Below are positions 1 to 64,000 of a DNA stretch of 64,000 nt, in pieces. The position numbers were made by a program, and so were the translations under genes. Below the pieces are notes generated by a model, which saw only the letters and a list, made by a program, of their open reading frames with translations, had not been told where the DNA came from and ran no database searches. Location: the NCBI GenBank assembly GCA_905221615.1, contig CAJNDT010006025.1, positions 998,078 through 1,062,077 on the forward strand, read 5' to 3'. Numbering within the stretch: position 1 is the stretch's first letter; each line of letters opens with the position of its first letter. The DNA is from Symbiodinium sp. CCMP2592 (lineage: Eukaryota; Sar; Dinophyceae; Suessiales; Symbiodiniaceae).

Positions 1-317
1 GTATGGAGATTCAGATATCAATCAGTGATGCCTAATTCGGCTCGTCTTCGGCACCGGGAGTGCGCCTGAGAGCGAGATCTCGGCACAATTCGGGCCTTCA
101 CCTGCGCCGGTCGCGGGATCCCGCCTGCGAGACCGGTTCAACCCGCCCTCGGAGGTGACCTCCGCTCCTCTTGAGCGATGCCTTTCGATGCTACTGCAGC
201 CGATGGTTGACGCGGCAGGCCCAGAGACCCGATAGGGCCCGAGTTTCCCCATCAGCGAGGGCATGTCGTAGAGCCCCAGTTCCCACAGCCGTGAGACCGC
301 GAGATAGAAACAGAGAG

Positions 318-321
318 AAAC

Positions 322-353
<32 letters not shown>

Positions 354-356
354 ATT
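318..356. repeat. GA microsatellite
   Basis: This is an imperfect then perfect run of GA dinucleotides with interspersed AAACAGA words. It makes the overlapping open frames (Arg/Glu and Ser/Leu runs) meaningless as genes. Confidence 0.9.
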
Positions 357-939
357 GGCAGCCAGAGATAGAGATAAAACGGAGATACGCGCATATGTAG
401 TTATGTCAGCATTCTTCATGCTTATCTACTTGTGTTTTCTTTATCTGCACTTTCAATGTATTTATATAGGGCTTGATTTGGACTTCGCGGGTCTTAGCAA
501 TTGTCAGCAATTGTCGGTTTGGGTCGCTGCCGGATGTTCGGTTCAAAGCTTTTCTCAGGCTAGGAAATCCTTTGGGGCCAGAGTATATACTATTTGGGTA
601 CATGGACCCGTAGGGTAGTAGCCGATGCAAAGTCGATAGAGTTTGGAACAGTCGGCGTAAGTTGCTTTAGCATATCCACGTTTATGCCGTAGCTGCCCAT
701 CAGATGGGCGCACATCCCCGCTACAATTATTCAGCAGAAGCCCTATACCCTAAGCCCTCGGTATTCGCAAGACCCCCCCCCCATGACCCTTGATTTTGCT
801 TCCCTCCTGACTTGCCGGCAGTTACATTGAGAAAACCATAACATGCAAGCCTAAGCACTGATGACTTCAATTCAAGGTCTCGCAAGCGCCATATCGCAAA
901 GCATCCGAAAGAGGCCTTCGGGCTACCAAGACACGGTTC

Positions 940-1090
940 AGGGTTTCAGGGGTTTAGGGTTTGGGACGGTTTAGGGTTTGGGACGGTTTAGGGGGTTTAG
1001 GGTTCTGGGCTTTTGGGTTGAGGGCTTAGGGGTTCGGGGCTTTACGGGGTTTGGGGGCTTAAAGTGTTAGGGCCAGGGGTTGGGGGTACG
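940..1090 (+). repeat. degenerate TTTAGGG array
   Basis: Repeated GTTTAGGG, GGGTTTAGG and GGGACGG words occur in head-to-tail order with many substitutions. The unit resembles the plant/alveolate telomere repeat TTTAGGG. It is interstitial: unique sequence lies on both sides. Confidence 0.75.
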
Positions 1091-2035
1091 GAAATTCAAG
1101 ATCGAACAACAGCCCCTCATCGAGTCGGGCTTCATCGGGAACTCAAAGCCGAGCACTTGCTGGTGTAGGTTTAAAGTACAGGGTCTGGGGGTTAGGGCTG
1201 TTTAATACCTACGAGGAACGAATCACTTTGCAAGATCTGACGAAGTTTTGAAAGCACTAGAAAGCGACAGTGTTCACGACCGCTTGAAGCTGTGTACCAC
1301 TGTGAAAACCACAGTATAGATATACGAAGCCTTCAGTTGCCTCAAACTAAGCCTGGAAACGTCCTTTGCACAGGTCCCCACCCGAAGGCCCTTGGCCAAG
1401 TCTCAACCCAAATGAAGACAACTCTTCACCTTCAACCCGAAATCCCATACCACCCCATACCTGACTCCAAAGTCCTTAAGCCCCAAACCAGCCAACCGTT
1501 CGAACACTGCAAAATATGAACTACACCCTATGCCCTTGACCCTAGAACCTTAACCCGATGCCCTAAACCCTAAACCTTAAACCCTAAAGCCGCAACCTCA
1601 TGCCCATAAGCTACACCCTAAACCCCAAATCCTGCAACATTGGCTTCATAGATTACACCCTAAACCCCACACCCCCAAACCCGAATCTCCACACCTGCAG
1701 GGTGGGGTTCCCTGCGAGCCGCTCCCGACTGAAGCCGTAGAGGCCAACACTGGTTTTCTCGGGTTTTTAGGGGTTTTGGGGGTTCAGAGATTGTTTTAGT
1801 ATAGGGCTTGCTGGGGCCTTCAGATTCGAGGAATGTGGGGCGTGGGGGTACCAAGACGTCGTGTAGGTTCGCAGCTTTGGAATGTAGAGATGTTATGGTA
1901 CGTGTGTAGGCTTTGAGGATTGGCAGTAAACGGAGTGTATGGCTCGTTCATTTTTCGGAATCAAGATTTGGTGTTGTTCAATCTCCGTTGCTTATCGGGC
2001 AGCTTAGCAATATGTAAGTATGCGTGTGTAGAATA

Positions 2036-2073
2036 TGTATATATATATATATATACATATATATAGATATACT
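2036..2073. repeat. AT microsatellite
   Basis: A run of alternating A and T is interrupted by ACATAT and AGATAT. Similar tracts recur at about 37768-37800, 39078-39180 and 40423-40520. Confidence 0.85.
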
Positions 2074-2450
2074 TATACATGATTCGTATGCGGCAGACTT
2101 ATTTGGCTCAAAAGTATGTAATTTCGTAAACTAAGTTGAGACGCCTTATGCTCCATTGAACCTGCGTTCTTTTGGTTCAAGCCGTGTTTGATTTAGCTTC
2201 ATCTGCTGGTGATCAGTGCGAAGGAGCAGCAGAGCAGCAGGCACCAATATGTCAGATGTGCTACTCAGGTGTACCACTGTAAGTACATGGTACACTGCAC
2301 TTTGGTTTCCTGAATTAAAAGCCTTTTTGTTAATAAACTTCCTGCAGTGAAAACCTTGAGAGCAACATTCGCATCGTGCCCCTTTGTCGCTCCTATATCC
2401 TAAACCCAAACCCCAAACTCTCACTTTCAATCAAGGCGTGTATCCACCAG

Positions 2451-2494
2451 CACTGCTCTGGAAGCTGCAAAGACGGCAAGCACGGCCCCAAGGG
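2451..2494 (+). CDS. possible short exon, Cys-rich (TSP1-like?)
   Basis: After CCACCAG the + strand reads HCSGSCKDGKHGPK before an AAG|GGG boundary. The CSxSC spacing is the same as in the TSP1 module at 4720-4798 (CSASC). The piece is only about 14 residues long and has no Trp, so it may be chance. No function is assigned. Confidence 0.15.
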
Positions 2495-3134
2495 GCTTAG
2501 GGGGTTGCAGTACGTTCAGCCCGTCAAACTTGCAAGCCCATACATCATAAATTCCTTATGTCTGAGGTAGGCCAATAACTTTTAAACTTCCGACCAGGCC
2601 GTTCTTGGACATGGCTTCTGGTTCTGGTCGAGTATACTCCCAAGAACTGAAATCTGTCCTTCAACAAAGGAGTCGAAATTTAGGTTTTTACAGGTCACCA
2701 AGAACAGCTGAGTCAACACCATAGCCTAGGCCTCAACCCCAACCCCTGGCCGACGAACCCTATCTTCCCGTACTCAAGTCAAAACATAAGTTGTGATAGT
2801 ACTTACGTCCTTATATTACCCCCGCCCCCCTTATGACACCTTGTTTTGTTGGCCAGCCTGCAGATCCCTGTACAATCCCTTCCAAGAATTAAGGCACCTA
2901 TCCCAAGCGCAACCAGGTCTTTAGGCTTAAACCCTAAGCTTTAAACCCCAAACCATAAAGGCCCTTAGCCCTAAACCATAAAAGCCCTAAGCCCTGAAAC
3001 CCTAAACCCAAAAGCCCTGACCCTCGGACCCAATCGTACCGACTCTTCTCCAATATAGCGGCCTTAGTAACTAGAATAGGGGTTCTCTTAAAGGGATCCT
3101 TAAAAGGGGGTCTATAGTAGGATTCTAGAATGTG

Positions 3135-3236
3135 GGGGCCGTAATAGTTAGAAAAGGGTTTTGGGGCTCATTATACTAAAACGACAAGAGGGAACCCCCT
3201 CCAAGATAGTATTGGTAATTATTTAGACCCCTATAG
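3135..3236 (-). repeat. MITE family A copy (GGGGCC terminal inverted repeats)
   Basis: The element reads GGGGGCCGTAATAGTTAGAA ... GGTAATTATTTAGACCCCTATAG, the reverse orientation of the family. The core holds GGTTTTGGGGCTCATTATACTA and a GGAACCCCCTCCAAGATAGTA block. The ends are inverted repeats of about 20 bp. Confidence 0.75.
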
Positions 3237-3411
3237 TAATTTACAAGGCTATGATTGCATGTTCCACCTTCTTCTTCTTCTTCTATCTCAGGCAAGGTCC
3301 TGCAGCACAAAACCCAGGTTGGTGAACTGAACGAACTCCTGCACCCTGAAAATAAAACACCAAGGTGGGGGAAGCTGATCAATGTAACAGTCTTTCTCGC
3401 AAGCCATACTG

Positions 3412-3512
3412 TAGGCCCTTAAATAATTACCAGTACTATTTTGGTGGTTCCTTATTATAATTAGAGTATACTGAGCCCCAAACCCTATTCTAATTGTTCA
3501 GGCCCTTACATT
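3412..3512 (+). repeat. MITE family A copy
   Basis: Starts GGCCCTTAAATAATTACC, with the core CTATTTTGGTGGTTCCTTATTATAA, and ends CCTATTCTAATTGTTCAGGCCC. It lies only about 180 bp from the inverted copy at 3135-3236. Confidence 0.75.
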
Positions 3513-4572
3513 ACACCTTAAACTGGGCCGTTCTTTCACCCTAGTCTGACTCGAGAGCTCCCAAACAAGAATCGGTTACCATTCACAGGAACCACAGAAA
3601 CCCTTTCGTGTACATAAAAAAATCATGACCGTGAGCCCTATGCCCTATAGTCACTAAACCACCCTGACAAAGTATGTCGTCAAATGCTCTCAACAACGAA
3701 TAGTATCCGTCAAAACTTAACGATAATATAAATAAGTATCACAGTTCCAATCGCGGTAATTCCAGTATTGATGTTGATCATAGTTGTTGTGCTACAATTC
3801 TAACTATAAGCCGCTGAAGAGACCCTTAAAGCCCTAAAGCCTACAACAAAAACACAGGAAGCCTAGAAGCCAAAGAAAGAAAAAGCTCAAAGATCCCTTG
3901 GAAGTCAACTTTTGAGAGGAACACTACAGGAACCCGTCTCGTATGCGCACCCCATTGTTTGCACAAGGAACCTGAGCAACCTCACATCATGCACCCTCCA
4001 AATAATAACCAGGCAGTCATAAACTATCTACAGACAGGACAAGCACCCCACCACCCCTTTCAGAAATAATAAGAACCTCAACAAAAGCCAAGCACCGTGA
4101 AAGTAATGAACCGCTGTGAATAAGATTGACAAGAAACCTGATAGTCAACCTGCTGTTATCGTAACCCACAGAGGAGTCCACAACTCTGATAGGAACCCTT
4201 ACTTGTGACACCGTTGAAGATCAAAACTATGTTACTGAGGGGGATTTCATGGCAGGGATAAACACAACACAGCGGAAAGTAGCACAAATCATGAGGATAT
4301 GAGTTAAAATGGCAGCAGTAATCATGAGAAGAAGAACATCATACAACAACGCTTTTACCAAGCCCGGTGTCCTACAACTTCCCATGCCGTCAAGCCTTTG
4401 AAAGCCCTTCTCCGCTCCAAAGGTGGGTATAGATTCTGTTCTTCCGTTCTTCAAGCAAGGAAGCGTCACAAGAACCCCCCCTCTGAATAGGCCAAATTTT
4501 CTTTGACAGTGCCTTAAAAGAACCCCGTTTAATATTACCCGAACCTCGTCAACATTACCCCTTCCCGCAAAG

Positions 4573-4703
4573 CCCCCCCCCCCCCCCCCCCGAAACCCTA
4601 ACCCCTAAACCCTAAACTAAACTCCTAAACCCCAAACTAGACCCCAAAACCCTAAACCCTAACCCCAAACCCTTAAAGCCCCCCCCCCCCCCCCCCCCCC
4701 CTC
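4573..4703 (+). repeat. two poly-C tracts bracketing a CCCTAAA array
   Basis: A run of about 19 C (4573-4591) is followed by about 85 bp of CCCTAAAC-type words and then a run of about 22 C (4679-4701). The TSP1 exon follows directly and TTTAGGG words resume after it. Confidence 0.8.
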
Positions 4704-4719
4704 CCGGCTTTTGACAAAG

Positions 4720-4798
4720 GTGGGGCGACTGGAGCCACTGGAGCGAGTGCTCGGCCAGCTGCTCCGGGGGCGTCGCGAGCCGCTCCAGGGAGGTGCAG
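4720..4798 (+). CDS. exon encoding a thrombospondin type-1 repeat module
   Basis: The + frame starting one base after ACAAAG| reads WGDWSHWSECSASCSGG, followed by V-A-S-R-S-R-E-V-Q. This matches the TSP1 hallmark W-x-x-W-x-x-W-x-x-C-S-x-x-C-x-G-G-x-x-x-R-x-R, with the tryptophan ladder and the arginine pair that stack against it. TSP1 modules occur in secreted or cell-surface adhesion proteins of alveolates and animals. The island is GC-rich. It is preceded by CCCTAAA/poly-C and followed by TTTAGGG repeats, as expected of an exon between repeat-filled introns. The donor could be GAG|GTGCAG (after 4792) or CAG|GGG (4798). Two other frames are also open, so the assignment rests on the motif. 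The frame and family are fairly sure, the exon ends are not. Confidence 0.62.
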
Positions 4799-4799
4799 G

Positions 4800-4850
4800 G
4801 GTTTAAGGTTTAGGGTTTAGGGTCTAGGGGTTTAGGGGTTTAGGGATTAC
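4800..4850 (+). repeat. TTTAGGG-like array after the TSP1 exon
   Basis: The words GGTTTAGGGTTTAGGGTCTAGGGGTTTAGG run directly downstream of the 4720-4798 exon, opposite in orientation to the CCCTAAA words upstream of it. Confidence 0.75.
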
Positions 4851-5865
4851 TTTGATTTCCAGGGTTCGTTTTTTGGGTTTGATTTAAAGGGTATACCAGG
4901 GCTACTGTGATTTTTTGAGGCTTCTTTTAGCATAAAGAGTGCGCGATACAGATTATTATAAGGGGTCGTTTTTGGGGTCCCTTTCTTTCTAGGGTTCTTG
5001 TACAGGGGACTATAGAATATCAACAGCTATACCTACTATACAGATTAGTGTAAGGGCTCCTTTACAGATTGTATAACGTGTATACTAAGCAGACGACAAT
5101 AAGCGTTGCTACATGGTTTTGTTGAGGGTTCCTTGAAGGGTTCTGTTTAGAGTTCGTTTCAGAGTTGTGTCCTTTCTGTTGTTGTTTGGGGGGAGGGGAC
5201 TCTCTGTACGAATTTGGCGTGTTATTTGATACGGTTGTGGGAAACTTTCGGGTTTAGGAAATTTGAGCTGTTCGTTTTATGTTTTATTTGCATTGTGGGT
5301 CGTTGTTCATTGTACGGGGCTGGCCTGGGGTGTGAGGCAGCCCAGAACTGCTGAATCAAGGAGTAGGTCTACTATTGAATCGGGACTCATTAGATTCTGC
5401 CGTCTATAAGATAAAGAATTAGTCATATCTGGGCTCTCTGAATATATGGTGGAATCGAAGTCTCGCCTGGAGAATCCCGATCGATGACCACTCCCCCGAT
5501 AAAGGGTGCTATAGGGGCCTAAACAATTATCAATATTACTTTGGGGGGTTCCTAATTGCGTTTTATGGTTAAAGCAGCTAGTCGCGGTTTAGCTTCCTGT
5601 TGTGTTGGGCTGTCGGTTTTTGCGCAAGGTCTTCGTGTACATGCGTAGGCATTGTTGCAATTCTGTTCTGAAGTTGCAAGGCATCCACAAACAAAGCGGT
5701 CTCAGATCTAGAGCAGAACTTGAACGGGCTTCTCCACTTTAGAGTGTTGGGCCAGTGTTGGGCTTTCGAGTTCAGGTTTGGGAAAACACTTTTCGTCTGG
5801 TCCTCTCGATGCACCTGTTCGTAAACTAGTTTGGGAGTCCGAAAGTACAACCCAGGATTCCAGGA
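4850..5865. other. non-coding stretch
   Basis: Low-GC sequence rich in GGGTTC/GGTTCC words, with half of a MITE family A element at about 5510-5576. The - strand open frame at 5578-5880 has no recognised domain and runs through the possible + exon at 5871-5939. Confidence 0.4.
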
Positions 5866-5870
5866 GGCAG

Positions 5871-5939
5871 GGATTGCCACTCCTCCGCCATGTCGTGCAG
5901 CATGAGGGGATCAAGCCAGATGACCACGGCCAGCGACAT
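5871..5939 (+). CDS. candidate 23-codon exon, unknown product
   Basis: Between GAGGCAG| and |GTGAAC the + strand is open in phase 0. It reads residues such as LLRHVVQHEGIKPDDHGQ, a plausible amphipathic helix plus loop. GC-rich codons and a GT donor support an exon, but no neighbour exon could be joined to it. The pattern faintly resembles an ankyrin-type repeat, which is inference only. Confidence 0.28.
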
Positions 5940-6298
5940 GTGAACTAACCGGGCTGCTATGTTTCTTCATGAAAAGATACTTCAAAGCTATCTTTGTGTA
6001 CGTGGCACTTTGGGATACAGTCTTATTTTCGGGGCATCTACTCCTACCTCCTTTTGGTCTAGTGCTAACCTAGCAGTGTCACTTGGTGTCATCCTCTGGG
6101 TGCTCTGCAGAATTGCAAAGATACAGCTTAGGTTTCGCCAGGATCTTCAGCCCGAAAAAAACAGCGTGACGGTTTAGCCCACCAGACAGAAACTGAATGG
6201 TTTAGGGTTTAGGGTTAATAGTGTTTAAGGTTTAAAGGGTTATCAAGTGCGACCATAAAGGTAATGGAGTTCGTAGGGAAATCCAAGATGGAAAGCAA

Positions 6299-6393
6299 GA
6301 CGTCAGCACCTTCAGCTGCAACTCGGCCGCAAGCCCGAGTCTTCAAGGCATTCCGGCCCCAACACCTACGAAGGCGAAGAAAACTTAAGCCAA
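6299..6393 (+). CDS. candidate exon, unknown product
   Basis: A GC-richer island after GCAAG is open in two + frames. One ends in a stop after A-P-T-P-T-K-A-K-K-T; the other is Arg/Lys/Pro-rich. The frame cannot be chosen from sequence alone. Confidence 0.15.
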
Positions 6394-7896
6394 GTACAAC
6401 TTCAATACCAAGCCCTCAACCTGAAAGCCTGAAACCCAAGCCACCGCAACCCTAGTTCCTACACCCTTCACTGATACATCCTAACCCTAAACCCTATGAG
6501 CCCTAAAGCAAGAAAGCCAGAAAGCGCTCAAACCTAAACTCAAGAGCTTCAAACTCCAAGCGCTTTCGCAGAATCCACACCGAGACATGTTTGTGAAGGT
6601 GCCTTTAAAAGCTTCTACAGGTTTTCAAGGCTTTCCATGACTGATGGGTCGGTAGAGTATCTACTGGCTTGTAGTTTAGAGCACTACAGTACCCTAAACC
6701 CTGAACCCTACAAGGGACCCTAATTCAGAGAAGTCGAGGTCCCATGTGGTTAGGATGGAGGGCTGAAGGGCTTCGGTCTCGAAGCCCGAATCGCTGCAGC
6801 CTTGCAAGCAGCAAGGTAGCTGCCTTTCCGAAATATAGTGATAGAAGCCTGAATCAGTACTAGTACTTGTCCTTGAAGTTCTGAAGGCTCCTCGTCTGAA
6901 TGGTGCTGGCGTTACATCCAGGCACTGGGTAGCATCCCAAACATGATACGTACCTGATGGACGCACTTAAGCACTTAGGCTAGGGCTACTTCAGTTAGCG
7001 CGACGTCCACGCCAGATTCCAGACATCTCCAGGCCATCAGAAACTCACGATGTCGGTTCAATCTGTTATTAAGTGTATGCAGGACTCTTCAGTATCTACC
7101 TACTTCATGTCCGGACACCTTACTTAAGGCCATCTGAAGCTGTACGTTCGCTCCGGTAGGTCTGCAGCTATACCTATTTTCGTCTCCATTGTAGCCCTTA
7201 CTCAAAACACAACCCGACAAGCCCTAACCTAAACCCCCAAACCCCAAGAAACAAGTACCAGCATCATTCTTAGGATAGTTATTCGGTAAATCCCCTGTTC
7301 TAATTATGATGACCAATATCATTCTTAGGATAGTTATTCAAAAAATCCCCTGTTCAAATCATGATGGCCCCGAAAACCCCAGGCCTTCTGGAGCACCCAA
7401 GAGCTGCAATCCGAGGATGCCAACTTCTCACTCGACATCCCAGGATCAGAAGAGAAGGCGGGGTGTTATACGCTTTTGGAATTCTAAAGGCTTTTTTATG
7501 GGTTTATAAGGTTCTGGTTTTAATTTGTTTAAGGGTTTTGTAGGTTCTTTTTTAAACGGGTTTTTTCAGGTTTGTCATGTTGTGATAGGGGTTCATGGGT
7601 TGCAGAGGGATGTTAGGGTTTTGGAGCGTAGGCCTTGGGGTTTGGGGTTCTCTGGGAGTTGCTTTCGGGGTATGGAGAATCAGTCTCAGTATTCTTTCAT
7701 AGTCCCTGTATGCTGATGGTAAAACACAACCCAAAACCTCAACAATGCAGACTTCTAGATACCAACAAAGTAAAGGTCTTATGAACTGAACTTAGACTGC
7801 ATACAATCCTACTCCAACCGCTGAGACCCAGAATCCACAAACTTGAACCCATAAACCCTAAACCGGAAGATGACGGCCCGGATCTTAGGGATTCAG

Positions 7897-7970
7897 TCTT
7901 CGGAGGCTCCTCATGCGGACTTCCGTGCATCGCTAATGGCGCAACTTGCAGCTTTTACCACAGCTGCCAG
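7897..7970 (+). CDS. candidate exon, unknown product
   Basis: This island lies after ATTCAG| and before an AG boundary, with CCCTAAA words upstream and TTTAGGG words downstream. One frame is Ala-rich (F-R-A-S-L-M-A-Q-L-A-A-F). Another is Cys-rich (SSCGLPCIANGATC), which could be the C-terminal half of a TSP1-like module. The choice is unresolved. Confidence 0.2.
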
Positions 7971-8573
7971 ACTGGCTTGAGGGTTTAGGTTTGAAGGCTT
8001 CGATGGTGAGAGTTTATGGCTTAGGGATTTGCAGCTTCGAACGGGTTAAGAGGATGCTTGTAACATTGTAGGGTGTAAGGTTGAGGAGTTGCAGTGTATC
8101 TTACTTTCGGGAGTACGGTTTATGTTTTACACTTGGATGGGGCGCTTCTTTGGCATCCGGTCGGGGACCTCCGTATATTAGGGTTTAGGGGTTCGGGGTT
8201 CACCACCTAGGACCTACTTTCATCCCCAGCCTGCGGAACCTTTGTTTACCTTCCAGGTCCTTGAACGAAGGATCTCAAGTTTTCGGGCCTTCACAAGGAT
8301 CGGTTGTTTTTCCCAAGCGCCCCTATTCTGAATAGACAGTAGAGTGCGTAGCCGAAAGTGGCCTTTAAGATCTGTGAGGACATATCATGTCTTCATAATC
8401 CCAAAGCTTAACCTCTAGAGTTTCTGGGAAGCTGGACAAGCAAGACCGTATACGCTACTGAAGGAGGGTAGCTGTCTTGAGGACACTCCTCCGGCAAACG
8501 TAAGGTTCATGACGTACGGCTTAGGGCTCTTGGATAGCAGGCATATCCCGATTCCTATATCTGTCATATCACC

Positions 8574-8695
8574 AGCTACTTGGAGGTTCATGGGTAGTTA
8601 TAAGTGGTGTCGTAAGCCCCCCAAGAGGAGATATAAGTATAATTAGCCTACTTATAACCCACTCATAGCTGCCCATGCACACTCAAGTAATACTA
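8574..8695. repeat. inverted-repeat element family B
   Basis: Begins CTACTTGGAGGTTCATGGGT and AGTTATAAGT, and ends with a diverged inverse (ACTCATAGCTGCCCATG, CTCAAGTA). The copy at 18391-18506 has the same ends, better preserved. Confidence 0.6.
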
Positions 8696-8879
8696 TTCCT
8701 TTAAGCCTGAGGGTTCCTGAATATCTACACACTAAGCAGACACCAAAAACCCCTTTTCAGCCTATGAAGGCCCCGGCAGAAACCCTCAACCCTAAAGGAC
8801 TAAATTCAGGACCCTACGGTTCCATGGCTCCTGGGCTCCACAGGAGAACAAAGCTTGAAGCCAAGGCTTGCATCAAGCA

Positions 8880-9005
8880 TCTTCGGGATTAGGGGATTAG
8901 GGTTTATAGGGTTTAGGGTTTATTGGGTTTAGGGCTTAGGGTTTATAGGGTTTAGTAGGGTTTATAAGGTTTAGGGTTTCTAAGTTTAGGGTGTAGAGGT
9001 AATCT
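8880..9005 (+). repeat. TTTAGGG-like array
   Basis: More than ten GGGTTTA(T)AGGG words run in tandem, directly after a possible exon scrap (8842-8888) that reads LEAKACIKHLR. Confidence 0.75.
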
Positions 9006-9285
9006 AATTTAGTGCCGAAGGCCCGAGCCCTCCAAGCCACTGCAACACAAACTATCAGACTGTTCATCAAGCCCTCTAGACAGTGAAGCCCTGAAGTTGC
9101 AAGATGTCTTAAGGATGATGCGTGCTACGGTTCTTGGTGCTCGAGCTTCAAGGGCATGAGGGGACTAATGCTCCAACTTACTGGCTTCGACTATATGCCC
9201 TAAACCCTACATCCTAAACCCTAAGCCCTACACCCTAAACCCTAAACCCGAAAGTCTGAAATCGAAACGCATCGAAAGCCCTCAG

Positions 9286-9349
9286 AGACGGAAGTCAAGG
9301 CTCTGGCAGACACACCCACTACCTCTCCACAGCCACTGGCTAGAACGAG
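9286..9349 (+). CDS. candidate exon, unknown product
   Basis: A GC-richer island after CCCTCAG| reads T-E-V-K-A-L-A-D-T-P-T-T-S-P-Q-P-L on the + strand. It lies between a CCCTAAA array (9190-9250) and a TTTAGGG array (9370-9420), the arrangement seen around other exons. No motif is recognised. Confidence 0.2.
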
Positions 9350-10130
9350 ATTGGAGAGCTTCTGCTTTTGCTTTAGGGCTTAGGGTTGAGGGGTTTAGGG
9401 TTGAGGGTAGCGGAATTTTCAGGCTTTTTGAGAGGGTTTCCGAAGGATTTCATGGGATTTGCTCACAAGTTCCAAGGGTTTAATGAGTTGATTTTGGTCC
9501 AGGAGGGGCCCTCGAGTCCAAAGCCCACAATTTCACACCCCCCAAAACTCTCAATGTGAGGGTTCAGGGTTTAGGATTCGTGGTTGAGGGTCTCGGGTTC
9601 AGGGCTTAAGGTTGAGGGTTCAGGATTAGGGTTCAAGGTTTAGAGTTTAGAGTTTAGGATTCAGGCTTTGGGATTTGGGGTCTTGGATAGCGCCGCGCTA
9701 GGGACCTAGCAAAGGATGGAAGTGCGGGGCCTCTTTAAACTTTACGGGGATCCTTTACGAGTTCATAAGGGTACCAACAGAGTTCTAGGGAGGTTTAGAG
9801 TTCTGTGACCCAAAAGTTCCTGTGTAGGAACTCCTTTCAATGCTGTACTATACTACGCCAGACTATACTACACTATACCATAGAGGTGGATATACCCTCA
9901 AAGGTAGCAGAAGTGCCGAGGGTCTGTTGTTTTGAGGAGCACTTGCAGAACTGGGATGCTTGCATTCGAAGGAAAAACTAATAACAGCGCCTGAATATTC
10001 ACCGATCCTATTCGTTAGGTCTCCTTACTATGACTATACTATAAAGGAGCCCAAAACCCTATTCTAATTATCAAGGCCTCTACAGTACAGCTACGATATC
10101 CCTAAACTGAAGCTCAGAGACTCCAATATC

Positions 10131-10212
10131 CCTGGATTAAGGAATATACCTTAAAGTGCAATAGGATCCCTAATATGATATAAGGAATCTTCCTTGATTT
10201 AAAGGGCTGTTG
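10131..10212. repeat. inverted-repeat element family E (TTAAGGAATATACC)
   Basis: GGATTAAGGAATATACCTTAA and the body CAATAGGATCCCTAATATGAT match the copy at 35876-35942. The right end is a diverged inverse repeat. Confidence 0.55.
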
Positions 10213-10252
10213 GAGTCGCCTAAACCCTAAACCCTAACAAAAAGCCCCCCTA

Positions 10253-10350
10253 GGTAGGTCCTTTTAAAGGAATCCTAGGCAGATCCTCTTAAAGGAACCC
10301 TAAGAGTCCCTCTAGATCCCTTTTAAAGGAACCCTGGGTATTCCCTTTTA
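10253..10350. repeat. cluster of CCTTTTAAAGG palindromes
   Basis: Four copies of the self-complementary word CCT(C/T)TTAAAGGA occur at 25-30 bp spacing, each followed by A(A/T)CC(T/C). Single copies of the same word occur throughout 10-18 kb and near 11930, 13560 and 34500. Confidence 0.6.
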
Positions 10351-10388
10351 AAGGGAAGTCTCTGGGAGCCCCGACCCCCGAACTGCAG

Positions 10389-10469
10389 CCCAAGCCGTCC
10401 GATCGAGGCTTCTCCGCACGATGAAGACGGTCGCAAGGATTTGTGAAGTCGGCGCTTCGGCTTCGGCTC
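10389..10469 (+). CDS. candidate exon with canonical GTGAGT donor
   Basis: The 81-bp island between AACTGCAG| and |GTGAGT is open in more than one frame. One reads V-R-S-R-L-L-R-T-M-K-T-V-A-R-I-C-E. Another, with one leading base as in the TSP1 half-exons, reads P-S-R-P-I-E-A-S-P-H-D-E-D-G before a stop. The strong donor and GC content support an exon. The product is unknown. Confidence 0.28.
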
Positions 10470-10973
10470 GTGAGTTGGGGGGTAGGGTTTACGGTTTAGG
10501 ATTCAGGGTTTAGGGTTTGGGGTTTAGAGTACAGGGTGTCGGGTTTAGGGTTCAGGGTTTAGGGTTCAGGGCTTTGGCTTTGGTTTTGGAGGTTACTGTT
10601 TCGAGAAGGTTGGGCGGTGGTCTTGTTGCATTTGATGCGGCTGGTGACTTGTATTTTGTTGGGGCACCGAGCTTGCATAAAGGTTTTTGCCCTCAGCTTC
10701 CGACTCTGGGGGATTAACTTCATATCCCAAGCCCAAAGAGCCCAAAGCCTCATTGTCAAACGCGATTCTGAAACCTCCGCGAGCCCCCAGCCCCAAAATG
10801 GCCTTGAGCCGGAAATCCTAGAATGTTCTCAAGCTTTATCCCCAGCTAGAGGCGGACCCCTGAGAATTCCAAACCCTGATAGCCCTGAAGACCTAGCTAT
10901 ATAGAACCATATAGAACCGCTAATTTTGCAGAACTCTCAACCTTGAGAGCCCTCAGCCCCCGAGGAATCGGCA

Positions 10974-11021
10974 GGCTGCAGAAAGGCGATGAAGCGCTAG
11001 CTGATGCTCTGATAAAGGCAG
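10974..11021 (+). CDS. candidate exon, unknown product
   Basis: After TCGGCAG| the + strand reads LQKGDEALADALIKAG, a helix-like stretch ending at an AGG|GGC boundary. It is not recognised. Confidence 0.25.
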
Positions 11022-11273
11022 GGGCCCTTCCTTCTCTCTACGCGGGACTGTATATGGCCTTTACTTACGAAGTCTTTACTGAGCAACCTTAAAACCCTAA
11101 GCAACTTTGAAATTCTGAGCAACCTTAAAACCCGAAGTGAGTCCTCTAAAGCCCTACTTAAAGGGTCATGGGACCCTAGTTAGGCCTAACTATACTTACA
11201 GCTACTTATGACCCCAATTAGGGGATCCTCCAAGTAGATCCGAAAATTTGAAGCTCTTGGCCATTCCCTCCAG

Positions 11274-11327
11274 GACCACGCGCTCGGCGACTCCTTGCTG
11301 AATGCAGCCCTGGCGCTCCGGACCGAG
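11274..11327 (+). CDS. candidate 18-codon exon
   Basis: Between CCCTCCAG| and |GCTTCG (an AG|GC junction) the phase-0 frame reads DHALGDSLLNAALALRTE. GC-rich third positions support coding. It has the same length (54 bp) and donor type as the island at 13260-13313. Function unknown. Confidence 0.3.
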
Positions 11328-11389
11328 GCTTCGAAAGCCCCTAACCCATAAACCTTAAACTCTAATTTCACACCCTCAACCAAAACCTT

Positions 11390-11655
11390 AGACCCTAAAA
11401 TCCTTTGAAACCCTAAACCCCTTAACCCCTAAACACCTAAACCCCTAAACCCTAAACCCCTAAACCCCTAAACCCCTAAGCCCCTAAACAACTAAACCCC
11501 TAAACCCTAAACCCCTAAACCCCTGAACCCTAAAACCCTAAAACCCTAAAAAAACCCTAAAACCTTAAACACCACTAACACCCTAAAACACCCTAAAACC
11601 TTAAAAACCACTAAAACCCTAAAAAAACCTAAAACCCCAAAAACCACTAAAAAGG
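11390..11655 (-). repeat. CCCTAAA-like array
   Basis: More than 25 CCCTAAA(C) words run in tandem and degrade to CCCTAAAAA and CACTAAAA toward the right. The 11674 exon follows within 20 bp. Confidence 0.85.
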
Positions 11656-11673
11656 AAATCTTAGCCTTCCGAG

Positions 11674-11724
11674 GTGTCTCGGCCGAAGCTCCCGTGCGGC
11701 GAGGGCCTCTTCCTCGCGCTCCAG
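11674..11724 (+). CDS. candidate 17-codon exon after a CCCTAAA array
   Basis: Between CCGAG| and |GCCGCC the phase-0 frame reads SRPKLPCGEGLFLALQ. CGEG could be a decayed TSP1 C-G-x-G turn, but the following arginines are missing. The next frame is Ser/Arg-rich. Exon status is moderately supported by GC content and the AG|GC donor. Confidence 0.28.
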
Positions 11725-11734
11725 GCCGCCTCTG

Positions 11735-11917
11735 AATACTTGGGAGTTTCCAAAAATCAGGGGGCCTTAAAGGGATCTATCAGGGTGCTATAGTGGGGAT
11801 TATTATGGGAGTTTCTGAAAATTGCGGGTGTCTTATTTTGGGGTCCTTATAAAAAGGATCCTATTAGTTAGGGTACTATATTTGGGTCCCCTGTTTTCGG
11901 AAACTCCCAATTAGGTC
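11735..11917. repeat. inverted-repeat element family F (GGGAGTTTCCGAAAA)
   Basis: Starts TTGGGAGTTTCCAAAAATC and ends TGTTTTCGGAAACTCCCAA, an inverted repeat of about 18 bp. An extra internal GGGAGTTTCTGAAAATTGC suggests one element inserted in or duplicated within another. It holds GGTACTATATTTGGGTCCCC, shared with 16975-17058. Confidence 0.65.
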
Positions 11918-12547
11918 CTAGGGTTCCTTTAAAGGGTTCCTTTCAAGGGATACTACAAGGGGTCTATAGTAGGGTTCTATAATATATAGGGGCCTAAACG
12001 ATTACCTACAGGAGTCCTTTAAAGGGATCCTTAAGAGCTCCTAGATCCATAAGGGATCTATAGGGTTTAGGGTTTAGGATAGGGGCCTAAAGAATTAGAG
12101 CTTTGGAGTCCTTTGAGGGCTCCCTCTAAAGGGGTTGCTATAAAGCAGCTATAAAGGAGGAAGAAGGTTCTATAATAGGGTTCCTTTCAGGGTACTTTGA
12201 GGGTGCTATGATTGGGTTCCCTTATAAAGGAGGGTACCTTTAAGGGTACTATAAGTGGGTACTAAGTTAGGATTGCCTTAAAGAGTTCCTGTCCGGGTTT
12301 CTGCAATGGTCTTCTTGAAGTGTTCGAGTGAAAGGGTGTTTTTTGGGGGGGTTTAGGGCCTACGGGCTCTTATAAATTATACGGTTTACGGTACGCAGTT
12401 ATTGTAAGAGCTACCATGAAAGCTGTGGGTTTAGGGGTTGCAGGTTGCTGGTTTAGGGCTTTGCGGGGTTTCAGGTTGATGCTTTTCGCTCGAGTTTAAG
12501 AGCCATGCAGTTTAAGGTTTCGGCTTTGGGGTGTAGGGTATATAGTA

Positions 12548-12652
12548 TACCTGAACCTACCAGAACCTACTTTTTGTAGGGTCCCTACAAATCCCATATT
12601 AGGGTTTATAATGAGAACCTACCAAAAAGTAGGGTTTAGTAGGTCTAGGTAG
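12548..12652. repeat. inverted-repeat element family D (CCTACTTTTTGTAGG)
   Basis: ACCTACCAGAACCTACTTTT ... AAAAAGTAGGGTTTAGTAGGTCTAGGT forms a long imperfect hairpin around TCCCATATTAGGGTTTATAA. Related copies lie at 21226-21300 (opposite orientation) and 34298-34385. Confidence 0.6.
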
Positions 12653-13149
12653 ATAGAGTCATAGAGGTTTAGGGTCTAGGGGCTTAGGGGTTTAGGGTAC
12701 ATCGGATTTGGAAGTTTCCCGATCTCTGTAGACGGTCGGGGCTGGCGCTAGAGGGGTGGGAATGCGCAATGCTGTATATGCCATGTAGGAGGATACGACT
12801 TCAGTGTTTACCTACGCGTTGCCGAGGATTTTCAATGTCCACACACTACTTCGGTGATCGTGGTGAGTAAGGATTACAATCTGGATTCCAACAGCCGCAT
12901 CAATGCATAAGTCTTGCATGCAGATTTACTTACAACCCTAAACCGGGCCCCGCATTGAACCCTAAACCCTAACCCGAATCCCACCATCCTCCACTCAGAG
13001 CATCGGGGTAGTTTGCCCAGGAACCCCTAAGCGGCAATCTACATCGGAACCCCTGCTTACACAAATCCTATACCATACCCCCCTCCCCTTAATCTAGAAG
13101 CCCGTGCAGAAATCCTTCAAGAGAATGCCCTTACAGGAACTCTTAAGGC

Positions 13150-13220
13150 CCCTATACCCTCCACCCTAAACCCCTAAACCCTAAACCCCTAACCCCTAAG
13201 CCCTAAACCTTAAACCCTAT
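13150..13220 (-). repeat. CCCTAAA-like array
   Basis: Tandem CCCTAAACCCCTAAAC words lie about 40 bp upstream of the exon-like island at 13260. Confidence 0.75.
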
Positions 13221-13259
13221 AAGCCCTAGCTATACTACGCTTTCCGAGTCCACCCGCAG

Positions 13260-13313
13260 GCCGAGCGCGGGGCGGCGGAACTCTTGGCAGCGCTCCTCGA
13301 GGAGTCCTCACAG
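13260..13313 (+). CDS. candidate 18-codon exon with AG|GC donor
   Basis: Between CACCCGCAG| and |GCCAAG the phase-0 frame reads AERGAAELLAALLEESSQ. With one leading base, as in the TSP1 half-exons, it reads S-A-G-R-R-N-S-W-Q-R-S-S-R-S-P-H-R-P and on to a Cys, which could be a diverged TSP1 C-half. GC content is far above the flanks, so it is very likely an exon or relic. The frame is uncertain. Confidence 0.3.
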
Positions 13314-13445
13314 GCCAAGTCAGGATTGCACTCTCGAGGGGTTGCTTTTACAGGGATCCATAAAAGGGATCTACTATAACAAGGGTTCCTTTAGGGATCT
13401 CTAAAAGGGGGTCTTTGTAAGGGCTACTATAATGATACTATACTA

Positions 13446-13552
13446 TAGGGGCCTTGATATTTACCTACACTATTTTGAGGGGTTTCTTAGTAGGACTATA
13501 ATTATTATAATGGGCCTCGAAACCATATTCTAATTATTCAGGCCCTATAGTA
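13446..13552 (+). repeat. MITE family A copy
   Basis: Reads TATAGGGGCCTTGATATTTACC ... ATAATGGGCCTCGAAACC ... TCTAATTATTCAGGCCCTATAG with inverted-repeat ends. Confidence 0.75.
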
Positions 13553-13645
13553 ATGGTTCCTTTAAAGGGATCCAAACCCAAAACTGCAAGGCCACACCTC
13601 ACACCTCGACTGCGAAGCTATCCCAGCTACAAGTAGACATGTCAG

Positions 13646-13705
13646 GCCGTACGGCCACAGGGCGAGCAGCGGTTGCTGACAGCTGCGGATGGCAGTCCGG
13701 GCGAA
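13646..13705 (+). CDS. candidate exon, unknown product
   Basis: After CATGTCAG| the phase-0 frame reads AVRPQGEQRLLTAADGSPGE and meets a stop about 20 bp later. The donor is not clear. It is not recognised. Confidence 0.22.
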
Positions 13706-14577
13706 TTTCATTAGGTTTTGGGGTTGGGGGGCGTAGCTTTTGGGGATTTCGGTTGTTTTGTTTAACAGAACTTGTAGGATTCTGAGGTGTCTGAGACTTT
13801 GATTGCCCTCGGACGATCGGGTGCTAGATCATCGTCCGTGTGCTTCTGTAGGTCAGCTTTTGTCTTTCTTTCTTCGTTTGGTTGCATCCTACTGTTCGTT
13901 CTTGCATATGCTTTTCTTTGTCTGTCTGCTAGCGTGTTGTCTTTCGGCCGGTTTCGCCCCCACGGCAAGATGGCACGTCCTGAATGAACACACTGCGAGT
14001 GCTAATTACTGAACAGTCTTTTCCCGAGTTTGCCGGCATGAGGCCTAATCGGGTGAATCGCAACTGCTTATCCCCTACTCCCTGCCAAAGAGCAAACGCA
14101 AAGCCCGTCATGTTAACCGAAATGAAGTTCCCGTAACAGTACGCCCATAAGCCCTAGGCTATGCCAGAGACATATTCTTAGCGACACAAACCCTCAGAAG
14201 CGATCACCACATACACACATATATCCACACAAGTATGAATAAACATGCATGCGTAGTGTTCCTTGCACAAACTATGGACAGGTAAGAAATCGTTTGCGAC
14301 CCCACCTTCTGACTCACGAACGGCTACATGTTTCACCTTAAACCCCACCCTGCGAAGGTCGGTTGATCCACGTCCTGGCCAATTGTGCACCAGACCCGAG
14401 GCTCCACGACGCTGGGCGCTGTAGTTTCGGAACACCCCCCTCAACATAGGGGTTCTATACGGGTTCTGCAGTACCCTAACCCTAGACCCTAGTTAAAAAC
14501 AAAACCGTTACAGGGCTCAGATGTTCAAGGACACAGTGAATTCCAAAATCCCCAGCCCAAGTTTCTGTCTAATACAG

Positions 14578-14631
14578 CTCGTCGGAGGACGCGTCTACAG
14601 TGAACCCCAGCAAGGTGCAACATGGTTTAAG
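14578..14631 (+). CDS. candidate 18-codon exon with AG|GA donor
   Basis: Between AATACAG| and |GATACT the phase-0 frame reads LVGGRVYSEPQQGATWFK. The right half of this island and the next 80 bp are related to 9098-9192, so it may belong to a dispersed repeat rather than a gene. Confidence 0.2.
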
Positions 14632-14886
14632 GATACTTCGTGCTAGGGTCTTTCCAAAATTTACCTTTCAGGGCATGATCAAGTTAAGGTTCCAACTTTC
14701 TTGCTTCGGCCCACAGGACACTACAAGTGAGTGCGAGTATCTCGGTGCAGGGTGAAGGGTCAAGGCTTTGGCTTTGAGTACTGTGAGAGATGGTCTTGTA
14801 GACGTCGAAGGGTCTTACAAGGTTTTTGGTGGGTCTTTATGGGGCTTCATAAGTTGGTTCATGCGAGGTTTATGGGGGTGCGTAAT

Positions 14887-14996
14887 ATAGGGGCCTAAAT
14901 GATTACCTAAACTATTTTTTGGGGTTCCTTATCATAAGTAATTACAGTATCGTGGGACCCAAAACCCTATTCTAACTATTCAGGCCGCTACATTAG
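14887..14996 (+). repeat. MITE family A copy
   Basis: TATAGGGGCCTAAATGATTACC ... CTATTTTTTGGGGTTCCTTATCATAA ... AACCCTATTCTAACTATTCAGGCCGC. Confidence 0.75.
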
Positions 14997-15384
14997 CTTC
15001 TTGTTCTACAAGCGCCAAGGCCTTGGCTCCAGGTTCAGATTAAAAGTCACGATTTGAGGGGCTTTGGGTTTCGCAGGCCAGAGCGGCATCTTAAAAGCCC
15101 AAACCCAAAGGCCCACTTAAAGCCCTTAAAACCCTAAAGTCGCACGCCCTGGGCCCTGGGCCCAAAATTCGTGAGCCGTTAAACACCCTCAAGACCCCTG
15201 GCCCAAAAAAACCCACAACCCCCCCCCCCCCCCCGATAACCCCAATGCTAGTCTGCGAGTCAAGCAAGTGTTGGCTGTCGACCTTATTCTGGGCAGATTA
15301 CCCCTTAGCCCTACGCCCGAAACCCCCAAACCCTAAACATTACTCAAGGCCCCTCTGGGGATTTCTTACGAAGGGTTTTATGAG

Positions 15385-15490
15385 GAATCGCTTGGGCACG
15401 GCGGGTGTGGGAAGCCGAGGAAACCCTGTGCGAACTCCTCTGGCGCGGCTTGCGACATGTGGACATCGACGCTGACAAGGCGAAGGCGAG
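15385..15490 (+). CDS. candidate exon, unknown product
   Basis: From GTTTTATGAG| to an AG|GCGAGC junction the + strand is open. It reads residues such as W-A-R-R-V-W-E-A-E-E-T-L-C-E-L-L-W-R-G-L-R-H-V-D-I-D-A-D-K. Codons are GC-rich and the composition is typical of a folded helical protein. CCCTAAA-like words lie upstream. It probably pairs with 15532-15576, 41 bp downstream. Family not recognised. Confidence 0.35.
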
Positions 15491-15531
15491 GCGAGCACAA
15501 TTTCATTTTTTGGTTCAGTGTAGGGCTAAAG

Positions 15532-15576
15532 CTCGACCCGAATCTCCCAAGCGAGGCTGTGCACGAGTTGAACAAG
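15532..15576 (+). CDS. candidate 15-codon exon
   Basis: Between GGCTAAAG| and |GATGCT (AG|GA) the frame reads LDPNLPSEAVHELNK in phase 0. The preceding exon-like island is 41 bp away, which would require a very short intron. They may be one exon with an indel. Confidence 0.25.
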
Positions 15577-15899
15577 GATGCTTGCCAACCCCGCGATTCT
15601 TGCAAGCCCCCGCACCCTGAACCCTCTTTGAAGCAACTTCGTCTCAACAACTCGAGGGTATACTAGACTACACTGCAAGCAATCCGCAAAGATCCCACCT
15701 AGCAATACCGTAAGGATAACTGTCAATACTGGTCGTAATACTAGGAGTATTCCAGAAAAAATGCAAGGGTTTAGGGTTGTAACATAGGCCTTGTAAAGTA
15801 ACTCATAGTACAAATTTATGCTCTAGGTTCCGTATTATGAGGAAACAAAAAGCTCAGAACCCTATTCTTGTTACCAAGACCCTTATCTTACAACACATG

Positions 15900-16970
15900 C
15901 CGTCCGGCTGGGCGTGAAAGCTTTCGCTACGGCCTTGGATTCTAAAAGTTCGGGTGGGCGGGATGCAGATCCCCAGAGCCCTCCTCGGTTTAGGGTTCAG
16001 GTTTTAAGGTCCGGGTTCTAAACCTTCGAGGCATTCGGGTCTGCAAAGCTTACAGCTTAAGTTCCAAACTTCTTAAGACCCGCCAGGCGATTGAGGTCGC
16101 GGGTTGTTGGGCATCCCCAATCTCACCTGCCGTAACCAGGATGTTCACATGCTTCCTTCGATGTGTTTCAAGAGACCTTAGTCTCCCTGAGATACAACAA
16201 TGTCTGGGGAAGAAAGCAGAAGCGCTTCACTCTGACACTGGTGGAGTCTATCCAGGCCCTGCAGCCTCCGCCCTACATGCCTTAAGCAGTGAGCTGTGTA
16301 GAAGAAGTCCGGTCTTTGCTCTGCGTGGAGCATGATGGAGACAGGGTTTCTGGAAACATGCCCTAATGCGGAGATCCTAGCAGGAACCCGGCCTTTGAGC
16401 AAGTTTGGGAACAGACAGTTCTAACAAGTATCAAGTAGATACTTACGGTGATGATCCAGTTCACGGTCAGTAACTATGATGATTCGAACCGCCATAGAGA
16501 AGAATGTAAGAGCATACGGTGACAATTTGCTGGATGATGATGATGATGGCCCCGCAAGAACTTTGAAGACAAAGTCTTGACCGCCGCCACCACCCTCCGC
16601 GCTGCAGGAAACAGTCAAACTTCTCGATGCTACGTGGGGTCTTCATCTGGCAAGGCCACAGGGAAGTATACGTTGCACTGGGGCCAGGACAGATTGAGGT
16701 TCAGGGTTACAGGGCTTCGGGGCTGGCAGCACCGATTGAAAGCACGAGTTGGATATGTGTGCCGACGCTGTATGGCAGTTCAGTATGGTATAAAAGCTCG
16801 ACATGCGCTTGGCTCTGAAGTCGCCCTCAAGGACATCTCATCCTCGTTCTCGCTTGCTTTTTTAAATTGCTGCTGCGGCTGTCCGCAGCGACGCTTAGAC
16901 CCAGCCAAGCTCGAAGGCTCAGACTTCTCCCCCCCCCCCCCCCGGAATTGCTGCACCGGCAACCTAAATG
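15900..16970. other. stretch without a supported gene
   Basis: The + open frames at 16141-16335 and 16577-17017 are the longest here. The latter holds a GC-richer segment near 16800-16900 and a poly-C run that generates its proline tract. No domain is recognised and there is no splice context. Confidence 0.35.
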
Positions 16971-16974
16971 TTGG

Positions 16975-17058
16975 TACCTTGTTTAAGGGTCCTCATAATA
17001 AGGGTCCTACTACTTAGGGTACTATATTAGGGTCCCCTGTTTTCGGAAGCTCCCAAAT
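16975..17058. repeat. inverted-repeat element family F, partial
   Basis: GGTACCTTGTTTAAGGGTCC ... ACTATATTAGGGTCCCCTG, then TTTTCGGAAGCTCCCAAATT. It shares the right half with 11735-11917. The left terminal repeat is not preserved. Confidence 0.55.
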
Positions 17059-17232
17059 TTTGCAGGCTTTTGTGAACTTGTTCCACCCCGAATCGACTTG
17101 TACCTATCGAGGTCCCCAGAATCATCAACACCCTCACCACACAATCATGGGAACTGCGCATCTCAAGGGCCATGCACCAACAAAAGCAACAACCACGCAA
17201 CGACCATAATCATAAGCTTTGTAACATATCAG

Positions 17233-17291
17233 AGGAGCTTTCCCCACTTGAGCCGCACCCGAGGCAGTTGAAGGAGGTCGAGCCGCAGCAG
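17233..17291 (+). CDS. candidate exon with GT donor
   Basis: After CATATCAG| the + strand reads E-E-L-S-P-L-E-P-H-P-R-Q-L-K-E-V-E-P-Q-Q and meets CAG|GTCTTGG. The frame stays open past the donor to 17402. Glu/Pro-rich, not recognised. Confidence 0.27.
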
Positions 17292-17730
17292 GTCTTGGAA
17301 TGGGGAAGAGACATGGCACCTGGGCTGAGCCTTCAAAATTTACTATCTGGGGTTCAGGAAACATCCCCAGACCTTCAACCTTATTTCAACAGGCTGGTTT
17401 AAACCAGCCAGCTATGAAGCCCTTATACAAGCCTTACATAGCGCCGACCCCGGAGTTTAGTAATTAGGGTTCTTCAGGTTGATGTGCTAGAACCTGAAGA
17501 TGCGGTTTCAACAGTAACTCACCCTACTGTATGGGTTCATGTCTCTACGCAGCGTATGCCTTGGCCTCTAAGACTCTAAGGGGCAAAGAACGTACTGCAC
17601 AAGTACATAGGCCCGTAGGGTCTGCTACCAATGACCAAGTTCTCTTAGTCTCTTCTTGGCCCGGATAGCTTAGATGTAGGATCCACCACAAGAAGCTGCC
17701 ACGCGCCCAAGAAGAAGAGATGGATACTAT

Positions 17731-17832
17731 AGGGGGCCAAATAACTAATAATGCTATTTTGGGGAATCCTCCTGATAATTTTAGTAGAATGGCCCCGAAA
17801 CCCTATTCTAATGATTAAGGCCCCTATACTAT
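17731..17832 (+). repeat. MITE family A copy
   Basis: TATAGGGGGCCAAATAACTA ... GCTATTTTGGGGAATCC ... GCCCCGAAACCCTATTCTAA ... TTAAGGCCCCTATACTATA. Confidence 0.75.
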
Positions 17833-18390
17833 ATAGTATCCTTATAGTACCCGTATAGTAACCCTTATAGACACCCCTTAAAGGAACCCTACTCTAATTC
17901 TTACGGCCCCTATACTACATAGTACCCTTATACATAGATGCCTCACAGATCCCTTTTAGGATCCCTTTAAAGGAACCCAAAACCCTAACCTAACTTTCAA
18001 GGCCCCTATAATATAGTACCCTTATTATAGATCCCCTATAGTACCTCACCCGGGAGCACCCGAGACCCTAAAGTCTCTCAGCTGCCCTACGCGCCCGAAA
18101 CCTGGGGGGATCGGCGCAGTGACCGGACCAACCCAGCCTGGAAAAGACCCTAAACCCTAAACACAGAAGGATTAAAAAAAAAAACACAGAAGGATCGCGG
18201 GCTTGGCGGAAAAAGGAGTTCAAGAAAAAAACTCTAAGGGAACTCTCATTATTTCGAAGTTTTGAACCCAGCATTCGGGCTTGAAGGCTTCAGGCCTGAG
18301 GACAGACCCTGTTGATACAGAGGCTTTAACAGTGCAAGGTATCGGGTCTTGGGAGGTTCTTTAAGTTGAGGGTCTGACGTACCTAGACCC

Positions 18391-18506
18391 TATTTGGAGT
18401 TTCATGGGTAACTGGGGTTATAAGTAGGGTAACTATACTTGTAACCCATATTATGGGACTTATAACTCCACTTGTAACTTATAACTACCCATGAACCTCC
18501 AAGTAG
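18391..18506. repeat. inverted-repeat element family B
   Basis: TATTTGGAGTTTCATGGGTA ... ACTTATAACTACCCATG then AACCTCCAAGTAG gives an inverted repeat of about 25 bp. The middle contains a second small palindrome, GGGTTATAAGTAGGGT / CTTGTAACCC. An exon-like island starts directly after the right end. Confidence 0.65.
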
Positions 18507-18915
18507 AGCTCGCGCTTTACGAGGCCCGAACGCTGCAGAACAATCCCACATCACTTACATCAGTGCGAAAGATATTCAACTTTCCCATGTGCCCCTGTCT
18601 AATTCTGATGTGGATGCCTTTTCTGTGGAACCACAAGCTTCGATAGAACTCTCAGATTCCAGCATCTACGAAAGCTCCATAAGACTCTCTGGAACGCGGC
18701 CAAAATCCCCACCCAACATGGACATGTTCCTTTGACTTTGCTTTGGCAATACGTTTATGTCTCGTTAAGTTGCACAAACCTGGGTCCTCCAAGGCACTGC
18801 AGAGGCTCAGCCTGTCCAGCCACCGGGTCGTTAGCATCGAATCCGTCCAGGCGAGACATTGCTCGACATTTAGGGTTTAGGGCGCAGGCGTTTGTGGAAC
18901 GCTACTAGTAGGGGG

Positions 18916-19006
18916 TGTATATCCATAGGGTAGTTCCTTTTTGGGAAAATATGTAGAATCCCGTAAGGTAATCCCCAAAACTGCTATGGTGCCCCTGGGT
19001 AAGGGA
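18916..19006. repeat. inverted-repeat element family G
   Basis: CCATAGGGTAGTTCCTTTTT ... CCCCAAAACTGCTATGG. It shares ends with the better preserved copy at 25170-25248. Confidence 0.5.
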
Positions 19007-19457
19007 GCACACTTATTTTTCTCGGTACAGGGCTGTGTAGTTTATGGCTGAGCATTGCATGGTTTCGGGCCGCAACTTAGGGCTCAATGTAAAAAGCCTA
19101 CAATATCTCTCACCCCAAGATCAACGAATACATTAGTCGACTGAGGTAGTAGCCTTGAGCGTATATAACAACGTCTGCCCTGGGCCATAAAGCCTAGAAA
19201 AGGTTACATGCCCAGATTTGTGACCCTATTTTTCATGGGAGAGCTGAGCACTGTTTTTAAAAGCCCATACAAAGAGTTCTATCCTTTATGATTATAAGTT
19301 ACTAGACAGGTTCTAAAGCACTTCAAGGAGTACTCTAAAGGCTCCAAGAAGTCACCAGAAAACCTTCGAATCTTATTCGAATTGTTAAGGCCCCTATAGT
19401 ATAGAACCCTACTGTAGGTCCCTTTAAGTAATCCTTCAAAAGGAATGTCGGTGTCAG

Positions 19458-19540
19458 GTGACTTGGGGCCAGCTTTCCTTCACTGCGCGTGCGGACTTCT
19501 CCGCATTTGCTTTGGAGCTGGGGCCACCTGGCTGCCACAA
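19458..19540 (+). CDS. candidate exon, unknown product
   Basis: After GGTGTCAG| the phase-0 frame reads V-T-W-G-Q-L-S-F-T-A-R-A-D-F-S-A-F-A-L-E-L-G-P-P-G-C. The residues are balanced and the codons GC-rich. The end is unclear because the frame stays open to about 19565. A MITE family A copy follows at 19559. Confidence 0.3.
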
Positions 19541-19558
19541 TCTTTCTCCCAAAACCTT

Positions 19559-19660
19559 CATATAGGTGCCTAAATAATTGCCTATACTATTTTAGGGGTT
19601 CCTTATTATAGCTACATAAAAAGATACCCCCAAAGCCTATGCTACTGATTATGGCGCACA
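19559..19660 (+). repeat. MITE family A copy, right end diverged
   Basis: TATAGGTGCCTAAATAATTG, then CCTATACTATTTTAGGGGTTCCTTATTATA. The right half is degraded and ends near ATTATGGCGCACATC. Confidence 0.6.
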
Positions 19661-20209
19661 TCTTACGCCCTGAACTATTCAAACCTGATTAGTTAGATCG
19701 GGTTTGCTGGGGATCTATACAGGGATCCTACACTCGTGGCACTTTAGAGCGTCTTGGTTAGTCAGGGAGTCCTGAACGGGAATTCAACACAAAGTATACT
19801 GCAGCGAATTCCTGCAAACGGCATCTTAAAGTAAGAGAGAGGCAAGCTGATTTCTGAGCATTCACACACAGACCGGCAAGGATCCCTAGCTCAGAGATCC
19901 AGAACCCACCTTTTTTGTTGTAGCGTCCATATGCATCATAGTAATAATAATATGTACTTTTCAGATTATCAGGTACGGTAAACCAGACCTTGGAAATGCA
20001 ACACAAGAAAAGACCGCTGCGAGGTCTCACAAACCAATTGAGTACGAGGGCAACCGGGCGCTGTTCTCTGCTGAGTTGCTGGGCTACTGGTTTTGGCTGC
20101 TCCTTAAATCTAACCCACCACAACCTACGGTTGTAGGCTCCGCAGGAGTATACGTTGCATGCAATAGGATATGCTAGTTCGGGGTATGGGTTGTGTATCT
20201 GGCTCAAGT

Positions 20210-21640
20210 CTAGGGTGCACGACTACGACATTGGGGGTTATAGGGTTTACGGTCTTGGGTTCAGGTTTTAGGGTGTAGGGTTTAGAGTTTTTAGGCCTGT
20301 GGTTTACATGAAGTAGAGCTCAGATACCGTTCGGTTGACGCACCCAGTCCACGACAAAGCTGAAGCATAAGACACGCAAGTCAAATGCCGATGACGTATG
20401 CCTAAATGGTTTGAGATGCTCCTCAGCCCAATACACTCCACACGTTTTCAGCGATTCAATTGCGGCTTCCTCGCTTTAGTAGGTGTTGCCGGATGTATAG
20501 GAGAATGGGTTTCGCTGCGTTTTTTTTGTGGATTTGGGTCCTTAAATTGGAAGCCAAGCATCAAATCAAGAACGCTGCAGAGTCAGACCCTGAAAAAAAA
20601 AACAAACCGATTCCCCGAACCTCAAACCCCCGAAAGCCAAGACCTTCAACCCTCATGGATGGTTACCTTACGAGGTAGGACCCCGCATTCCCGATCGCGT
20701 CAACCTGTAGCCCATCCAATCAGCTCATTTCAAGAAACCCATAGAAACCCCACGACCCCCCTCACCCACACCCCCTGCCGACAGAACCCTATTAAAACAT
20801 CAAATTTTGGAAACACCCCTTTAAGACCCTTTCGAATTTTTTACAGAGCCATTACTGCTAGAGAGTGCTTAGACTCTTACCCGGTAAACCCTTGCCTGAA
20901 TCCCTAGGCCCTAGACCCCCAAACCTCCATCTACGCTGCTCTCAACCCTGAATCCTGTGCAGACTCTTTCAAGGGACCCTTAAAGGAACCCTAGAAGGAA
21001 GGATCCTCATTAGAAGGAGCCCTAGTTCAGGAAACTCGGAAAAAGCCCCCAGAGAACCCGAAACCCGAACCCCAATATAGTATAGATAGAGTCATAGAGG
21101 TTTGGGGTCTCGGGGCTTAGGGGTTAGGGGCCATAACTTTGACAGCTACCCACGTCCTAGTCTTAAGCATCGACTCCCAATCCCCAGAAGACACCCCCAC
21201 CCAAACCGTGGACCTGAAGTATACCTAGACCTACTAAACCCTACTTTCTTGTAGGTTCTGATTAGAAACCCTAATATGGGATTTATAGGAAGTATGGCCC
21301 TGAAAGAAGGGTTTAGGGTTTAGGGTTTTGAGCCCCATAAGTTATCAGAATCCTTACGTAGAGCCCTTGGAGAAGCCGGGAGCCCCTGAAATGAACCCTT
21401 GAAGGAGCCCTCAATTTAAGAATCCGTACTTAAGAATCCTTAATTAACATAAGCCTTAGAATAATTATAGGAATCCTATAATTAAAACTCCTTGATCAAG
21501 TAGGAATACTTAATTAACATAATCCTGAACTAAGAATCCTTAGTCCGGAATCCTTAACTAGGACTCCTCATTCATTATACGAGCCCTTAATAAAAGATCC
21601 CGAAATAACCGACTCCGAGGATTCCGTATTGCTTTCTGCA
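20210..21640. other. stretch without a supported gene
   Basis: TTTAGGG-like words run at about 20230-20290. A 169-codon + open frame (20398-20907) is Pro/Thr/Arg-rich, crosses A-runs and CCC tracts, and shows no domain. An AT-rich stretch of AATCCTTA words lies at about 21410-21600. Confidence 0.4.
21226..21300. repeat. inverted-repeat element family D
   Basis: ACCTAGACCTACTAAACCCT and ACTTTCTTGTAGGTTC, then CCCTAATATGGGATTTATA: the reverse complement of the core of 12548-12652. The right terminal repeat is lost. Confidence 0.55.
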
Positions 21641-21641
21641 G

Positions 21642-21702
21642 AGCCAGTCGTCGACTGCACTGCACTTCCACTGCGATGCCGTGCCTTGGCAGCAGACCTC
21701 CG
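21642..21702 (+). CDS. candidate exon before a TTTAGGG array
   Basis: Between TTCTGCAG| and CCG|GTTTGG the + strand reads SQSSTALHFHCDAVPWQQTS. A second frame (V-V-D-C-T-A-L-P-L-R-C-R-A-L) is also open. Followed at once by TTTAGGG repeats. Product unknown. Confidence 0.25.
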
Positions 21703-21704
21703 GT

Positions 21705-21945
21705 TTGGGGATGGTTTGGGGATTAGGGTATATATTGTTTAGGGGTTTAGGGTGTATTTTAGTGGTTAGGGGTTTAGGGTGTATTATAGTGTTTAGTGGT
21801 TTAGGGTTTATTATAGTGTTTAGGGGTTTAGGGTTTATGGGGTTTATTACAGTGTTTAGGGGTTTAGGGCTTATAGGGTTTATTGTATTGTTTTTTGGGG
21901 TTTCGGGTTTAGGGTAGGGTTTTAGGGTTTAGGGTAAAGACCTGG
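21705..21945 (+). repeat. TTTAGGG-like array with longer sub-repeat
   Basis: TTTAGGG words are grouped into a longer unit of the form GTGTTTAGGGGTTTAGGGT-TTAT-A that recurs five or six times. The overlapping open frame (Gly/Leu/Ile-rich) is a product of the repeat. Confidence 0.8.
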
Positions 21946-22397
21946 GTTCTGATAGGGTTCAGGAAAAAACGTGTTATGGGGCTTCCAGGCATGCGTTTTT
22001 TATGGGGGCTTTGCTCTTTGGCAAGGTTTAACAGGTCCCTGATTTTCTGAACTTCCCGCGGGATAGGCGAGGTTCAGCTTTATTGCTGGGATTCGGTTTT
22101 AGTCACAGTCTTCTGCCAGGTAGGCTGTTTTGGTGGGTTGTAAGTGCACTGATTGGGCTATCCGGTCCTGTGGTGCACCTTGCATAATCCACAAACGACA
22201 TAGGGACGCCGGCATCTCTCAACTAAGGAGTCTTCCCTCGTAACAACTTAGGGGTACTTAGAAAAAGTTTTAAGTTTTGTTTGTTATAATCCCTAAGAAA
22301 CAGCGAAACTTGTAATTTTTGCTAGGGTTCTAAGTTCAGTATAGACAAGAGGGGTCGAGTAAGAGGCTCTCGAGATGTGGGACCCTGATGAGAATGC

Positions 22398-22532
22398 GCA
22401 GCATTACAGTAGAAGCCCATAAAGTTGGAAACCCCATAGCCTCAATACTTAAGAGTAACGTATAGGGAATCCCAGCACTATTTGGCCTTAGTCGGGTTTC
22501 CAACTTTGTAGGGTTTACTGTAATGCTGGCCC
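22398..22532. repeat. inverted-repeat element family H
   Basis: GCATTACAGTAGAAGCCC, then ATAAAGTTGGAAACCCC ... GTTTCCAACTTTGTAGG, then GTTTACTGTAATGC: an inverted repeat of about 35 bp with a few mismatches. The copy at 29408-29540 shares TTTACAGTAGAAGCC and AGAAAGTTGGAA. Confidence 0.65.
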
Positions 22533-22806
22533 AGTGCTAGCACCTGTGCAAGCACGTACTCTCAATGGGCAAAACCCTGATTGTATAGGGAATCTGCTAC
22601 ATTGTTACATGTCTTTAGTCCTGGGTACAAAGGGAAACACAAAGCACCGAACTTCTTGCGTCTAACATCCTTGCATTCTGGTATTCATTTTCGCAGATTC
22701 CTTCAGACTCCAGTTGCCGACAAGAATGCGTTTCTGGCCTACTATGAATAGTATATGCCACTATGTTGGTACTTCGGGCATTGAAGATTGCTGCTTGTGT
22801 TGCCAG

Positions 22807-22898
22807 GCGCCCCTCGCCGCGCGGGGCCTCATTCCAGAGGGATTTGCTGCAGCACTCCGACGCTTGCCGGCCAGCGGTTCTTTCTCAAATGTTCCATG
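22807..22898 (+). CDS. candidate exon with GTAAGG donor
   Basis: Between TGTTGCCAG| and CCATG|GTAAGG the + strand is open. It reads A-P-L-A-A-R-G-L-I-P-E-G-F-A-A-A-L-R-R-L-P-A-S-G-S-F-S-N-V-P plus two bases. GC-rich codons and a near-consensus donor make this one of the better single exons. The next AG, only 30 bp on (TTTCAG, with CTAAC upstream of it), would restore the frame into C-S-S-G-M-T-V-S-E-L-R-D. Protein family unknown. Confidence 0.36.
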
Positions 22899-23100
22899 GT
22901 AAGGTTGGTGCTCTAACTCTACTTTCAGCTCTTCGGGGATGACCGTCTCAGAGCTTAGGGATTCAAGCTTAGGAACTGGGGGCCTAGTTGTCATACAGCA
23001 CAGGATACCTGCGTGGAGTTTAGGGTGCTGAATTTTGCCTGGGGCCTAGGGCTCAGTGGCGGTTAGGACTTAGGGTTTTGGAAACCAATTTCCATAACCC

Positions 23101-23158
23101 GAAGCGAGTCAGGACGACGCAAAAACCGCATCTTCCCTGAGCGCCCAAGCCAGCGGCT
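23101..23158 (+). CDS. candidate exon, unknown product
   Basis: A GC-richer island after CCCGAAG|. Two frames are plausible: A-S-Q-D-D-A-K-T-A-S-S-L-S-A-Q-A-S-G, or a basic one (S-G-R-R-K-N-R-I-F-P-E-R-P). The second vaguely follows the TSP1 C-half pattern. Unresolved. Confidence 0.18.
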
Positions 23159-23280
23159 CAGAGCCACATATTTTGAATGCACTGTTAGGAACACTATTGA
23201 ATCCCTGTAACAGACAGCAACACGGGTGTTATAGCAGCCTCATTTAGTATTCACGCAATTCTCAACCCATGCTTCAGCCA

Positions 23281-23322
23281 TCCGAGGGGATGGCAAGTTG
23301 AAGATTGTCGTGACCCTGTACT
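23281..23322 (+). repeat. first copy of a short exon-like duplicate
   Basis: CCATCCGAGGGGATGGCAAG and TTGAAG match 23465-23489 at all but one or two positions over about 25 bp, then diverge. Reads IRGDGKLKIVVTL before a stop. Confidence 0.5.
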
Positions 23323-23463
23323 AGCGCTATCATGGTAACCCTGAGCCTACGATGGTAACCTTATTGTAATGCCTAAACAACAAACCCTAAACCCCAATAT
23401 AAACCTTAAACCCCTAAACCTCTAAAGCCCTAAACCCTTAAACCTCTAAAGCCCTAAACAAAG

Positions 23464-23564
23464 ACATCCGAGGAGATGGCAAGTTGAAGCTGCAGATTCA
23501 GCCGCCCCGGCCGCGTGAGGTGAAGGAGACTAAGGGGCTCCCTTTTCCGAACGAGAAGCGATGA
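23464..23564 (+). CDS. candidate exon, second copy of the IRGDGKLK module
   Basis: After CTAAACAAAG| the + strand reads IRGDGKLKLQIQPPRPREVK and continues about 13 residues to a TGA near 23564. A GAG|GTGAAG donor is also present at 23519. It lies exactly between a CCCTAAA array (upstream) and a long TTTAGGG array (downstream). Shares its start with 23281-23305. Not recognised. Confidence 0.3.
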
Positions 23565-24045
23565 AGGGTGTAGGGTTTAGGGGGTTTAGGGGGTTCAGGG
23601 GGTTAGGGTTGAGGGTTAGGGTTTAGGGTTCTAGGGTGTAGGGTTTAGGGGGTTTAGGGAGTTCGGGGTCGAGGGCTCTAGGGCTTAGGGATATTAGGGT
23701 TTAGGGCTTTAGGATTTTGTTCGGGTTTACGGGTTTAGGGTTTGGGAGTTTAGGGTTCAGGGCTTTAGGGTTTAGGGAGTTTGGGAGTTTAGGGTTTAAG
23801 GCTTTTAAGGCTTTAGGGTTTAGCGATATTCGGGTTCAGGGAGTTTAGGATTCAGAGAGTTTAGGATTTGGGGAGTTTAAGGATTGGGAGTTTAAGAATT
23901 AGGGCTTTAGGATTTTAGGGAGTTTCGGGTTGAGGGAGTTCAGGGTTCAGGGCTTTAGGGTCTTAGGGAGTCTGGGGTTCGGGGAGTTTTGGGTTTGGGA
24001 TGTATATTGGGCTTCAGGGTTTACAGGGTTTGGGGCTTCGGATTC
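23565..24045 (+). repeat. long degenerate TTTAGGG array
   Basis: About 480 bp of TTTAGGG, TTCAGGG, GTTAGGG and GAGTTTAGGG words, mostly without fixed period, decaying rightward. It is one of the two largest telomere-like blocks in the window. Confidence 0.85.
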
Positions 24046-24404
24046 TCAGAGGGCCTGGTACCCTCAGTTAAGGATATATGACTTGAACTCTAGAGGGCCA
24101 TAGCTGAGGTATTGGGCTCTTTTGGGGATTGGCTAAGTGTGTGGGTTACCTGTCGGGCTATAGCTAATTAGGACCTAGGATTCTGCCCCAAGAACTGTGC
24201 CCGTTACAGTCCCACCCCAATAAACCACTAGAGGACCTCATCAGAACATTCCAACACCCCACCCTTACTATGTTCCCATGAATGTTCGCCCCCAATGCCG
24301 TACTCCTGACCCTAACGTCCTCAAACAAGCATAGCAGAATCCAATCTCCTCTAAACCCCACCATAAACCCTGAAACCTCTAAGCCCTATACAAAGCCCTT
24401 AAGT

Positions 24405-24615
24405 GCGCAACCATTGGACGGAATGCCGGAGACACGAACGTTCCTGAAGATGATGTCTGCCGAGCCCTCTTCGCCTACGTGGCTGCCTTCCTTTATACCG
24501 TCACGAGGAAAGGAATGCTTGGCTTGGGAGTTCCAGCATGCTGGACCGATACCCGGCTGCCATGCTGCTTGCACCCGTCTTGCTGAGAACAAGAGGTGTA
24601 TAATCTGTACCCCAT
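24405..24615 (+). CDS. candidate exon region with overlapping open frames
   Basis: A GC-richer unique stretch is open in two + frames and on the - strand (24386-24739). The most protein-like + frame reads N-V-P-E-D-D-V-C-R-A-L-F-A-Y-V-A-A-F-L-Y-T-V and ends in a stop near 24585. No domain is recognised, so strand and frame are uncertain. Confidence 0.22.
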
Positions 24616-25092
24616 GACGTTTGCGAAGGTCATGCATAACTGCATCAAGCCATCCCAAGTAACAAGGAACCACTCTATGCCCGTCGACAACCCCACTCTC
24701 TGGATTGGAAATGAAGAAGGCAACGACGCAGCAGCTCAAAGAACCGCCCCGTTAAGCAGGCTTCAGTTGGCTTGCAGACATATTGACTACACAGATTTCT
24801 GCAGATGTTGCACCGAGAATAGTGTGGCAATGTCCGCAGTACTGGAGGGTTTCCTTGGAAGTTGAGCCAACCGTCCCGCATATGGGGGACAGGATCCAGG
24901 TCCCGCTCCCTTGATCTACTGCCTTTCCAAACCGACTTTGTGCACTTTGGAAGCAGGAATTGCAGCAGGATATTGCTGCATACCTGTTCTTGCCGCCAAT
25001 CGGAACGTAATTCACAACGCACCGACAGCTATTTTTAGATGCAGATCTTGCACAGAACGAGAACTAAACTTCCAAGCTGTAAGTTTTCGCAG

Positions 25093-25158
25093 GAGGCCCT
25101 GCGAATCTTCCGAGCTTTGGCCAGCTTCCATCAGATGCCTGGGCAGTATAAAGTTGAG
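25093..25158 (+). CDS. candidate 22-codon exon with GT donor
   Basis: Between TTTCGCAG| and GAG|GTTCTA the phase-0 frame reads E-A-L-R-I-F-R-A-L-A-S-F-H-Q-M-P-G-Q-Y-K-V-E. The helix-loop composition, GC3 and both splice boundaries are good. An inverted-repeat element (family G) starts 12 bp after the donor, inside the presumed intron. Confidence 0.37.
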
Positions 25159-25169
25159 GTTCTACCCAA

Positions 25170-25248
25170 AGCCCCCATAGTAATTCCTTTTTGGGGCTCA
25201 TATTTAGAATCGTACGAAGTTATCCCAAAAAGGAACTACTATGGGGCC
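25170..25248. repeat. inverted-repeat element family G
   Basis: CCCCCATAGTAATTCCTTTTT ... AAAAAGGAACTACTATGGGG is a near-perfect inverted repeat of about 20 bp enclosing about 35 bp with GATTCTAAATATGAG-like sequence. Confidence 0.7.
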
Positions 25249-25844
25249 TCTGGGTAGGTTGGGGTTTTATGGGTTGTAGAGGTATGTAGGGGCGTAATGG
25301 GTCTTTGGACTTGTACCTGGATATCATGTTGTAGCACAGCGGAATGGGATTTAGGGTTGGGGGTTTGGGCTTCGGGACTTTGGAGGCAAGCGGTTCATAC
25401 CAGCTCAGCAGGTCAACTCCTATCTTATCCTACCAGGCATAAGAAAAAGGTGTTTCTGGGCCTGGGTTTGCGACTTAGGGCTTCTTGGGGGTTTGGGCCT
25501 AGAGCTGCTTTGAGTGTGATGCTTGGTTCTGCGTTCGGGCGCCCGAAAACTAAACCGGCTGGTCTATGACTTCAGGCTTTAAGCTTCGTGCTGCCCTCAA
25601 GTGAAGCTTTTTGGGCGCACTCGATAGACTTGGAATTCTTAGGCTTCTGGTCGCCAGCTTTCTGATAACGTATAGATATAGATCTTGTTTTTTCAGTCTC
25701 CAGGTTGATGCTTTCCTGGATCTTCCAATATCACTTATAACCAAAGGAAGGAACTTTACTTTAAATTACAGCAGAATCCCTGTAAGATAATTCAGGGTAT
25801 ATTCCTTAACTAAAGGATCTTGGGCGGGTCAAGGTTCTGCCAAG

Positions 25845-26074
25845 ACGGGCCGAACCCCAATGGCTGACCTCGTCCACCCGAAGGCCTTGCCCGAAGGCGC
25901 AATTTAGAGTACTCCCTATGTGGGTACATTGGGCCGAAATTCTATACTATCTGGGTACATGGACCCTTAGCAACGTATGTCATTGAATGCACATTCAGCC
26001 GAGGAGTGCAGGGGAGCAGGCGAGTCACAAAGAGGAGACTGCTGAGGTCAAGGTTGCGGCACAACCGAAGGCAG
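25845..26074 (+). CDS. two candidate exons, Ala/Lys/Glu-rich
   Basis: An island at 25845-25896 (after GCCAAG|, ending GAAG|GCGC) reads T-G-R-T-P-M-A-D-L-V-H-P-K-A-L-P-E. A second at 26012-26074 (after GTGCAG|) reads EQASHKEETAEVKVAAQPKA. The bases left over at the first donor and needed at the second acceptor agree (1 + 2). TTTAGGG words follow. The pair may belong to a Lys/Ala-rich protein continuing at 26662 and 27518, but that link is inference. Confidence 0.28.
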
Positions 26075-26661
26075 GGCTTTCACGGAAAATTACTGTAGGC
26101 TGTCGAGTCGAAGGGAGAGGGTTTAGGTTTTAGGGTGTAGGTTTCGAGTTGAAGGGTGACATCTCCCTAATTACCAGGCTTTTCTCAGGGTGAAGATGTA
26201 ACAGCCCCGTTTCCAAGAAGAGCTCTGAGAGTTTGTTGTCGAGGTTCCGCAAGTAGGGTGAAGCATTATGGGCCCTTGAGGTTTGCGGATCTGGCCTAAG
26301 AGTTTCGGGTTCTAGGGAGTTTGGAGCGATCGAACCCTGGGAAAGCTGCTGCACAGCTTTTGCGCCTTTTGGGGCTTATGCTTAGACTTTAGTACAGGTT
26401 CCGTGACACCAGCCAAAACCCTCAAAACCCTATAAACCCTAAACGAACAACGTCCAAAAACTCCCAGAGCCCCAGTGAGTCCCAGGCCTCGGACCATCAA
26501 TGACCCTCAACCCTATTCCCTGCCACACCCCGAACCTCATGGTAGCCCTTATGGCGGAACCGTCATGAAAGTAAGCTTTATAACAACCCTTATTCCAGCA
26601 ACTCTTATCGCAGAACGTTATAGTTCATTTCAAGGAACCCTAAAGGAACCGCAGCCCTCAG

Positions 26662-26775
26662 GTGAGGGCCAAGGCCCAGGCGAAGCAGAGGGCACAAGCA
26701 GAGCCGAAGGCCAAATCCAAGGCGAAGGAAGCGAAGCCAAAAGCAAAGCCGACACTTCGTCGCAGGGGGTGGGGG
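26662..26775 (+). CDS. candidate exon, Lys/Ala- or Gly/Glu-rich depending on frame
   Basis: After CCCTCAG| one frame is strongly basic (A-E-P-K-A-K-S-K-A-K-E-A-K-P-K-A-K-P). Another is Gly/Glu-rich. The underlying DNA is a loose purine-rich repeat (CCAAGGC/GCGAAG), so low-complexity expansion is also possible. Confidence 0.2.
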
Positions 26776-27517
26776 GAGATCTGCACAGTTTAGGGCCTTA
26801 GTGCTACAATCAGAACAACAGTTTTGATAACGATAATGATAACAATGGTAGCAGGATAAGAGTATCATGTATAGTGTAATGATCATCATCGTAGTGCTGA
26901 CAGTGGCTACCCCTGTCAGAGTTTTGGATTGTGCGCTTGAGGGCTTCGCGTAGCTGGTTGTTGGCCTGAGGTGTTTGTTTTTTTGTCGTAATGGTCAAGT
27001 TGCTTCTCTGAGACCTGCAAGACAGTACGTGATCATGATGCCATAGCGCTCGCTCTTCCTTAGAGAATCATAGAGATGCAAAACACTGCAAAAACGCAAC
27101 AACAACAACACAAAGCATCTGTCAGGAACTTCGTGATCAGTTCGAGTCGTGTCCGAGACATGCCTATGAAGGACAAGAGCCAGAATCTAGCGCATCCATC
27201 CCCTTACACTGTGTTCGGTATTGTTTGCATTCCCGAATCTTCAATCCGATCCTGCACCCATGAACTGCAAGATTTCAGGCCTAAGACAAAAGCTAGGACT
27301 TCCAATGCTGAAGCCCCAAGCCCTGAACCACTGAACCCCCCTTTACGTAACAATCACCGAAGTCCCACACCTCAACATCAATTGAAGCCTTTCACGCTCA
27401 ACCCTAGAAGCCCCCAGAAAGGCCCATATCCTAGCCTGCGAATCGTATACCTACACCCTGAAGCCTAAGCCTATATCTACGCCTTGCAAGCCGTAGCTGT
27501 ATTGCAATGACGCAAAG

Positions 27518-27569
27518 AGCCCAGCCAAGGAAAGCAAAGCCAAAGCCGGAGGCAAAGGCAAAGTCGCAG
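27518..27569 (+). CDS. candidate exon, Lys/Ala-rich
   Basis: Between ACGCAAAG| and CAG|GCGTGG the island reads, with one leading base, A-Q-P-R-K-A-K-P-K-P-E-A-K-A-K-S-Q. Another frame gives K-A-K-A-G-G-K-G-K. AG|GC donor. It resembles the basic frame of 26662-26775 in composition. Confidence 0.22.
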
Positions 27570-28235
27570 GCGTGGTCTCCCAAACAGCAAACCCAAATTC
27601 CCGTTTGGGGCTTCCTATACGGGTTACTACGGGTGTCGATGAGTGTTACATTGATTGAAAAGCATTAGTACAACAATGGACCCCAAAACGCCTTGGAGTT
27701 CGAGATGAGCCCATATTTCGTGGTCTCTTAAGGCCACATATGACATACCATACCATGTATGGTTCAGTTGTAGCTAAAAACGATGTATCTGGGCAGCTTG
27801 GTTGTGAGGGTGTTTAAAGCCACATGCCCTACGAGATGAACAACTTTTGGGTCTTTTGTGGCTTTTGGCGGCCAGGGTTTATGATTTAGGGCCTTGTTTG
27901 TTTGATGATTGTTGGGGCTAAGAGGCTTAGAGTCCAGCGATCATAGCTTGGCTTGGATCAAGCATGCTAACTAACTCAACAAGCGACTTGATGCCGGAAA
28001 AGGATGTAGCAGTGGCTGGAGCAACAACAGCGCTGACAGCAGTATACACAAATCACACCAACCGCGACGAGAGTTTAGGTTTGGTGTTAAGTTTTAATGC
28101 CTGTTGAGGCTGATTGTCCCTGCTGGGTGTGATGAGAATTCAACCCTACATGCTGCTCAGCCCTTTGCCCCCAAGTATACCTCAAGTAAACCCTATGGCT
28201 GTGAGGTTCCAGGCCCGGAGCAATTGTATTATCAG

Positions 28236-28310
28236 CCTGAGCCAGGCGAAGAAGGAGTCGAAGGCTTCGCAGAAGACGAGAGAGCGGGCACCTGGGCTAC
28301 AAAGTGCAAC
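28236..28310 (+). CDS. candidate exon, charged, frame uncertain
   Basis: After ATTATCAG| one frame is acidic (P-E-P-G-E-E-G-V-E-G-F-A-E-D-E-R). The next is basic (LSQAKKESKASQKTRERA). Both are open; not recognised. Confidence 0.18.
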
Positions 28311-28606
28311 GTTGTTCAGGGATTCAGCGTTTAGTTTAGGGCTGTTGGGTTTCGGTTTTTCGGGTTTGGGTGTTTGTGTTAAGTGACGGCTTCTAGTATC
28401 TGGTCCCATTGGGAAAGTTCATAGGAGATGGAGAGAAGTCGAAGCTTTCCGCCTCACCCCAACCAGTCAACCCAGACACGGCCCCGTAAACCTGAAGTAT
28501 ACCTTAACCTTAAGCCCTAAATCTTGTGAGCCCCAAGCCCTCTATAACTTCCCTAACTAAATCCTACTAACCCTAAATCCTGGACCCTAAACTCCCCCAG
28601 TCCCAG

Positions 28607-28686
28607 GCTAAAGCCTCCGATCCTGCGGAATTGGATGCGGCGCAGACATCCTCGAAGAAGCGCAGCGCGCAGCAATCGCCGCTTGA
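28607..28686 (+). CDS. candidate exon, unknown product
   Basis: After AGTCCCAG| the phase-0 frame reads A-K-A-S-D-P-A-E-L-D-A-A-Q-T-S-S-K-K-R-S-A-Q-Q. GC-rich against its flanks. The donor is unclear. Confidence 0.2.
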
Positions 28687-29335
28687 GCTGCACTTCTGAA
28701 ATTGAGGGTCTCGGACTTTGTCAGCATGTTTCTTATCTCTACAGGACTTTAACGAGCATATGCTTGCATCCCACGAGCCCGGTTGTGGGAACAGCAGGAA
28801 TTTTCAAAACCCTATCTTGCATCCTCTGAGCAGGTGTACAAGTACCTTCCTGCATCCTTGTGGATTGTAATCTGTTGTTGTTGAGCGCAATGGTCTCTAC
28901 GTTTCGGGTCTGGTTTGAAAAGCATAACCCAGGCATACCAACATAAGACGAAATCGTCTTTTCAGGCTTCTTGTCAAATAAGTTCGTTGAAGAAGTTGCC
29001 TTACGATAGATGCATCAAATATTTGTTACAATTCAAGTCGCGCTAAAGTTTTAATAAATTGACCAGAAACTCCACTTAAGGGTTTAGGACTTGAGGGCGG
29101 CTTGGGTCGCTCTAGATTCGGATTTGGCGGCTTCAAGGCCACGTCATGCTAGAAGACCCCAGACACTAAAGCCCGAAGCACTGAAACCCTACAGTACGTC
29201 CCAACCATCATAACCCTAAGACCCTTAGATAAGCCCTTCTAGTAACCCTCATAGAACCCTTATAGTAACCCTTGCAAAAACCCCCTTCAAGGGATGGCCG
29301 AATTCTGATTCGCCCAGGCTTGGGGAGGATTGCAG

Positions 29336-29402
29336 TGCGCCGCGCAAGAGAGGAGCCAAGGCGGCACCGAAGGCAAAGGCGTCAGCTGCCAGGACCGGCT
29401 CA
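29336..29402 (+). CDS. candidate exon, possible TSP1 C-half or Lys/Ala-rich
   Basis: After ATTGCAG| one frame reads C-A-A-Q-E-R-S-Q-G-G-T-E-G-K-G-V-S-C-Q, with Gly and Cys spacing like the C-half of a TSP1 module. Another reads APRKRGAKAAPKAKASAAR. The DNA is a clear GC-rich island. Frame unresolved. Confidence 0.22.
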
Positions 29403-29407
29403 GCGCT

Positions 29408-29540
29408 CTATGGGTTTACAGTAGAAGCCAGAAAGTTGGAACATCAGTAGCCTCATGCCCTTAAAGTACAGTGAAGGGAATGCCAGCGCGAATCATCCTA
29501 AATCCATGTTCCATTTTTCTGGGGTTCACTATAGGGGTTT
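29408..29540. repeat. inverted-repeat element family H
   Basis: TTTACAGTAGAAGCCAGAAA and GTTGGAA ... CATGTTCCATTTTTCTGGGG and TTCACTATAGGG: a diverged inverted repeat sharing its left arm with 22398-22532. Confidence 0.55.
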
Positions 29541-30321
29541 TGGGTGGTGGTTTAGGCTTCATTGCTTTATTTGGTTTAGGGGTTTGGATTTGCGGTTTCG
29601 AGTTAGGATTTGCATTTCAGGTTTTAGTTTCAATGCTTCGACTAAGACTTCGAATTCGCGGTTGTGCTGAGCTATTGAAGCTCATGTCTCTGCAGGTGTA
29701 TCTCTGTATTTTTTTTTTTTTTTGTGTGTGTGTGTTTTCTTGTTTTCCCGGGCGTTGTGGTAGTTGGGTCTGAACCTTCAGAGTGTAGTGAGCTTCTAGT
29801 GTTTGAGCATCTTCATTGCTACGAGTTTAGGGCTTATACTGTTCTAGGGTTCGGAGCTGAGGTTTTCGGATGTAGGGTGCTAGGGTCTTGGAGTTTGTTG
29901 CTTTAGGATCTTGAGGTGTTGGGATCCGAGCGCTTCAGGGTCTGCTGTTTTCGGATTCCGGACTCTGGGGTGTAGGGCTCTAGACTTTCGGGTGGCTCAG
30001 AGGATTCCGGGTTTCGGCAGTTTCGGTTTTTTCATTTCGGGAGCCGGGTCCGGGGGCACTTTATAAAATAGGGTCTACCTCGACCCCAAAAGTATGTGGA
30101 ATAACAGCCTTTTATAGGTTTTGGGCCATTATTCTACCTACTAGGGGGGGTCTAGGCAGTGCTTCAGGGTCTTTGGGTCGTGGGTTTCCAGCTCTTGCGA
30201 CTCTCGGCCTGGAAATGTATTGTCCTTAGCGCTCACAGTGCAGGCTGTGAGGCAGTATAGCTGAGTAACGGTCTCGCCGGAGCGAGCCCTTTGAGAAGCA
30301 TGAAATCCTACACCTCAATAT

Positions 30322-30390
30322 GGGGGCCTAAATATTTTTGGTATAATGGGCCCCAAAACCTTATTCTAATGATTAAGGCCCCTATACTTC
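30322..30390 (+). repeat. MITE family A copy with internal deletion
   Basis: TATGGGGGCCTAAATATTTTTGG jumps straight to TATAATGGGCCCCAAAACC and ends GATTAAGGCCCCTATACT. The GGTTCCTTATTATAA block is missing. Confidence 0.65.
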
Positions 30391-30900
30391 CCCAAAGCGC
30401 ACACCCCAGCCAGCGACTTCTCAAGGATCTTGAGCAAGCATGTTAAATAAGTACCAATACTAGATTGGGTTCCTTAGTAAGTATATTATGTTGAGCCCCA
30501 AAGCTCTAATAATTAAGGCCCCTAAATTATAGCACCCTTATAGATCCCATATAGTATCCCTTTGCGAACCCTTAAAAGAACTCAGTTCTAATTATTAAGG
30601 TTTGTTCCTCCGGGCGGCCATCGTGGGGCTACTGGTCACGGAGTTACGGGTCCCTACTGTTGGAAGTGTGTTTTGCTTGGACCTTTTTCGTCGGATTATC
30701 GGAATTGGCCCTAAGATGTGCGAGTTGCTACTGCTCAGCAAACCGACAGATTGACGTGCGGCTTCAGGGGTGGTATCGGGGCATGGTGACTGAGTAACTA
30801 GTAATATTCCGTGTAATATCCGCTAGTAAAGCAACACCGAATGCCCGAAAACCCTATTTTACTGATAAGGTCCCTCCACTGGGGGATTTAATGCTTTGAG

Positions 30901-31012
30901 TGTGACTGGGGACGATTTTCTGAATGTTTCCCCAAAGAGGCCCAGAGCCGCGAAAGCGGCAGAGCGCAGCGGAGCGCCCGCTGCAAAGAAGAAGCCGGCG
31001 TGCAAGCGCTAA
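30901..31012 (+). CDS. candidate exon encoding a TSP1-like N-half
   Basis: After GCTTTGAG| the phase-0 frame reads CDWGRFSECFPKEAQSRESG, followed by R-A-Q-R-S-A-R-C-K. C-D-W-x-x-F-S-E-C is the start of a TSP1 module (usual form D-C-x-W-x-x-W-S-x-C), and arginines follow at the expected spacing, but the C-G-G turn is not intact. An overlapping frame is Ala/Lys-rich and ends in TAA at 31010. TSP1 is preferred because the motif recurs downstream in order. Confidence 0.42.
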
Positions 31013-31129
31013 GTCCTGAGCCGTGGAGCTGGCACTACTACCGAAATTGATCCCTTGCTGTAATGCAGACCCTTCACTGAATAAGGTTTACAATCGGGGA
31101 CTGAATATCACAAGGCCCTCAAGCAAAGG

Positions 31130-32255
31130 GGGTTGATTGAGACCAGGGGTCTACATTACCACATTCTCTCCCAACATCTGCAGATACGTGCTACAAGCAG
31201 AACTGCATACAAACGTATGCAGACTTAATCTGGCTGTGATCTGTGGTGCCTCATGTCAGGCATCATCGACAGCCTTGTTTCCATTCTTTCAGCCACAGTC
31301 CAAGTTTGACGAAGCTTGGCAGACTTGCCACTAAGCGTACTACCAGGGGTCGAATAATTAGTAATGCTATTCCCTGGTACTCCTCATGTCTATACCAAAA
31401 GATACCCCGGAATTATATTCAAATGCTAAGGCCCCTAGGACTGAACTTCTTGGTGCGCTGCAGCCAGGTTCCCTGCATGAGTCCGAAAGGGGTGACTCGC
31501 ACGGAAGACAAAAAGCGCGAACGAGGGACAACGGCACGGTGTTTCTGCCACGGCTTACTACGTAAATCGAAAGCAAGAGTCTTTGTCGGCATCATCATCA
31601 TCTTCATCATCATCACACTTCCTCTTGTCCATTCTTTCAACATGATTGCGAGAAGTAATTATCTTCGTCGTCGCTGCTGCCCCAAATGCTTCGGCGATAA
31701 TGCTGGCAAGCATCCAAGATGCAAGACCAGAAACACGAAAGTCAGCAAGCCCGTACTTCATTTAGCATAGGAGACTGAGCGACATGGAGAGGAAAGTCAT
31801 ATGACACTTACCGGCAGCAAACAGCCCGTTAAAGCAGCATGTCAGGCAATGTTGCGACAAGTACGGCTGCTCAAGTATATGGCATCTTCAGTCAGTCAGA
31901 AGCCAGTAATACCCACGCTTCATGGGCAAACCGCCCGAAAAGGTTCATGGTGTGTTCGGAAAAGGAGGAGCCCTATCCATGCACGAGACCGGACACCAGT
32001 TACCTATGAATACCTGCGAGTCCTCAACCCCAAACATCATCCCCAAGCACTAAACCCCGCAAACATGAAACCCTTCTCTAACCCCGAGACCGGTCAGACC
32101 AGAACTACCACTACCACTATTACTAGAACTACAACTACAACAACTACTACTACTACAACAACTACTACTACTGCTACTACTACTACCACTACGACGACGA
32201 CTACTACTACGACTCAGAATGGTCACAGCAATTTTCTCAATTCGTCTTAAAAGCT
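31130..32255. other. open but unconvincing region with a trinucleotide repeat
   Basis: Long + open frames (31243-31770 and 31801-32250) are not recognised. The first gains an Ile run from a CAT repeat at about 31595-31618. The second ends in a threonine run from the (ACT)n repeat. No splice context or domain supports a gene. Confidence 0.3.
32100..32217 (+). repeat. ACT/ACG trinucleotide repeat
   Basis: About 38 imperfect ACT/ACA/ACG triplets in tandem. It encodes a threonine run in one frame, which is the only reason the overlapping frame is long. Confidence 0.9.
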
Positions 32256-32934
32256 GTAGAGGTGGTGCAAGACGCCTCGCCCTGCGGGCATCCTGCCCTT
32301 GGCCCGGAGACGGAAGAGGCCTTGGAAGCTCGAAGAAATGTCCTCTAAGGTCTTAGGAGAGTTTTCTAAAGGGGTTCTGTAGGATTTCGTAAGTTTTTTA
32401 ACGTGAAAAATTAGGAGGGCTTTATAGGGGGGTTCTCTGTAGGATTTCATAACAGGTTTTTGGTAGGGTTTTGCTCAAAGTGCTACTGGGTCAAACTTTG
32501 GGTTTGAGGGGCTTCCATGCAAGGAAGGAGTCTCATTGGAGAGCCGAACACTTCCGAGAACGCTTCGGTTTTGTTAGGGTTTGAATCTATACGGAAGTGT
32601 CGGGGTTTGCTCTTAGAGGTTTTTGGTTTGGGCTAGCTTAACCGACACTCAAACCAGAGTTCCGCAATGGTTGCGGTCATGTTTGTACTGACGAAAACAA
32701 AACACGGCTTCGCTCTGGGTCTCGTGTCACAGCAGCCTCAACATGGGCAACCACAAGTAGGTCATCTGCGTTGAAATCGTGCCGTCGATGATGCTGGTGG
32801 TGGTAGCGATGACGATTCCCTAAATCCTACAGGCTCATACTCCGCTGTTAGGCCTGGTGCCATCATGATTTCAAGGCTGAAGCTGGTCCCATGATGCAAA
32901 ACCCCAACCCCCAACCCCCTGATGTGGGGCCGGG

Positions 32935-33022
32935 GCCTAGATAATCACCTATAGTATCTTGGGGGCTCCTTGTTATAACTATGGTATAATATAGCCCCAA
33001 ACCCTGTCCCAAATCCCCCCAA
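32935..33022 (+). repeat. MITE family A copy
   Basis: GGGGCCTAGATAATCACC ... TATCTTGGGGGCTCCTTGTTATAAC ... TATAGCCCCAAACCCTGTCCC. The right end is degraded. The TSP1-like exon at 33043 follows. Confidence 0.7.
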
Positions 33023-33042
33023 AAGAAAACCCTGGAAGCTAG

Positions 33043-33115
33043 AGACTGCCACCGCGCCAGGGCAGCTGCAACTCGGACATTAAGCCGCGGGCCCAGAGGA
33101 CTCAGTGCTTCCAAG
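33043..33115 (+). CDS. candidate exon encoding a TSP1 C-half
   Basis: Between AAGCTAG| and TCCAAG|GTTTAGG, with one leading base, the frame reads DCHRARAAATRTLSRGP, then R-G-L-S-A-S-K. It aligns column by column with ECGRGEKERTRTVAQEP of the 38966 exon (C-x-R ... T-R-T-[VL]-x-x-x-P). The GT donor runs directly into TTTAGGG repeats. The second conserved Cys region is absent. Supported as a decayed or divergent TSP1 half-exon. Confidence 0.45.
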
Positions 33116-33150
33116 GTTTAGGGTTTAGGGGTTTAGGGATACAGGTTTCT
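33116..33150 (+). repeat. TTTAGGG-like words at an intron start
   Basis: GTTTAGGGTTTAGGGGTTTAGGG begins exactly at the presumed donor of the preceding exon. Confidence 0.7.
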
Positions 33151-33392
33151 ATGAGGTTCTGCTTCAAAGTAACGGTGGAAATGGTATTAGTAGTCAGCAT
33201 AATACCAACAACAACGACCATACTGATAAAACATAACAATGATAATACTGGGGTTCCATTCTTGGAGAAGACGTTGCAGATGCAACCTGTAGGAGCAATG
33301 TGTTGAGATCACGCGGACGAGGGTGCACATTGCTGGCATACTTTGCATCAGCTGGTCTCAAATTGAGGAAACAGATTCTATACAGCAGCAAG

Positions 33393-33746
33393 GAGTTTGC
33401 GATTTTGTCAGCTGGGCCATCGCAAAGCGACAGCTGCAGGACCGGCAGGATAAAGACTTCTGGGGGAAAATGGGGCGAAGCAGCATCGACGACTTGAAAG
33501 CCTTCGAAGCTGGTGAGCTGCCCCGCTCCCACCTACCACAAGCTCTTTCAAACGGATCAGGGCGAGGCTGGCATCGCCAAGACTTTCTGGCTGATCTTCC
33601 AGTACCTCGAGTACTTCGTGGCGAGCAAGACGCACGGCAAGCGCCTAGCCACGTCGAAGCTCGTCTTGCGGAGCCCAGCGAACATTGTCACCAAGATGGA
33701 GGCCCTAACAAATACCAGCATCATCGCTGAGGGCTCCTCCTCACAG
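33393..33746 (+). pseudogene. coding segment of unknown protein with one frameshift
   Basis: 33393-33506 reads V-C-D-F-V-S-W-A-I-A-K-R-Q-L-Q-D-R-Q-D-K-D-F-W-G and on to D-D-L-K-A-F-E. From about 33507 a different + frame continues K-L-V-S-C-P-A-P-T-Y-H-K-L-F and F-W-L-I-F-Q-Y-L-E-Y-F-V-A-S-K, up to CACAG|GTATAC. Both parts have GC-rich third positions and natural composition, so a single small indel near 33507 best explains the switch. A lost intron is less likely because no GT/GC...AG pair lies there. The family is not recognised. The good donor suggests more exons downstream. Confidence 0.38.
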
Positions 33747-34297
33747 GTATACTAGTCCAAGCCCCAAAGCCCCGTTCTAGTTGTCAAGGCCGCTACATAG
33801 AGCTTCGGCACCAGGTTAACCAGCTTCTTGATGTTTTGGCAATTGGCGTCTTGGGTTTAAGATTCACGATCTCGGTTTCCGGATGTCGGACAAGGGGCTC
33901 GAACTTTCTCTCGCAGTAAACACTCGCGACGAGAATGTTTATGCCTTTGGGGTATGGTTCCGGGCGGGGTGGGGTTACAAGTGCCTAAGTTGAGACTTAA
34001 AATGATCTCTTTGCTTGTATTCTCCAACGGGTCCACGAGCCTATGTCGCATGACGTTGGCATTTAAGGGGTTGCCATGTAGGTACTGTAGGCTCAAAGCA
34101 AATGCTACATGGGACACGCATGGACCCTTAAGCTTCTAGTGTCCATGATCCTTTAAGCTTAGCCTTAACCCTAGACCTCGAACCCTGGAACCGCCAGCGC
34201 GTCGAGAAACCTAATCGCTGTCGCGTCGCAGGGGAGAAGTTCAGGCTTGAGGCTTAAGCCTTAAGGTTTTTGATTTAGGGTTTAAAGCCACCACAGC

Positions 34298-34385
34298 TTA
34301 ACCCACTTTTGTTGTAGGGTCCCTATACAATTTTATGAGGGTATCTAGGAAGAACCTACAAAAAAAGTCGGGTTTGGTAGTGTAG
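34298..34385. repeat. inverted-repeat element family D
   Basis: CCACTTTTGTTGTAGGGTCC ... GAACCTACAAAAAAAGTCGG repeats the layout of 12548-12652. Confidence 0.5.
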
Positions 34386-34473
34386 GGCATCCCCAAATGC
34401 CAAACCCTGGGCTCGACTTCGGTTGCACCTGAGATCTTGAGATCCCGGAGCTCCAAACCGGCGCAAGCTGCGC

Positions 34474-34665
34474 CTTATAGGGCCTTAATAATTAGAATAG
34501 GGTTCCTTTCAAGGGCTCTATCAGGGTTACTATAAGGGATCTGTAAAGGTACCATCATATAGGGGCCGTGATAATTATGAATAGATATTTTGGGGTCCAC
34601 TGTGCCATAAGTATAATAAGGAACCCCCAACGTAGTATGGGTAATTGTTGAGGCCCCTATAGTAT
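34474..34665 (-). repeat. MITE family A, two overlapping copies
   Basis: A partial copy (TATAGGGCCTTAATAATTAG then AATAGGGTTCC) is followed by a full reverse-oriented copy at about 34556-34665 (ATATAGGGGCCGTGATAATT ... GGTAATTGTTGAGGCCCCTATAG). Confidence 0.7.
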
Positions 34666-34764
34666 GTCTGCACAAGGTTGTGCGGAAGATTAACGCTATC
34701 TCATGATTGGGTCCTCAACGGCCCTGGGGCCCTAACTTTCAGATCCTGGGTAGCTCGGGGGTTG

Positions 34765-34868
34765 TAGGTGGTTGTCAAAGTTAGGGCCCCTTTTTGGGTA
34801 CCCTAAATATTAGGTGCCGTACTATATTAGGGACCCCAAAAGGGACCGTAATTTTGACAACCACCCTT
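34765..34868. repeat. inverted-repeat element family C (GGTTGTCAAA)
   Basis: GGTGGTTGTCAAAGTTAGGG ... CCGTAATTTTGACAACCACCC: inverted ends of about 22 bp around GGTACCCTAAATATTAGG and TGCCGTACTATATTAGGGACC. A second copy in the other orientation is at 38634-38742. Confidence 0.75.
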
Positions 34869-34971
34869 ATAGTAGAATTGCAACAAAAGGAACTCCAAGG
34901 AAAAGTAGTGTCTTTTCGTTGTTCATCATTCAGGGCCCCCCATGTTTCTCCCGAGCCAGCCGTTCCTCGAG

Positions 34972-35062
34972 GTGCGACCCCACCTTTGACTGCGAGTTCA
35001 ATGACTGGGCGGACTGGAGCATTCTGGCGGCAAAGATTCCCAGCATGCCTAATACAGCGTAG
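34972..35062 (+). CDS. candidate exon encoding a TSP1 N-half
   Basis: After CCTCGAG|, with one leading base, the frame reads CDPTFDCEFNDWADWS, then I-L-A-A-K-I-P-S and a TAG at 35060. D-C-E-F-x-D-W-x-D-W-S is the typical TSP1 entry. The following C-S-x-x-C-G-G part is not in this frame, but H-S-G-G-K appears one frame over, so either an intron or a frameshift follows W-S. The next island with the missing part is 35642-35719. The ORF is open upstream to 34814. Confidence 0.5.
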
Positions 35063-35554
35063 TGCAGGAGTTTAAAATGGGCATAAGGGGCTTCACCCTA
35101 AACCCCAAACCCAAAACCTTAAACATAGCATGATTTGTTGTCTATTCCGGAATCGAGGGGTGACGGCCTCTCGGGTTTGAAGTTGGGTTCCGGATGAGGG
35201 TTTAGGGCTGGGGCTCCAGAGTTTTAGGGGCTTGGGTTCTGGGTTTTCCAAACCCGAGATCCCAAGCCGTTCCTTTATGTTTAACAACTACCACGGCTCT
35301 ATTGAGTTTCTAAACATGTAGATCTTGGGGGGTGTAGGGTCAGTGTTCTCTCCGTAGGTTTGAGCAAACCCTGAACCGAAAAGACCCTCTGACCCTATCA
35401 TTGGCACCCTTACAGTAGCCCTTATTGATCCTTTAAAGGAGCCCCTGCAAAACCCCTAAACCACAGCAGAAAGAAAATTAAGCCAAGGCCCTTGCAATCT
35501 GATAGCCTTACAGGAATCCTTGTAGACTTACAGACCCCTCAGAGGAGCCCTTAC

Positions 35555-35640
35555 AGGAAGCCTATAAAACCCTAAACCCTAAACCCAAAACCCTAAACCC
35601 TAAACCCTAAACCCCTAAACCCTAAACCCTAAACCCCAAA
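35555..35640 (-). repeat. CCCTAAA array
   Basis: Nearly perfect CCCTAAA units (about ten) end directly at the 35642 exon. Confidence 0.85.
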
Positions 35641-35641
35641 G

Positions 35642-35719
35642 CAAAAGAGGCCCTTGCTCCACCTCTTGCTCCGGGCTCAAGAGCCGATCGCGCGGGATCA
35701 AGCAGCGGGCTCGGAGCAG
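35642..35719 (+). CDS. candidate exon encoding a TSP1 middle segment
   Basis: After CCCCAAAG|, with one leading base, the frame reads KRGPCSTSCSGLKSRSRGIK, then Q-R-A-R-S-R. C-S-T-S-C-S-G-x-x-S-R-S-R aligns with C-S-A-S-C-S-G-G-V-A-S-R-S-R of 4720-4798. A phase-0 frame is also open (Q-K-R-P-L-L-H-L-L-L-R-A-Q-E), so the TSP1 frame rests on the motif. CCCTAAA repeats run right up to the acceptor. It follows the 34972 N-half in correct domain order. Confidence 0.58.
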
Positions 35720-35875
35720 GGGAGGGGCGTTTACCCAGAGACTCCAAAACCCCTTAATCTAGGACCCAGAGTAGGCCCTTATTCCCTTTTTCAGCGTTCA
35801 GTTTCCCCTATAAGCCCCCTTTAAAGCAAAAAGGGCACCCTTTTTGTTCCCAGGCTACTCTTGGGTCTAGTAATT

Positions 35876-35942
35876 AAGGAATATACCTTAAGTTATAATA
35901 GAATCCCTAATATGATTTAAGGAGTATTCCTTAATTAAGGGG
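35876..35942. repeat. inverted-repeat element family E
   Basis: TAATTAAGGAATATACCTTAA ... GATTTAAGGAGTATTCC then TTAATTA. The centre AATAGAATCCCTAATATGAT is shared with 10131-10212. Confidence 0.65.
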
Positions 35943-35993
35943 TTTTGGAGTCTCTGGGTACGGGGTGGGTTTTGAGGGGGGTGGTAGGGGCTT

Positions 35994-36380
35994 TAGGGTT
36001 GAGGGTTTAGGGTTTATTTAGGGTTTTAGGGTTGAGGGTTTAGGGTTTATTTGGGGTTTTAGGGTTGAGGGTTTAGGGTTTATTTCGGGTTTTAGGGTTG
36101 AGGGTTTAGGGTTTATTTGGGGTTTTAGGGTTGAGGGTTTAGGGTTTACTTGGGGTTTTAGGGTTGAGGGTTTAGGGTTTATTTAGGGTTTTAGGGTTGA
36201 GGGTTTAGGGTTTATTTGGGGTTTTAGGGTTGAGGGTTTAGGGTTTATTTCGGGTTTTAGGGTTGAGGGTTTAGGGTTTATTTGGGGTTTTAGGGTTGAG
36301 GGTTTAGGGTTTATTTGGGGTTTTAGGGTTGAGGGTTTAGGGTTTATTTCGGGTTTTAGGGTTGAGGGTTTAGGGTTGAG
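35994..36380 (+). repeat. 33-bp minisatellite built from TTTAGGG variants
   Basis: About 11.5 copies of a 33-bp unit (TTAGGGTTGAGGGTTTAGGG then TTTATTTNGGGTT). GAGGG recurs at 36001, 36034, 36067 and so on to 36364 with no length change. The variable base after TATTT reads A,G,C,G,G,A,G,C,G,G,C (the first G-G unit pair includes a TACTT variant), a five-unit (165-bp) higher-order pattern. Confidence 0.9.
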
Positions 36381-36389
36381 GCTTCTGGA

Positions 36390-37320
36390 TTTAGTTTACA
36401 GGGTCCATGTAGGGCCTGCTAACAGGCCAAAGTTTATACTGTTTGGACACGTATGGTGTTTGGAGGTTTGTGGGGTGAAGGGTTAAGGGCGTTTAGGATT
36501 GCGTTGTTTTGTTTCAAGTGGTGTAGGGCTTTTGGGAAGTTTGGTTGAACTGTTTTGTGGTGTGTCTTGAGTCAAAAAGGTTTTCTGAGAGTTGGGGGCG
36601 CATTAATTAAGCGCTCGTTTTGGGCTTGGGTTCGGGTTCATGGTTAGTTTTGTGTCTTTTAATGAGGTGCTCAAGCCTGTCATTGCTTTCAGGGTTGAGT
36701 TTAGGTATTGGATTTAATTGATTTAATGTGAGGTTTCGCAGAACGAGGCAAACCTAAACCTATAACCCGGAACTCTAAAGCCCCAACCTACAAGTCATAA
36801 ATCCAGCATTGGGGTTGGGGTTTGGAGATAGAATGCTTACATAGCCCTTGTGAGACCACTGGCTGTTAATTATCACGCCCACAGCACCTTGTAAAGCCCG
36901 GGTTACAAAACTTTGCAGAACCTTCATGAAACCGTTGAAGACCCGATAGAAAGCCTCCAAAGCCTTTCAAATCCCCTAAAACCACCAGGCGACCCTAACG
37001 CACCCCCCCCCCCAAAAAAAAAAAAAAAAAAAATGCCTGAACGTTTAACTCAAAGCACTCAAAACCTGATACCCTGAATCGTAAGGATCCAAGTGCCTAT
37101 AGTTACGGCATCCGGTTTAGGGTTTAACCGGAGGATGGAAGCTGACAAATTCAGACTTTTATAGCAGTATCCTATATAGGACGAACGCAGAAAGGAAGCC
37201 CTTGCAGAAACCGTTCGGGCACAAAAACCTCCAAGGACCCTCAAACCCTAAACCCTATGAACCTTAAACCCTATTCCCAACGACCCTAAATCCAATACAC
37301 CCCACACGGTAACTTCAAAA
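36390..37320. other. stretch without a gene
   Basis: GT-rich sequence is followed by a C run and a poly-A run (about 37004-37033) and CCCTAAA-like words before the 37322 exon. Short - strand frames at 36775-36960 and 37059-37244 lack any motif. Confidence 0.45.
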
Positions 37321-37321
37321 G

Positions 37322-37374
37322 GCATTACGGCAGCGGCAACGGCGGCTTCTGCGAAGGGGCAGCCGGCAGCCTAG
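37322..37374 (+). CDS. candidate exon encoding a TSP1 C-half
   Basis: After TTCAAAAG|, with one leading base, the frame reads HYGSGNGGFCEGAAGSLVG. N-G-G-x-C-E-G is the usual end of the third strand of a TSP1 module in protist proteins. CCCTAAA-like words lie upstream. A second open frame is Ala-rich and ends in TAG at 37372. Order and phase agree with the preceding middle segment at 35642. Confidence 0.5.
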
Positions 37375-37767
37375 TTGGTAGTCCTCTAAATGAGGGTCCC
37401 CTACAGGGCCTTGTTGTAAGGATGCCGTACTATTGTCTTTAGGGGTTAGTGTTTAACTAGGGTTGAGTAGTTTTATGGTACATTCCTTGACGCAGTAGGT
37501 TGTTGGATCCACAGGTAGACCCTACTGTAGAATCGGAATGAATACTTCTACCATTTCCTGGGGTTCTTCAACATATCACTATATGTATAGTAAGCAATGC
37601 TGGTCCCCATAGCCCGAGTGCGAGTTCCGCGTATGAATCCGGTAGCAAACTCCAGTCATCTTGAGGAGCATGCATAACCCCCTAACCCATATCTCGCAAC
37701 TTAAACCAAAACTCCCACCCCATACACCCCCAACCCTGAACCCTGCCTTTGCGAAGTCTAGACACAT

Positions 37768-37800
37768 ATTATATATATATGTATATATATATATATGTCA
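37768..37800. repeat. AT microsatellite
   Basis: Alternating AT with two GT interruptions, upstream of the 37825 exon. Confidence 0.85.
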
Positions 37801-37824
37801 CATATATCAACTCATTAACCGCAG

Positions 37825-37926
37825 GTCCACGATCTTGCGCCCTGTCACGAACACGGTACCGACTGCGGTGGTGCAGCGCCAGTCGTGCCCGTGGCAGCAG
37901 AAAGTAAGGCTGACGGGACTGCATAA
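37825..37926 (+). CDS. candidate terminal exon, Cys/Ala-rich
   Basis: After AACCGCAG| the phase-0 frame reads V-H-D-L-A-P-C-H-E-H-G-T-D-C-G-G-A-A-P-V-V-P-V-A-A-E-S-K-A-D-G-T-A and stops (TAA 37924-37926). H-G-T-D-C-G-G could be the end of a TSP1 module. If so, TSP1 coding stops here and the later modules belong to another gene. A possible GAAAG|TAAGG boundary also exists. The assignment is tentative. Confidence 0.33.
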   Translation, partial: VHDLAPCHEHGTDCGGAAPVVPVAAESKADGTA

Positions 37927-38342
37927 GTCGGATATTTTTGATGTGTTAAGTGGGGCTTCCCTCATGATCAACTTGCCTAAAACCCTATCACCTGCTTACT
38001 AAGTCCCTTCAGAGTCACTCGGCACGTTTAGTTCGAGCTTTCGGAGTCAATGAGCTTTCAGAGCTGGGCTTTGCAGAGCAGAGTGTAAAAGCTGACAGCT
38101 GCAAACAGTCTTTCAGAATGTCTCTACAAGCTGCAACAACTGTGCTCTCAGAGCTTGCATTGCAGTGGGTTTTGCAGAGGCTTCTCAAATGGCTTCAATG
38201 GAAGTTTTGAGTCTTTCGGCGTAATGCGGGCTTTTTACGGACTTATCTTATTACGCACCACCACCCTCCTTGTCGTAACTGCTGTTTCAAGGAGGATTTG
38301 CTTAGCTCCATTGGCTTTAGGTTTTGGGGTTTTGCTGCCTAG

Positions 38343-38442
38343 GACTGCATCCTCAACGCCTGGACAGACTGGACCACTTGCGACGCGGAGCTCGGGGGGA
38401 AGGGAAGCTAGAGGAATGGAACAACCTGCGACCCTGAAGCAC
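38343..38442 (+). CDS. candidate exon encoding a TSP1 N-half, with an in-frame TAG
   Basis: After GCTGCCTAG| the frame reads DCILNAWTDWTTCDAELGGK, then G-S and a TAG (38409-38411). The same frame then continues R-N-G-T-T-C-D-P-E-A. D-C-x-L-x-x-W-T-D-W-T-x-C is the canonical TSP1 start, and N-G-T-x-C after the stop resembles its end. Either the exon really ends before the TAG (donor near GCGGAG) or the module is a relic. TTTAGGG words follow at 38447. Confidence 0.52.
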
Positions 38443-38633
38443 GGGTTTAGGGTTTAGAGCTTGGGATTCTTGTATTTCCGGTGTCATATAAAACAACCTC
38501 AAACCCCAAATCGTGTTATCGGAATTTCAGTTTTCGGGCTTTGTGGTGATTGGGAAGTGTGAGGGAGTGCAGTAAACTGCCTGGAGGACCACCAAACACC
38601 GAGATGCATGGAGGCTTCAGATGTTCAGGGTTT

Positions 38634-38742
38634 TACATGGGTGGTTGTCAATAGGGTCCCTTTTTGGGTCCCTATTATAATACGGCACCTATGATTTCAG
38701 GTACCCGAAAGGTGCCCTAATTTTGACAACTACCCATATGAG
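38634..38742. repeat. inverted-repeat element family C
   Basis: GGGTGGTTGTCAATAGGGTCC ... CCCTAATTTTGACAACTACCC, with TATTATAATACGGCACCTA in the core: the 34765 element in reverse. Confidence 0.75.
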
Positions 38743-38965
38743 GAAAGAGGTAACAGTATGGGGTTTAGGGTTCAGGGATTTTTCCCATTGAGGAAGGATA
38801 CTCCTATTAATCAACCGAAGACGGAGCGCCTCACAATCTACCAGGGGTGTTGGGCTCTGAGTCAACCTACAAGCGCTAAGAGCCCGAAAGCTCCAGGAGT
38901 GCCCCTAAACCCAAAACTCTAAACTCAAACCCTTACGCTCTAAACCCTAAACCCTAAACCGTGAG

Positions 38966-39035
38966 GAGTGCGGCCGTGGGGAGAAGGAGAGAACGAGAAC
39001 GGTCGCGCAGGAGCCGGCGAACGGCGGCAAGGCAG
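38966..39035 (+). CDS. candidate exon encoding a TSP1 C-half
   Basis: After ACCGTGAG| the frame reads ECGRGEKERTRTVAQEPANG, then G-K-A. C-G-x-G-x-x-x-R-T-R-x-V-x-x-x-P-x-N-G-G-K is the textbook second half of a TSP1 repeat (conserved C-G-G turn, paired Arg, N-G-G before the last Cys). The donor looks like GCAG|GATCC (AG|GA). CCCTAAA words end just upstream. It follows the N-half at 38343 in correct order. This is the clearest C-half in the window. Confidence 0.65.
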
Positions 39036-39077
39036 GATCCTCTTCCGTACTTAAAGGATCATGGGACTTAGTAAGTA

Positions 39078-39080
39078 CGG

Positions 39081-39117
<37 letters not shown>

Positions 39118-39180
39118 CGGTTATATATATATATATATATATATACATACGGTTACAAATATATATATATATATATATGA
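39078..39180. repeat. three tandem TACGGTTA(TA)n modules
   Basis: TACGGTTA is followed by an AT run and repeats three times (about 39073, 39115 and 39148), so the AT tracts expanded inside a larger tandem unit. Confidence 0.85.
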
Positions 39181-39774
39181 CTGTAACTGTGCTCTAACCC
39201 CTCTTAAGGTACTTGTAACCATACTTAATTATTGCTAAGAGACATGAGCCAGCGGCCTATGTCTGAAAAGGCATCAGGAACCCTTGAAAAGACTCTGTTG
39301 CAACCGGTGCTGCATACGAGTATCAGGAATCAGGAAATTACCCAGGTCAAACAAGTTTACGGTTTTAGGGTTTAGGGTGACCCAGCCCCACCCTTACAGC
39401 CTCAACCCATACCACCGAGCCCGGGGCGAACCCAAAACCCACGACGCCCACCGAAAACCATTGCACCCTCAACCCCAACCCATAACGCCCGTCTAAAACC
39501 TTACGCGTGCAGCACTCTATATCAAACCCTGAGAGCCTCAGAAAAGGAGAAAACATATACAGAAAGCCCTATAAAACAGAACCCTAAACCCTAAACTCGC
39601 TTAGCCCTGTAACTAAAACCCGATTTTTGACCCCAAACTCCCTGAACCCTAGAAAAGAAAGAGCCCCAATAACGACATATAGCCTGCAGCTTCCTTGGCA
39701 GGTCTGCGATGGAGGACTCAAAGAGCTCCACACCTGTCAGATCAAGCGTGGAACCCGGGGGGCTGCCTTTGGGC

Positions 39775-40035
39775 TTTAGGGGCTTATTCAAGGGTTTAAC
39801 AGGGCTTATAGGGTTTATAGGGTGTTGGGGGTTTAGGAGGTTTATAGGGTGTAGAGGGTCTAGAGCGCCTTTTATAGGGTTTGGGGGAGTTTAGGGTTGA
39901 AGGTGCGTGGGTTTAGGGGTTTTGGGTGTGGGGTTTAGGGCTTTTGGGTTTAGGCGTTTTAGGCTTTAGAGGTTTAGACTTTCGAGTCTACGGGGTTCGG
40001 GGGTTTAAGGTTTTCAGGGTTTGTGTTTTAGAGTC
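39775..40035 (+). repeat. TTTAGGG-like array
   Basis: GGGTTTA(T)AGGG words, loosely spaced, grade into GTTTTAGG words. The overlapping open frame (Gly/Phe/Ile) is a by-product. Confidence 0.7.
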
Positions 40036-40413
40036 GTTGGGCTTCCCCTAAGGATCCCAGTGCCCAAGTAGCAGGGCTGCAGGAACCAAATTCCATTCAG
40101 AGTAAAAAACAGTATGCTGAGACCTAATCGATGTCTCGTAACAGCAGTTCAGGGCGTCAGGTTCATGTCATATACGAAGGTTACGGGGTCTCTTGGAGTC
40201 TTTGTTTGATCGATTTCCCAGGCTTTTTCCATTGGGCGTATATGATCTCATTGAGCTTTTCTTGGTGCCTTGGGGATCAGGGCTCAGGGCAGAGAGCTCC
40301 CCATGGGTTTCATTGGAGTTCAGGGATTCAGCCCTTGGGGGTGTATATTGAGTCTCAGGAGTTTCCAGGACCTGGAGGGTTATAGGGCTTCTGATGTGTC
40401 TTCAATTCTGGTA

Positions 40414-40422
<9 letters not shown>

Positions 40423-40459
<37 letters not shown>

Positions 40460-40488
40460 CATATATATATATAGATACTAATATACAT

Positions 40489-40520
<32 letters not shown>
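40423..40520. repeat. AT microsatellites with TACATAC interruptions
   Basis: Two long AT runs are separated by TACTAATATACATACACATA. The overlapping Tyr/Ile open frame is not a gene. Confidence 0.85.
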
Positions 40521-40531
<11 letters not shown>

Positions 40532-40859
40532 CTAGGAGAGTGCGAATTTATTGAACGCTAGGAGCATTGGTACTGCTGGGATAGTATCAGAATCGACACG
40601 ACTGTTGGACCCTGCAGTATGCCGTATCCTCGAGTCACTAGCATCCGACTCGGAAACTTAAACCCATTATATCCACAACCCTTTCCTCGACACCCGAAGA
40701 TCAAGACTCGAACGCCTAGATGCTCAACGGAAGAAAAGGATAGGCTTGAGGCAAAGCTCTGAATCGCGAAATCCCAGACTGTCATTGATATCCAGTTCGG
40801 TGTTTCTGCAATCTCCTAAGCCCTTCAGCTGAGGAAGTGCGCCGAGCAGTGTGATGCAG

Positions 40860-40900
40860 TGGATTGCGTCTGGGGCGACTGGGGCGAGTCTCGGGCTCAG
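40860..40900 (+). CDS. candidate exon encoding a TSP1 N-half
   Basis: After GTGATGCAG|, with two leading bases, the frame reads DCVWGDWGESRAQ. D-C-V-W-G-D-W-G-E is the standard opening of a TSP1 module in dinoflagellate proteins. The matching C-half is not found before petJ; the next one is at 44725. Exon end uncertain (GCGAG|TCT or CTCAG|CCT). Confidence 0.45.
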
Positions 40901-41355
40901 CCTCGAACATTCGCACCATCAGAGAGCTCTCTGATGGTCATACTGCTAGTATGAAATCGGGATGAGGTTACGGTTGTGCCGAGAGTACAAAAAAGCTCAC
41001 TGGCAAAGTGTTGCTGAGTGTATGGTCGATTTTGAGTTATGGGTTCAGAAGTTCAGAAGTTCCGGGTTCGATGGTTGAGGGTCATGGAGTTAGATGTTGA
41101 GAGATTCGGGGGCGGCATGGTATCAGATCCTCATATACTTTGTCTTTTTGTGACATGGTTTGCGCTGGAATTGTAGAAAGTTCGATGCTTCCGAAGTAAG
41201 GGCTCTTGTGCCCCCCCTTCGTTTTGGAAGCTTCCATATACACTCCAGGGTTTAGGGTTTGGTTGTTACATTCCAATTCACGAAATTCTGGCTCCAGGCA
41301 TTTGCCTACTGGCTCTCCTGGCTCTCCTTGAGTTGCAGCTCCCTTCCACCAAGCC

Positions 41356-41920
41356 ATGCCCCGAGTCAGCATCGCGTGTGCCGCGTCCCTGCTCCTCTGT
41401 GGTGCCTGCTTCGTCGTGCCCATCAGCCTCAACTCGACGCCTCGGACGAAGTCAGGCGGGGGATTCGGAAGGTAGGCGTGCTGGATTTAGGACTCCCTCA
41501 TAATGGGGATCCTACATGTAGGGTCTGTATGAGAGCCCCTTGACATGAGGTGTTGTGGTGGAACTTCCCGTTCAAAACCAGACGCCTGAGTCAACCTCCT
41601 GGGCCTTCTTGGCTCTTGGCGGAGCCTTGGGGCTCTTGATTGCAGCCGCCGCAGCCCGACCTGCATGTGCTGCAGACCTGGAGAACCGCGAGGCTGTCTT
41701 GAATAGCAGTTGTACCGCCTGCCACGCTCAAGGCAGCAACTTTGTGTTGGAGAAGATTAATGGAGATGCCCTGGTAGAGTACCGCAAGCACGACGTCCAG
41801 GCCACTATCGCCCGGGTGACCGACGGCAAGAGTGCTTTGCCCTCCGTCGGGCAGAAGTTGCGACTTGACAACTTCGAAGACGTGGCAAGCTACGTCTACG
41901 CCAAGGCTGACAAATGGTGA
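41356..41920 (+). CDS. petJ: plastid cytochrome c6 precursor, two exons
   Basis: Cytochrome c6 carries electrons from cytochrome b6f to photosystem I in the thylakoid lumen. Exon 1 starts at ATG 41356 with a signal peptide (R-V-S-I-A-C-A-A-S-L-L-L-C-G-A-C) ending in FVVP, the FVAP-type transit-peptide motif of dinoflagellates. An intron must follow, because TAG lies at 41473; AG|GC (after 41455) to GAG|G (41549) keeps frame. Exon 2 has a hydrophobic stretch (about 41597-41665) and an A-C-A|A lumen-cleavage site. The mature domain of about 82 residues has the haem site SCTACH (C and H at 41711-41725) and ends F-E-D-V-A-S-Y-V-Y-A-K-A-D-K-W, all normal for the family. The family's GK-x-AMP axial Met is Leu here (ALPSVG, TTG at 41837-41839). 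Stop TGA 41918-41920. The family is sure; the splice sites are inferred. Confidence 0.85.
41456..41549 (+). other. probable petJ intron with AG|GC...AG|G boundaries
   Basis: The 94-bp segment starts GCGGGG after GTCAG and ends ATGAG before GTGTT. Removing it joins the targeting exon to the cytochrome frame without a shift. A GT at 41472 has no nearby frame-preserving AG. Non-GT donors flanked by AG/G repeats are known in dinoflagellate introns. Confidence 0.5.
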
Positions 41921-42804
41921 GATGCCAAGCCGTGCGAACTATGTTCGTCATATTCTCCGTAGTTGCTCAGGCTCTCCCGAAAAGGTGTGAGAGATACTCT
42001 GTGCTCTAATTCGAAATAAGTTTCTTTACTGCATGGTCCGGATTCCCCGAAGTGGTTCAACCGAGACAATTTTGCGTCCACTCCAAATCTGGTAGACGTG
42101 CTGGGAATTGTCGCCATAATCTGTTGTGGATGATCTTTCGCACTTCTCTCTCCCAAAGCGAGTGTGTGCGAAGCATGCCTGACCTATGTCCTCCCGAGCG
42201 CGGAATGGAAAAAGGTGCGAGGGACAAACTTCTCCGAAAGACCAGGATATGCCGGATTCATCCAAAGGATTCCCAAATCAGGCTTCTTTTTGCCCCATTT
42301 GACCTACTTACACGTCTCATCAGCCTCCAGGTAGTAGACCCAGGCCCGACCCTCTTGGTGACTGTGATCGCCGTCATGGTGTACGATTATCCTTCCAGCT
42401 TGGCTGAAGTCCCGAATCGAAGTCACGTGTCATGAATCAACTGGAGCTATACGGGTGACAAGGACGCGTTGAATTAGAGTCGAATGGTTGCTGAGGCTCT
42501 TGTTGTTGAAGGCTCTGCGACTGGATAGTGCAGGTATTGGGCTTTGAAGTTAGGTTATATACATCGAGGTTTCGGGCTTAGGGTTTCGGGGTTTGGGGCT
42601 GGGCTAGGGACATGCATCATTTGCTGCTTGCAAAGGAGTGAAGACGCCCTTTAGCCACATCCTAAACTGAGCCATCAAGACTTCGTCACACGCTGTTGAA
42701 CAAAATCAGGCTTTAATCTCCGGGATGGCATGCTTTCCTTGTTGTTGGCCTGTGTCTCGTGTCTGCTTCCTGGGTCCCGATACCCCCCACACACACACAC
42801 ACTA
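41921..42804. other. petJ 3' flank, no supported gene
   Basis: The + open frame 42052-42435 and - frames across 41896-42265 show no domain and overlap each other. Probably 3' UTR and intergenic DNA. TTTAGGG-like words near 42560-42600. Confidence 0.4.
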
Positions 42805-42878
42805 AACTGGAGGTTTCCGAAAATAGGGTACCCTGGACCCAAAAATAAGGTACCCTTGTTTTCGGAAACTCCCAAATG
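42805..42878. repeat. inverted-repeat element family F, compact copy
   Basis: AACTGGAGGTTTCCGAAAAT then AGGGTACC ... GGTACCCTTGTTTTCGGAAA then CTCCC: an almost pure hairpin with a loop of about 18 bp, preceded by a CA microsatellite. Confidence 0.75.
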
Positions 42879-43437
42879 CTAGGCTTGTGCCTGTTCCGCT
42901 TGCATTCCCTTGATAGTCTCCAGAGGGTTATCAAAGCCCCGACCCCTATGCTTTCTGCCGACCTCTCACAGACTTTGAGGACTGCCTGTCCTACAAAGCA
43001 GCTGGGACCCGCAATCCTAGAAGCCCAGTTACAGTAGGTTACTATTGCTAAATGGCAGCCTAGTGACCCATTGTTGAGGTAACTGGGCTTCAAGGCCAAC
43101 CAAATGATGCTCTACAAGCGGTTGAGGATTCACGACTCCCTAGTGCTCCGGTTAGCCAAATACCGGGTTACAGCGTCATAAGTACATAGTACATATGGGC
43201 ATATCAAGGGCTGGGGATGATGAGGGAACCGTTTATTTCCTCAGTTGGGAGACCCGCAGAATGGGACTTTCTGGTGTTTTGTGTTGGGAGCTTCACGACT
43301 GAAACTCCTCCATGCTCAGTTGGAGCTACTGCGAGCACTGCACAGCTCAACGGAAGCCGCGTCCTCAGCTTGATGGCTTGGGCCATTGGGGCTTGCAGGG
43401 TTTAGGCTTGAGGTTTAAAGTGCAGCAGGGTTTAATA

Positions 43438-43545
43438 AAAGGGCCTTAACTTAACAATTACCTATACCATTTGGGGGGTTCCTTGTTATAAGGATAGTAA
43501 AATATGCCTCAAGGCCCTATTGTAATTATTAAGGCCCCTACATGA
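43438..43545 (+). repeat. MITE family A copy
   Basis: GGGCCTTAACTTAACAATTACC ... CCATTTGGGGGGTTCCTTGTTATAA ... CCTATTGTAATTATTAAGGCC then CCTACAT. Confidence 0.75.
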
Positions 43546-43654
43546 TGGTTCTCGGTGTGGGGTTGAGGGCTTAGGATCGAGGTTGTGCGTTCAGAGCCTT
43601 CGAGAAGAAGTTGTTCGCCCCGGAGATTTTCCTCGTCTTTGCCGGAATTTTCAG

Positions 43655-43893
43655 ATCTCCATGAGACTGTGGGGCTGCCTGACACCGGAGCAGGAAGCTG
43701 ACATCAGTTTGCTGATGCGACGCTGGCGGCCTATGCGGCTTCAGAGAAATTCCTGGCCATGAGCACGGAGGAGCTGCTGGCGGCGCTCAAGAGCTTTTGG
43801 CGGCTCGAGGCTGCGAAGGTGATTGCCCATTACCAGGCGGACATCTACGAATCTCAGGCAATTTGGGCCTAGAACGAGTTCAACTACCAGCTG
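43655..43893 (+). pseudogene. helical coding segment with a frameshift and a stop
   Basis: 43655-43707 reads ISMRLWGCLTPEQEADI. A different frame continues F-A-D-A-T-L-A-A-Y-A-A-S-E-K-F-L-A-M-S-T-E-E-L-L-A-A-L-K-S-F-W-R-L-E-A-A-K-V, then hits TAG at 43870. It stays open N-E-F-N-Y-Q-L to CTG|GTGTGTG. A one-base deletion near 43707 would restore the join. GC-rich third positions point to real ancestry as coding DNA. The family is not recognised. Confidence 0.33.
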
Positions 43894-44724
43894 GTGTGTG
43901 TTTTTTTTGGTACACCAACCGCTGAAAGAGCCCAGGCTGTAGAGAATGTGGGCTGTGGGCAATGTTTACAGCATGTTTGGTATGTTGCTTGGGACATGTG
44001 TTACAACTCTTGTATTGCAAATAAATGTCGCTGCAATTCTGTATACAGGATGCGTGTTAGAGTTGGTACAATAGAACTTTACACCCCTGGAGTCCCCAGA
44101 ACGCCGTTGTTCATGGTCCTGGAGCTGTATCTTTCGGACCCCTATCCTAGCCGGGACCCCTAAAATAGCCCTCTGGAGGCGTGTCTTAAACCCCGAAACT
44201 CTAACTACGTCCTAGGCCCCCAACCCCTGGCTACACTGGCCCTCTTGTCTAAACCCCAAGTGCTTAAGATCTTAAACAGAACCGTCTACTGAGTCCCAGA
44301 TCCTTCGTGTGCTTTCCTGCAGTTCCGGCCACCACCCTAAACCCTAAACCCCATTTTCGGCAACCGTTATTAATATCAGCCCTACATTCGTAAATCCCAA
44401 ACCCGGGCCCCAACTTCAAACACCCTAAGCAGCCCTAAACCCAACGTAAAAGACCCTATAAGTTGGGCACTGCCCCCACAACAGTTGGGTAATGTTCATT
44501 GTATCGATATTGTGGGACCTTAATAGTAGCCTTGTTATACACTCTTACTGTATGCGGGCAGTACCCAACCTGTAAGCCTCGTATCCTGAAACCTAAACCC
44601 CCAACTTAAAAGCCCTAAACCATAAATCCTAAACCCTAAAACCATAGAGCCCTATAGTACACCTATAGTACCCCTTATAGATCCCTTTAAAGAAGACCCT
44701 ATATGCCCCTTAAAAGCCCTCGAG

Positions 44725-44791
44725 GCGGTATCGACACATCGCCACCCACCCGGCCTGCGGCGGCGAAGTCTGTCAGCCGAAGCCCACTGAG
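44725..44791 (+). CDS. candidate exon encoding a TSP1 C-half
   Basis: After CCCTCGAG|, with one leading base, the frame reads RYRHIATHPACGGEVCQPKP, then T-E, to an AG|GCCCC junction. R-x-R-x-I-x-x-x-P-x-x-G-G-x-x-C is the conserved second half of a TSP1 module. The region is strongly GC-rich. It follows petJ, so it is either part of a second TSP1 gene or petJ lies within an intron. Other frames are open as Pro/Arg-rich, so the motif decides. Confidence 0.58.
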
Positions 44792-44825
44792 GCCCCGGGG
44801 CCCCTCGGGGCCCCTGGGCCGGGTT

Positions 44826-44935
44826 GAAGGGAGTATAGTACAGTATAGTACAGTATAGTATATAGATGTAGAAAAGCATATAGTATATGGTATATGGTAT
44901 ATAGTATATAGTATAGTATATAGTATTATAGGAAA
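44826..44935. repeat. TATAGTA-rich simple repeat
   Basis: Tandem AGTATAGTAC and then ATATGGTATATAGTAT words, without a fixed long unit. Confidence 0.8.
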
Positions 44936-44959
44936 AGGCTGTATAGGATTTTCACAAAT

Positions 44960-45160
44960 GTTGGGGGTAGCGCTAATTTTTCGGACCCCTGGAATTGGGG
45001 GTAGTGCTATTTTTTGTGGTTCCGATCTAGGGCTTTTAAAGGATTTTTGGGGCAGTGCTAATTTGAAAGCGCAGTGCTAATTTCTCGGGCCCCTAACTTT
45101 GGGTTGTTGGGGGGGAGTGCCAATTCTTCGGGCCGCTACGGCCCCCTTTAGGGCTTTTAA
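44960..45160 (+). repeat. four loose copies of an AGTGCTAATTTTTCGGNCCCCT unit
   Basis: The word recurs at about 44972, 45006, 45055, 45073 and 45117, each followed by GG- or GGG-rich sequence and GCTTTTAAGGAT in two cases: a decayed tandem repeat. Confidence 0.6.
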
Positions 45161-45595
45161 GGATCTTGGGCGTGCTGCAGGGTTTCAGGTGGAGCGTTCA
45201 CCCAGCTTTGCAACCTTCCTTTACGATTTGGGCATGCGTTCGATTAAAGCCGTTAGATACAGGCTTTATAGATGAAGATGATGGGGAGCTTCAAGCCTGA
45301 AGTTCAGTGAGCCTGCTCATGCCAAGCAGAGATGTTTCAGCATAAGATGTGAAGGGGCGTAAGGTCTGCTTTTCTCTTACACGGCTTCTATTACGGGGGT
45401 TGTGTAAGGCTCGGGTGCTGAATCTCAATAGCGGACTTCCTACACGACAGACGTTTATTCCTATTCCCAGCTCCTGTCTTAATCATGCAAGCCCCGCCCG
45501 CTAGACCCTGCGAAGCCCACCCACTTAACTTCGCCAGAGAAACATATGGAGCCCCAAGCCACAACTACTTTAACAACCTCTCTGGGCTTGCAAAG

Positions 45596-45680
45596 GAAGT
45601 GGGTGACTGCGGCGACGTGTGCCGCAACAAAAGAACTTGCGTTTGGCAGGCCGGGGCCCTTCCCGGAGGCTTCAAAAAGG
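45596..45680 (+). CDS. candidate Cys-rich exon, possible TSP1 C-half
   Basis: After CTTGCAAAG| the frame reads EVGDCGDVCRNKRTCVWQ and reaches CAG|GCCGGG (AG|GC, 54 bp). It stays open as A-G-A-L-P-G-G-F-K. D-C-G-x-x-x-R-x-x-R-T-x-V and P-G-G lie at TSP1-like spacing relative to the 38966 exon, with extra Cys. Identity uncertain. Confidence 0.33.
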
Positions 45681-46451
45681 GGGTATTGCTTGGGTCTACA
45701 GGGTCTGAAACTGCCTTTACAAAGGTGCAGAATGCAGGGTTTGGGGGTTTGTTGCTTGGGGCTTGGCGAATTACGACGTTAGGACCTTCACTTGATGGGC
45801 CTCCTTGGGTTGAAAGGGGCAAGAGAAACAAGACTTTCGACTGGGGGGGGGGCCTACAGTAAGTGCCATGATGTTCGGGAATTGGGCCCTGGCGCGACCA
45901 GGTATTCAAACGGTGGCGTTGGGTGTTGTGGATGTCTGGGGTGTTGGGCGAGTTTGATTTTGACGTCTTGTTTAAGCAAGGTTCTATTGAGGGCTTTTGA
46001 GCTCGGAATGTTGCCAACTCCGTCATGATCCTCCACTGGAACACCCCAAGTATCCATCCTCCGGAATAGTTGGAGTTGCTTGCGTTATAGAGTGCTTTGG
46101 GGGGATTAGATAGGGACTTGCAAGTTTGCCAGCTGCCAGCCAAGACCGCTTTGATTGAGGAATATAAAGCATATCCAATCCCTCTATACTTTAAGCTATG
46201 GTCCATGCAATATGAGAGTAATGAGACTAGCGGATCTGTGTTGATACGTTTCCGATGGGTTTGGAAGTTAAAGTTTCTCGGGTTTCGGGTTTAGTTGCTT
46301 TGAGGCTGGCACTGTACACATACTTGGAGCCCCTGGGAAAGTGCATGTTTTCGTACTTTCGGGACCAAAAGACCCTTCAGAATGGGACCCCATACCCTGA
46401 AACTATGAATCCCTATGGTAGCATTTGAAGCTGAAGCTTCTAGGCTTCCCA

Positions 46452-46545
46452 GAGAGCCCAATACCCCTTAATTAAGGAATATAGCTCAAATCATAATATG
46501 AAGCCCTAAAGAATTTAAGCCATATATTCCTTAATTAAGGGGTAA
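46452..46545. repeat. inverted-repeat element family E, best copy
   Basis: CCCCTTAATTAAGGAATATA ... TATATTCCTTAATTAAGGGG is a perfect inverted repeat of 20 bp around about 50 bp (CAAATCATAATATGAAGCCC). Confidence 0.85.
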
Positions 46546-46849
46546 ATTGGGCTTTCGGGGTTCCAGTCGTCCTTAGAAGTGTCTTCTGTAGCTCTGCAGG
46601 AGTGGGGCGACTTCGGGCCTTGCTCTGTTACGTGCGGCAAAGGCTCCAGGGGTTTTTGGGGCCTCTGAAGGTTCAGGGTTTCGAACTTTCGGGGGACAGG
46701 GTTTCGTTTTTGAGTTTGAAGGGGGCGGTATCGGATGTCCGGAGTAGGCTGTACGGATATCTTGATAGAACATAGGGAGGAGACGTCTGTTTGGGTTTCG
46801 ATGCCAGTGATGGGGGGTTAGGTTTCAGGTGTTGGCTTCACGGTGTTGG

Positions 46850-47130
46850 TGGTCTAGGGGTTTAGGGGTTCAGGGTTTAGGGGTTTAGGGTTTAGGGTTA
46901 TGGTTTCCGCTGTTCGTGATATTTTGAAGGGGTAGTTTGGTGTTCAGGCTTCGGGTTAGGGGTTTAGGGTTTATTGCTCAGGGTTTAGGGTTCAGGGTTT
47001 CGGGTTTTAGGGCTTCGGGTTTAAGGTTTTGGGTTTGGCGTTTAGGGTTTAGGGGTTTGGGCTTTGGGTTTAGGGATTGGGGCTTATAGGGCTTAGGGTT
47101 TAGGGCTTAGGGTTTAGGGATGTTGTGTCA
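46850..47130 (+). repeat. TTTAGGG-like array
   Basis: Dense GGTTTAGGG, GGTTCAGGG and GGCTTAGGG words for about 280 bp with a short unique break near 46905-46950. Confidence 0.8.
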
Positions 47131-48056
47131 GGTCAGACTGTCGCATCTTGGGGGTCGTGCAGGTGACGGTGCTCAGAAGATGGCGAGTCTCCCCCACGTA
47201 TCCATTGAGCAGTTTGTTCAAGATTTAGGCTTTGGAGGCTTTAGGGCTTTTCGAGTTCCCGGTCGCGTTAAGCATTTGCAAACCAGAGCACTTGAGACAG
47301 CAGCACCCCTATCTCAAGCTAAACGGCAGCCATATAAGCCCTAGACCCTACACCCTAAACCCATCAAATCGGAGAAAGAGCCATTGCAGTTAAACAAGAA
47401 CTTGTTCTTGGGGTTGACTAGACTTGCAGGGCTCTGGCTCGAGAACCGACTCCTGGGCCTACGTCGTACCGGCAGTACCCGATCTCTTCACACTGTCTCT
47501 TTCTAGGTCGGCTATACACAAATTGAGGTTGCTGATTGAGCTCTGTGTTGGGGGGGTTTGATTTTCTGAATCGCCAGGTGGCTACTTGTGCATCTACACA
47601 AGCTCTGTCTCTGTGAAGCCTGTGCTCCAAGACTCTAACCTGCGATCCAAAAGCCTTAAATCCAGACCCTAACTACCAAAACATAAGCCGGCAAATCGTT
47701 GGTTTTAAGATTTCTGATCTTGCTAGTTCCCGTTGGGGGATCCTGCTACCATTGACACTAGTGTCACTAGTGGGGGGGCACTCTACACGATACATCCTAA
47801 ACCTTAAACCCTATGCTCAATAACCTTTGACCCGCATTATTCTTTCTTCAAGCCCTATAATTTCTATATGCCCCCAAAACCGCCACAAAAACCCTGATCC
47901 CATCTAAGGCTTCCTTCAAGCCCCATACTTTCTATATGCCCCAAACCCCAAAAAGCCCTGATCTGTCAGGCCTCATGTCCCGTACCAGACACCTCGCCTT
48001 CTTCGGAGGCTCCCCGGGAGAGCCCCGATGACAAAACTCCAAACCTAAACCCTAAT

Positions 48057-48157
48057 ATAGGGGCCTTAATAGTAGAATAGAGTTTTGGGGCCCATTATAC
48101 TATACTTGGAATAAGGAGCTAACAAAGCAGTATGGGTAATTATTTAGGCCCCTATGG
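48057..48157 (-). repeat. MITE family A copy
   Basis: ATAGGGGCCTTAATAGTAGAAT ... GGGGCCCATTATACTATA ... GGTAATTATTTAGGCCCCTAT. Confidence 0.75.
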
Positions 48158-48667
48158 TACCTAAACTCCGTGGTCCTTAGGAGGGAATGACTGGATGATT
48201 ATGATAGTCCCTGAAGGTCTGTTATTGTTTCCCTGCAACCATTCCCCGCATTCCCTGCTAAGAGCCAGGGAGTAAACCCCAAATGGGCTACCGTTTTCGG
48301 GTTTTTGGTACAGGCAAACAATGCGAAGAGATTGGCTCTAGTGGTTCAGGGCTTGGGGGTGGAGGGTTTAGGATTCAGGTACTGAGGGTTTACTTGAGGT
48401 TTAGGATTGACTGGCTTAGTCGCTTAAGTGTAATGTTCGTGGCATTTAAACTAGGATCGGGAACAAGACAGGGTCAAAGTACACATTTATAGAGGTTTAG
48501 GAGTCAGGATCGTTAACGCTACAGGGCATTGGAGCGCAAGACGTATGTGATCACTTCTCGAAGTCGTTTCTAGAGTACAAGTATTGTAAACCGAAGCTTG
48601 AAACTAAACCTGCACATCCCTGCAATCATTCTTGGTGGAACTGAACTAACTGAGCTCACGGTTTAAG

Positions 48668-49150
48668 GGTTTCACGGCGGCTGCGGTGAATGAACTGTTC
48701 CAGAGGATCGGGCCGTACCAAAAGCCTCCATTGTTGTTCCTTTTGTCCGTTAGCCAGTTCTATTTTTTTGGATACTACAAGTATCCACAAACCAAGGTAA
48801 GCTACATAAGGAATTAAAAAACTACATAAGGAATTAAAATGGAGACTAACATTATGGGACCTGTGGGTAAACCCTGAAGACTGCAGACGGAAAGAGGGCG
48901 GAAAGAATTGCCGGGGCCGGAGATGAGATTTTGTCGTTATAACAGATGATATAAGTAGCCACATTCGAAGTGCTATGAACCCTAAACTTTCAAGTTCTTG
49001 CAGTACCCCAAAGGTACGGCTGAGAAGAGTCCGCGCACGAAGCCTTTTCGATTTCTTATACATAGGAGTTTTATGGAACACAACTCTTCCAGCTTCAGTG
49101 GGGCCAGTGGAGAGAGGAGAAGCAGTGGGATTCCTGAAGACATCCAGTGA
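48668..49150 (+). CDS. 3' end of an unrecognised two-exon gene
   Basis: Exon 48668-48796 (43 codons, phase 0) reads G-F-T-A-A-A-V-N-E-L-F-Q-R-I-G-P-Y-Q-K-P-P-L-L-F-L-L and on to Q-F-Y-F-F-G-Y-Y-K-Y-P-Q-T-K, then AAG|GTAAGC. The intron (48797-49003) ends TTCTTGCAG. Exon 49004-49147 resumes in phase 0 (Y-P-K-G-T-A-E-K-S-P-R-T-K-P-F-R-F-L) and ends P-E-D-I-Q-stop (TGA 49148-49150). Matched phase, consensus donor, and open length support a real gene. The first exon is hydrophobic and aromatic, the second basic then Ser-rich, so a small membrane-associated C-terminus is possible. Upstream exons are not identified; ANNAKRLALVVQ at about 48313-48348 is one guess. A - strand open frame crosses the locus and was rejected. 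Confidence 0.5.
48803..48840 (+). repeat. 19-bp direct repeat within the intron
   Basis: CTACATAAGGAATTAAAA occurs twice in tandem just inside the 48797-49003 intron. Confidence 0.8.
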
Positions 49151-49154
49151 GCCC

Positions 49155-49712
49155 TAACCCCCAAGCCTCAAACCCTAAGCCGACGACGCTCGTCACTTCC
49201 ATGGAGGAGACGAACGCCCAAGAGCGGAATCAATTCGAAAGATGCGGAACCCTTAATGGGTTCTACATTCATTGCGGAGCGAGCTCCTGCATTTCTCTGG
49301 TGGATTCCAGGCGACAGAGCTTCGTTGACCCAGAGCTGTGGTGTGTCGCGGGGTCCACGTATCACCGCCACGGGATACTGGCGTGGTCGGAGCCAGCGCT
49401 TGGTCAAGATTACCCGTTGGCATAGCATGGCAGGCGCTCCCACCGGGGCTGCAAGGCTACTTCCCACACGACCTTCATTTTTTTGTGGAACCCATGCTGC
49501 TGCCTTCGAGAGGAAGCCGGGTTTGCGGCTCATGAGGGCTCGTGGCTCATATGCATCAAGCCTTCGAGGTTGGAGCCTCCAGCAAAAGCTGACAGGATCA
49601 AAGGAGGCCGCGTGCTCTTCCGTCTGCACGGCGGTAGAGCACCTGATCCCGTGCCACACCGTTCTTGGAGCATACGCGCTGCTTAAGGAATCGGACAAGC
49701 ACCCTCTATAAA
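49155..49712. other. GC-richer region with long overlapping open frames, gene uncertain
   Basis: Three + frames and a 176-codon - frame (49168-49698) are all open here, so length alone is not evidence. One + frame (to 49711) ends H-T-V-L-G-A-Y-A-L-L-K-E-S-D-K-H-P-L and another holds G-G-R-V-L-F-R-L-H-G-G. No family is recognised. Probably contains one or more exons of a gene following 49150. Confidence 0.25.
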
Positions 49713-49719
49713 CTTAACC

Positions 49720-50410
49720 TATCACAGTTCCACAGGCTATGAAGTTCGTAGAAGTGGTTGAAATCAACAACCTTAAGAAGGCAAAAAGGCTCCGGATGAC
49801 TAGGATGTGTAGGGCCTCAGGCGAATAAAGGCGCCCTCAACAAACAGATTGACGAGTGACTCTGAGAGACATTTCATGCAGATAGAATGTCAATGCAGGG
49901 GTATGAAGGGTAAGTCAGGGCAGTGCGGGATTCCCACCAGTCGAACCCTCAGCACTTACACCTTTTGTGTCCTTGAGCCCACCTTTAGAGTGTTGCCGGT
50001 GCTCCACCCCGTTTGGGGCTTTACACTGAGGCCCTAAGGGCACATGTACCCAAAAAGTCTATACTTAGGCCTCACAGTAGTTCATGTTTAGGTACTTCAG
50101 GGCCTACGTGTAAATTACTATTTGGGCGGTGAGCCCTAAGGCAGAATCAAGAATGTCTACATGCAAGACGCTCATCTGAAAAGCCAGTAGCCCCGAGCCA
50201 CATACACCGTTTAGGGCTTTGGAACGCTACCCTGGTGAATCATTCTCACTTAGATCAGACACAACCAAAGAGGTGGAGGTGGGGGCCCATAACAGACGGA
50301 GGGAGCCCGACGAACTGCCCCTCCCCCAGGAACATGTCTAGAGTTTCTCATGGAGCATCAAGGGCTCCTTGTCATAAGAATGACTATGACTATCATGTCA
50401 GGGCCTCTAT
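49720..50410. other. stretch without a supported gene
   Basis: Only short frames, and no array or inverted-repeat element of the listed families is clear. Confidence 0.4.
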
Positions 50411-50412
50411 GA

Positions 50413-50880
50413 GTGTCCCCTACTTCTCAAGCTCCTCTGCTTTATGTGTGCGCTAATATGCATGCTAATCCCCGAAAATGTCCTTCGCCAGGCCATCCCA
50501 CCACCACTACCACCACCACCACCACTACGACCACCACCACCTCCGCCCTCGACATCGGGGCTGCGGCAGCTGACTTGGCCGCCAACATCGAGGCCGAAGC
50601 AAAGGCCAAGATCGGCGACATCGAAGCCGCGGTGTTCGGAGAGGTACCAACTACAACCCCCGGGCTCATCGCGACTCTGCCACCCTACACAGCACCCACC
50701 ATCCCACCGCCGCCCACCATCGCCCCCATCGTTACCCTGCCCCCTCCAGAAATACCAGCCATAGCCCCGATCGCGACCGTGGCGCCTCCCTTGGCTGCTG
50801 CTCCGATCACCACCGCGCCTTGGCTGCAACTCAGAGGAGCCCGCGATGTCAAGGCTGTCCTTACTTGCTTGGCTTTCTGA
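50413..50880 (+). CDS. candidate exon, Thr run then Ala/Pro/Ile-rich low-complexity protein
   Basis: The 155-codon + frame starts near a (CCA/CAC)n repeat (50490-50545, threonine run). It continues S-A-L-D-I-G-A-A-A-A-D-L-A-A-N-I-E-A-E-A-K-A-K-I-G-D-I-E-A-A, then a Pro/Thr/Ile/Ala-rich tail (T-L-P-P-Y-T-A-P-T-I-P-P-P-P). Third positions are strongly G/C in this frame, which favours + coding over the 161-codon - frame (Gly-rich). Possibly a secreted or wall-type mucin-like protein, by composition only. Splice boundaries not determined. Confidence 0.3.
   Translation: MSPTSQAPLLYVCANMHANPRKCPSPGHPTTTTTTTTTTTTTTSALDIGAAAADLAANIEAEAKAKIGDIEAAVFGEVPTTTPGLIATLPPYTAPTIPPPPTIAPIVTLPPPEIPAIAPIATVAPPLAAAPITTAPWLQLRGARDVKAVLTCLAF
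50490..50545 (+). repeat. CCA/CAC trinucleotide repeat
   Basis: About 18 imperfect ACC triplets. Accounts for the threonine run (+) and valine or glycine runs (-). Confidence 0.85.
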
Positions 50881-50899
50881 AATGGGGGGCATAGCTACT

Positions 50900-52660
50900 G
50901 CTCAGCTCTTGCTAGTGCTGCCAGTAGTAGTAGTGACAAAGAGCAATGTGGTAATCAGTCTAATGAGAGTCGTGAGAGCAGTGTTGATACCACAAGGTTA
51001 AACAGGAATTTATCCCAACGCTACCCACAAGACAAACATCCTCTACTATAGAATCCTTCTAGATAGTAGCCCTTATATATAGAACCCTTCTACGGATCCC
51101 TTTAAAGAGACCGCCATTCTAAGTATCAATGCCCCTATATTGCAGCGCTGAAGCCGGAAGAGCTCAATCTGAGGCCGCTCTTCCCGGAGCACCTGCTCTT
51201 CCGACGGCCTTGCCGCCGGAGATCCCAGATGTCTCGAGCATTTCAGCTTTCGGGCTTCGGGTTTGGGTAGGTGCTTTGAGAATTTTTGGAGGTGATTTGC
51301 GAGTTAGGCTCTAGAGTTCATGCTGCTGGGTTTGAGATTTACGACCTGGCTAGTTGTTTGTTTTTGTTGGCTGTGGTCTTGCTCTGGATTTCAATTGTGA
51401 GACAATGCGGCCATATCGATCGATGCAAGCGACATTTTGAAGCTTGGTGTCGCCTTTATTACAACTGTAGCATACCTGGAGAGGAGTGCCCGGTATGGCC
51501 GGGATAGGTGAGGAGCCAAGTTTGCCATTTCAGTAGGCCCCTCTCTACCTCTGACCTTGTGGGCTAATTCCGATTTCGTGAAAATCGGTCACAGACGTTC
51601 GGGTTGACAGTTTCATACAGGGACCCAGGGGCATGGACAACTGCCAATACATACCAACATATACTTGTACCATGCTTTAGGCCTCCGTCTACCATAACTA
51701 TGATGCATGTCCCTGATAGTAGTTTATTTTCTTGTTTAGGCTTCTGGAAAGCTCGGGTTATTCAACCCCGCCCGCCCTAAGGCTTCGATACATCGTGAAA
51801 TGACATTGGTACTTGAGATGGTAGGAACTTCAGACTATGGAGCATCATCGGTTATTCGGTACTAGGAGTTCCTCACCGTCCTATCTTCTACCGACCCGTG
51901 AACCAGACCCAGAGCATGACCAGAAGCCCTGAAGCACAAGACAGCTGCGGTAAGCCATAGCCTCGAAACGCCATTGAGAGCTCGACAGCAGCACGAGAAC
52001 ATGATGAAACCATGAAGAAACCCCACAACTGCGAAACGAAAGCAGGGCCGACGAGGAGCAGGCACGGGATTTCAGGTTTTCAGGTTAAAGCTTCCAGCAT
52101 CTGGAGTTCGAGGGGTTTGGGTCTTGGTTCGTGTTGTCGGTTCGTGGGCACGCAGGGCTCGGTTGGTTCGTAAGTGTTTGTGGACATGGAAGCTGATTGT
52201 TCGTGAGCCGCAAACTCTTGAAACCGGAAGCTTACATCATCCCACAGCCTCCGAACCAATAAAACCACGACCCTCAAGCCCAAGACGAGAAGTTTCAAAG
52301 CCATGAAAGCCGGAAACCAAACACTGTAATCTCTCAAGCCCACACCGAGAAAACGCTCAAAGATCCATGACATCCCTTGACACTTGGTCTCCCAGCACCA
52401 AACGTTTGCTCTCTTGAATTCTCAATACCACGCTTTGGGGTGCCACTGCTGAACAGAGCAGGTGGACCAACAAATCATCTTACTTGCGTCGCGCAGCTAT
52501 CGCAGAGCCGAGTGGGCAGAAATGAAGCCAAAAACTAGATGTCTCTTTTTATCAAGGAATACCAAAATTATACATTATACGAGATGTCAATTATGATAAA
52601 GCCATTTTGAACCCAGAACGTTAAACTCCGAAGCCTTGACAATTACGGTAGGCTGAGATT
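50900..52660. other. stretch without a supported gene
   Basis: Contains short frames only. 51129-51314 has a small GC-rich island near 51160-51240 but no usable boundary pair. - strand frames 51862-52065 and 52080-52373 lack motifs. Confidence 0.35.
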
Positions 52661-52666
52661 TACCTA

Positions 52667-52776
52667 ATACAGGGTCCTTAATAATTAGCTATACTATTTT
52701 GGGCGTTCCTTATTGTATTTATAGTATAATGGGCCCCAAAACCCTACCCTAATGGTTAAGGCGCCTACAGTACCCC
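52667..52776 (+). repeat. MITE family A copy
   Basis: CAGGGTCCTTAATAATTAGC ... CTATTTTGGGCGTTCCTTATTG ... TATAATGGGCCCCAAAACCC ... GTTAAGGCGCCTACA. Confidence 0.75.
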
Positions 52777-52853
52777 CTGCGGAGTCCCTTCCAAGCCTAG
52801 ACCCTACAACTTCGGATCCAGAGTCCCAACCCAGAAGCCTCGATGCCTCTATG

Positions 52854-52925
52854 GGAGTTTCCGAAAATTAGGGGTACCTTACTTTGGGGTCCTTAAAGGG
52901 ATCTATCAGGGTGCTATAATGGGAT
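52854..52925. repeat. inverted-repeat element family F, left half
   Basis: TATGGGAGTTTCCGAAAATT, AGGGGTACCTTACTTTGGGG, TCCTTAAAGGGATCTATCAGG and GTGCTATAATGGGA match 11735-11830. The right arm is missing. Confidence 0.6.
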
Positions 52926-53031
52926 TATGAAGACAAAGAGTCTAGGCAGGGATGCAGCAACGGACAACCATGAATTCTCGCAAGCGGAGCTACAGGCTTT
53001 TACACACAAGGCACTGACAGTTGCTTCTGTT

Positions 53032-53140
53032 GATCATGGCAAACTATCTCATGAGCTTCTGCCGATTATGGCAAACTATCTCCTGAGCTTCTGCCGATCG
53101 TGGCAAACTGTACCTCAAGGCTTCTGCCGATCTTGGCAGA
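53032..53140 (+). repeat. 32-33 bp minisatellite, about 3.4 copies
   Basis: GAT(C/T)ATGGCAAACTATCTC, then (A/C)TGAGCTTCTGCC, repeats at 53032, 53064 and 53096, and partly at 53129. Overlaps short open frames on both strands that are not genes. Confidence 0.85.
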
Positions 53141-53303
53141 CATCAGCTGCGGAAGCATACAAGCCTTCGCACACATGCAAGAGCCCTCAGCATTCACACT
53201 CCTCCTTACCATTGACCTCCAGTCAAATGGTACATCTAAGAGTCGTCTGTGCGTAGTCTTCAAGACATTATTTAATTATCTCGGGAAAATCCCACATTGT
53301 CCG

Positions 53304-53547
53304 TCATTTCGGCTTCCACGCTTCTATGAACATGGATATACGGGAACGGTTGTTCACATCTGACCACTTGAGTCTTGCCCGTCCCGACAAGTCCTGCGAT
53401 CTCCACAAGTATAAGACGAACTTCATCTGTTTGATAGTTGGAAGAGCACGATGATCTGTTCCTTCATGAAGTTGTAGCCTTTTCATAAGACGTGCTACCA
53501 AGTCACCCTTCAAGCCAGTCACAGCAAGCATCTCGTAGCGCAAACCT
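53304..53547 (-). pseudogene. downstream part of the copia pol: SAP-like remainder and tail
   Basis: On the - strand after the target-site duplication the frame reads GLRYEMLAVTGLKGDLVARL, then M-K-R-L-Q-L-H. Next comes an about 45-residue conserved-looking tail (P-T-I-K-Q-M-K-F-V-L-Y-L-W-R and W-S-D-V-N-N-R-S-R-I-S-M-F-I-E-A-W-K) and a stop at 53304. G-L-K-G-D-L-V-A-R-L is the second helix of a SAP domain; its first helix (L-T-V-E-E-L-K) lies beyond the inserted element, at 58834-58860. No copia reverse transcriptase or RNase H was seen further downstream, so the copia element is truncated here or ends early. Confidence 0.6.
53534..53547 (-). repeat. 14-bp target-site duplication, 3' copy
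   Basis: AGGTTTGCGCTACG (- strand) is identical to 58820-58833. The bases on either side of the two copies differ. The copies flank the non-LTR element exactly. Confidence 0.9.
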
Positions 53548-53566
53548 GATTTGATTTGATTTGATG
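53548..53566 (-). repeat. short tandem 3' tail of the non-LTR element
   Basis: On the - strand the element ends CATCAAATCAAATCAAATC, about 3.6 copies of a 5-bp unit, directly before the duplication. Such short tandem tails replace poly-A in several non-LTR lineages. Confidence 0.8.
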
Positions 53567-53611
53567 TTGTGACGCCAGGATGCCGTATCCTACACGCCAT
53601 GGTGGCACAAG

Positions 53612-55062
53612 CTACGCGGAGACCGAGTCCGCAAATCGCAGTCCAGCCGCAGCGGACACAGCAATGACACGTTCCTCCCAACGCTGAGCAGCCTCAGCGC
53701 GCCTCAGAAAAGATGACCTCAAGGAACCTTGAAGACGTTGAGCAAGACACTCGGTGACCGCAGCATCGATGGTGTCGTTATACTGCTGCTGGATCGCTGG
53801 AGCAAGATCAGACCATGGACGCCATCGACGGGGTCGCTTACCATGGCTCGGAACCCAATGCAAGTGAACGTCAGTACCATCCTGTTGCAAACATCTGCGG
53901 AGGGAACGAATGCAGCGAATGAGACACGGAAGCTCATTGCCCTGGCCCTCCACAGCAAGGATGGCGGCCTCGCAATCAACAAGAACATGTATAGCCACTA
54001 ATCGGCGACGTCGGGCAGACACAAGCAGACTCAAGAGGAGCCACAGCGCAAAGATCTCAGCTTTATAATTGGACTGGTCTTCGCCAGGGACAGCACATGC
54101 TTTTATGAAACTGAGCTGGGGCAGGAAGATCCCCGAGGCAGCAACCAAGTCCTTGGCACCACCATCAGTGGCAGCTACTATCGATCCTGTAAGAACAGGG
54201 AGCGCCGTACACCACTCAGCAACAAGTGCGGACATGTCAGGCGTGGCAGGAGCAGGTGGGATCTCTTCGCCCTCCATCGCGAACAAGCGCTCCTGGATTC
54301 TAGTAGCCGGAGCAAGCATACCATCCCTCAAATCACGCGTAACTGGACAATGAAAGGTCAAGTGCACTCGACTGGGTTTGTTCAGACCGCACAAACATTG
54401 CGGAGGCTGCTGAGCTGCCCAAGGCCCGAAGCGCGGGCCGAAGTGCCAGACCGATCCACCGGTAGCCAAGGCCGCCCGCTTGAGGGGTACGGGTGGGTTT
54501 TTGGACCAAGTTGCAACATGACCAGCCGCTCGAATAAAGGCACCAGCTGCAGGCGCAGGCAGATCAGCCCCCTGAGCTAGGTTCGGCCCTTGACGGTGCA
54601 AAGACTTAACGACCCGACCACAGCGCGAAAGATATCTGCGACGATAATGCAAGAGGAGCCATTCCTTCAAGACCTGCAGGCTATCGAAGCCCATGCGGTA
54701 TTCTCGCATTCTGAGGGCATTATCCCTGCGATAAATGACACCACCATTCCCCGAGACAGTCCAACCCAGGCGTTGCAGAACCTTGGTAGCCAGCGGCAGA
54801 ACACGGAACCAGGGGGCGCATGCCTCAGACAGCGGCAGGAGCTCCAACCACGGTGGAGGGCTGCAATGAAGACGATGCGCCTGTTGGAGCAGAGCCCAAT
54901 CAGCACAGAAGCTCGGCTCGGTCAACCAACCACATTCTTCATGGACTAAGCACGGCGGAGCCTCGAATGTGAGATTTTTGCCAAAGGAAGCCTTCACACC
55001 ACTAGTTACGCTAGCCAGCTCGTCAGCAGATGGCCTTGCAAAGCCTGCAGCCCAGGTGAACT
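53612..55062 (-). pseudogene. RNase H part of the non-LTR element (frame 2)
   Basis: Continues the RT polypeptide in another frame: F-T-W-A-A-G-F-A-R-P-S-A-D-E-L-A-S-V-T-S-G-V is readable upstream of the first alternative start at 54997, so the true join is near 55061. Ribonuclease HI motifs follow in the last third: A-T-D-G-G-A (first Asp), Y-K-A-E-I (Glu), V-D-C-E-A-A (second Asp), W-V-P-S-H-G-K and later N-D-T-I-D (last His/Asp region). The middle has L-C-G-L-N-K-P-S-R-V-H-L-T-F-H-C, a Cys/His knuckle-like element common between RT and RNase H in plant and alveolate LINEs. Stop at 53612. Confidence 0.75.
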
Positions 55063-56037
55063 ATGGGAGTAACACAGCGATCGCAGGTGGAGGATCACCA
55101 AACGCGGATGCACCACTGCGGCAGGGATGAATTTCATCCGAGCCTTGAGTTTGTCAACCGTGAAGTGTAGAAGCCGCCGCGGTGCACGAGGATTCAAAGG
55201 ATGACAAACCCCAAGCAGAGACAGATTCTCCTCTCTGGGATACCCCAAGTTATCAGCAAGACCCTGACATCGATCGTCCCCGATCACAGCCGATTTAGTC
55301 GAGTCACAGCTAAATTCAAAGGCCGCATCAAAAGCCCTGGACCGCTGACAGGCATCCGCAAGGGGCTGCAAGTCCATAACAGTACCCCGCATTTGCGAAA
55401 CGTCAGGTTTCAGGATAAGGGTTCGGTCATCTTGGTAAGCCAACGAGGAAACTCGCGCGGACGAGACCGTGAGCTGCCAAATGTGCATGATCGCAGCGGC
55501 AATCACGGGAGACATCGGGCAGCCTTGTACCAGTCCTCGCGTGGCCAATATCCACTGTGATGAACACTGCCCTCGAAAGGAGAGGAGCCGAAACTGGCGC
55601 GAATAGAAGCTCTTGAGGAGAGCGACCACCTGCACAGGCATGCCCAGTCTTTCCAGCACAAGCGCCGCCAAGGGGAAATGGATCGTGTCATAATACTTCT
55701 GGAGATCCTCCTGAATGAAGGCTTTTGATCCTGAACGGATGGCAGATGACCCAGCATGCGATGCAAATTCAACAAGTCGCGGGCCGCGTCTGGTCACTGT
55801 AGATCCGGAGGCTTGCGATGCAAAATCTTCGAGCTTGAGAGGGCCTTCAGTTCGCGTGGACTTCATACCTCTCCCTCCACCAGAATCTCGAGATGCATCC
55901 CGACCGCCAGCATGGGCCGTGGCCCAGAAAGCAAGTTGATCCTGGATGTCACCGGCCAAGTACTCATAATGCTGCACCTCGCGATCGAAATACAGACAAA
56001 TGGCCTTCTCTGTACCGCCATGCTCAAACAAAGTGAC
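55006..56037 (-). pseudogene. end of OTU domain and reverse transcriptase of the non-LTR element
   Basis: In frame with the upstream ORF but after its TAG. It begins V-T-L-F-E-H-G-G-T-E-K-A-I-C-L-Y-F-D-R-E-V-Q-H-Y-E-Y-L, whose H-Y closes the OTU fold (catalytic His). After a short Gly/Ser/Arg linker come RT motifs: Q-E-D-L-Q-K-Y-Y-D (palm motif A Asp region), T-R-G-L-V-Q-G-C-P-M-S-P (motif B) and LAYQDDRTLIL (motif C, Y-x-D-D), then G-Y-P-R-E-E-N-L-S-L-L-G (motif D/E region). The fingers motifs before A are absent. The frame is lost near 55061; RNase H continues one frame over. Confidence 0.8.
55700..55870. repeat. imperfect 52-54 bp duplication in the linker
   Basis: On the + strand GCATGCGATGCAAATTCAAC and GGCTTGCGATGCAAAATCTTC occur about 52 bp apart with related downstream sequence (TCGCGGGCC/GAGAGGGCC). 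On the - frame it gives F-A-S-Q-A-S and F-A-S-H-A-G. It lies exactly where the endonuclease should be. Confidence 0.5.
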
Positions 56038-58605
56038 CTAACCCAAATTGTCTAAGACCAACACATTGCGTTGGAGAGCATGGGCCATAGCAGCTAACTC
56101 CAAGTAGCAGCCCCAAACGCCAGCCATTTTGATATCCGCGATATAATCCTCGAAACTGCCATTCCAGTTCCCGTTGGCCTCACGCGATACAACGCCGGCT
56201 TTGAGGCCGTCCCAGAGGCTTTGGTATTCCTCCAAATGGCGCGTGTACCAAGCGACAATAAATGCCCTGAGTGACCGGCCACTCGCATTCTTGCTCGGAT
56301 CAAGAACTTTCAATGCATCGGCAATGGCCAGGAATAAGCAATCTCCTTTGCCCGTGTTTTGAACGCGCTGGGCTCCTTCAGGTAGCCATGGTGATTTGAC
56401 TTTGGACTGTGGGGGTGCGCTCTGTGTTTTGGCTTTCTTGGCAGCTTCCGCGGCATTGGCGCCATCTTGACCCGTCATCGGTGCATCACCTTGTCCGTCG
56501 GCCTGTCTCACCTGTGATCCGCGCTTGTCCTTGCGCAGTGGCTTAACCACAGGAGTGTATGACACGGCATGTTCCGATCGCAAGCCATGACCATTGTTGT
56601 CCTGGCGTCGACGTCGGGCTTCTTTGATAACCACCAATTCATGTTCTTTACCTGCCCCATCCGCCACAGTGGGCTGATATAGCTCCGTCAAAGAAGGAGG
56701 AATGCCTTTGATGACCCAATGCGCCGTTGCTCCACGATGCAACTTTTGCAGAACTTCGACGTCACGGAATCCCAAGGTTTGCAGAACGTCACAAACCATA
56801 TCCCCCGTCCACATGTGAGGAGTGTTTGTGACTCGCCAAGTGGATGGTCGGTCCTTCAGGCGCCGATCATTGGCGTGCACCCGCGTACCTAGCTGCATAC
56901 GTCCAAGCACGAGCCCTGTGTCACCAAGACGGGCAACCCTAGAAGCGTAAGCTTGCCACCTTTCCCCGTCTTGCCAGTCAATCCACAAGACGGCCGCAGG
57001 TACCTTATCGCCTAAATCTCCATGCACTGGCTCAGTAAACCATCGCCTTCCCTTGTCATCCAACGAGCCACTCAGCTGGAGCAACTTAAGTGCCGCTTCA
57101 GCTGTGTGAACGCGGAGCAGGCCGCGAAGCTGGGCATGACGCGAGTTTTCATCTCTAATCTCAAACCGAAAGGAATCCCCCAAACAAGTGCCCAGGTTAC
57201 TCAACTGAGAAGCCCAGGTGCGAGCAGCAGCCCCGGGATTGGCAATCATGCGCTTCCAATCTTGATCCCCAGACTGCTGATAGACCCATGGACAAATGAA
57301 TCGCAAAACGAAGCCATCACGGCGGGTAGCATCAGGCTTGAAAGCCTGGACCTTAGCAGGCTTGATGACTTTCTTAGTGCTCAGCTGTGGGGCCCCTTCA
57401 CAGAAGGACTTACAGAAGCAGAGGCGCATTTGCAGCGCCCTGTTTAACATGCCAGGAACTCTCACGGTTGCAGGCTTACTTCGTTCCTCAGGCCAGTGTG
57501 CTGCACATGGCAGGAGAATCGTTGCCATGGCATTACGCTCACCCTCAGCCATGCCAACACACACATCAAAGTCCTCGGCATCAGTTGCAATGACAAGGAA
57601 AGGCTCGTCCTTGTGGTCATCTAAGGCCTTGGCAAAAGCAACTGAACCTTCAATGACATGGATGTTGGTGGACTGTGCTGACTCCCAATCTCCAACACGA
57701 GGTTTCCACGTCAACGATGTCCATGAACCTTCAGACACATCTGGTCGTCCAGCTCCTTGACGGGGCCACCAGTTTGCTCCACGGTTTTTTGTCCAGCCAT
57801 TATCGTGTCCGCTATTGGGCCACTGGCGCTGGCGGGGGCGTTCCTCAGCATCTGACAACATTTGGACTGTGCGCACCTGTGCCCGAGACATTGGCTCGCC
57901 ACGCTGTCCAGCCTTGTTCTTGCGCTCCTTCTCGATAAAGGCCTGCAACCCATCCAGGAAGTCATAACCAGGCTGCTTTTGAGCCCGTGCAACGATCTGC
58001 TCGACTGCTTTGACTTGCCTTGTCAGCTCACGATCACCGTCATGTTGCGCACGAAACGTAGCGCAAAAGTGCATAAGGCCATCAAGGAAGGCATCACCAC
58101 CACCAGCCATGCGATCAATTTCAAGAAGCTTGCCACGTCCGAGCGGAGTGCCGCCTCTGCAAGAATCACCATCCGGGGGCAATGTTGGAACCTGCGCACC
58201 CCCATCACCTGCGGGGCGGTGTCGGCGAAGTGCACGCCATCGAAGAAGAAATCGAACTCGATACCAACCACCAGCCTGCATCTTCCAGCGACTCGAGCGT
58301 CCCCATCGACGCCGTCGCCTTCCAATCCAGTGAGCTTCAAATGCCAAGAAAGTGCTCAGCTCGCGCAGACACATCTTCAAACCATTCGGGCGCGGAGGAG
58401 ACCTTCCCGGACCCCAAATCGAAATTCCCTGAAGCAAACGTCGCTTTCTCCTGGGGTTCATGCGCCGAAGGGGCCGAGGAAAGGAAGGCACGCCTGTGTC
58501 CTCGACCGACACCTCTGCAAAGTGAAGTAATAAGCTTGCAACGACTGCCAGATACACCAGAGCCACTAGTGTATCGCGTTCATAGTAAGGCCCAGGATCC
58601 CACAT
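56038..58605 (-). pseudogene. ORF of the non-LTR element: N-terminal region and OTU cysteine protease, ended by TAG
   Basis: The frame is open from 58797 without an ATG; the first in-frame ATG is at 58605 (M-W-D-P-G-P-Y-Y-E-R-D). The start could also be later (M-A-G-G-G-D-A-F-L-D-G-L). Hydrophobic segment near 58570-58530. The middle is basic and Trp-rich with no family recognised. An OTU-type cysteine protease is at about 56040-56375: N-T-G-K-G-D-C-L-F-L-A-I-A-D-A-L holds the catalytic Asp-Cys, and the matching His is past the stop (Q-H-Y-E-Y). OTU domains cleave ubiquitin-like chains; in retroelement ORFs their job is unclear. TAG (56038-56040) is a single-codon break, since the same frame continues. 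Confidence 0.75.
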
Positions 58606-58819
58606 CCAGGCTTGCGCACGACAGAGAACTTGAAATGGTTCAAGGCCTCCAATGAGGATGACGAGCAAATAGAAATATAAGTGTGCATAGAAGGCGAAGG
58701 GCCACCGACCTGAATCCCCCTCCAGGCCAGCGGCGCTATATCGAGGCACTTCAGCACTTTGCACCACTGTCGGGAAACAGTGGCCCAGGCGCACCACTCG
58801 GAGGTGTGCTTCTGCGCCC

Positions 58820-58833
58820 CGTAGCGCAAACCT
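58820..58833 (-). repeat. 14-bp target-site duplication, 5' copy
   Basis: Identical to 53534-53547, and in the same reading frame (G-L-R-Y) as the SAP-like domain it split. Confidence 0.9.
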
Positions 58834-59068
58834 ACCTTCAGCTCCTCGACGGTAAGGAGGGCCAAAAGATCGCGAGACACCCTCGCACGTTCACTGACAT
58901 CTTCATCCAAAACGTTGGGAGTAGATGGTGCCTGACTGCTTGCTCCTGGTGAGTACTGAACTCTAGGCTGCTCCAAAGTTCTCCTCCTCAGCGTAGGCGT
59001 AATGGGATCCATCACTTCCTCAGGGCCATGCTGAACTTCTGGGGAAATCTCTCGCCTCAGAGGGAACG
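58834..59068 (-). pseudogene. copia pol segment: linker and first helix of a SAP-like domain
   Basis: After a frameshift near 59065 the frame reads R-R-E-I-S-P-E-V-Q-H-G-P-E-E-V-M-D-P-I-T-P-T-L-R-R-R-T-L-E-Q-P. It then reaches L-L-A-L-L-T-V-E-E-L-K-V just before the duplication. Pro/Ser-rich linker then the start of a SAP helix-turn-helix (DNA-binding motif of about 35 residues). The completion is at 53547-53480. Confidence 0.65.
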
Positions 59069-60604
59069 TTCTGAATCCTTCGGGGCTTGTGGTAGATCAC
59101 GTTCTGAATCCTTTGGGGATTCCGCGTCTATAAGCTTCACCTTGATGGCCTTCAAAGACGCCCCTGCCGCAGGTTCAACTGCCCGAAAGTGAGGTTCCCA
59201 TTCAAACCCATAGTGTCGTAACATGGCAACATGTTCGTCAGATAGCCTCCCACTGTCCCTGATGGAGTAGCCTACCAACACCATTCTCTGGCCGTCCTTC
59301 CAAGGGCTTGTTCGGTGCTTCTTGTGGGGCTCGAAGTAGGTCGGACCATGTGTGAGCGGCACGGTCACCTCACCTTCGTCGCCTTCCGTCACAATTTCAC
59401 CGCCCGAAAAGGAAGAAATAGCCGTGATCATACTCTTCCCCACATTATGAACATCCTTGTGCTCCTGGGTCAGGATGTCCACATTCACCGCAACCGCATT
59501 GAAAGCAAAGCCCGGGGCAATTTGCTTAATGTACTTCGTGAACACTCTTGTAGACATGGGAAACGTTGTTGTAGCTCTCTTGACTCCCAGAACTCCCCCA
59601 TGAACAAATGCACCAGCTGTCCATAACTTCTTCTCTTCATTCTGTTCCCCAAAACGACGAGGGACTGGCGCAGTGGTTGGAAGCAAGTGGACCAGCGTCT
59701 CAAGCTGATCTGGAACCAAGACGTCTTCATCTAGTAGACCCATGGCATAGTGCTCGGCGGGGTGATTTGGATCGTAGGGGCCAACCATCTCCTCCTCAGG
59801 ATCCACTGGCTCCTCGTCCAAGGTTGTTTTTCTCCTGTACCGCCGAGCCGGGACAGGGATCACCGCTTCGTACATTCCAAGGTCCACAATGCGATCAGAG
59901 TCGATGAGACCAGGTCTCACATGCTTGGTCGTCGTGTAGGTCCCGTCTTCAAAACGTACCACATGTCCCCCTTGAACATCCAACGACGGTCCCATGTAGA
60001 AACCCGACCTCCATCTCAAGTCCCAGCTCCCTGGGTCTTGGTTCTTCCCGTAGGTCTTGGAACGCAAATGAATCTTGGCTCCGTACGGTAACGGTGGAGC
60101 ATCAACTCCAAGCACTCGAGCACGCTGAGCTGCTGCTGCATAAACTCCTGCTGTAGACCAACATGACCTCGGAAGTCCTGTCGAGGATAGCAACAGTCGA
60201 ACATCGTTCTTCAACTGCTTCACCGCTGCCTCTGCTCTTCCATTTTGTTGAGGTCGTTGACCCTCTGTATAAGTTGCCAGAGCCCCATGTTGTAGCAGCC
60301 AACGCTTCAACGGTTCGGTTCGAAGTTCACGGGCACGATCAGAGTGAACCCTTTGGATAGGTAGGCCTTGACTTTTGATGCGGAGCACCATGCTCTGCAC
60401 CGTAGCCAAGACTTGCGCAGACGTTCTCCTCCTCAACGGCAGAGCATAGTAAAGCGTTCGCACACTTCTAGGTTTCCCCACCTCAGAGAAGATCTTCGCA
60501 AACTCTTCCTCCGTTAAACCCTTGAGATCGGGATCACCTCTAGGAACAGATTCTCGCCTTGCCCAATCATCATCTAAATCATCCCACTGATTCTGCTCCA
60601 TCAT
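59057..60604 (-). pseudogene. copia integrase, catalytic core (part 2) and C-terminal region
   Basis: Frame of 515 codons. The integrase D-35-E pair is intact: V-H-S-D-R-A-R-E (Asp at about residue 89) and Q-Q-N-G-R-A-E-A-A-V (Glu at about residue 125). Y-G-A-K-I-H-L-R-S-K and the W-R-S-G-F-Y-M-G-P-S-L-D-V block correspond to the copia integrase C-terminal fold. A long acidic and variable region follows. Ends with two copies of P-K-D-S-E-R just before the stop. It needs a frame change near 60600 to connect with the first catalytic Asp in the preceding ORF. Confidence 0.8.
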
Positions 60605-62641
60605 CTCCGCAATCTACTGGGCCGACACCACCACCATCATCATCTGAAGGACCATCTGGTTTGGGGTCTTCACGCGGCTCATCTGGAGGACCATCTGGTT
60701 TGGGGTCTTCACCCGGTTCATCTGGAGGACCATCTGGTTTGGGGCCTTCACACGGTTCATCTGGAGGACCATCTGCTTTGAAGTCTTCCTCCGGTTCAGG
60801 CATGGTATATGCTCCAACCAAGAAGTACCGATAGTCGTTGTGGTTGGGGTCGACCGACTTGGTTCTGAACGGACCCACTACATCCAAACTCAGACAATGA
60901 ACATCAGGATGCCGAATGCGCTTGTGAAGACGACCCGTGCCTTTAGCCGTTACGCAAGTCTTGCACCTTCGGTCGTAGGGCTGGTGGTTGTTGACGACGT
61001 GGGTTTTCCATCGCTGCAGCTCCTCATTCGAAAGTCCCTCTAAGAACTTCTTAGGGTCTGCATCTAGCCGTTTCATCCATCGCGCAACTTGTAGGCCTTC
61101 GGGGGCCTTCCACCAGAGCTCCATGGCCTTCACAAGCACCTCCTTGAACTCCTTAGTCCACTTTGTAGAAGAATCCCCAGTATCCGGATACGGCTCCGGT
61201 ATGACCATATTCGTCACCAAGTTCGAATCGATCTCTTCCAAGCACAACTGGTCCAACACCGTGCCCCAAGACGCCCTCACCGTAGGCCATCTCGAAAACT
61301 CAGTAGCCTTGATCACCTTCTGAACTCTGCTACCTTCCAGCACCATGAACACTGGGGCTCCAGACGAAGATGCCCTAGCAGCCTTGGCGACGGTGAACAA
61401 CCATAGCTGCTTCAACAACAACTGCGCATCGGCCTCGGTCCTTGCGGGCGGTGCTCCAAGGATACCATCCAATCTTCCCGTAGCTGCCGCCCAAAGCAAA
61501 CATCGGTACACTCCGGAAACCTTGAACAAGTCGTAGGCCAAGGACTTTGCAATGTCGACCTCAACAACAACCCGGGAATCCTCAAGGACCTTGAACACTG
61601 GATCCGCTCCTCGTCCGTCTCCAGCGTACAAATGTAGAATCCACGGCATCGTCATCATTCGCTTTCGCCTTTGCCTGGAACATGGGATCGCCTTGAGGTA
61701 GTTCCAACCCGCTTTGTCCGTGAGCTCGACTTGCTCCGCCAACGCGCTCCTTTCAGCCTCAGTCAGACTCGCAAAAGGGGAGTCCTCCGACGACAATGCG
61801 CTGAGCTGATCTGCCCTGCGCCCGCTCCCAAGGAACTCCTCCAAATGCCTAGCCCAGGGTTTCTCCTGGTTCCACATCCACAAGCTCTTCTGGGTGTTAC
61901 GAACGGACTCCCTGAGGTTCCTGACTTTGTGCTCTTCAAGCTCGCGTATCAAGACCAAAGCACAAGCCTCTCCGATCAAAGGGCAGCTTCCCACCACCTG
62001 CGGTCGGATCAACCCAAACTGAGGATGTCGTATTTCAAGGCCTCTCCGTCTCGTCCACTGAAGGTCACACCCGAGATCTTGCACAAGAGACCCAAGCGGA
62101 ACTATCGGGGAGACATCCTCGTTTCCCTTTGCCGGAACCGACAGTAGGGTACCGCCCTTGTTTTGAGCCAGTGTCACTTCAGAGCCCGTTGCCAATTGCA
62201 CCGTGACCCGGTCAGCCTGGCGCAGCTCCTCGTCGGTCCCAGTTCGGAACGCATGTGAAGCCCCCGAGTCCAACAGACCTGTCCTTCCAGTCTGGGGGTG
62301 GCATTTGTGAGCCACCGTGGCATTCTCAACCTGAGTAGTTGACAACGACACTGACCTCAACTGCCTCATCTCCCTCAGCATTGCATTTGCCTGCTCCAAA
62401 AGCTGCTTCATCTCGCCTTCAGGTGACACCGGAGGCGACGAAGTTGCTCCCGAGGGTTGGGTAGTAGAAGATGAGGTCGGCGTAGGAGTCACCTGAGGCT
62501 GAAGGGGCTGAAGGGGCTGAGGTTGTTCCAAGGTTGTAGTAGGAGTCGTTGCCGTTGAAGCCGCAAGTTGTGCCACCGCTGGTCCCTTCTGTGAGCCTTG
62601 TTTCCCGGCGCCCTTTGCTGAAGGGCTGGAAGGATTCCTTT
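60579..62641 (-). pseudogene. copia pol: protease, zinc site and first integrase Asp
   Basis: The frame opens at 62756 but overlaps gag until 62642. Aspartic protease L-L-D-S-G-A-S-H-A-F is at about residue 163. The about 420 residues between are typical of the expanded dinoflagellate copia pol and carry no known motif. The GAG-pre-integrase zinc site T-H-V-V-N-N-H-Q-P-Y-D-R-R-C-K-T-C (H-x4-H-x7-C-x2-C) is near residue 585. The first integrase Asp is in L-S-L-D-V-V-G-P-F (about 625). It ends in an acidic Pro/Asp repeat (separate entry) and a stop at 60579. Confidence 0.8.
60649..60804 (-). repeat. 39-bp coding minisatellite, four copies
   Basis: GGACCATCTGGTTTGGGG starts at 60649, 60688 and 60727, with a variant at 60766, exactly 39 bp apart. 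On the - frame the 13-residue unit is D-G-P-P-D-E-P-x-E-x-P-K-P. It inserts between the first integrase Asp and the rest of the core. Confidence 0.9.
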
Positions 62642-64000
62642 TTATACTGGACACGCAGACTGCTGATGTTGGTTGCTGCCACACGTCCAGCATCTTCCAG
62701 CCTTCTCCTTCTTGTTGAAGTTGTGGGAGAAAGTACATGATGAGCCCCGGGTACACCCGGCATCCGTCAAGAAGAACCGGCTAGGAGTCGTGGCCCTCGT
62801 CTTTGGCTGGGGCGACGGCGGAGAAAGACCTCCAGCTGCATCCCCGGCCGCATTGATGTTTTTCAGCTTGGCAGCCTCCGTCCCACCTGAGGGTGCCGTA
62901 GGGGATGTTCTCGTTGGAGCCATAGTCTGAAGTTCCGCAAGGATTGCATTGTGGTAGCGGAGCACTCCATTATGGTCCGGGCGGCTGTGCAGCTGCAGCT
63001 CATTTTTAGTCAATGCCACCCTGAACTTCACATCAGCATTGGCATCGAGCACCTTGGTGGTCAGCCTTTCAACGCCCTTCAGTAGTACTGAAGCGTCCGG
63101 GATAGCAATGCCAATGTCCTCGGCTCTCTGAAGATATCTTCTCCATCTCCTCAGCTGAGCAATACATGCATGCACGTCCTCGGTCCCGGTCTGTCCTTCC
63201 AAGTGCTTTAAGATCGTGCTCCTCTCTGCTGTCCCGCCTGGCTGGTACAACACGTACATCCGGAAGAGGAGCTCAGCCACCGTCGAAATCCTGTGCGTGA
63301 TCACCTCTTCCTTCGCCGTCTTCTGTAGCGCACCCAAGAGGAGCGTCATCACCTTTCGCTCCAACCGAGACCAACGAGGATCTCGGAGCTCCTCTGGTAT
63401 CACCGGCATCAAACTGAGTCTCTGAAGTGGGGAAGCGGCATTATACTGGTCGTAAGTCGTCCTTGCCACCTCCAAACACGCAGAAAACCACAAGGAGGCT
63501 TTGTCCGAAAGACTCCCTATAATCTGCTCCGCCTCATAAACCCAGTCCGCAAACTCCACCGCCGAGTCCTGGCCCACCGCCGGCATCATGGGTAGGTCCA
63601 CAGAACTCTTCACATCTCCCTCAGGCCGACCAAGGTAAGCCTGCTGGAGCTGCGTCATGCTCTTCATGAGCACTTCCATTGGATCCAAAGCTTGGGATCC
63701 AGTGCCGCTGGCTCCCGTCGCGGGAGCTGGTCCTGAAGATCGTGCCGGAGCTGTCGTCGCTCCACCGTAGCCAGATCCAGAAGGAACTCCTTGGCCCTCT
63801 GGTCCAGGTGGATGTCCTGCAACTCTTCTATCACCGGCTTTATGACCATCAAGATCACCTACTCGCCCTTTTAGGCCTTGTAAAAGAGGATGTCCCGGAA
63901 CCCGTCGTAATCCAGAATGATCCTCTTCCTGCGCTACAGAACCTTGGAGTAGTCCAGGAGGAATTCCAAGACCTCGCTCTTGGTTGGGCCCCGGGGCCCT
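62642..64000 (-). CDS. copia gag, N-terminus beyond the window
   Basis: The frame is open from the right edge. The first about 100 visible residues are Gly/Pro-rich (P-G-P-E-G-Q-G-V-P-S-G-S-G-Y-G-G). The body from 63679 (M-E-V-L-M-K-S-M-T-Q-L-Q-Q-A-Y-L) is helical and includes F-A-D-W-V-Y-E-A-E-Q and L-L-G-A-L-Q-K-T-A-K-E-E-V, like capsid regions of copia gag. Near the end are a C-x5-C-x3-H CCCH-like finger (CTRGSSCTFSH) and a CCHC knuckle (CWTCGSNQHQQSAC, C-x2-C-x4-H-x4-C) for RNA packaging. Stop TAA at 62642. pol continues in the -1 frame at once (I-K-R-N-P-S-S-P). Confidence 0.82.
   Translation of the reverse strand, partial: RAPGPNQERGLGIPPGLLQGSVAQEEDHSGLRRVPGHPLLQGLKGRVGDLDGHKAGDRRVAGHPPGPEGQGVPSGSGYGGATTAPARSSGPAPATGASGTGSQALDPMEVLMKSMTQLQQAYLGRPEGDVKSSVDLPMMPAVGQDSAVEFADWVYEAEQIIGSLSDKASLWFSACLEVARTTYDQYNAASPLQRLSLMPVIPEELRDPRWSRLERKVMTLLLGALQKTAKEEVITHRISTVAELLFRMYVLYQPGGTAERSTILKHLEGQTGTEDVHACIAQLRRWRRYLQRAEDIGIAIPDASVLLKGVERLTTKVLDANADVKFRVALTKNELQLHSRPDHNGVLRYHNAILAELQTMAPTRTSPTAPSGGTEAAKLKNINAAGDAAGGLSPPSPQPKTRATTPSRFFLTDAGCTRGSSCTFSHNFNKKEKAGRCWTCGSNQHQQSACPV

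Follow-up and report, generated by a model that had tools for sequence, protein, structure and literature searches.

Thrombospondin type-1 (TSP1) modules carry a repeated signature of W-x-x-W-x-x-C, C-x-x-x-C and R-x-R. Several multi-TSP1 proteins of dinoflagellates (P0128 of Effrenium voratum, P0122, P0127, and loci L010, L012 and L013 of the genome analysed here, Symbiodinium sp. CCMP2592) have tandem modules in a similar order, as does the gene described below. The sampled paralogues possess mostly short introns (102 under 200 nt, from 16 loci) or long open arrays, whereas the introns of the present gene are mostly 0.4-3 kb. A C-terminal hydrophobic stretch is visible by eye in P0122, P0127 and L010, but was not found in this gene.

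Genes within introns have been described in Polarella glacialis, where, according to the accessible part of the report, 8.4% and 6.5% of predicted genes are nested, with full-length transcript support (PMC7245778). As there, the present locus has protein genes inside introns of a multi-exon gene; it differs in that one inner gene is divided among about 20 exons of its own. Both predicted inner genes lie on the + strand like their host. A 26,372-nt intron of Crypthecodinium cohnii, as cited in an excerpt of PMC11453091, is similar in size to the 27.5-kb intron reported here, also from a dinoflagellate. The inverted-repeat introner elements of Amoebophrya, as described in the portion of PMC7789003 consulted, have complementary intron ends, as do the present introns, but the ends here are degenerate telomere-type repeats common to many introns, and no matched pairing was found.

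Structure of the TSP1 gene

The window, a 64,000-nt stretch, very probably contains the 3' portion of a single large multi-TSP1-module gene of dinoflagellate type that appears intact, with two other genes in its introns (Table 1). The gene model has 34 exons of 14-79 nt each, based on spliced alignment to P0128 and to P0152, a publicly available gene model from a close relative that yields nearly the same exons. The gene spans 65.3 kb (at least 65,000 bases), from 17.3 kb 5' of the window to about position 48,010. Joined together, the 34 exons form a single open frame of 1599 nt (533 residues), while random joining of pieces with the same exon lengths left no frame open in any of 20,000 trials. 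Third-position GC is 0.739 in the exons versus a GC content of 0.482 in the introns, which range from 0.4 to 27.5 kb with a median of 950 nt. The donors are GC (23), GT (8) and GA (2), and all 33 acceptors are AG, the aligner having permitted only these three donors and AG acceptors. The exons at -4093 (14 nt) and 47970 are weak.

The joined protein matches TSP1_spondin (PF19028, 276.6 bits against a cut-off of 41, 9 stretches) and PF00090 (202.4 bits against a cut-off of 21.6, 8 stretches), and the TSP1 signature is visible in several of its modules. Compared with P0128, the joined protein is 60% identical across 489 residues, with gaps at 5 positions; by eye, the module order resembles that of L010 and L012. 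No membrane exon could be assigned in the region 47.9-53.5 kb, and neither a signal peptide nor the first modules were found in the DNA read, outside which the gene start lies. The primary transcript would be spliced at about three dozen GC, GT or GA donors to yield a multi-TSP1 protein, for which we infer from the relatives a surface or adhesion role; it may end in a membrane helix, as they do, and serve cell-surface adhesion or recognition.

Table 1. Features of the TSP1 locus, in window coordinates, with the corresponding position named in the earlier note
Feature	Coordinates	Strand	Evidence	Earlier note
Host TSP1 gene, 15 further exons, upstream in C5163	-17337 to -1239	+		
Host TSP1 gene, window portion, 19 exons	877..48010	+	Spliced alignment to P0128 and P0152; joined open frame	
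Exon, SRKRHIAKHPKE	877..913	+	P0128/P0152 spliced alignments	absent
Exon, GGVPCEPLPTEAVE	1701..1742	+	P0128/P0152 spliced alignments	absent
Exon, ACIHQHCSGSCKDG	2436..2479	+	P0128/P0152 spliced alignments	absent
Exon, WGDWSHWSECSASCSGGVASRSRE	4720..4792	+	PF00090 30.4 bits; TSP1 profile; spliced alignments	4720 (exon start), fuller module
Intron, 27,469 nt, phase 0, GAG/gtgcag .. gtagag/GTG	4793..32261	+	Joined frame; P0128 alignment with 5001-32000 masked	
Inner gene, family without assignment, about 20 exons; exon list provisional at 11734-15414 and for last exon	6261..29384	+	P0152 residues about 71-502	
Exon, VVQDASPCGHPALGPETEE	32262..32318	+	Spliced alignments	absent
Exon, GSCNSDI	33061..33083	+	Spliced alignments	33043 (near or within)
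Exon, CDPTFDCEFNDWADW	34972..35018	+	TSP1 profile; spliced alignments	34972 (exon start)
Exon, SPCSTSCSGLKSRSRGI	35650..35701	+	TSP1 profile; spliced profile model; spliced alignments	35642 (near or within)
Exon, HYGSGNGGFCEGA	37322..37361	+	Spliced alignments	37322 (exon start)
Exon, VHDLAPCHEHGTDCGGAAPV	37825..37884	+	Spliced alignments	absent
Exon, DCILNAWTDWTTCDA, GA donor	38343..38387	+	TSP1 profile; P0128 spliced alignment	38343 (exon start)
Exon, ECGRGEKERTRTVAQEPANGGK	38966..39031	+	TSP1 profile; spliced profile model; P0128 spliced alignment	38966 (exon start)
Exon, VCDGGLKELHTCQI	39702..39745	+	Spliced profile model; spliced alignments	absent
Exon, KCAEQCDAVDCVWGDWG	40834..40887	+	Spliced profile model; spliced alignments	40860 (near or within)
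Cytochrome c6 (petJ) gene, inside 2.4-kb host intron 40888-43319	41356..41920	+	PDB cytochrome c6 E 7.9e-14; frame check	
Exon, WSYCEHCTAQR	43320..43355	+	Loosened profile model; spliced alignments	absent
Exon, RYRHIATHPACGGEVCQPKPTE	44725..44791	+	TSP1 profile; spliced alignments	44725 (exon start)
Exon, EVGDCGDVCRNKRTCVWQ	45596..45649	+	P0122; P0152 alignment	absent
Exon, EWGDFGPCSVTCGKG	46600..46642	+	PF00090 23.7 bits; TSP1 profile; spliced alignment	absent
Probable exon, LMSRTRHLAF, 3' end not fixed	47970..about 48010	+	Loosened profile model only; frame kept	absent
Retroelement-like reading frames, 3' of host gene, not part of it	53612..64000	-		

An earlier note had recognized + strand islands of TSP1 half-modules and judged their strict alternation unlikely to arise by chance. 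A TSP1 profile built from the same genome gave more matches than chance, with 7 of at least 12 bits on the + strand and 0 on the - strand, versus 1 in 8 dinucleotide shuffles searched on both strands. A spliced profile model with strict costs found six + strand chains scoring 17.8-36.3 and four scoring 6.7-9.3, against a best - strand score of 6.2; two of the four weaker chains, at 2181 and 22379, are absent from the final gene model. A loosened version (introns at 6.5 bits) was rejected as too noisy: a - strand chain reached 41.9 versus 67.6 on the + strand, and thus only the strict settings count. Alignment of P0128 with the inner region masked gave one chain through exons from -17317 to 44815 (score 783.7), extending the exon that begins at 44725 to 44815, beyond the end of similarity. 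With 5001-32000 masked, the alignment passes unaided from 4792 straight to 32262; unmasked, even at a higher entry cost, noise exons fill 5-31 kb, including 30901-30979. Alignment of P0152 with a low entry cost produced many spurious short matches and was set aside.

The earlier observation is partly confirmed and holds in substance, and its core interpretation is supported: spliced alignments and the open frame agree with a large TSP1 gene whose modules are split by kilobase introns. Nine of the ten positions that it named fall inside exons of the final model or no more than 18 nt away, six of them exactly at exon starts, and ten exons were absent from its list. The exception, an N-half placed at 30901, does not correspond to an exon and is not needed, since the module that starts in 4720-4792 is carried on by 32262-32318. 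A strict alternation of N- and C-halves proved inexact, for introns interrupt the modules at various points and occur in each of the three phases (18/9/6). Nor does the module at 38343 contain a TAG: the TAGs fall outside coding positions 38343-38387, one being the acceptor ctgcctag/GAC and the other lying 3' of the donor.

Genes within the introns and alternative readings

The petJ gene does lie inside the series, as had been noticed. Its second exon is 41550-41920, preceded by one short intron for which three choices (82, 88 or 94 nt) preserve frame, and its protein matches Pfam PF13442 at 25.2 bits, below the cut-off of 27. The TSP1 module that petJ interrupts joins in phase across it.

The larger inner gene lies wholly between two host exons and is predicted to be a separate gene nested in the 27.5-kb host intron. 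Its first ATG, at 6264, lies in its first exon; there is a frame break near 22.86 kb, and the listed exons as joined do not form one open frame. Searches found no relatives elsewhere in the genome at E < 0.1, nothing in Pfam up to E 10 and nothing meaningful in the PDB; a protein search found only P0152 among the best 7998 candidates by shared words, and with this scope and a Lys/Ala-rich query some relatives may have escaped. Inner genes would acquire their own transcript ends, and one possible way is trans-splicing of a spliced leader to the acceptor that precedes the first ATG of the larger inner gene (ATAAAG/GTAATGG). The best match in the window to a spliced-leader relic has 7 mismatches in 21, hence none was accepted.

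That the inner exons are instead an internal cassette of the TSP1 gene, whose product would then be chimeric or alternatively spliced, is rather unlikely. P0152 does combine the inner part and TSP1 exons in a single 748-residue model, and the join from 4792 to 6261 is in phase (GAG/gtgcag .. ATAAAG/GTAATGG); but P0152 is out of frame after TTCDAE and is therefore an unreliable model, the inner part begins with an ATG in its first exon, omitting the inner exons restores a complete TSP1 module in phase, and this module is whole in the E. voratum protein, with no insert or change of length. P0152 appears to fuse two genes, and it loses the frame.

The earlier note had left room for one or two genes; one is retained. 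A tandem array of at least two shorter TSP1 genes, separated by petJ and the inner gene, would account for the large gaps occupied by other genes, and these algae usually have tandem genes in one orientation according to the part of PMC7245778 at hand, but TSP1 modules are split across both gaps and joined in phase, and P0128 continues through both, which makes this arrangement very improbable. Equally little probability attaches to the suggestion that the islands represent remnants of TSP1 genes that have decayed. Some host exons are small and weak, and the inner gene has its frame break, but the 34 joined exons have no stop or frame break, their third-position GC stands apart from intron GC, and identity to another genus is 60% with lengths matched; since exons were chosen by similarity, which favours an open frame, this evidence is strong but not independent. 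Genes so shattered into exons, as the single intact gene preferred here would be, are almost undetectable by ORF searches and wrongly modelled in public gene sets, and the multi-TSP1 proteins of such algae are therefore probably under-counted.

Telomere-like repeats at intron ends

In 51 introns, after omission of the weak 14-nt exon at -4093, the first 50 nt after donors contain 118 TTTAGGG-type heptamers versus 0 reversed, and the ends before acceptors contain 89 CCCTAAA-type heptamers versus 1 reversed. None of 2000 shifted exon maps scored as high, and the polarity is present in introns of both the host and the inner gene. A second long-intron TSP1 gene clearly repeats the donor side. Samples of kinesin (18 of 65 matches, those with a stop-free open frame of at most 137 aa) and dynein (13 of 34 matches, in 10 regions) weakly supported the acceptor side only; Ion_trans matches, mostly long open frames, were excluded. 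Within 100 nt, kinesin regions have 38 C-type and 2 G-type repeats upstream and 9 G-type and 61 C-type downstream, at least 52 of these contrary 61 coming from few loci (L047 by itself contributes 77 when 400 nt are taken); the dynein counts, in the same order, are 12 to 0 upstream and 1 to 2 downstream, with 19 G-type and 17 C-type upstream at 300 nt. Repeats are sparse in the 16 other TSP1 loci (G 5 and C 1 at 5' ends; G 10 and C 1 at 3' ends, the latter against the polarity).

It is possible, and advanced here tentatively, that the long introns of this dinoflagellate generally bear degenerate telomere repeats at their ends, in an orientation that the splice sites determine, in which case the repeats are either splicing signals or the record of a mechanism adding telomere repeats at intron edges. 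As signals, they would place GGG runs near GC, GT and GA donors and pyrimidine-rich, branch-point-like CTAAAC near acceptors. If the polarity is genome-wide, it would provide a sequence-only marker of the transcribed strand and of intron edges, and a lead on the recognition or growth of long introns with unconventional donors.

The complementary repeat types at the two ends might instead pair within each intron and bring the splice sites together, as suggested by the introns with such inverted repeats described for Amoebophrya in the consulted portion of PMC7789003. Pairing specific to each intron was not supported and is improbable: duplexes predicted between the two ends of one intron (mean -62.8) do not surpass those of permuted ends (-62.0, sd 1.6; 29% of 5000 permutations as low), and the presence of one repeat type in an intron is not significantly associated with that of the other (Fisher p 0.38). 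The acceptors of the host introns are directly followed by G in 30 of 33 cases, versus 93 of 102 for the short introns of paralogues, a preference not imposed by the aligner.

A multi-exon TSP1 gene on the + strand

The thrombospondin type-1 (TSP1) signal proposed in the earlier note stood clear of shuffled sequence: in six frames of the window, a 56-column profile combining 59 of the 66 modules excised from six loci of the same genome reached 12 bits or more seven times on the + strand, never on the - strand and once in eight shuffles. With intron costs set strictly, a spliced Viterbi model found six + strand chains (17.8-36.3) and four more (6.7-9.3), versus at most 6.2 on the - strand. The window (C5163:998078-1062077) has a GC content of 0.43-0.57 per kilobase. 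The Pfam model alone recovered two window exons (see table) and at least 149 matches in the whole genome (1.098 Gb, 5383 contigs; 150 of 339 candidates scored). The described alternation of TSP1 half-modules is present in a looser form than was claimed; the supposed island at 30901 corresponds to no exon, and the TAGs of the module at 38343, read as a possible sign of a relic, fall outside its coding part.

The joined window peptides, used as a protein query, matched 87 proteins, headed by E-value by Amoebophrya and unnamed proteins (31-35% identity); among rows with more than 90% query coverage the highest identity (50%) was that of P0128, a partial Effrenium voratum protein. P0152 is a 748-residue gene model from a close relative, with nearly the same exons. 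Together with the splice sites, P0128 and P0152, the nearest relatives across most of the length, indicate a dinoflagellate in or near the Symbiodiniaceae. P0128 was aligned, with splicing, to the window together with the preceding 20 kb. The unmasked alignment gave exons to 4792, noise exons after that, and another chain over 32260-44815; with 5001-32000 masked, it gave a single chain (score 783.7) jumping from 4792 to 32262 and ending at 44815, its splice sites identical to those of the listed host exons, and its first exon, at -19922, probably spurious. Exons 45596 and 46600 were placed by P0152, another database protein (P0122) and the TSP1 profile, and exon 47970 by a loosened profile model. 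Since a match at -19192 resembles a further protein, P0127, the host gene probably extends further upstream.

The 34 host exons join into 1599 nt with one open frame and stops in the other two; 20,000 random concatenations matched to these exon lengths yielded no open frame. Over 489 residues the joined protein shares 60% identity with P0128, and it scores 276.6 bits against TSP1_spondin. Median lengths are 46 nt for exons and 950 nt for introns (range 423-27,469), and exon GC by codon position is 0.593/0.570/0.739, versus 0.482 in introns. Donors are GC (23), GT (8) and GA (2) and all 33 acceptors AG, as the aligner demands; a G, which it does not demand, follows the acceptor in 30 of 33 introns. 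Introns starting with GT, GC or GA, and unidirectional genes, are described for two Symbiodinium genomes (PMC6001144).

Features of the TSP1 gene and its surroundings (coordinates from the window start)
Feature	Position	Strand	Remark
Pfam match to host exon	4727-4804	+	recovered by the Pfam model on its own
Pfam match to host exon	46600-46650	+	recovered by the Pfam model on its own
Host exons flanking petJ	40834-40887, 43320-43355, 44725-44791	+	one TSP1 module
Inner gene	6261-29384		trouble spots between 11733 and 15415 and near 22.86 kb (frame break)
petJ	41356-41920		mature part within one exon
33-bp tandem array	35987-36377		in host intron; 11.8 copies, 96% matches, TTTAGGG-like units
Retroelement long reading frames	53612-64000	-	
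Reverse transcriptase frame	within 53612-64000	-	PF00078, 37.8 bits
OTU-protease frame	within 53612-64000	-	PF02338, 42.1 bits
Zinc-finger frame	within 53612-64000	-	slightly below its cut-off
Three further frames	within 53612-64000	-	no Pfam match at E 0.001

Genes within the introns

The 27.5-kb host intron between 4792 and 32262 holds about 20 small exons, in the splice style of the host, that correspond to residues ~71-502 of P0152, and all 11 genome matches to this putative inner gene at E < 0.1 lie within the same interval. Pfam gave no match to it up to E 10, and its 20 listed exons, joined, give no single open frame; either a lesion or an error of assembly could account for the frame break. 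In P0152 (EukProt s4973_g1.t1), a public gene model, host and inner gene appear to be fused and the TSP1 frame appears to be lost after TTCDAE. Polarella glacialis likewise has genes nested within introns (PMC7245778), and the arrangement in the window would thus be a further example.

The cytochrome c6 gene petJ lies inside the TSP1 series without dividing it: the exons on both sides of it make up one module with phase-2 joins (DCVWGDWG/D/WSYCEHCTAQR/K/RYRHIATHPACGGEVC), of a type found by eye at three other TSP1 loci (L010, L012 and L013). Among solved structures, cytochrome c6 matches the product of petJ (E 7.9e-14), and removal of a single short intron (82, 88 or 94 nt) leaves the petJ frame intact. 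The 22 other genome matches (11 on C4940, 6 on C259, 4 on C2179 and 1 on C1213) span only residues 2-55, 4-54, 59-110 or 71-110, as if interrupted, their frames having been inspected at two loci. Retro-copying or intron loss would explain the single-exon mature part. Copies of petJ stand in tandem on C4940 and C259.

Heptamer repeats at intron ends

Placement of the splice sites brought to notice TTTAGGG-type (G-type) repeats downstream of donors and CCCTAAA-type (C-type) repeats upstream of acceptors. Counted as overlapping heptamers in any register over 51 introns of the host and inner genes, between -17.3 and 48 kb, the first 50 nt hold 118 G-type versus 0 C-type, and the last 50 nt 89 C-type versus 1 G-type. 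By intron, the counts are 19 to 0 (5') and 13 to 1 (3') at 50 nt, the rest having none, and 31 to 7 and 26 to 2 at 150 nt. When the exon map was slid 2000 times, the observed sum of 423 was never reached (sd 51, maximum 186); the 53-64 kb region holds 2 and 4 such heptamers.

The TSP1 gene of C3480 (L021-L024) has 115 to 0 at 5' ends, and 107 C-type and 42 G-type at 3' ends; over its 28 gaps of at least 150 nt, the counts are 15 to 0 and 11 to 7. At 16 other TSP1 loci, where repeats are scarce, 5' ends give 5 to 1, but 3' ends give 1 C-type and 10 G-type, which goes against the polarity reading. The terminal 40 nt of 102 short paralogue introns contain no TTAGGG or CCCTAA. For kinesin and dynein exons, a small number of loci agree at the acceptor (4 to 1 and 3 to 0 within 100 nt), whereas the donor gives no support, counted either by locus (2 to 2 and 1 to 2) or by heptamer (9 to 61 and 1 to 2). 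The polarity is established in the window genes and repeated in part at the other loci sampled; it may not be general. Matched intron ends pair no better than permuted ends, which makes an intron-specific stem less likely; the readings that remain are splicing signals and edge-directed gain of repeats. A literature search of titles and abstracts recognised no earlier report of this polarity or of this TSP1 gene. A paper by Roy and colleagues on dinoflagellate introners is referred to in PMC11453091.

The TSP1 family

A TSP1-repeat protein of a sea anemone matters for algal uptake (work cited in PMC6123633); that protein is the animal's, whereas the gene in the window belongs to the algal side. 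Multi-TSP1 genes occur in the same genome on C375, C5207, C749, C1580, C5110, C2324, C5017, C905, C664, C3480, C1135, C4913 and C791, as long open arrays and in short-intron and long-intron forms. C375 carries an open array of 779 aa with a transcript-like relative (P0001, 98% identity).
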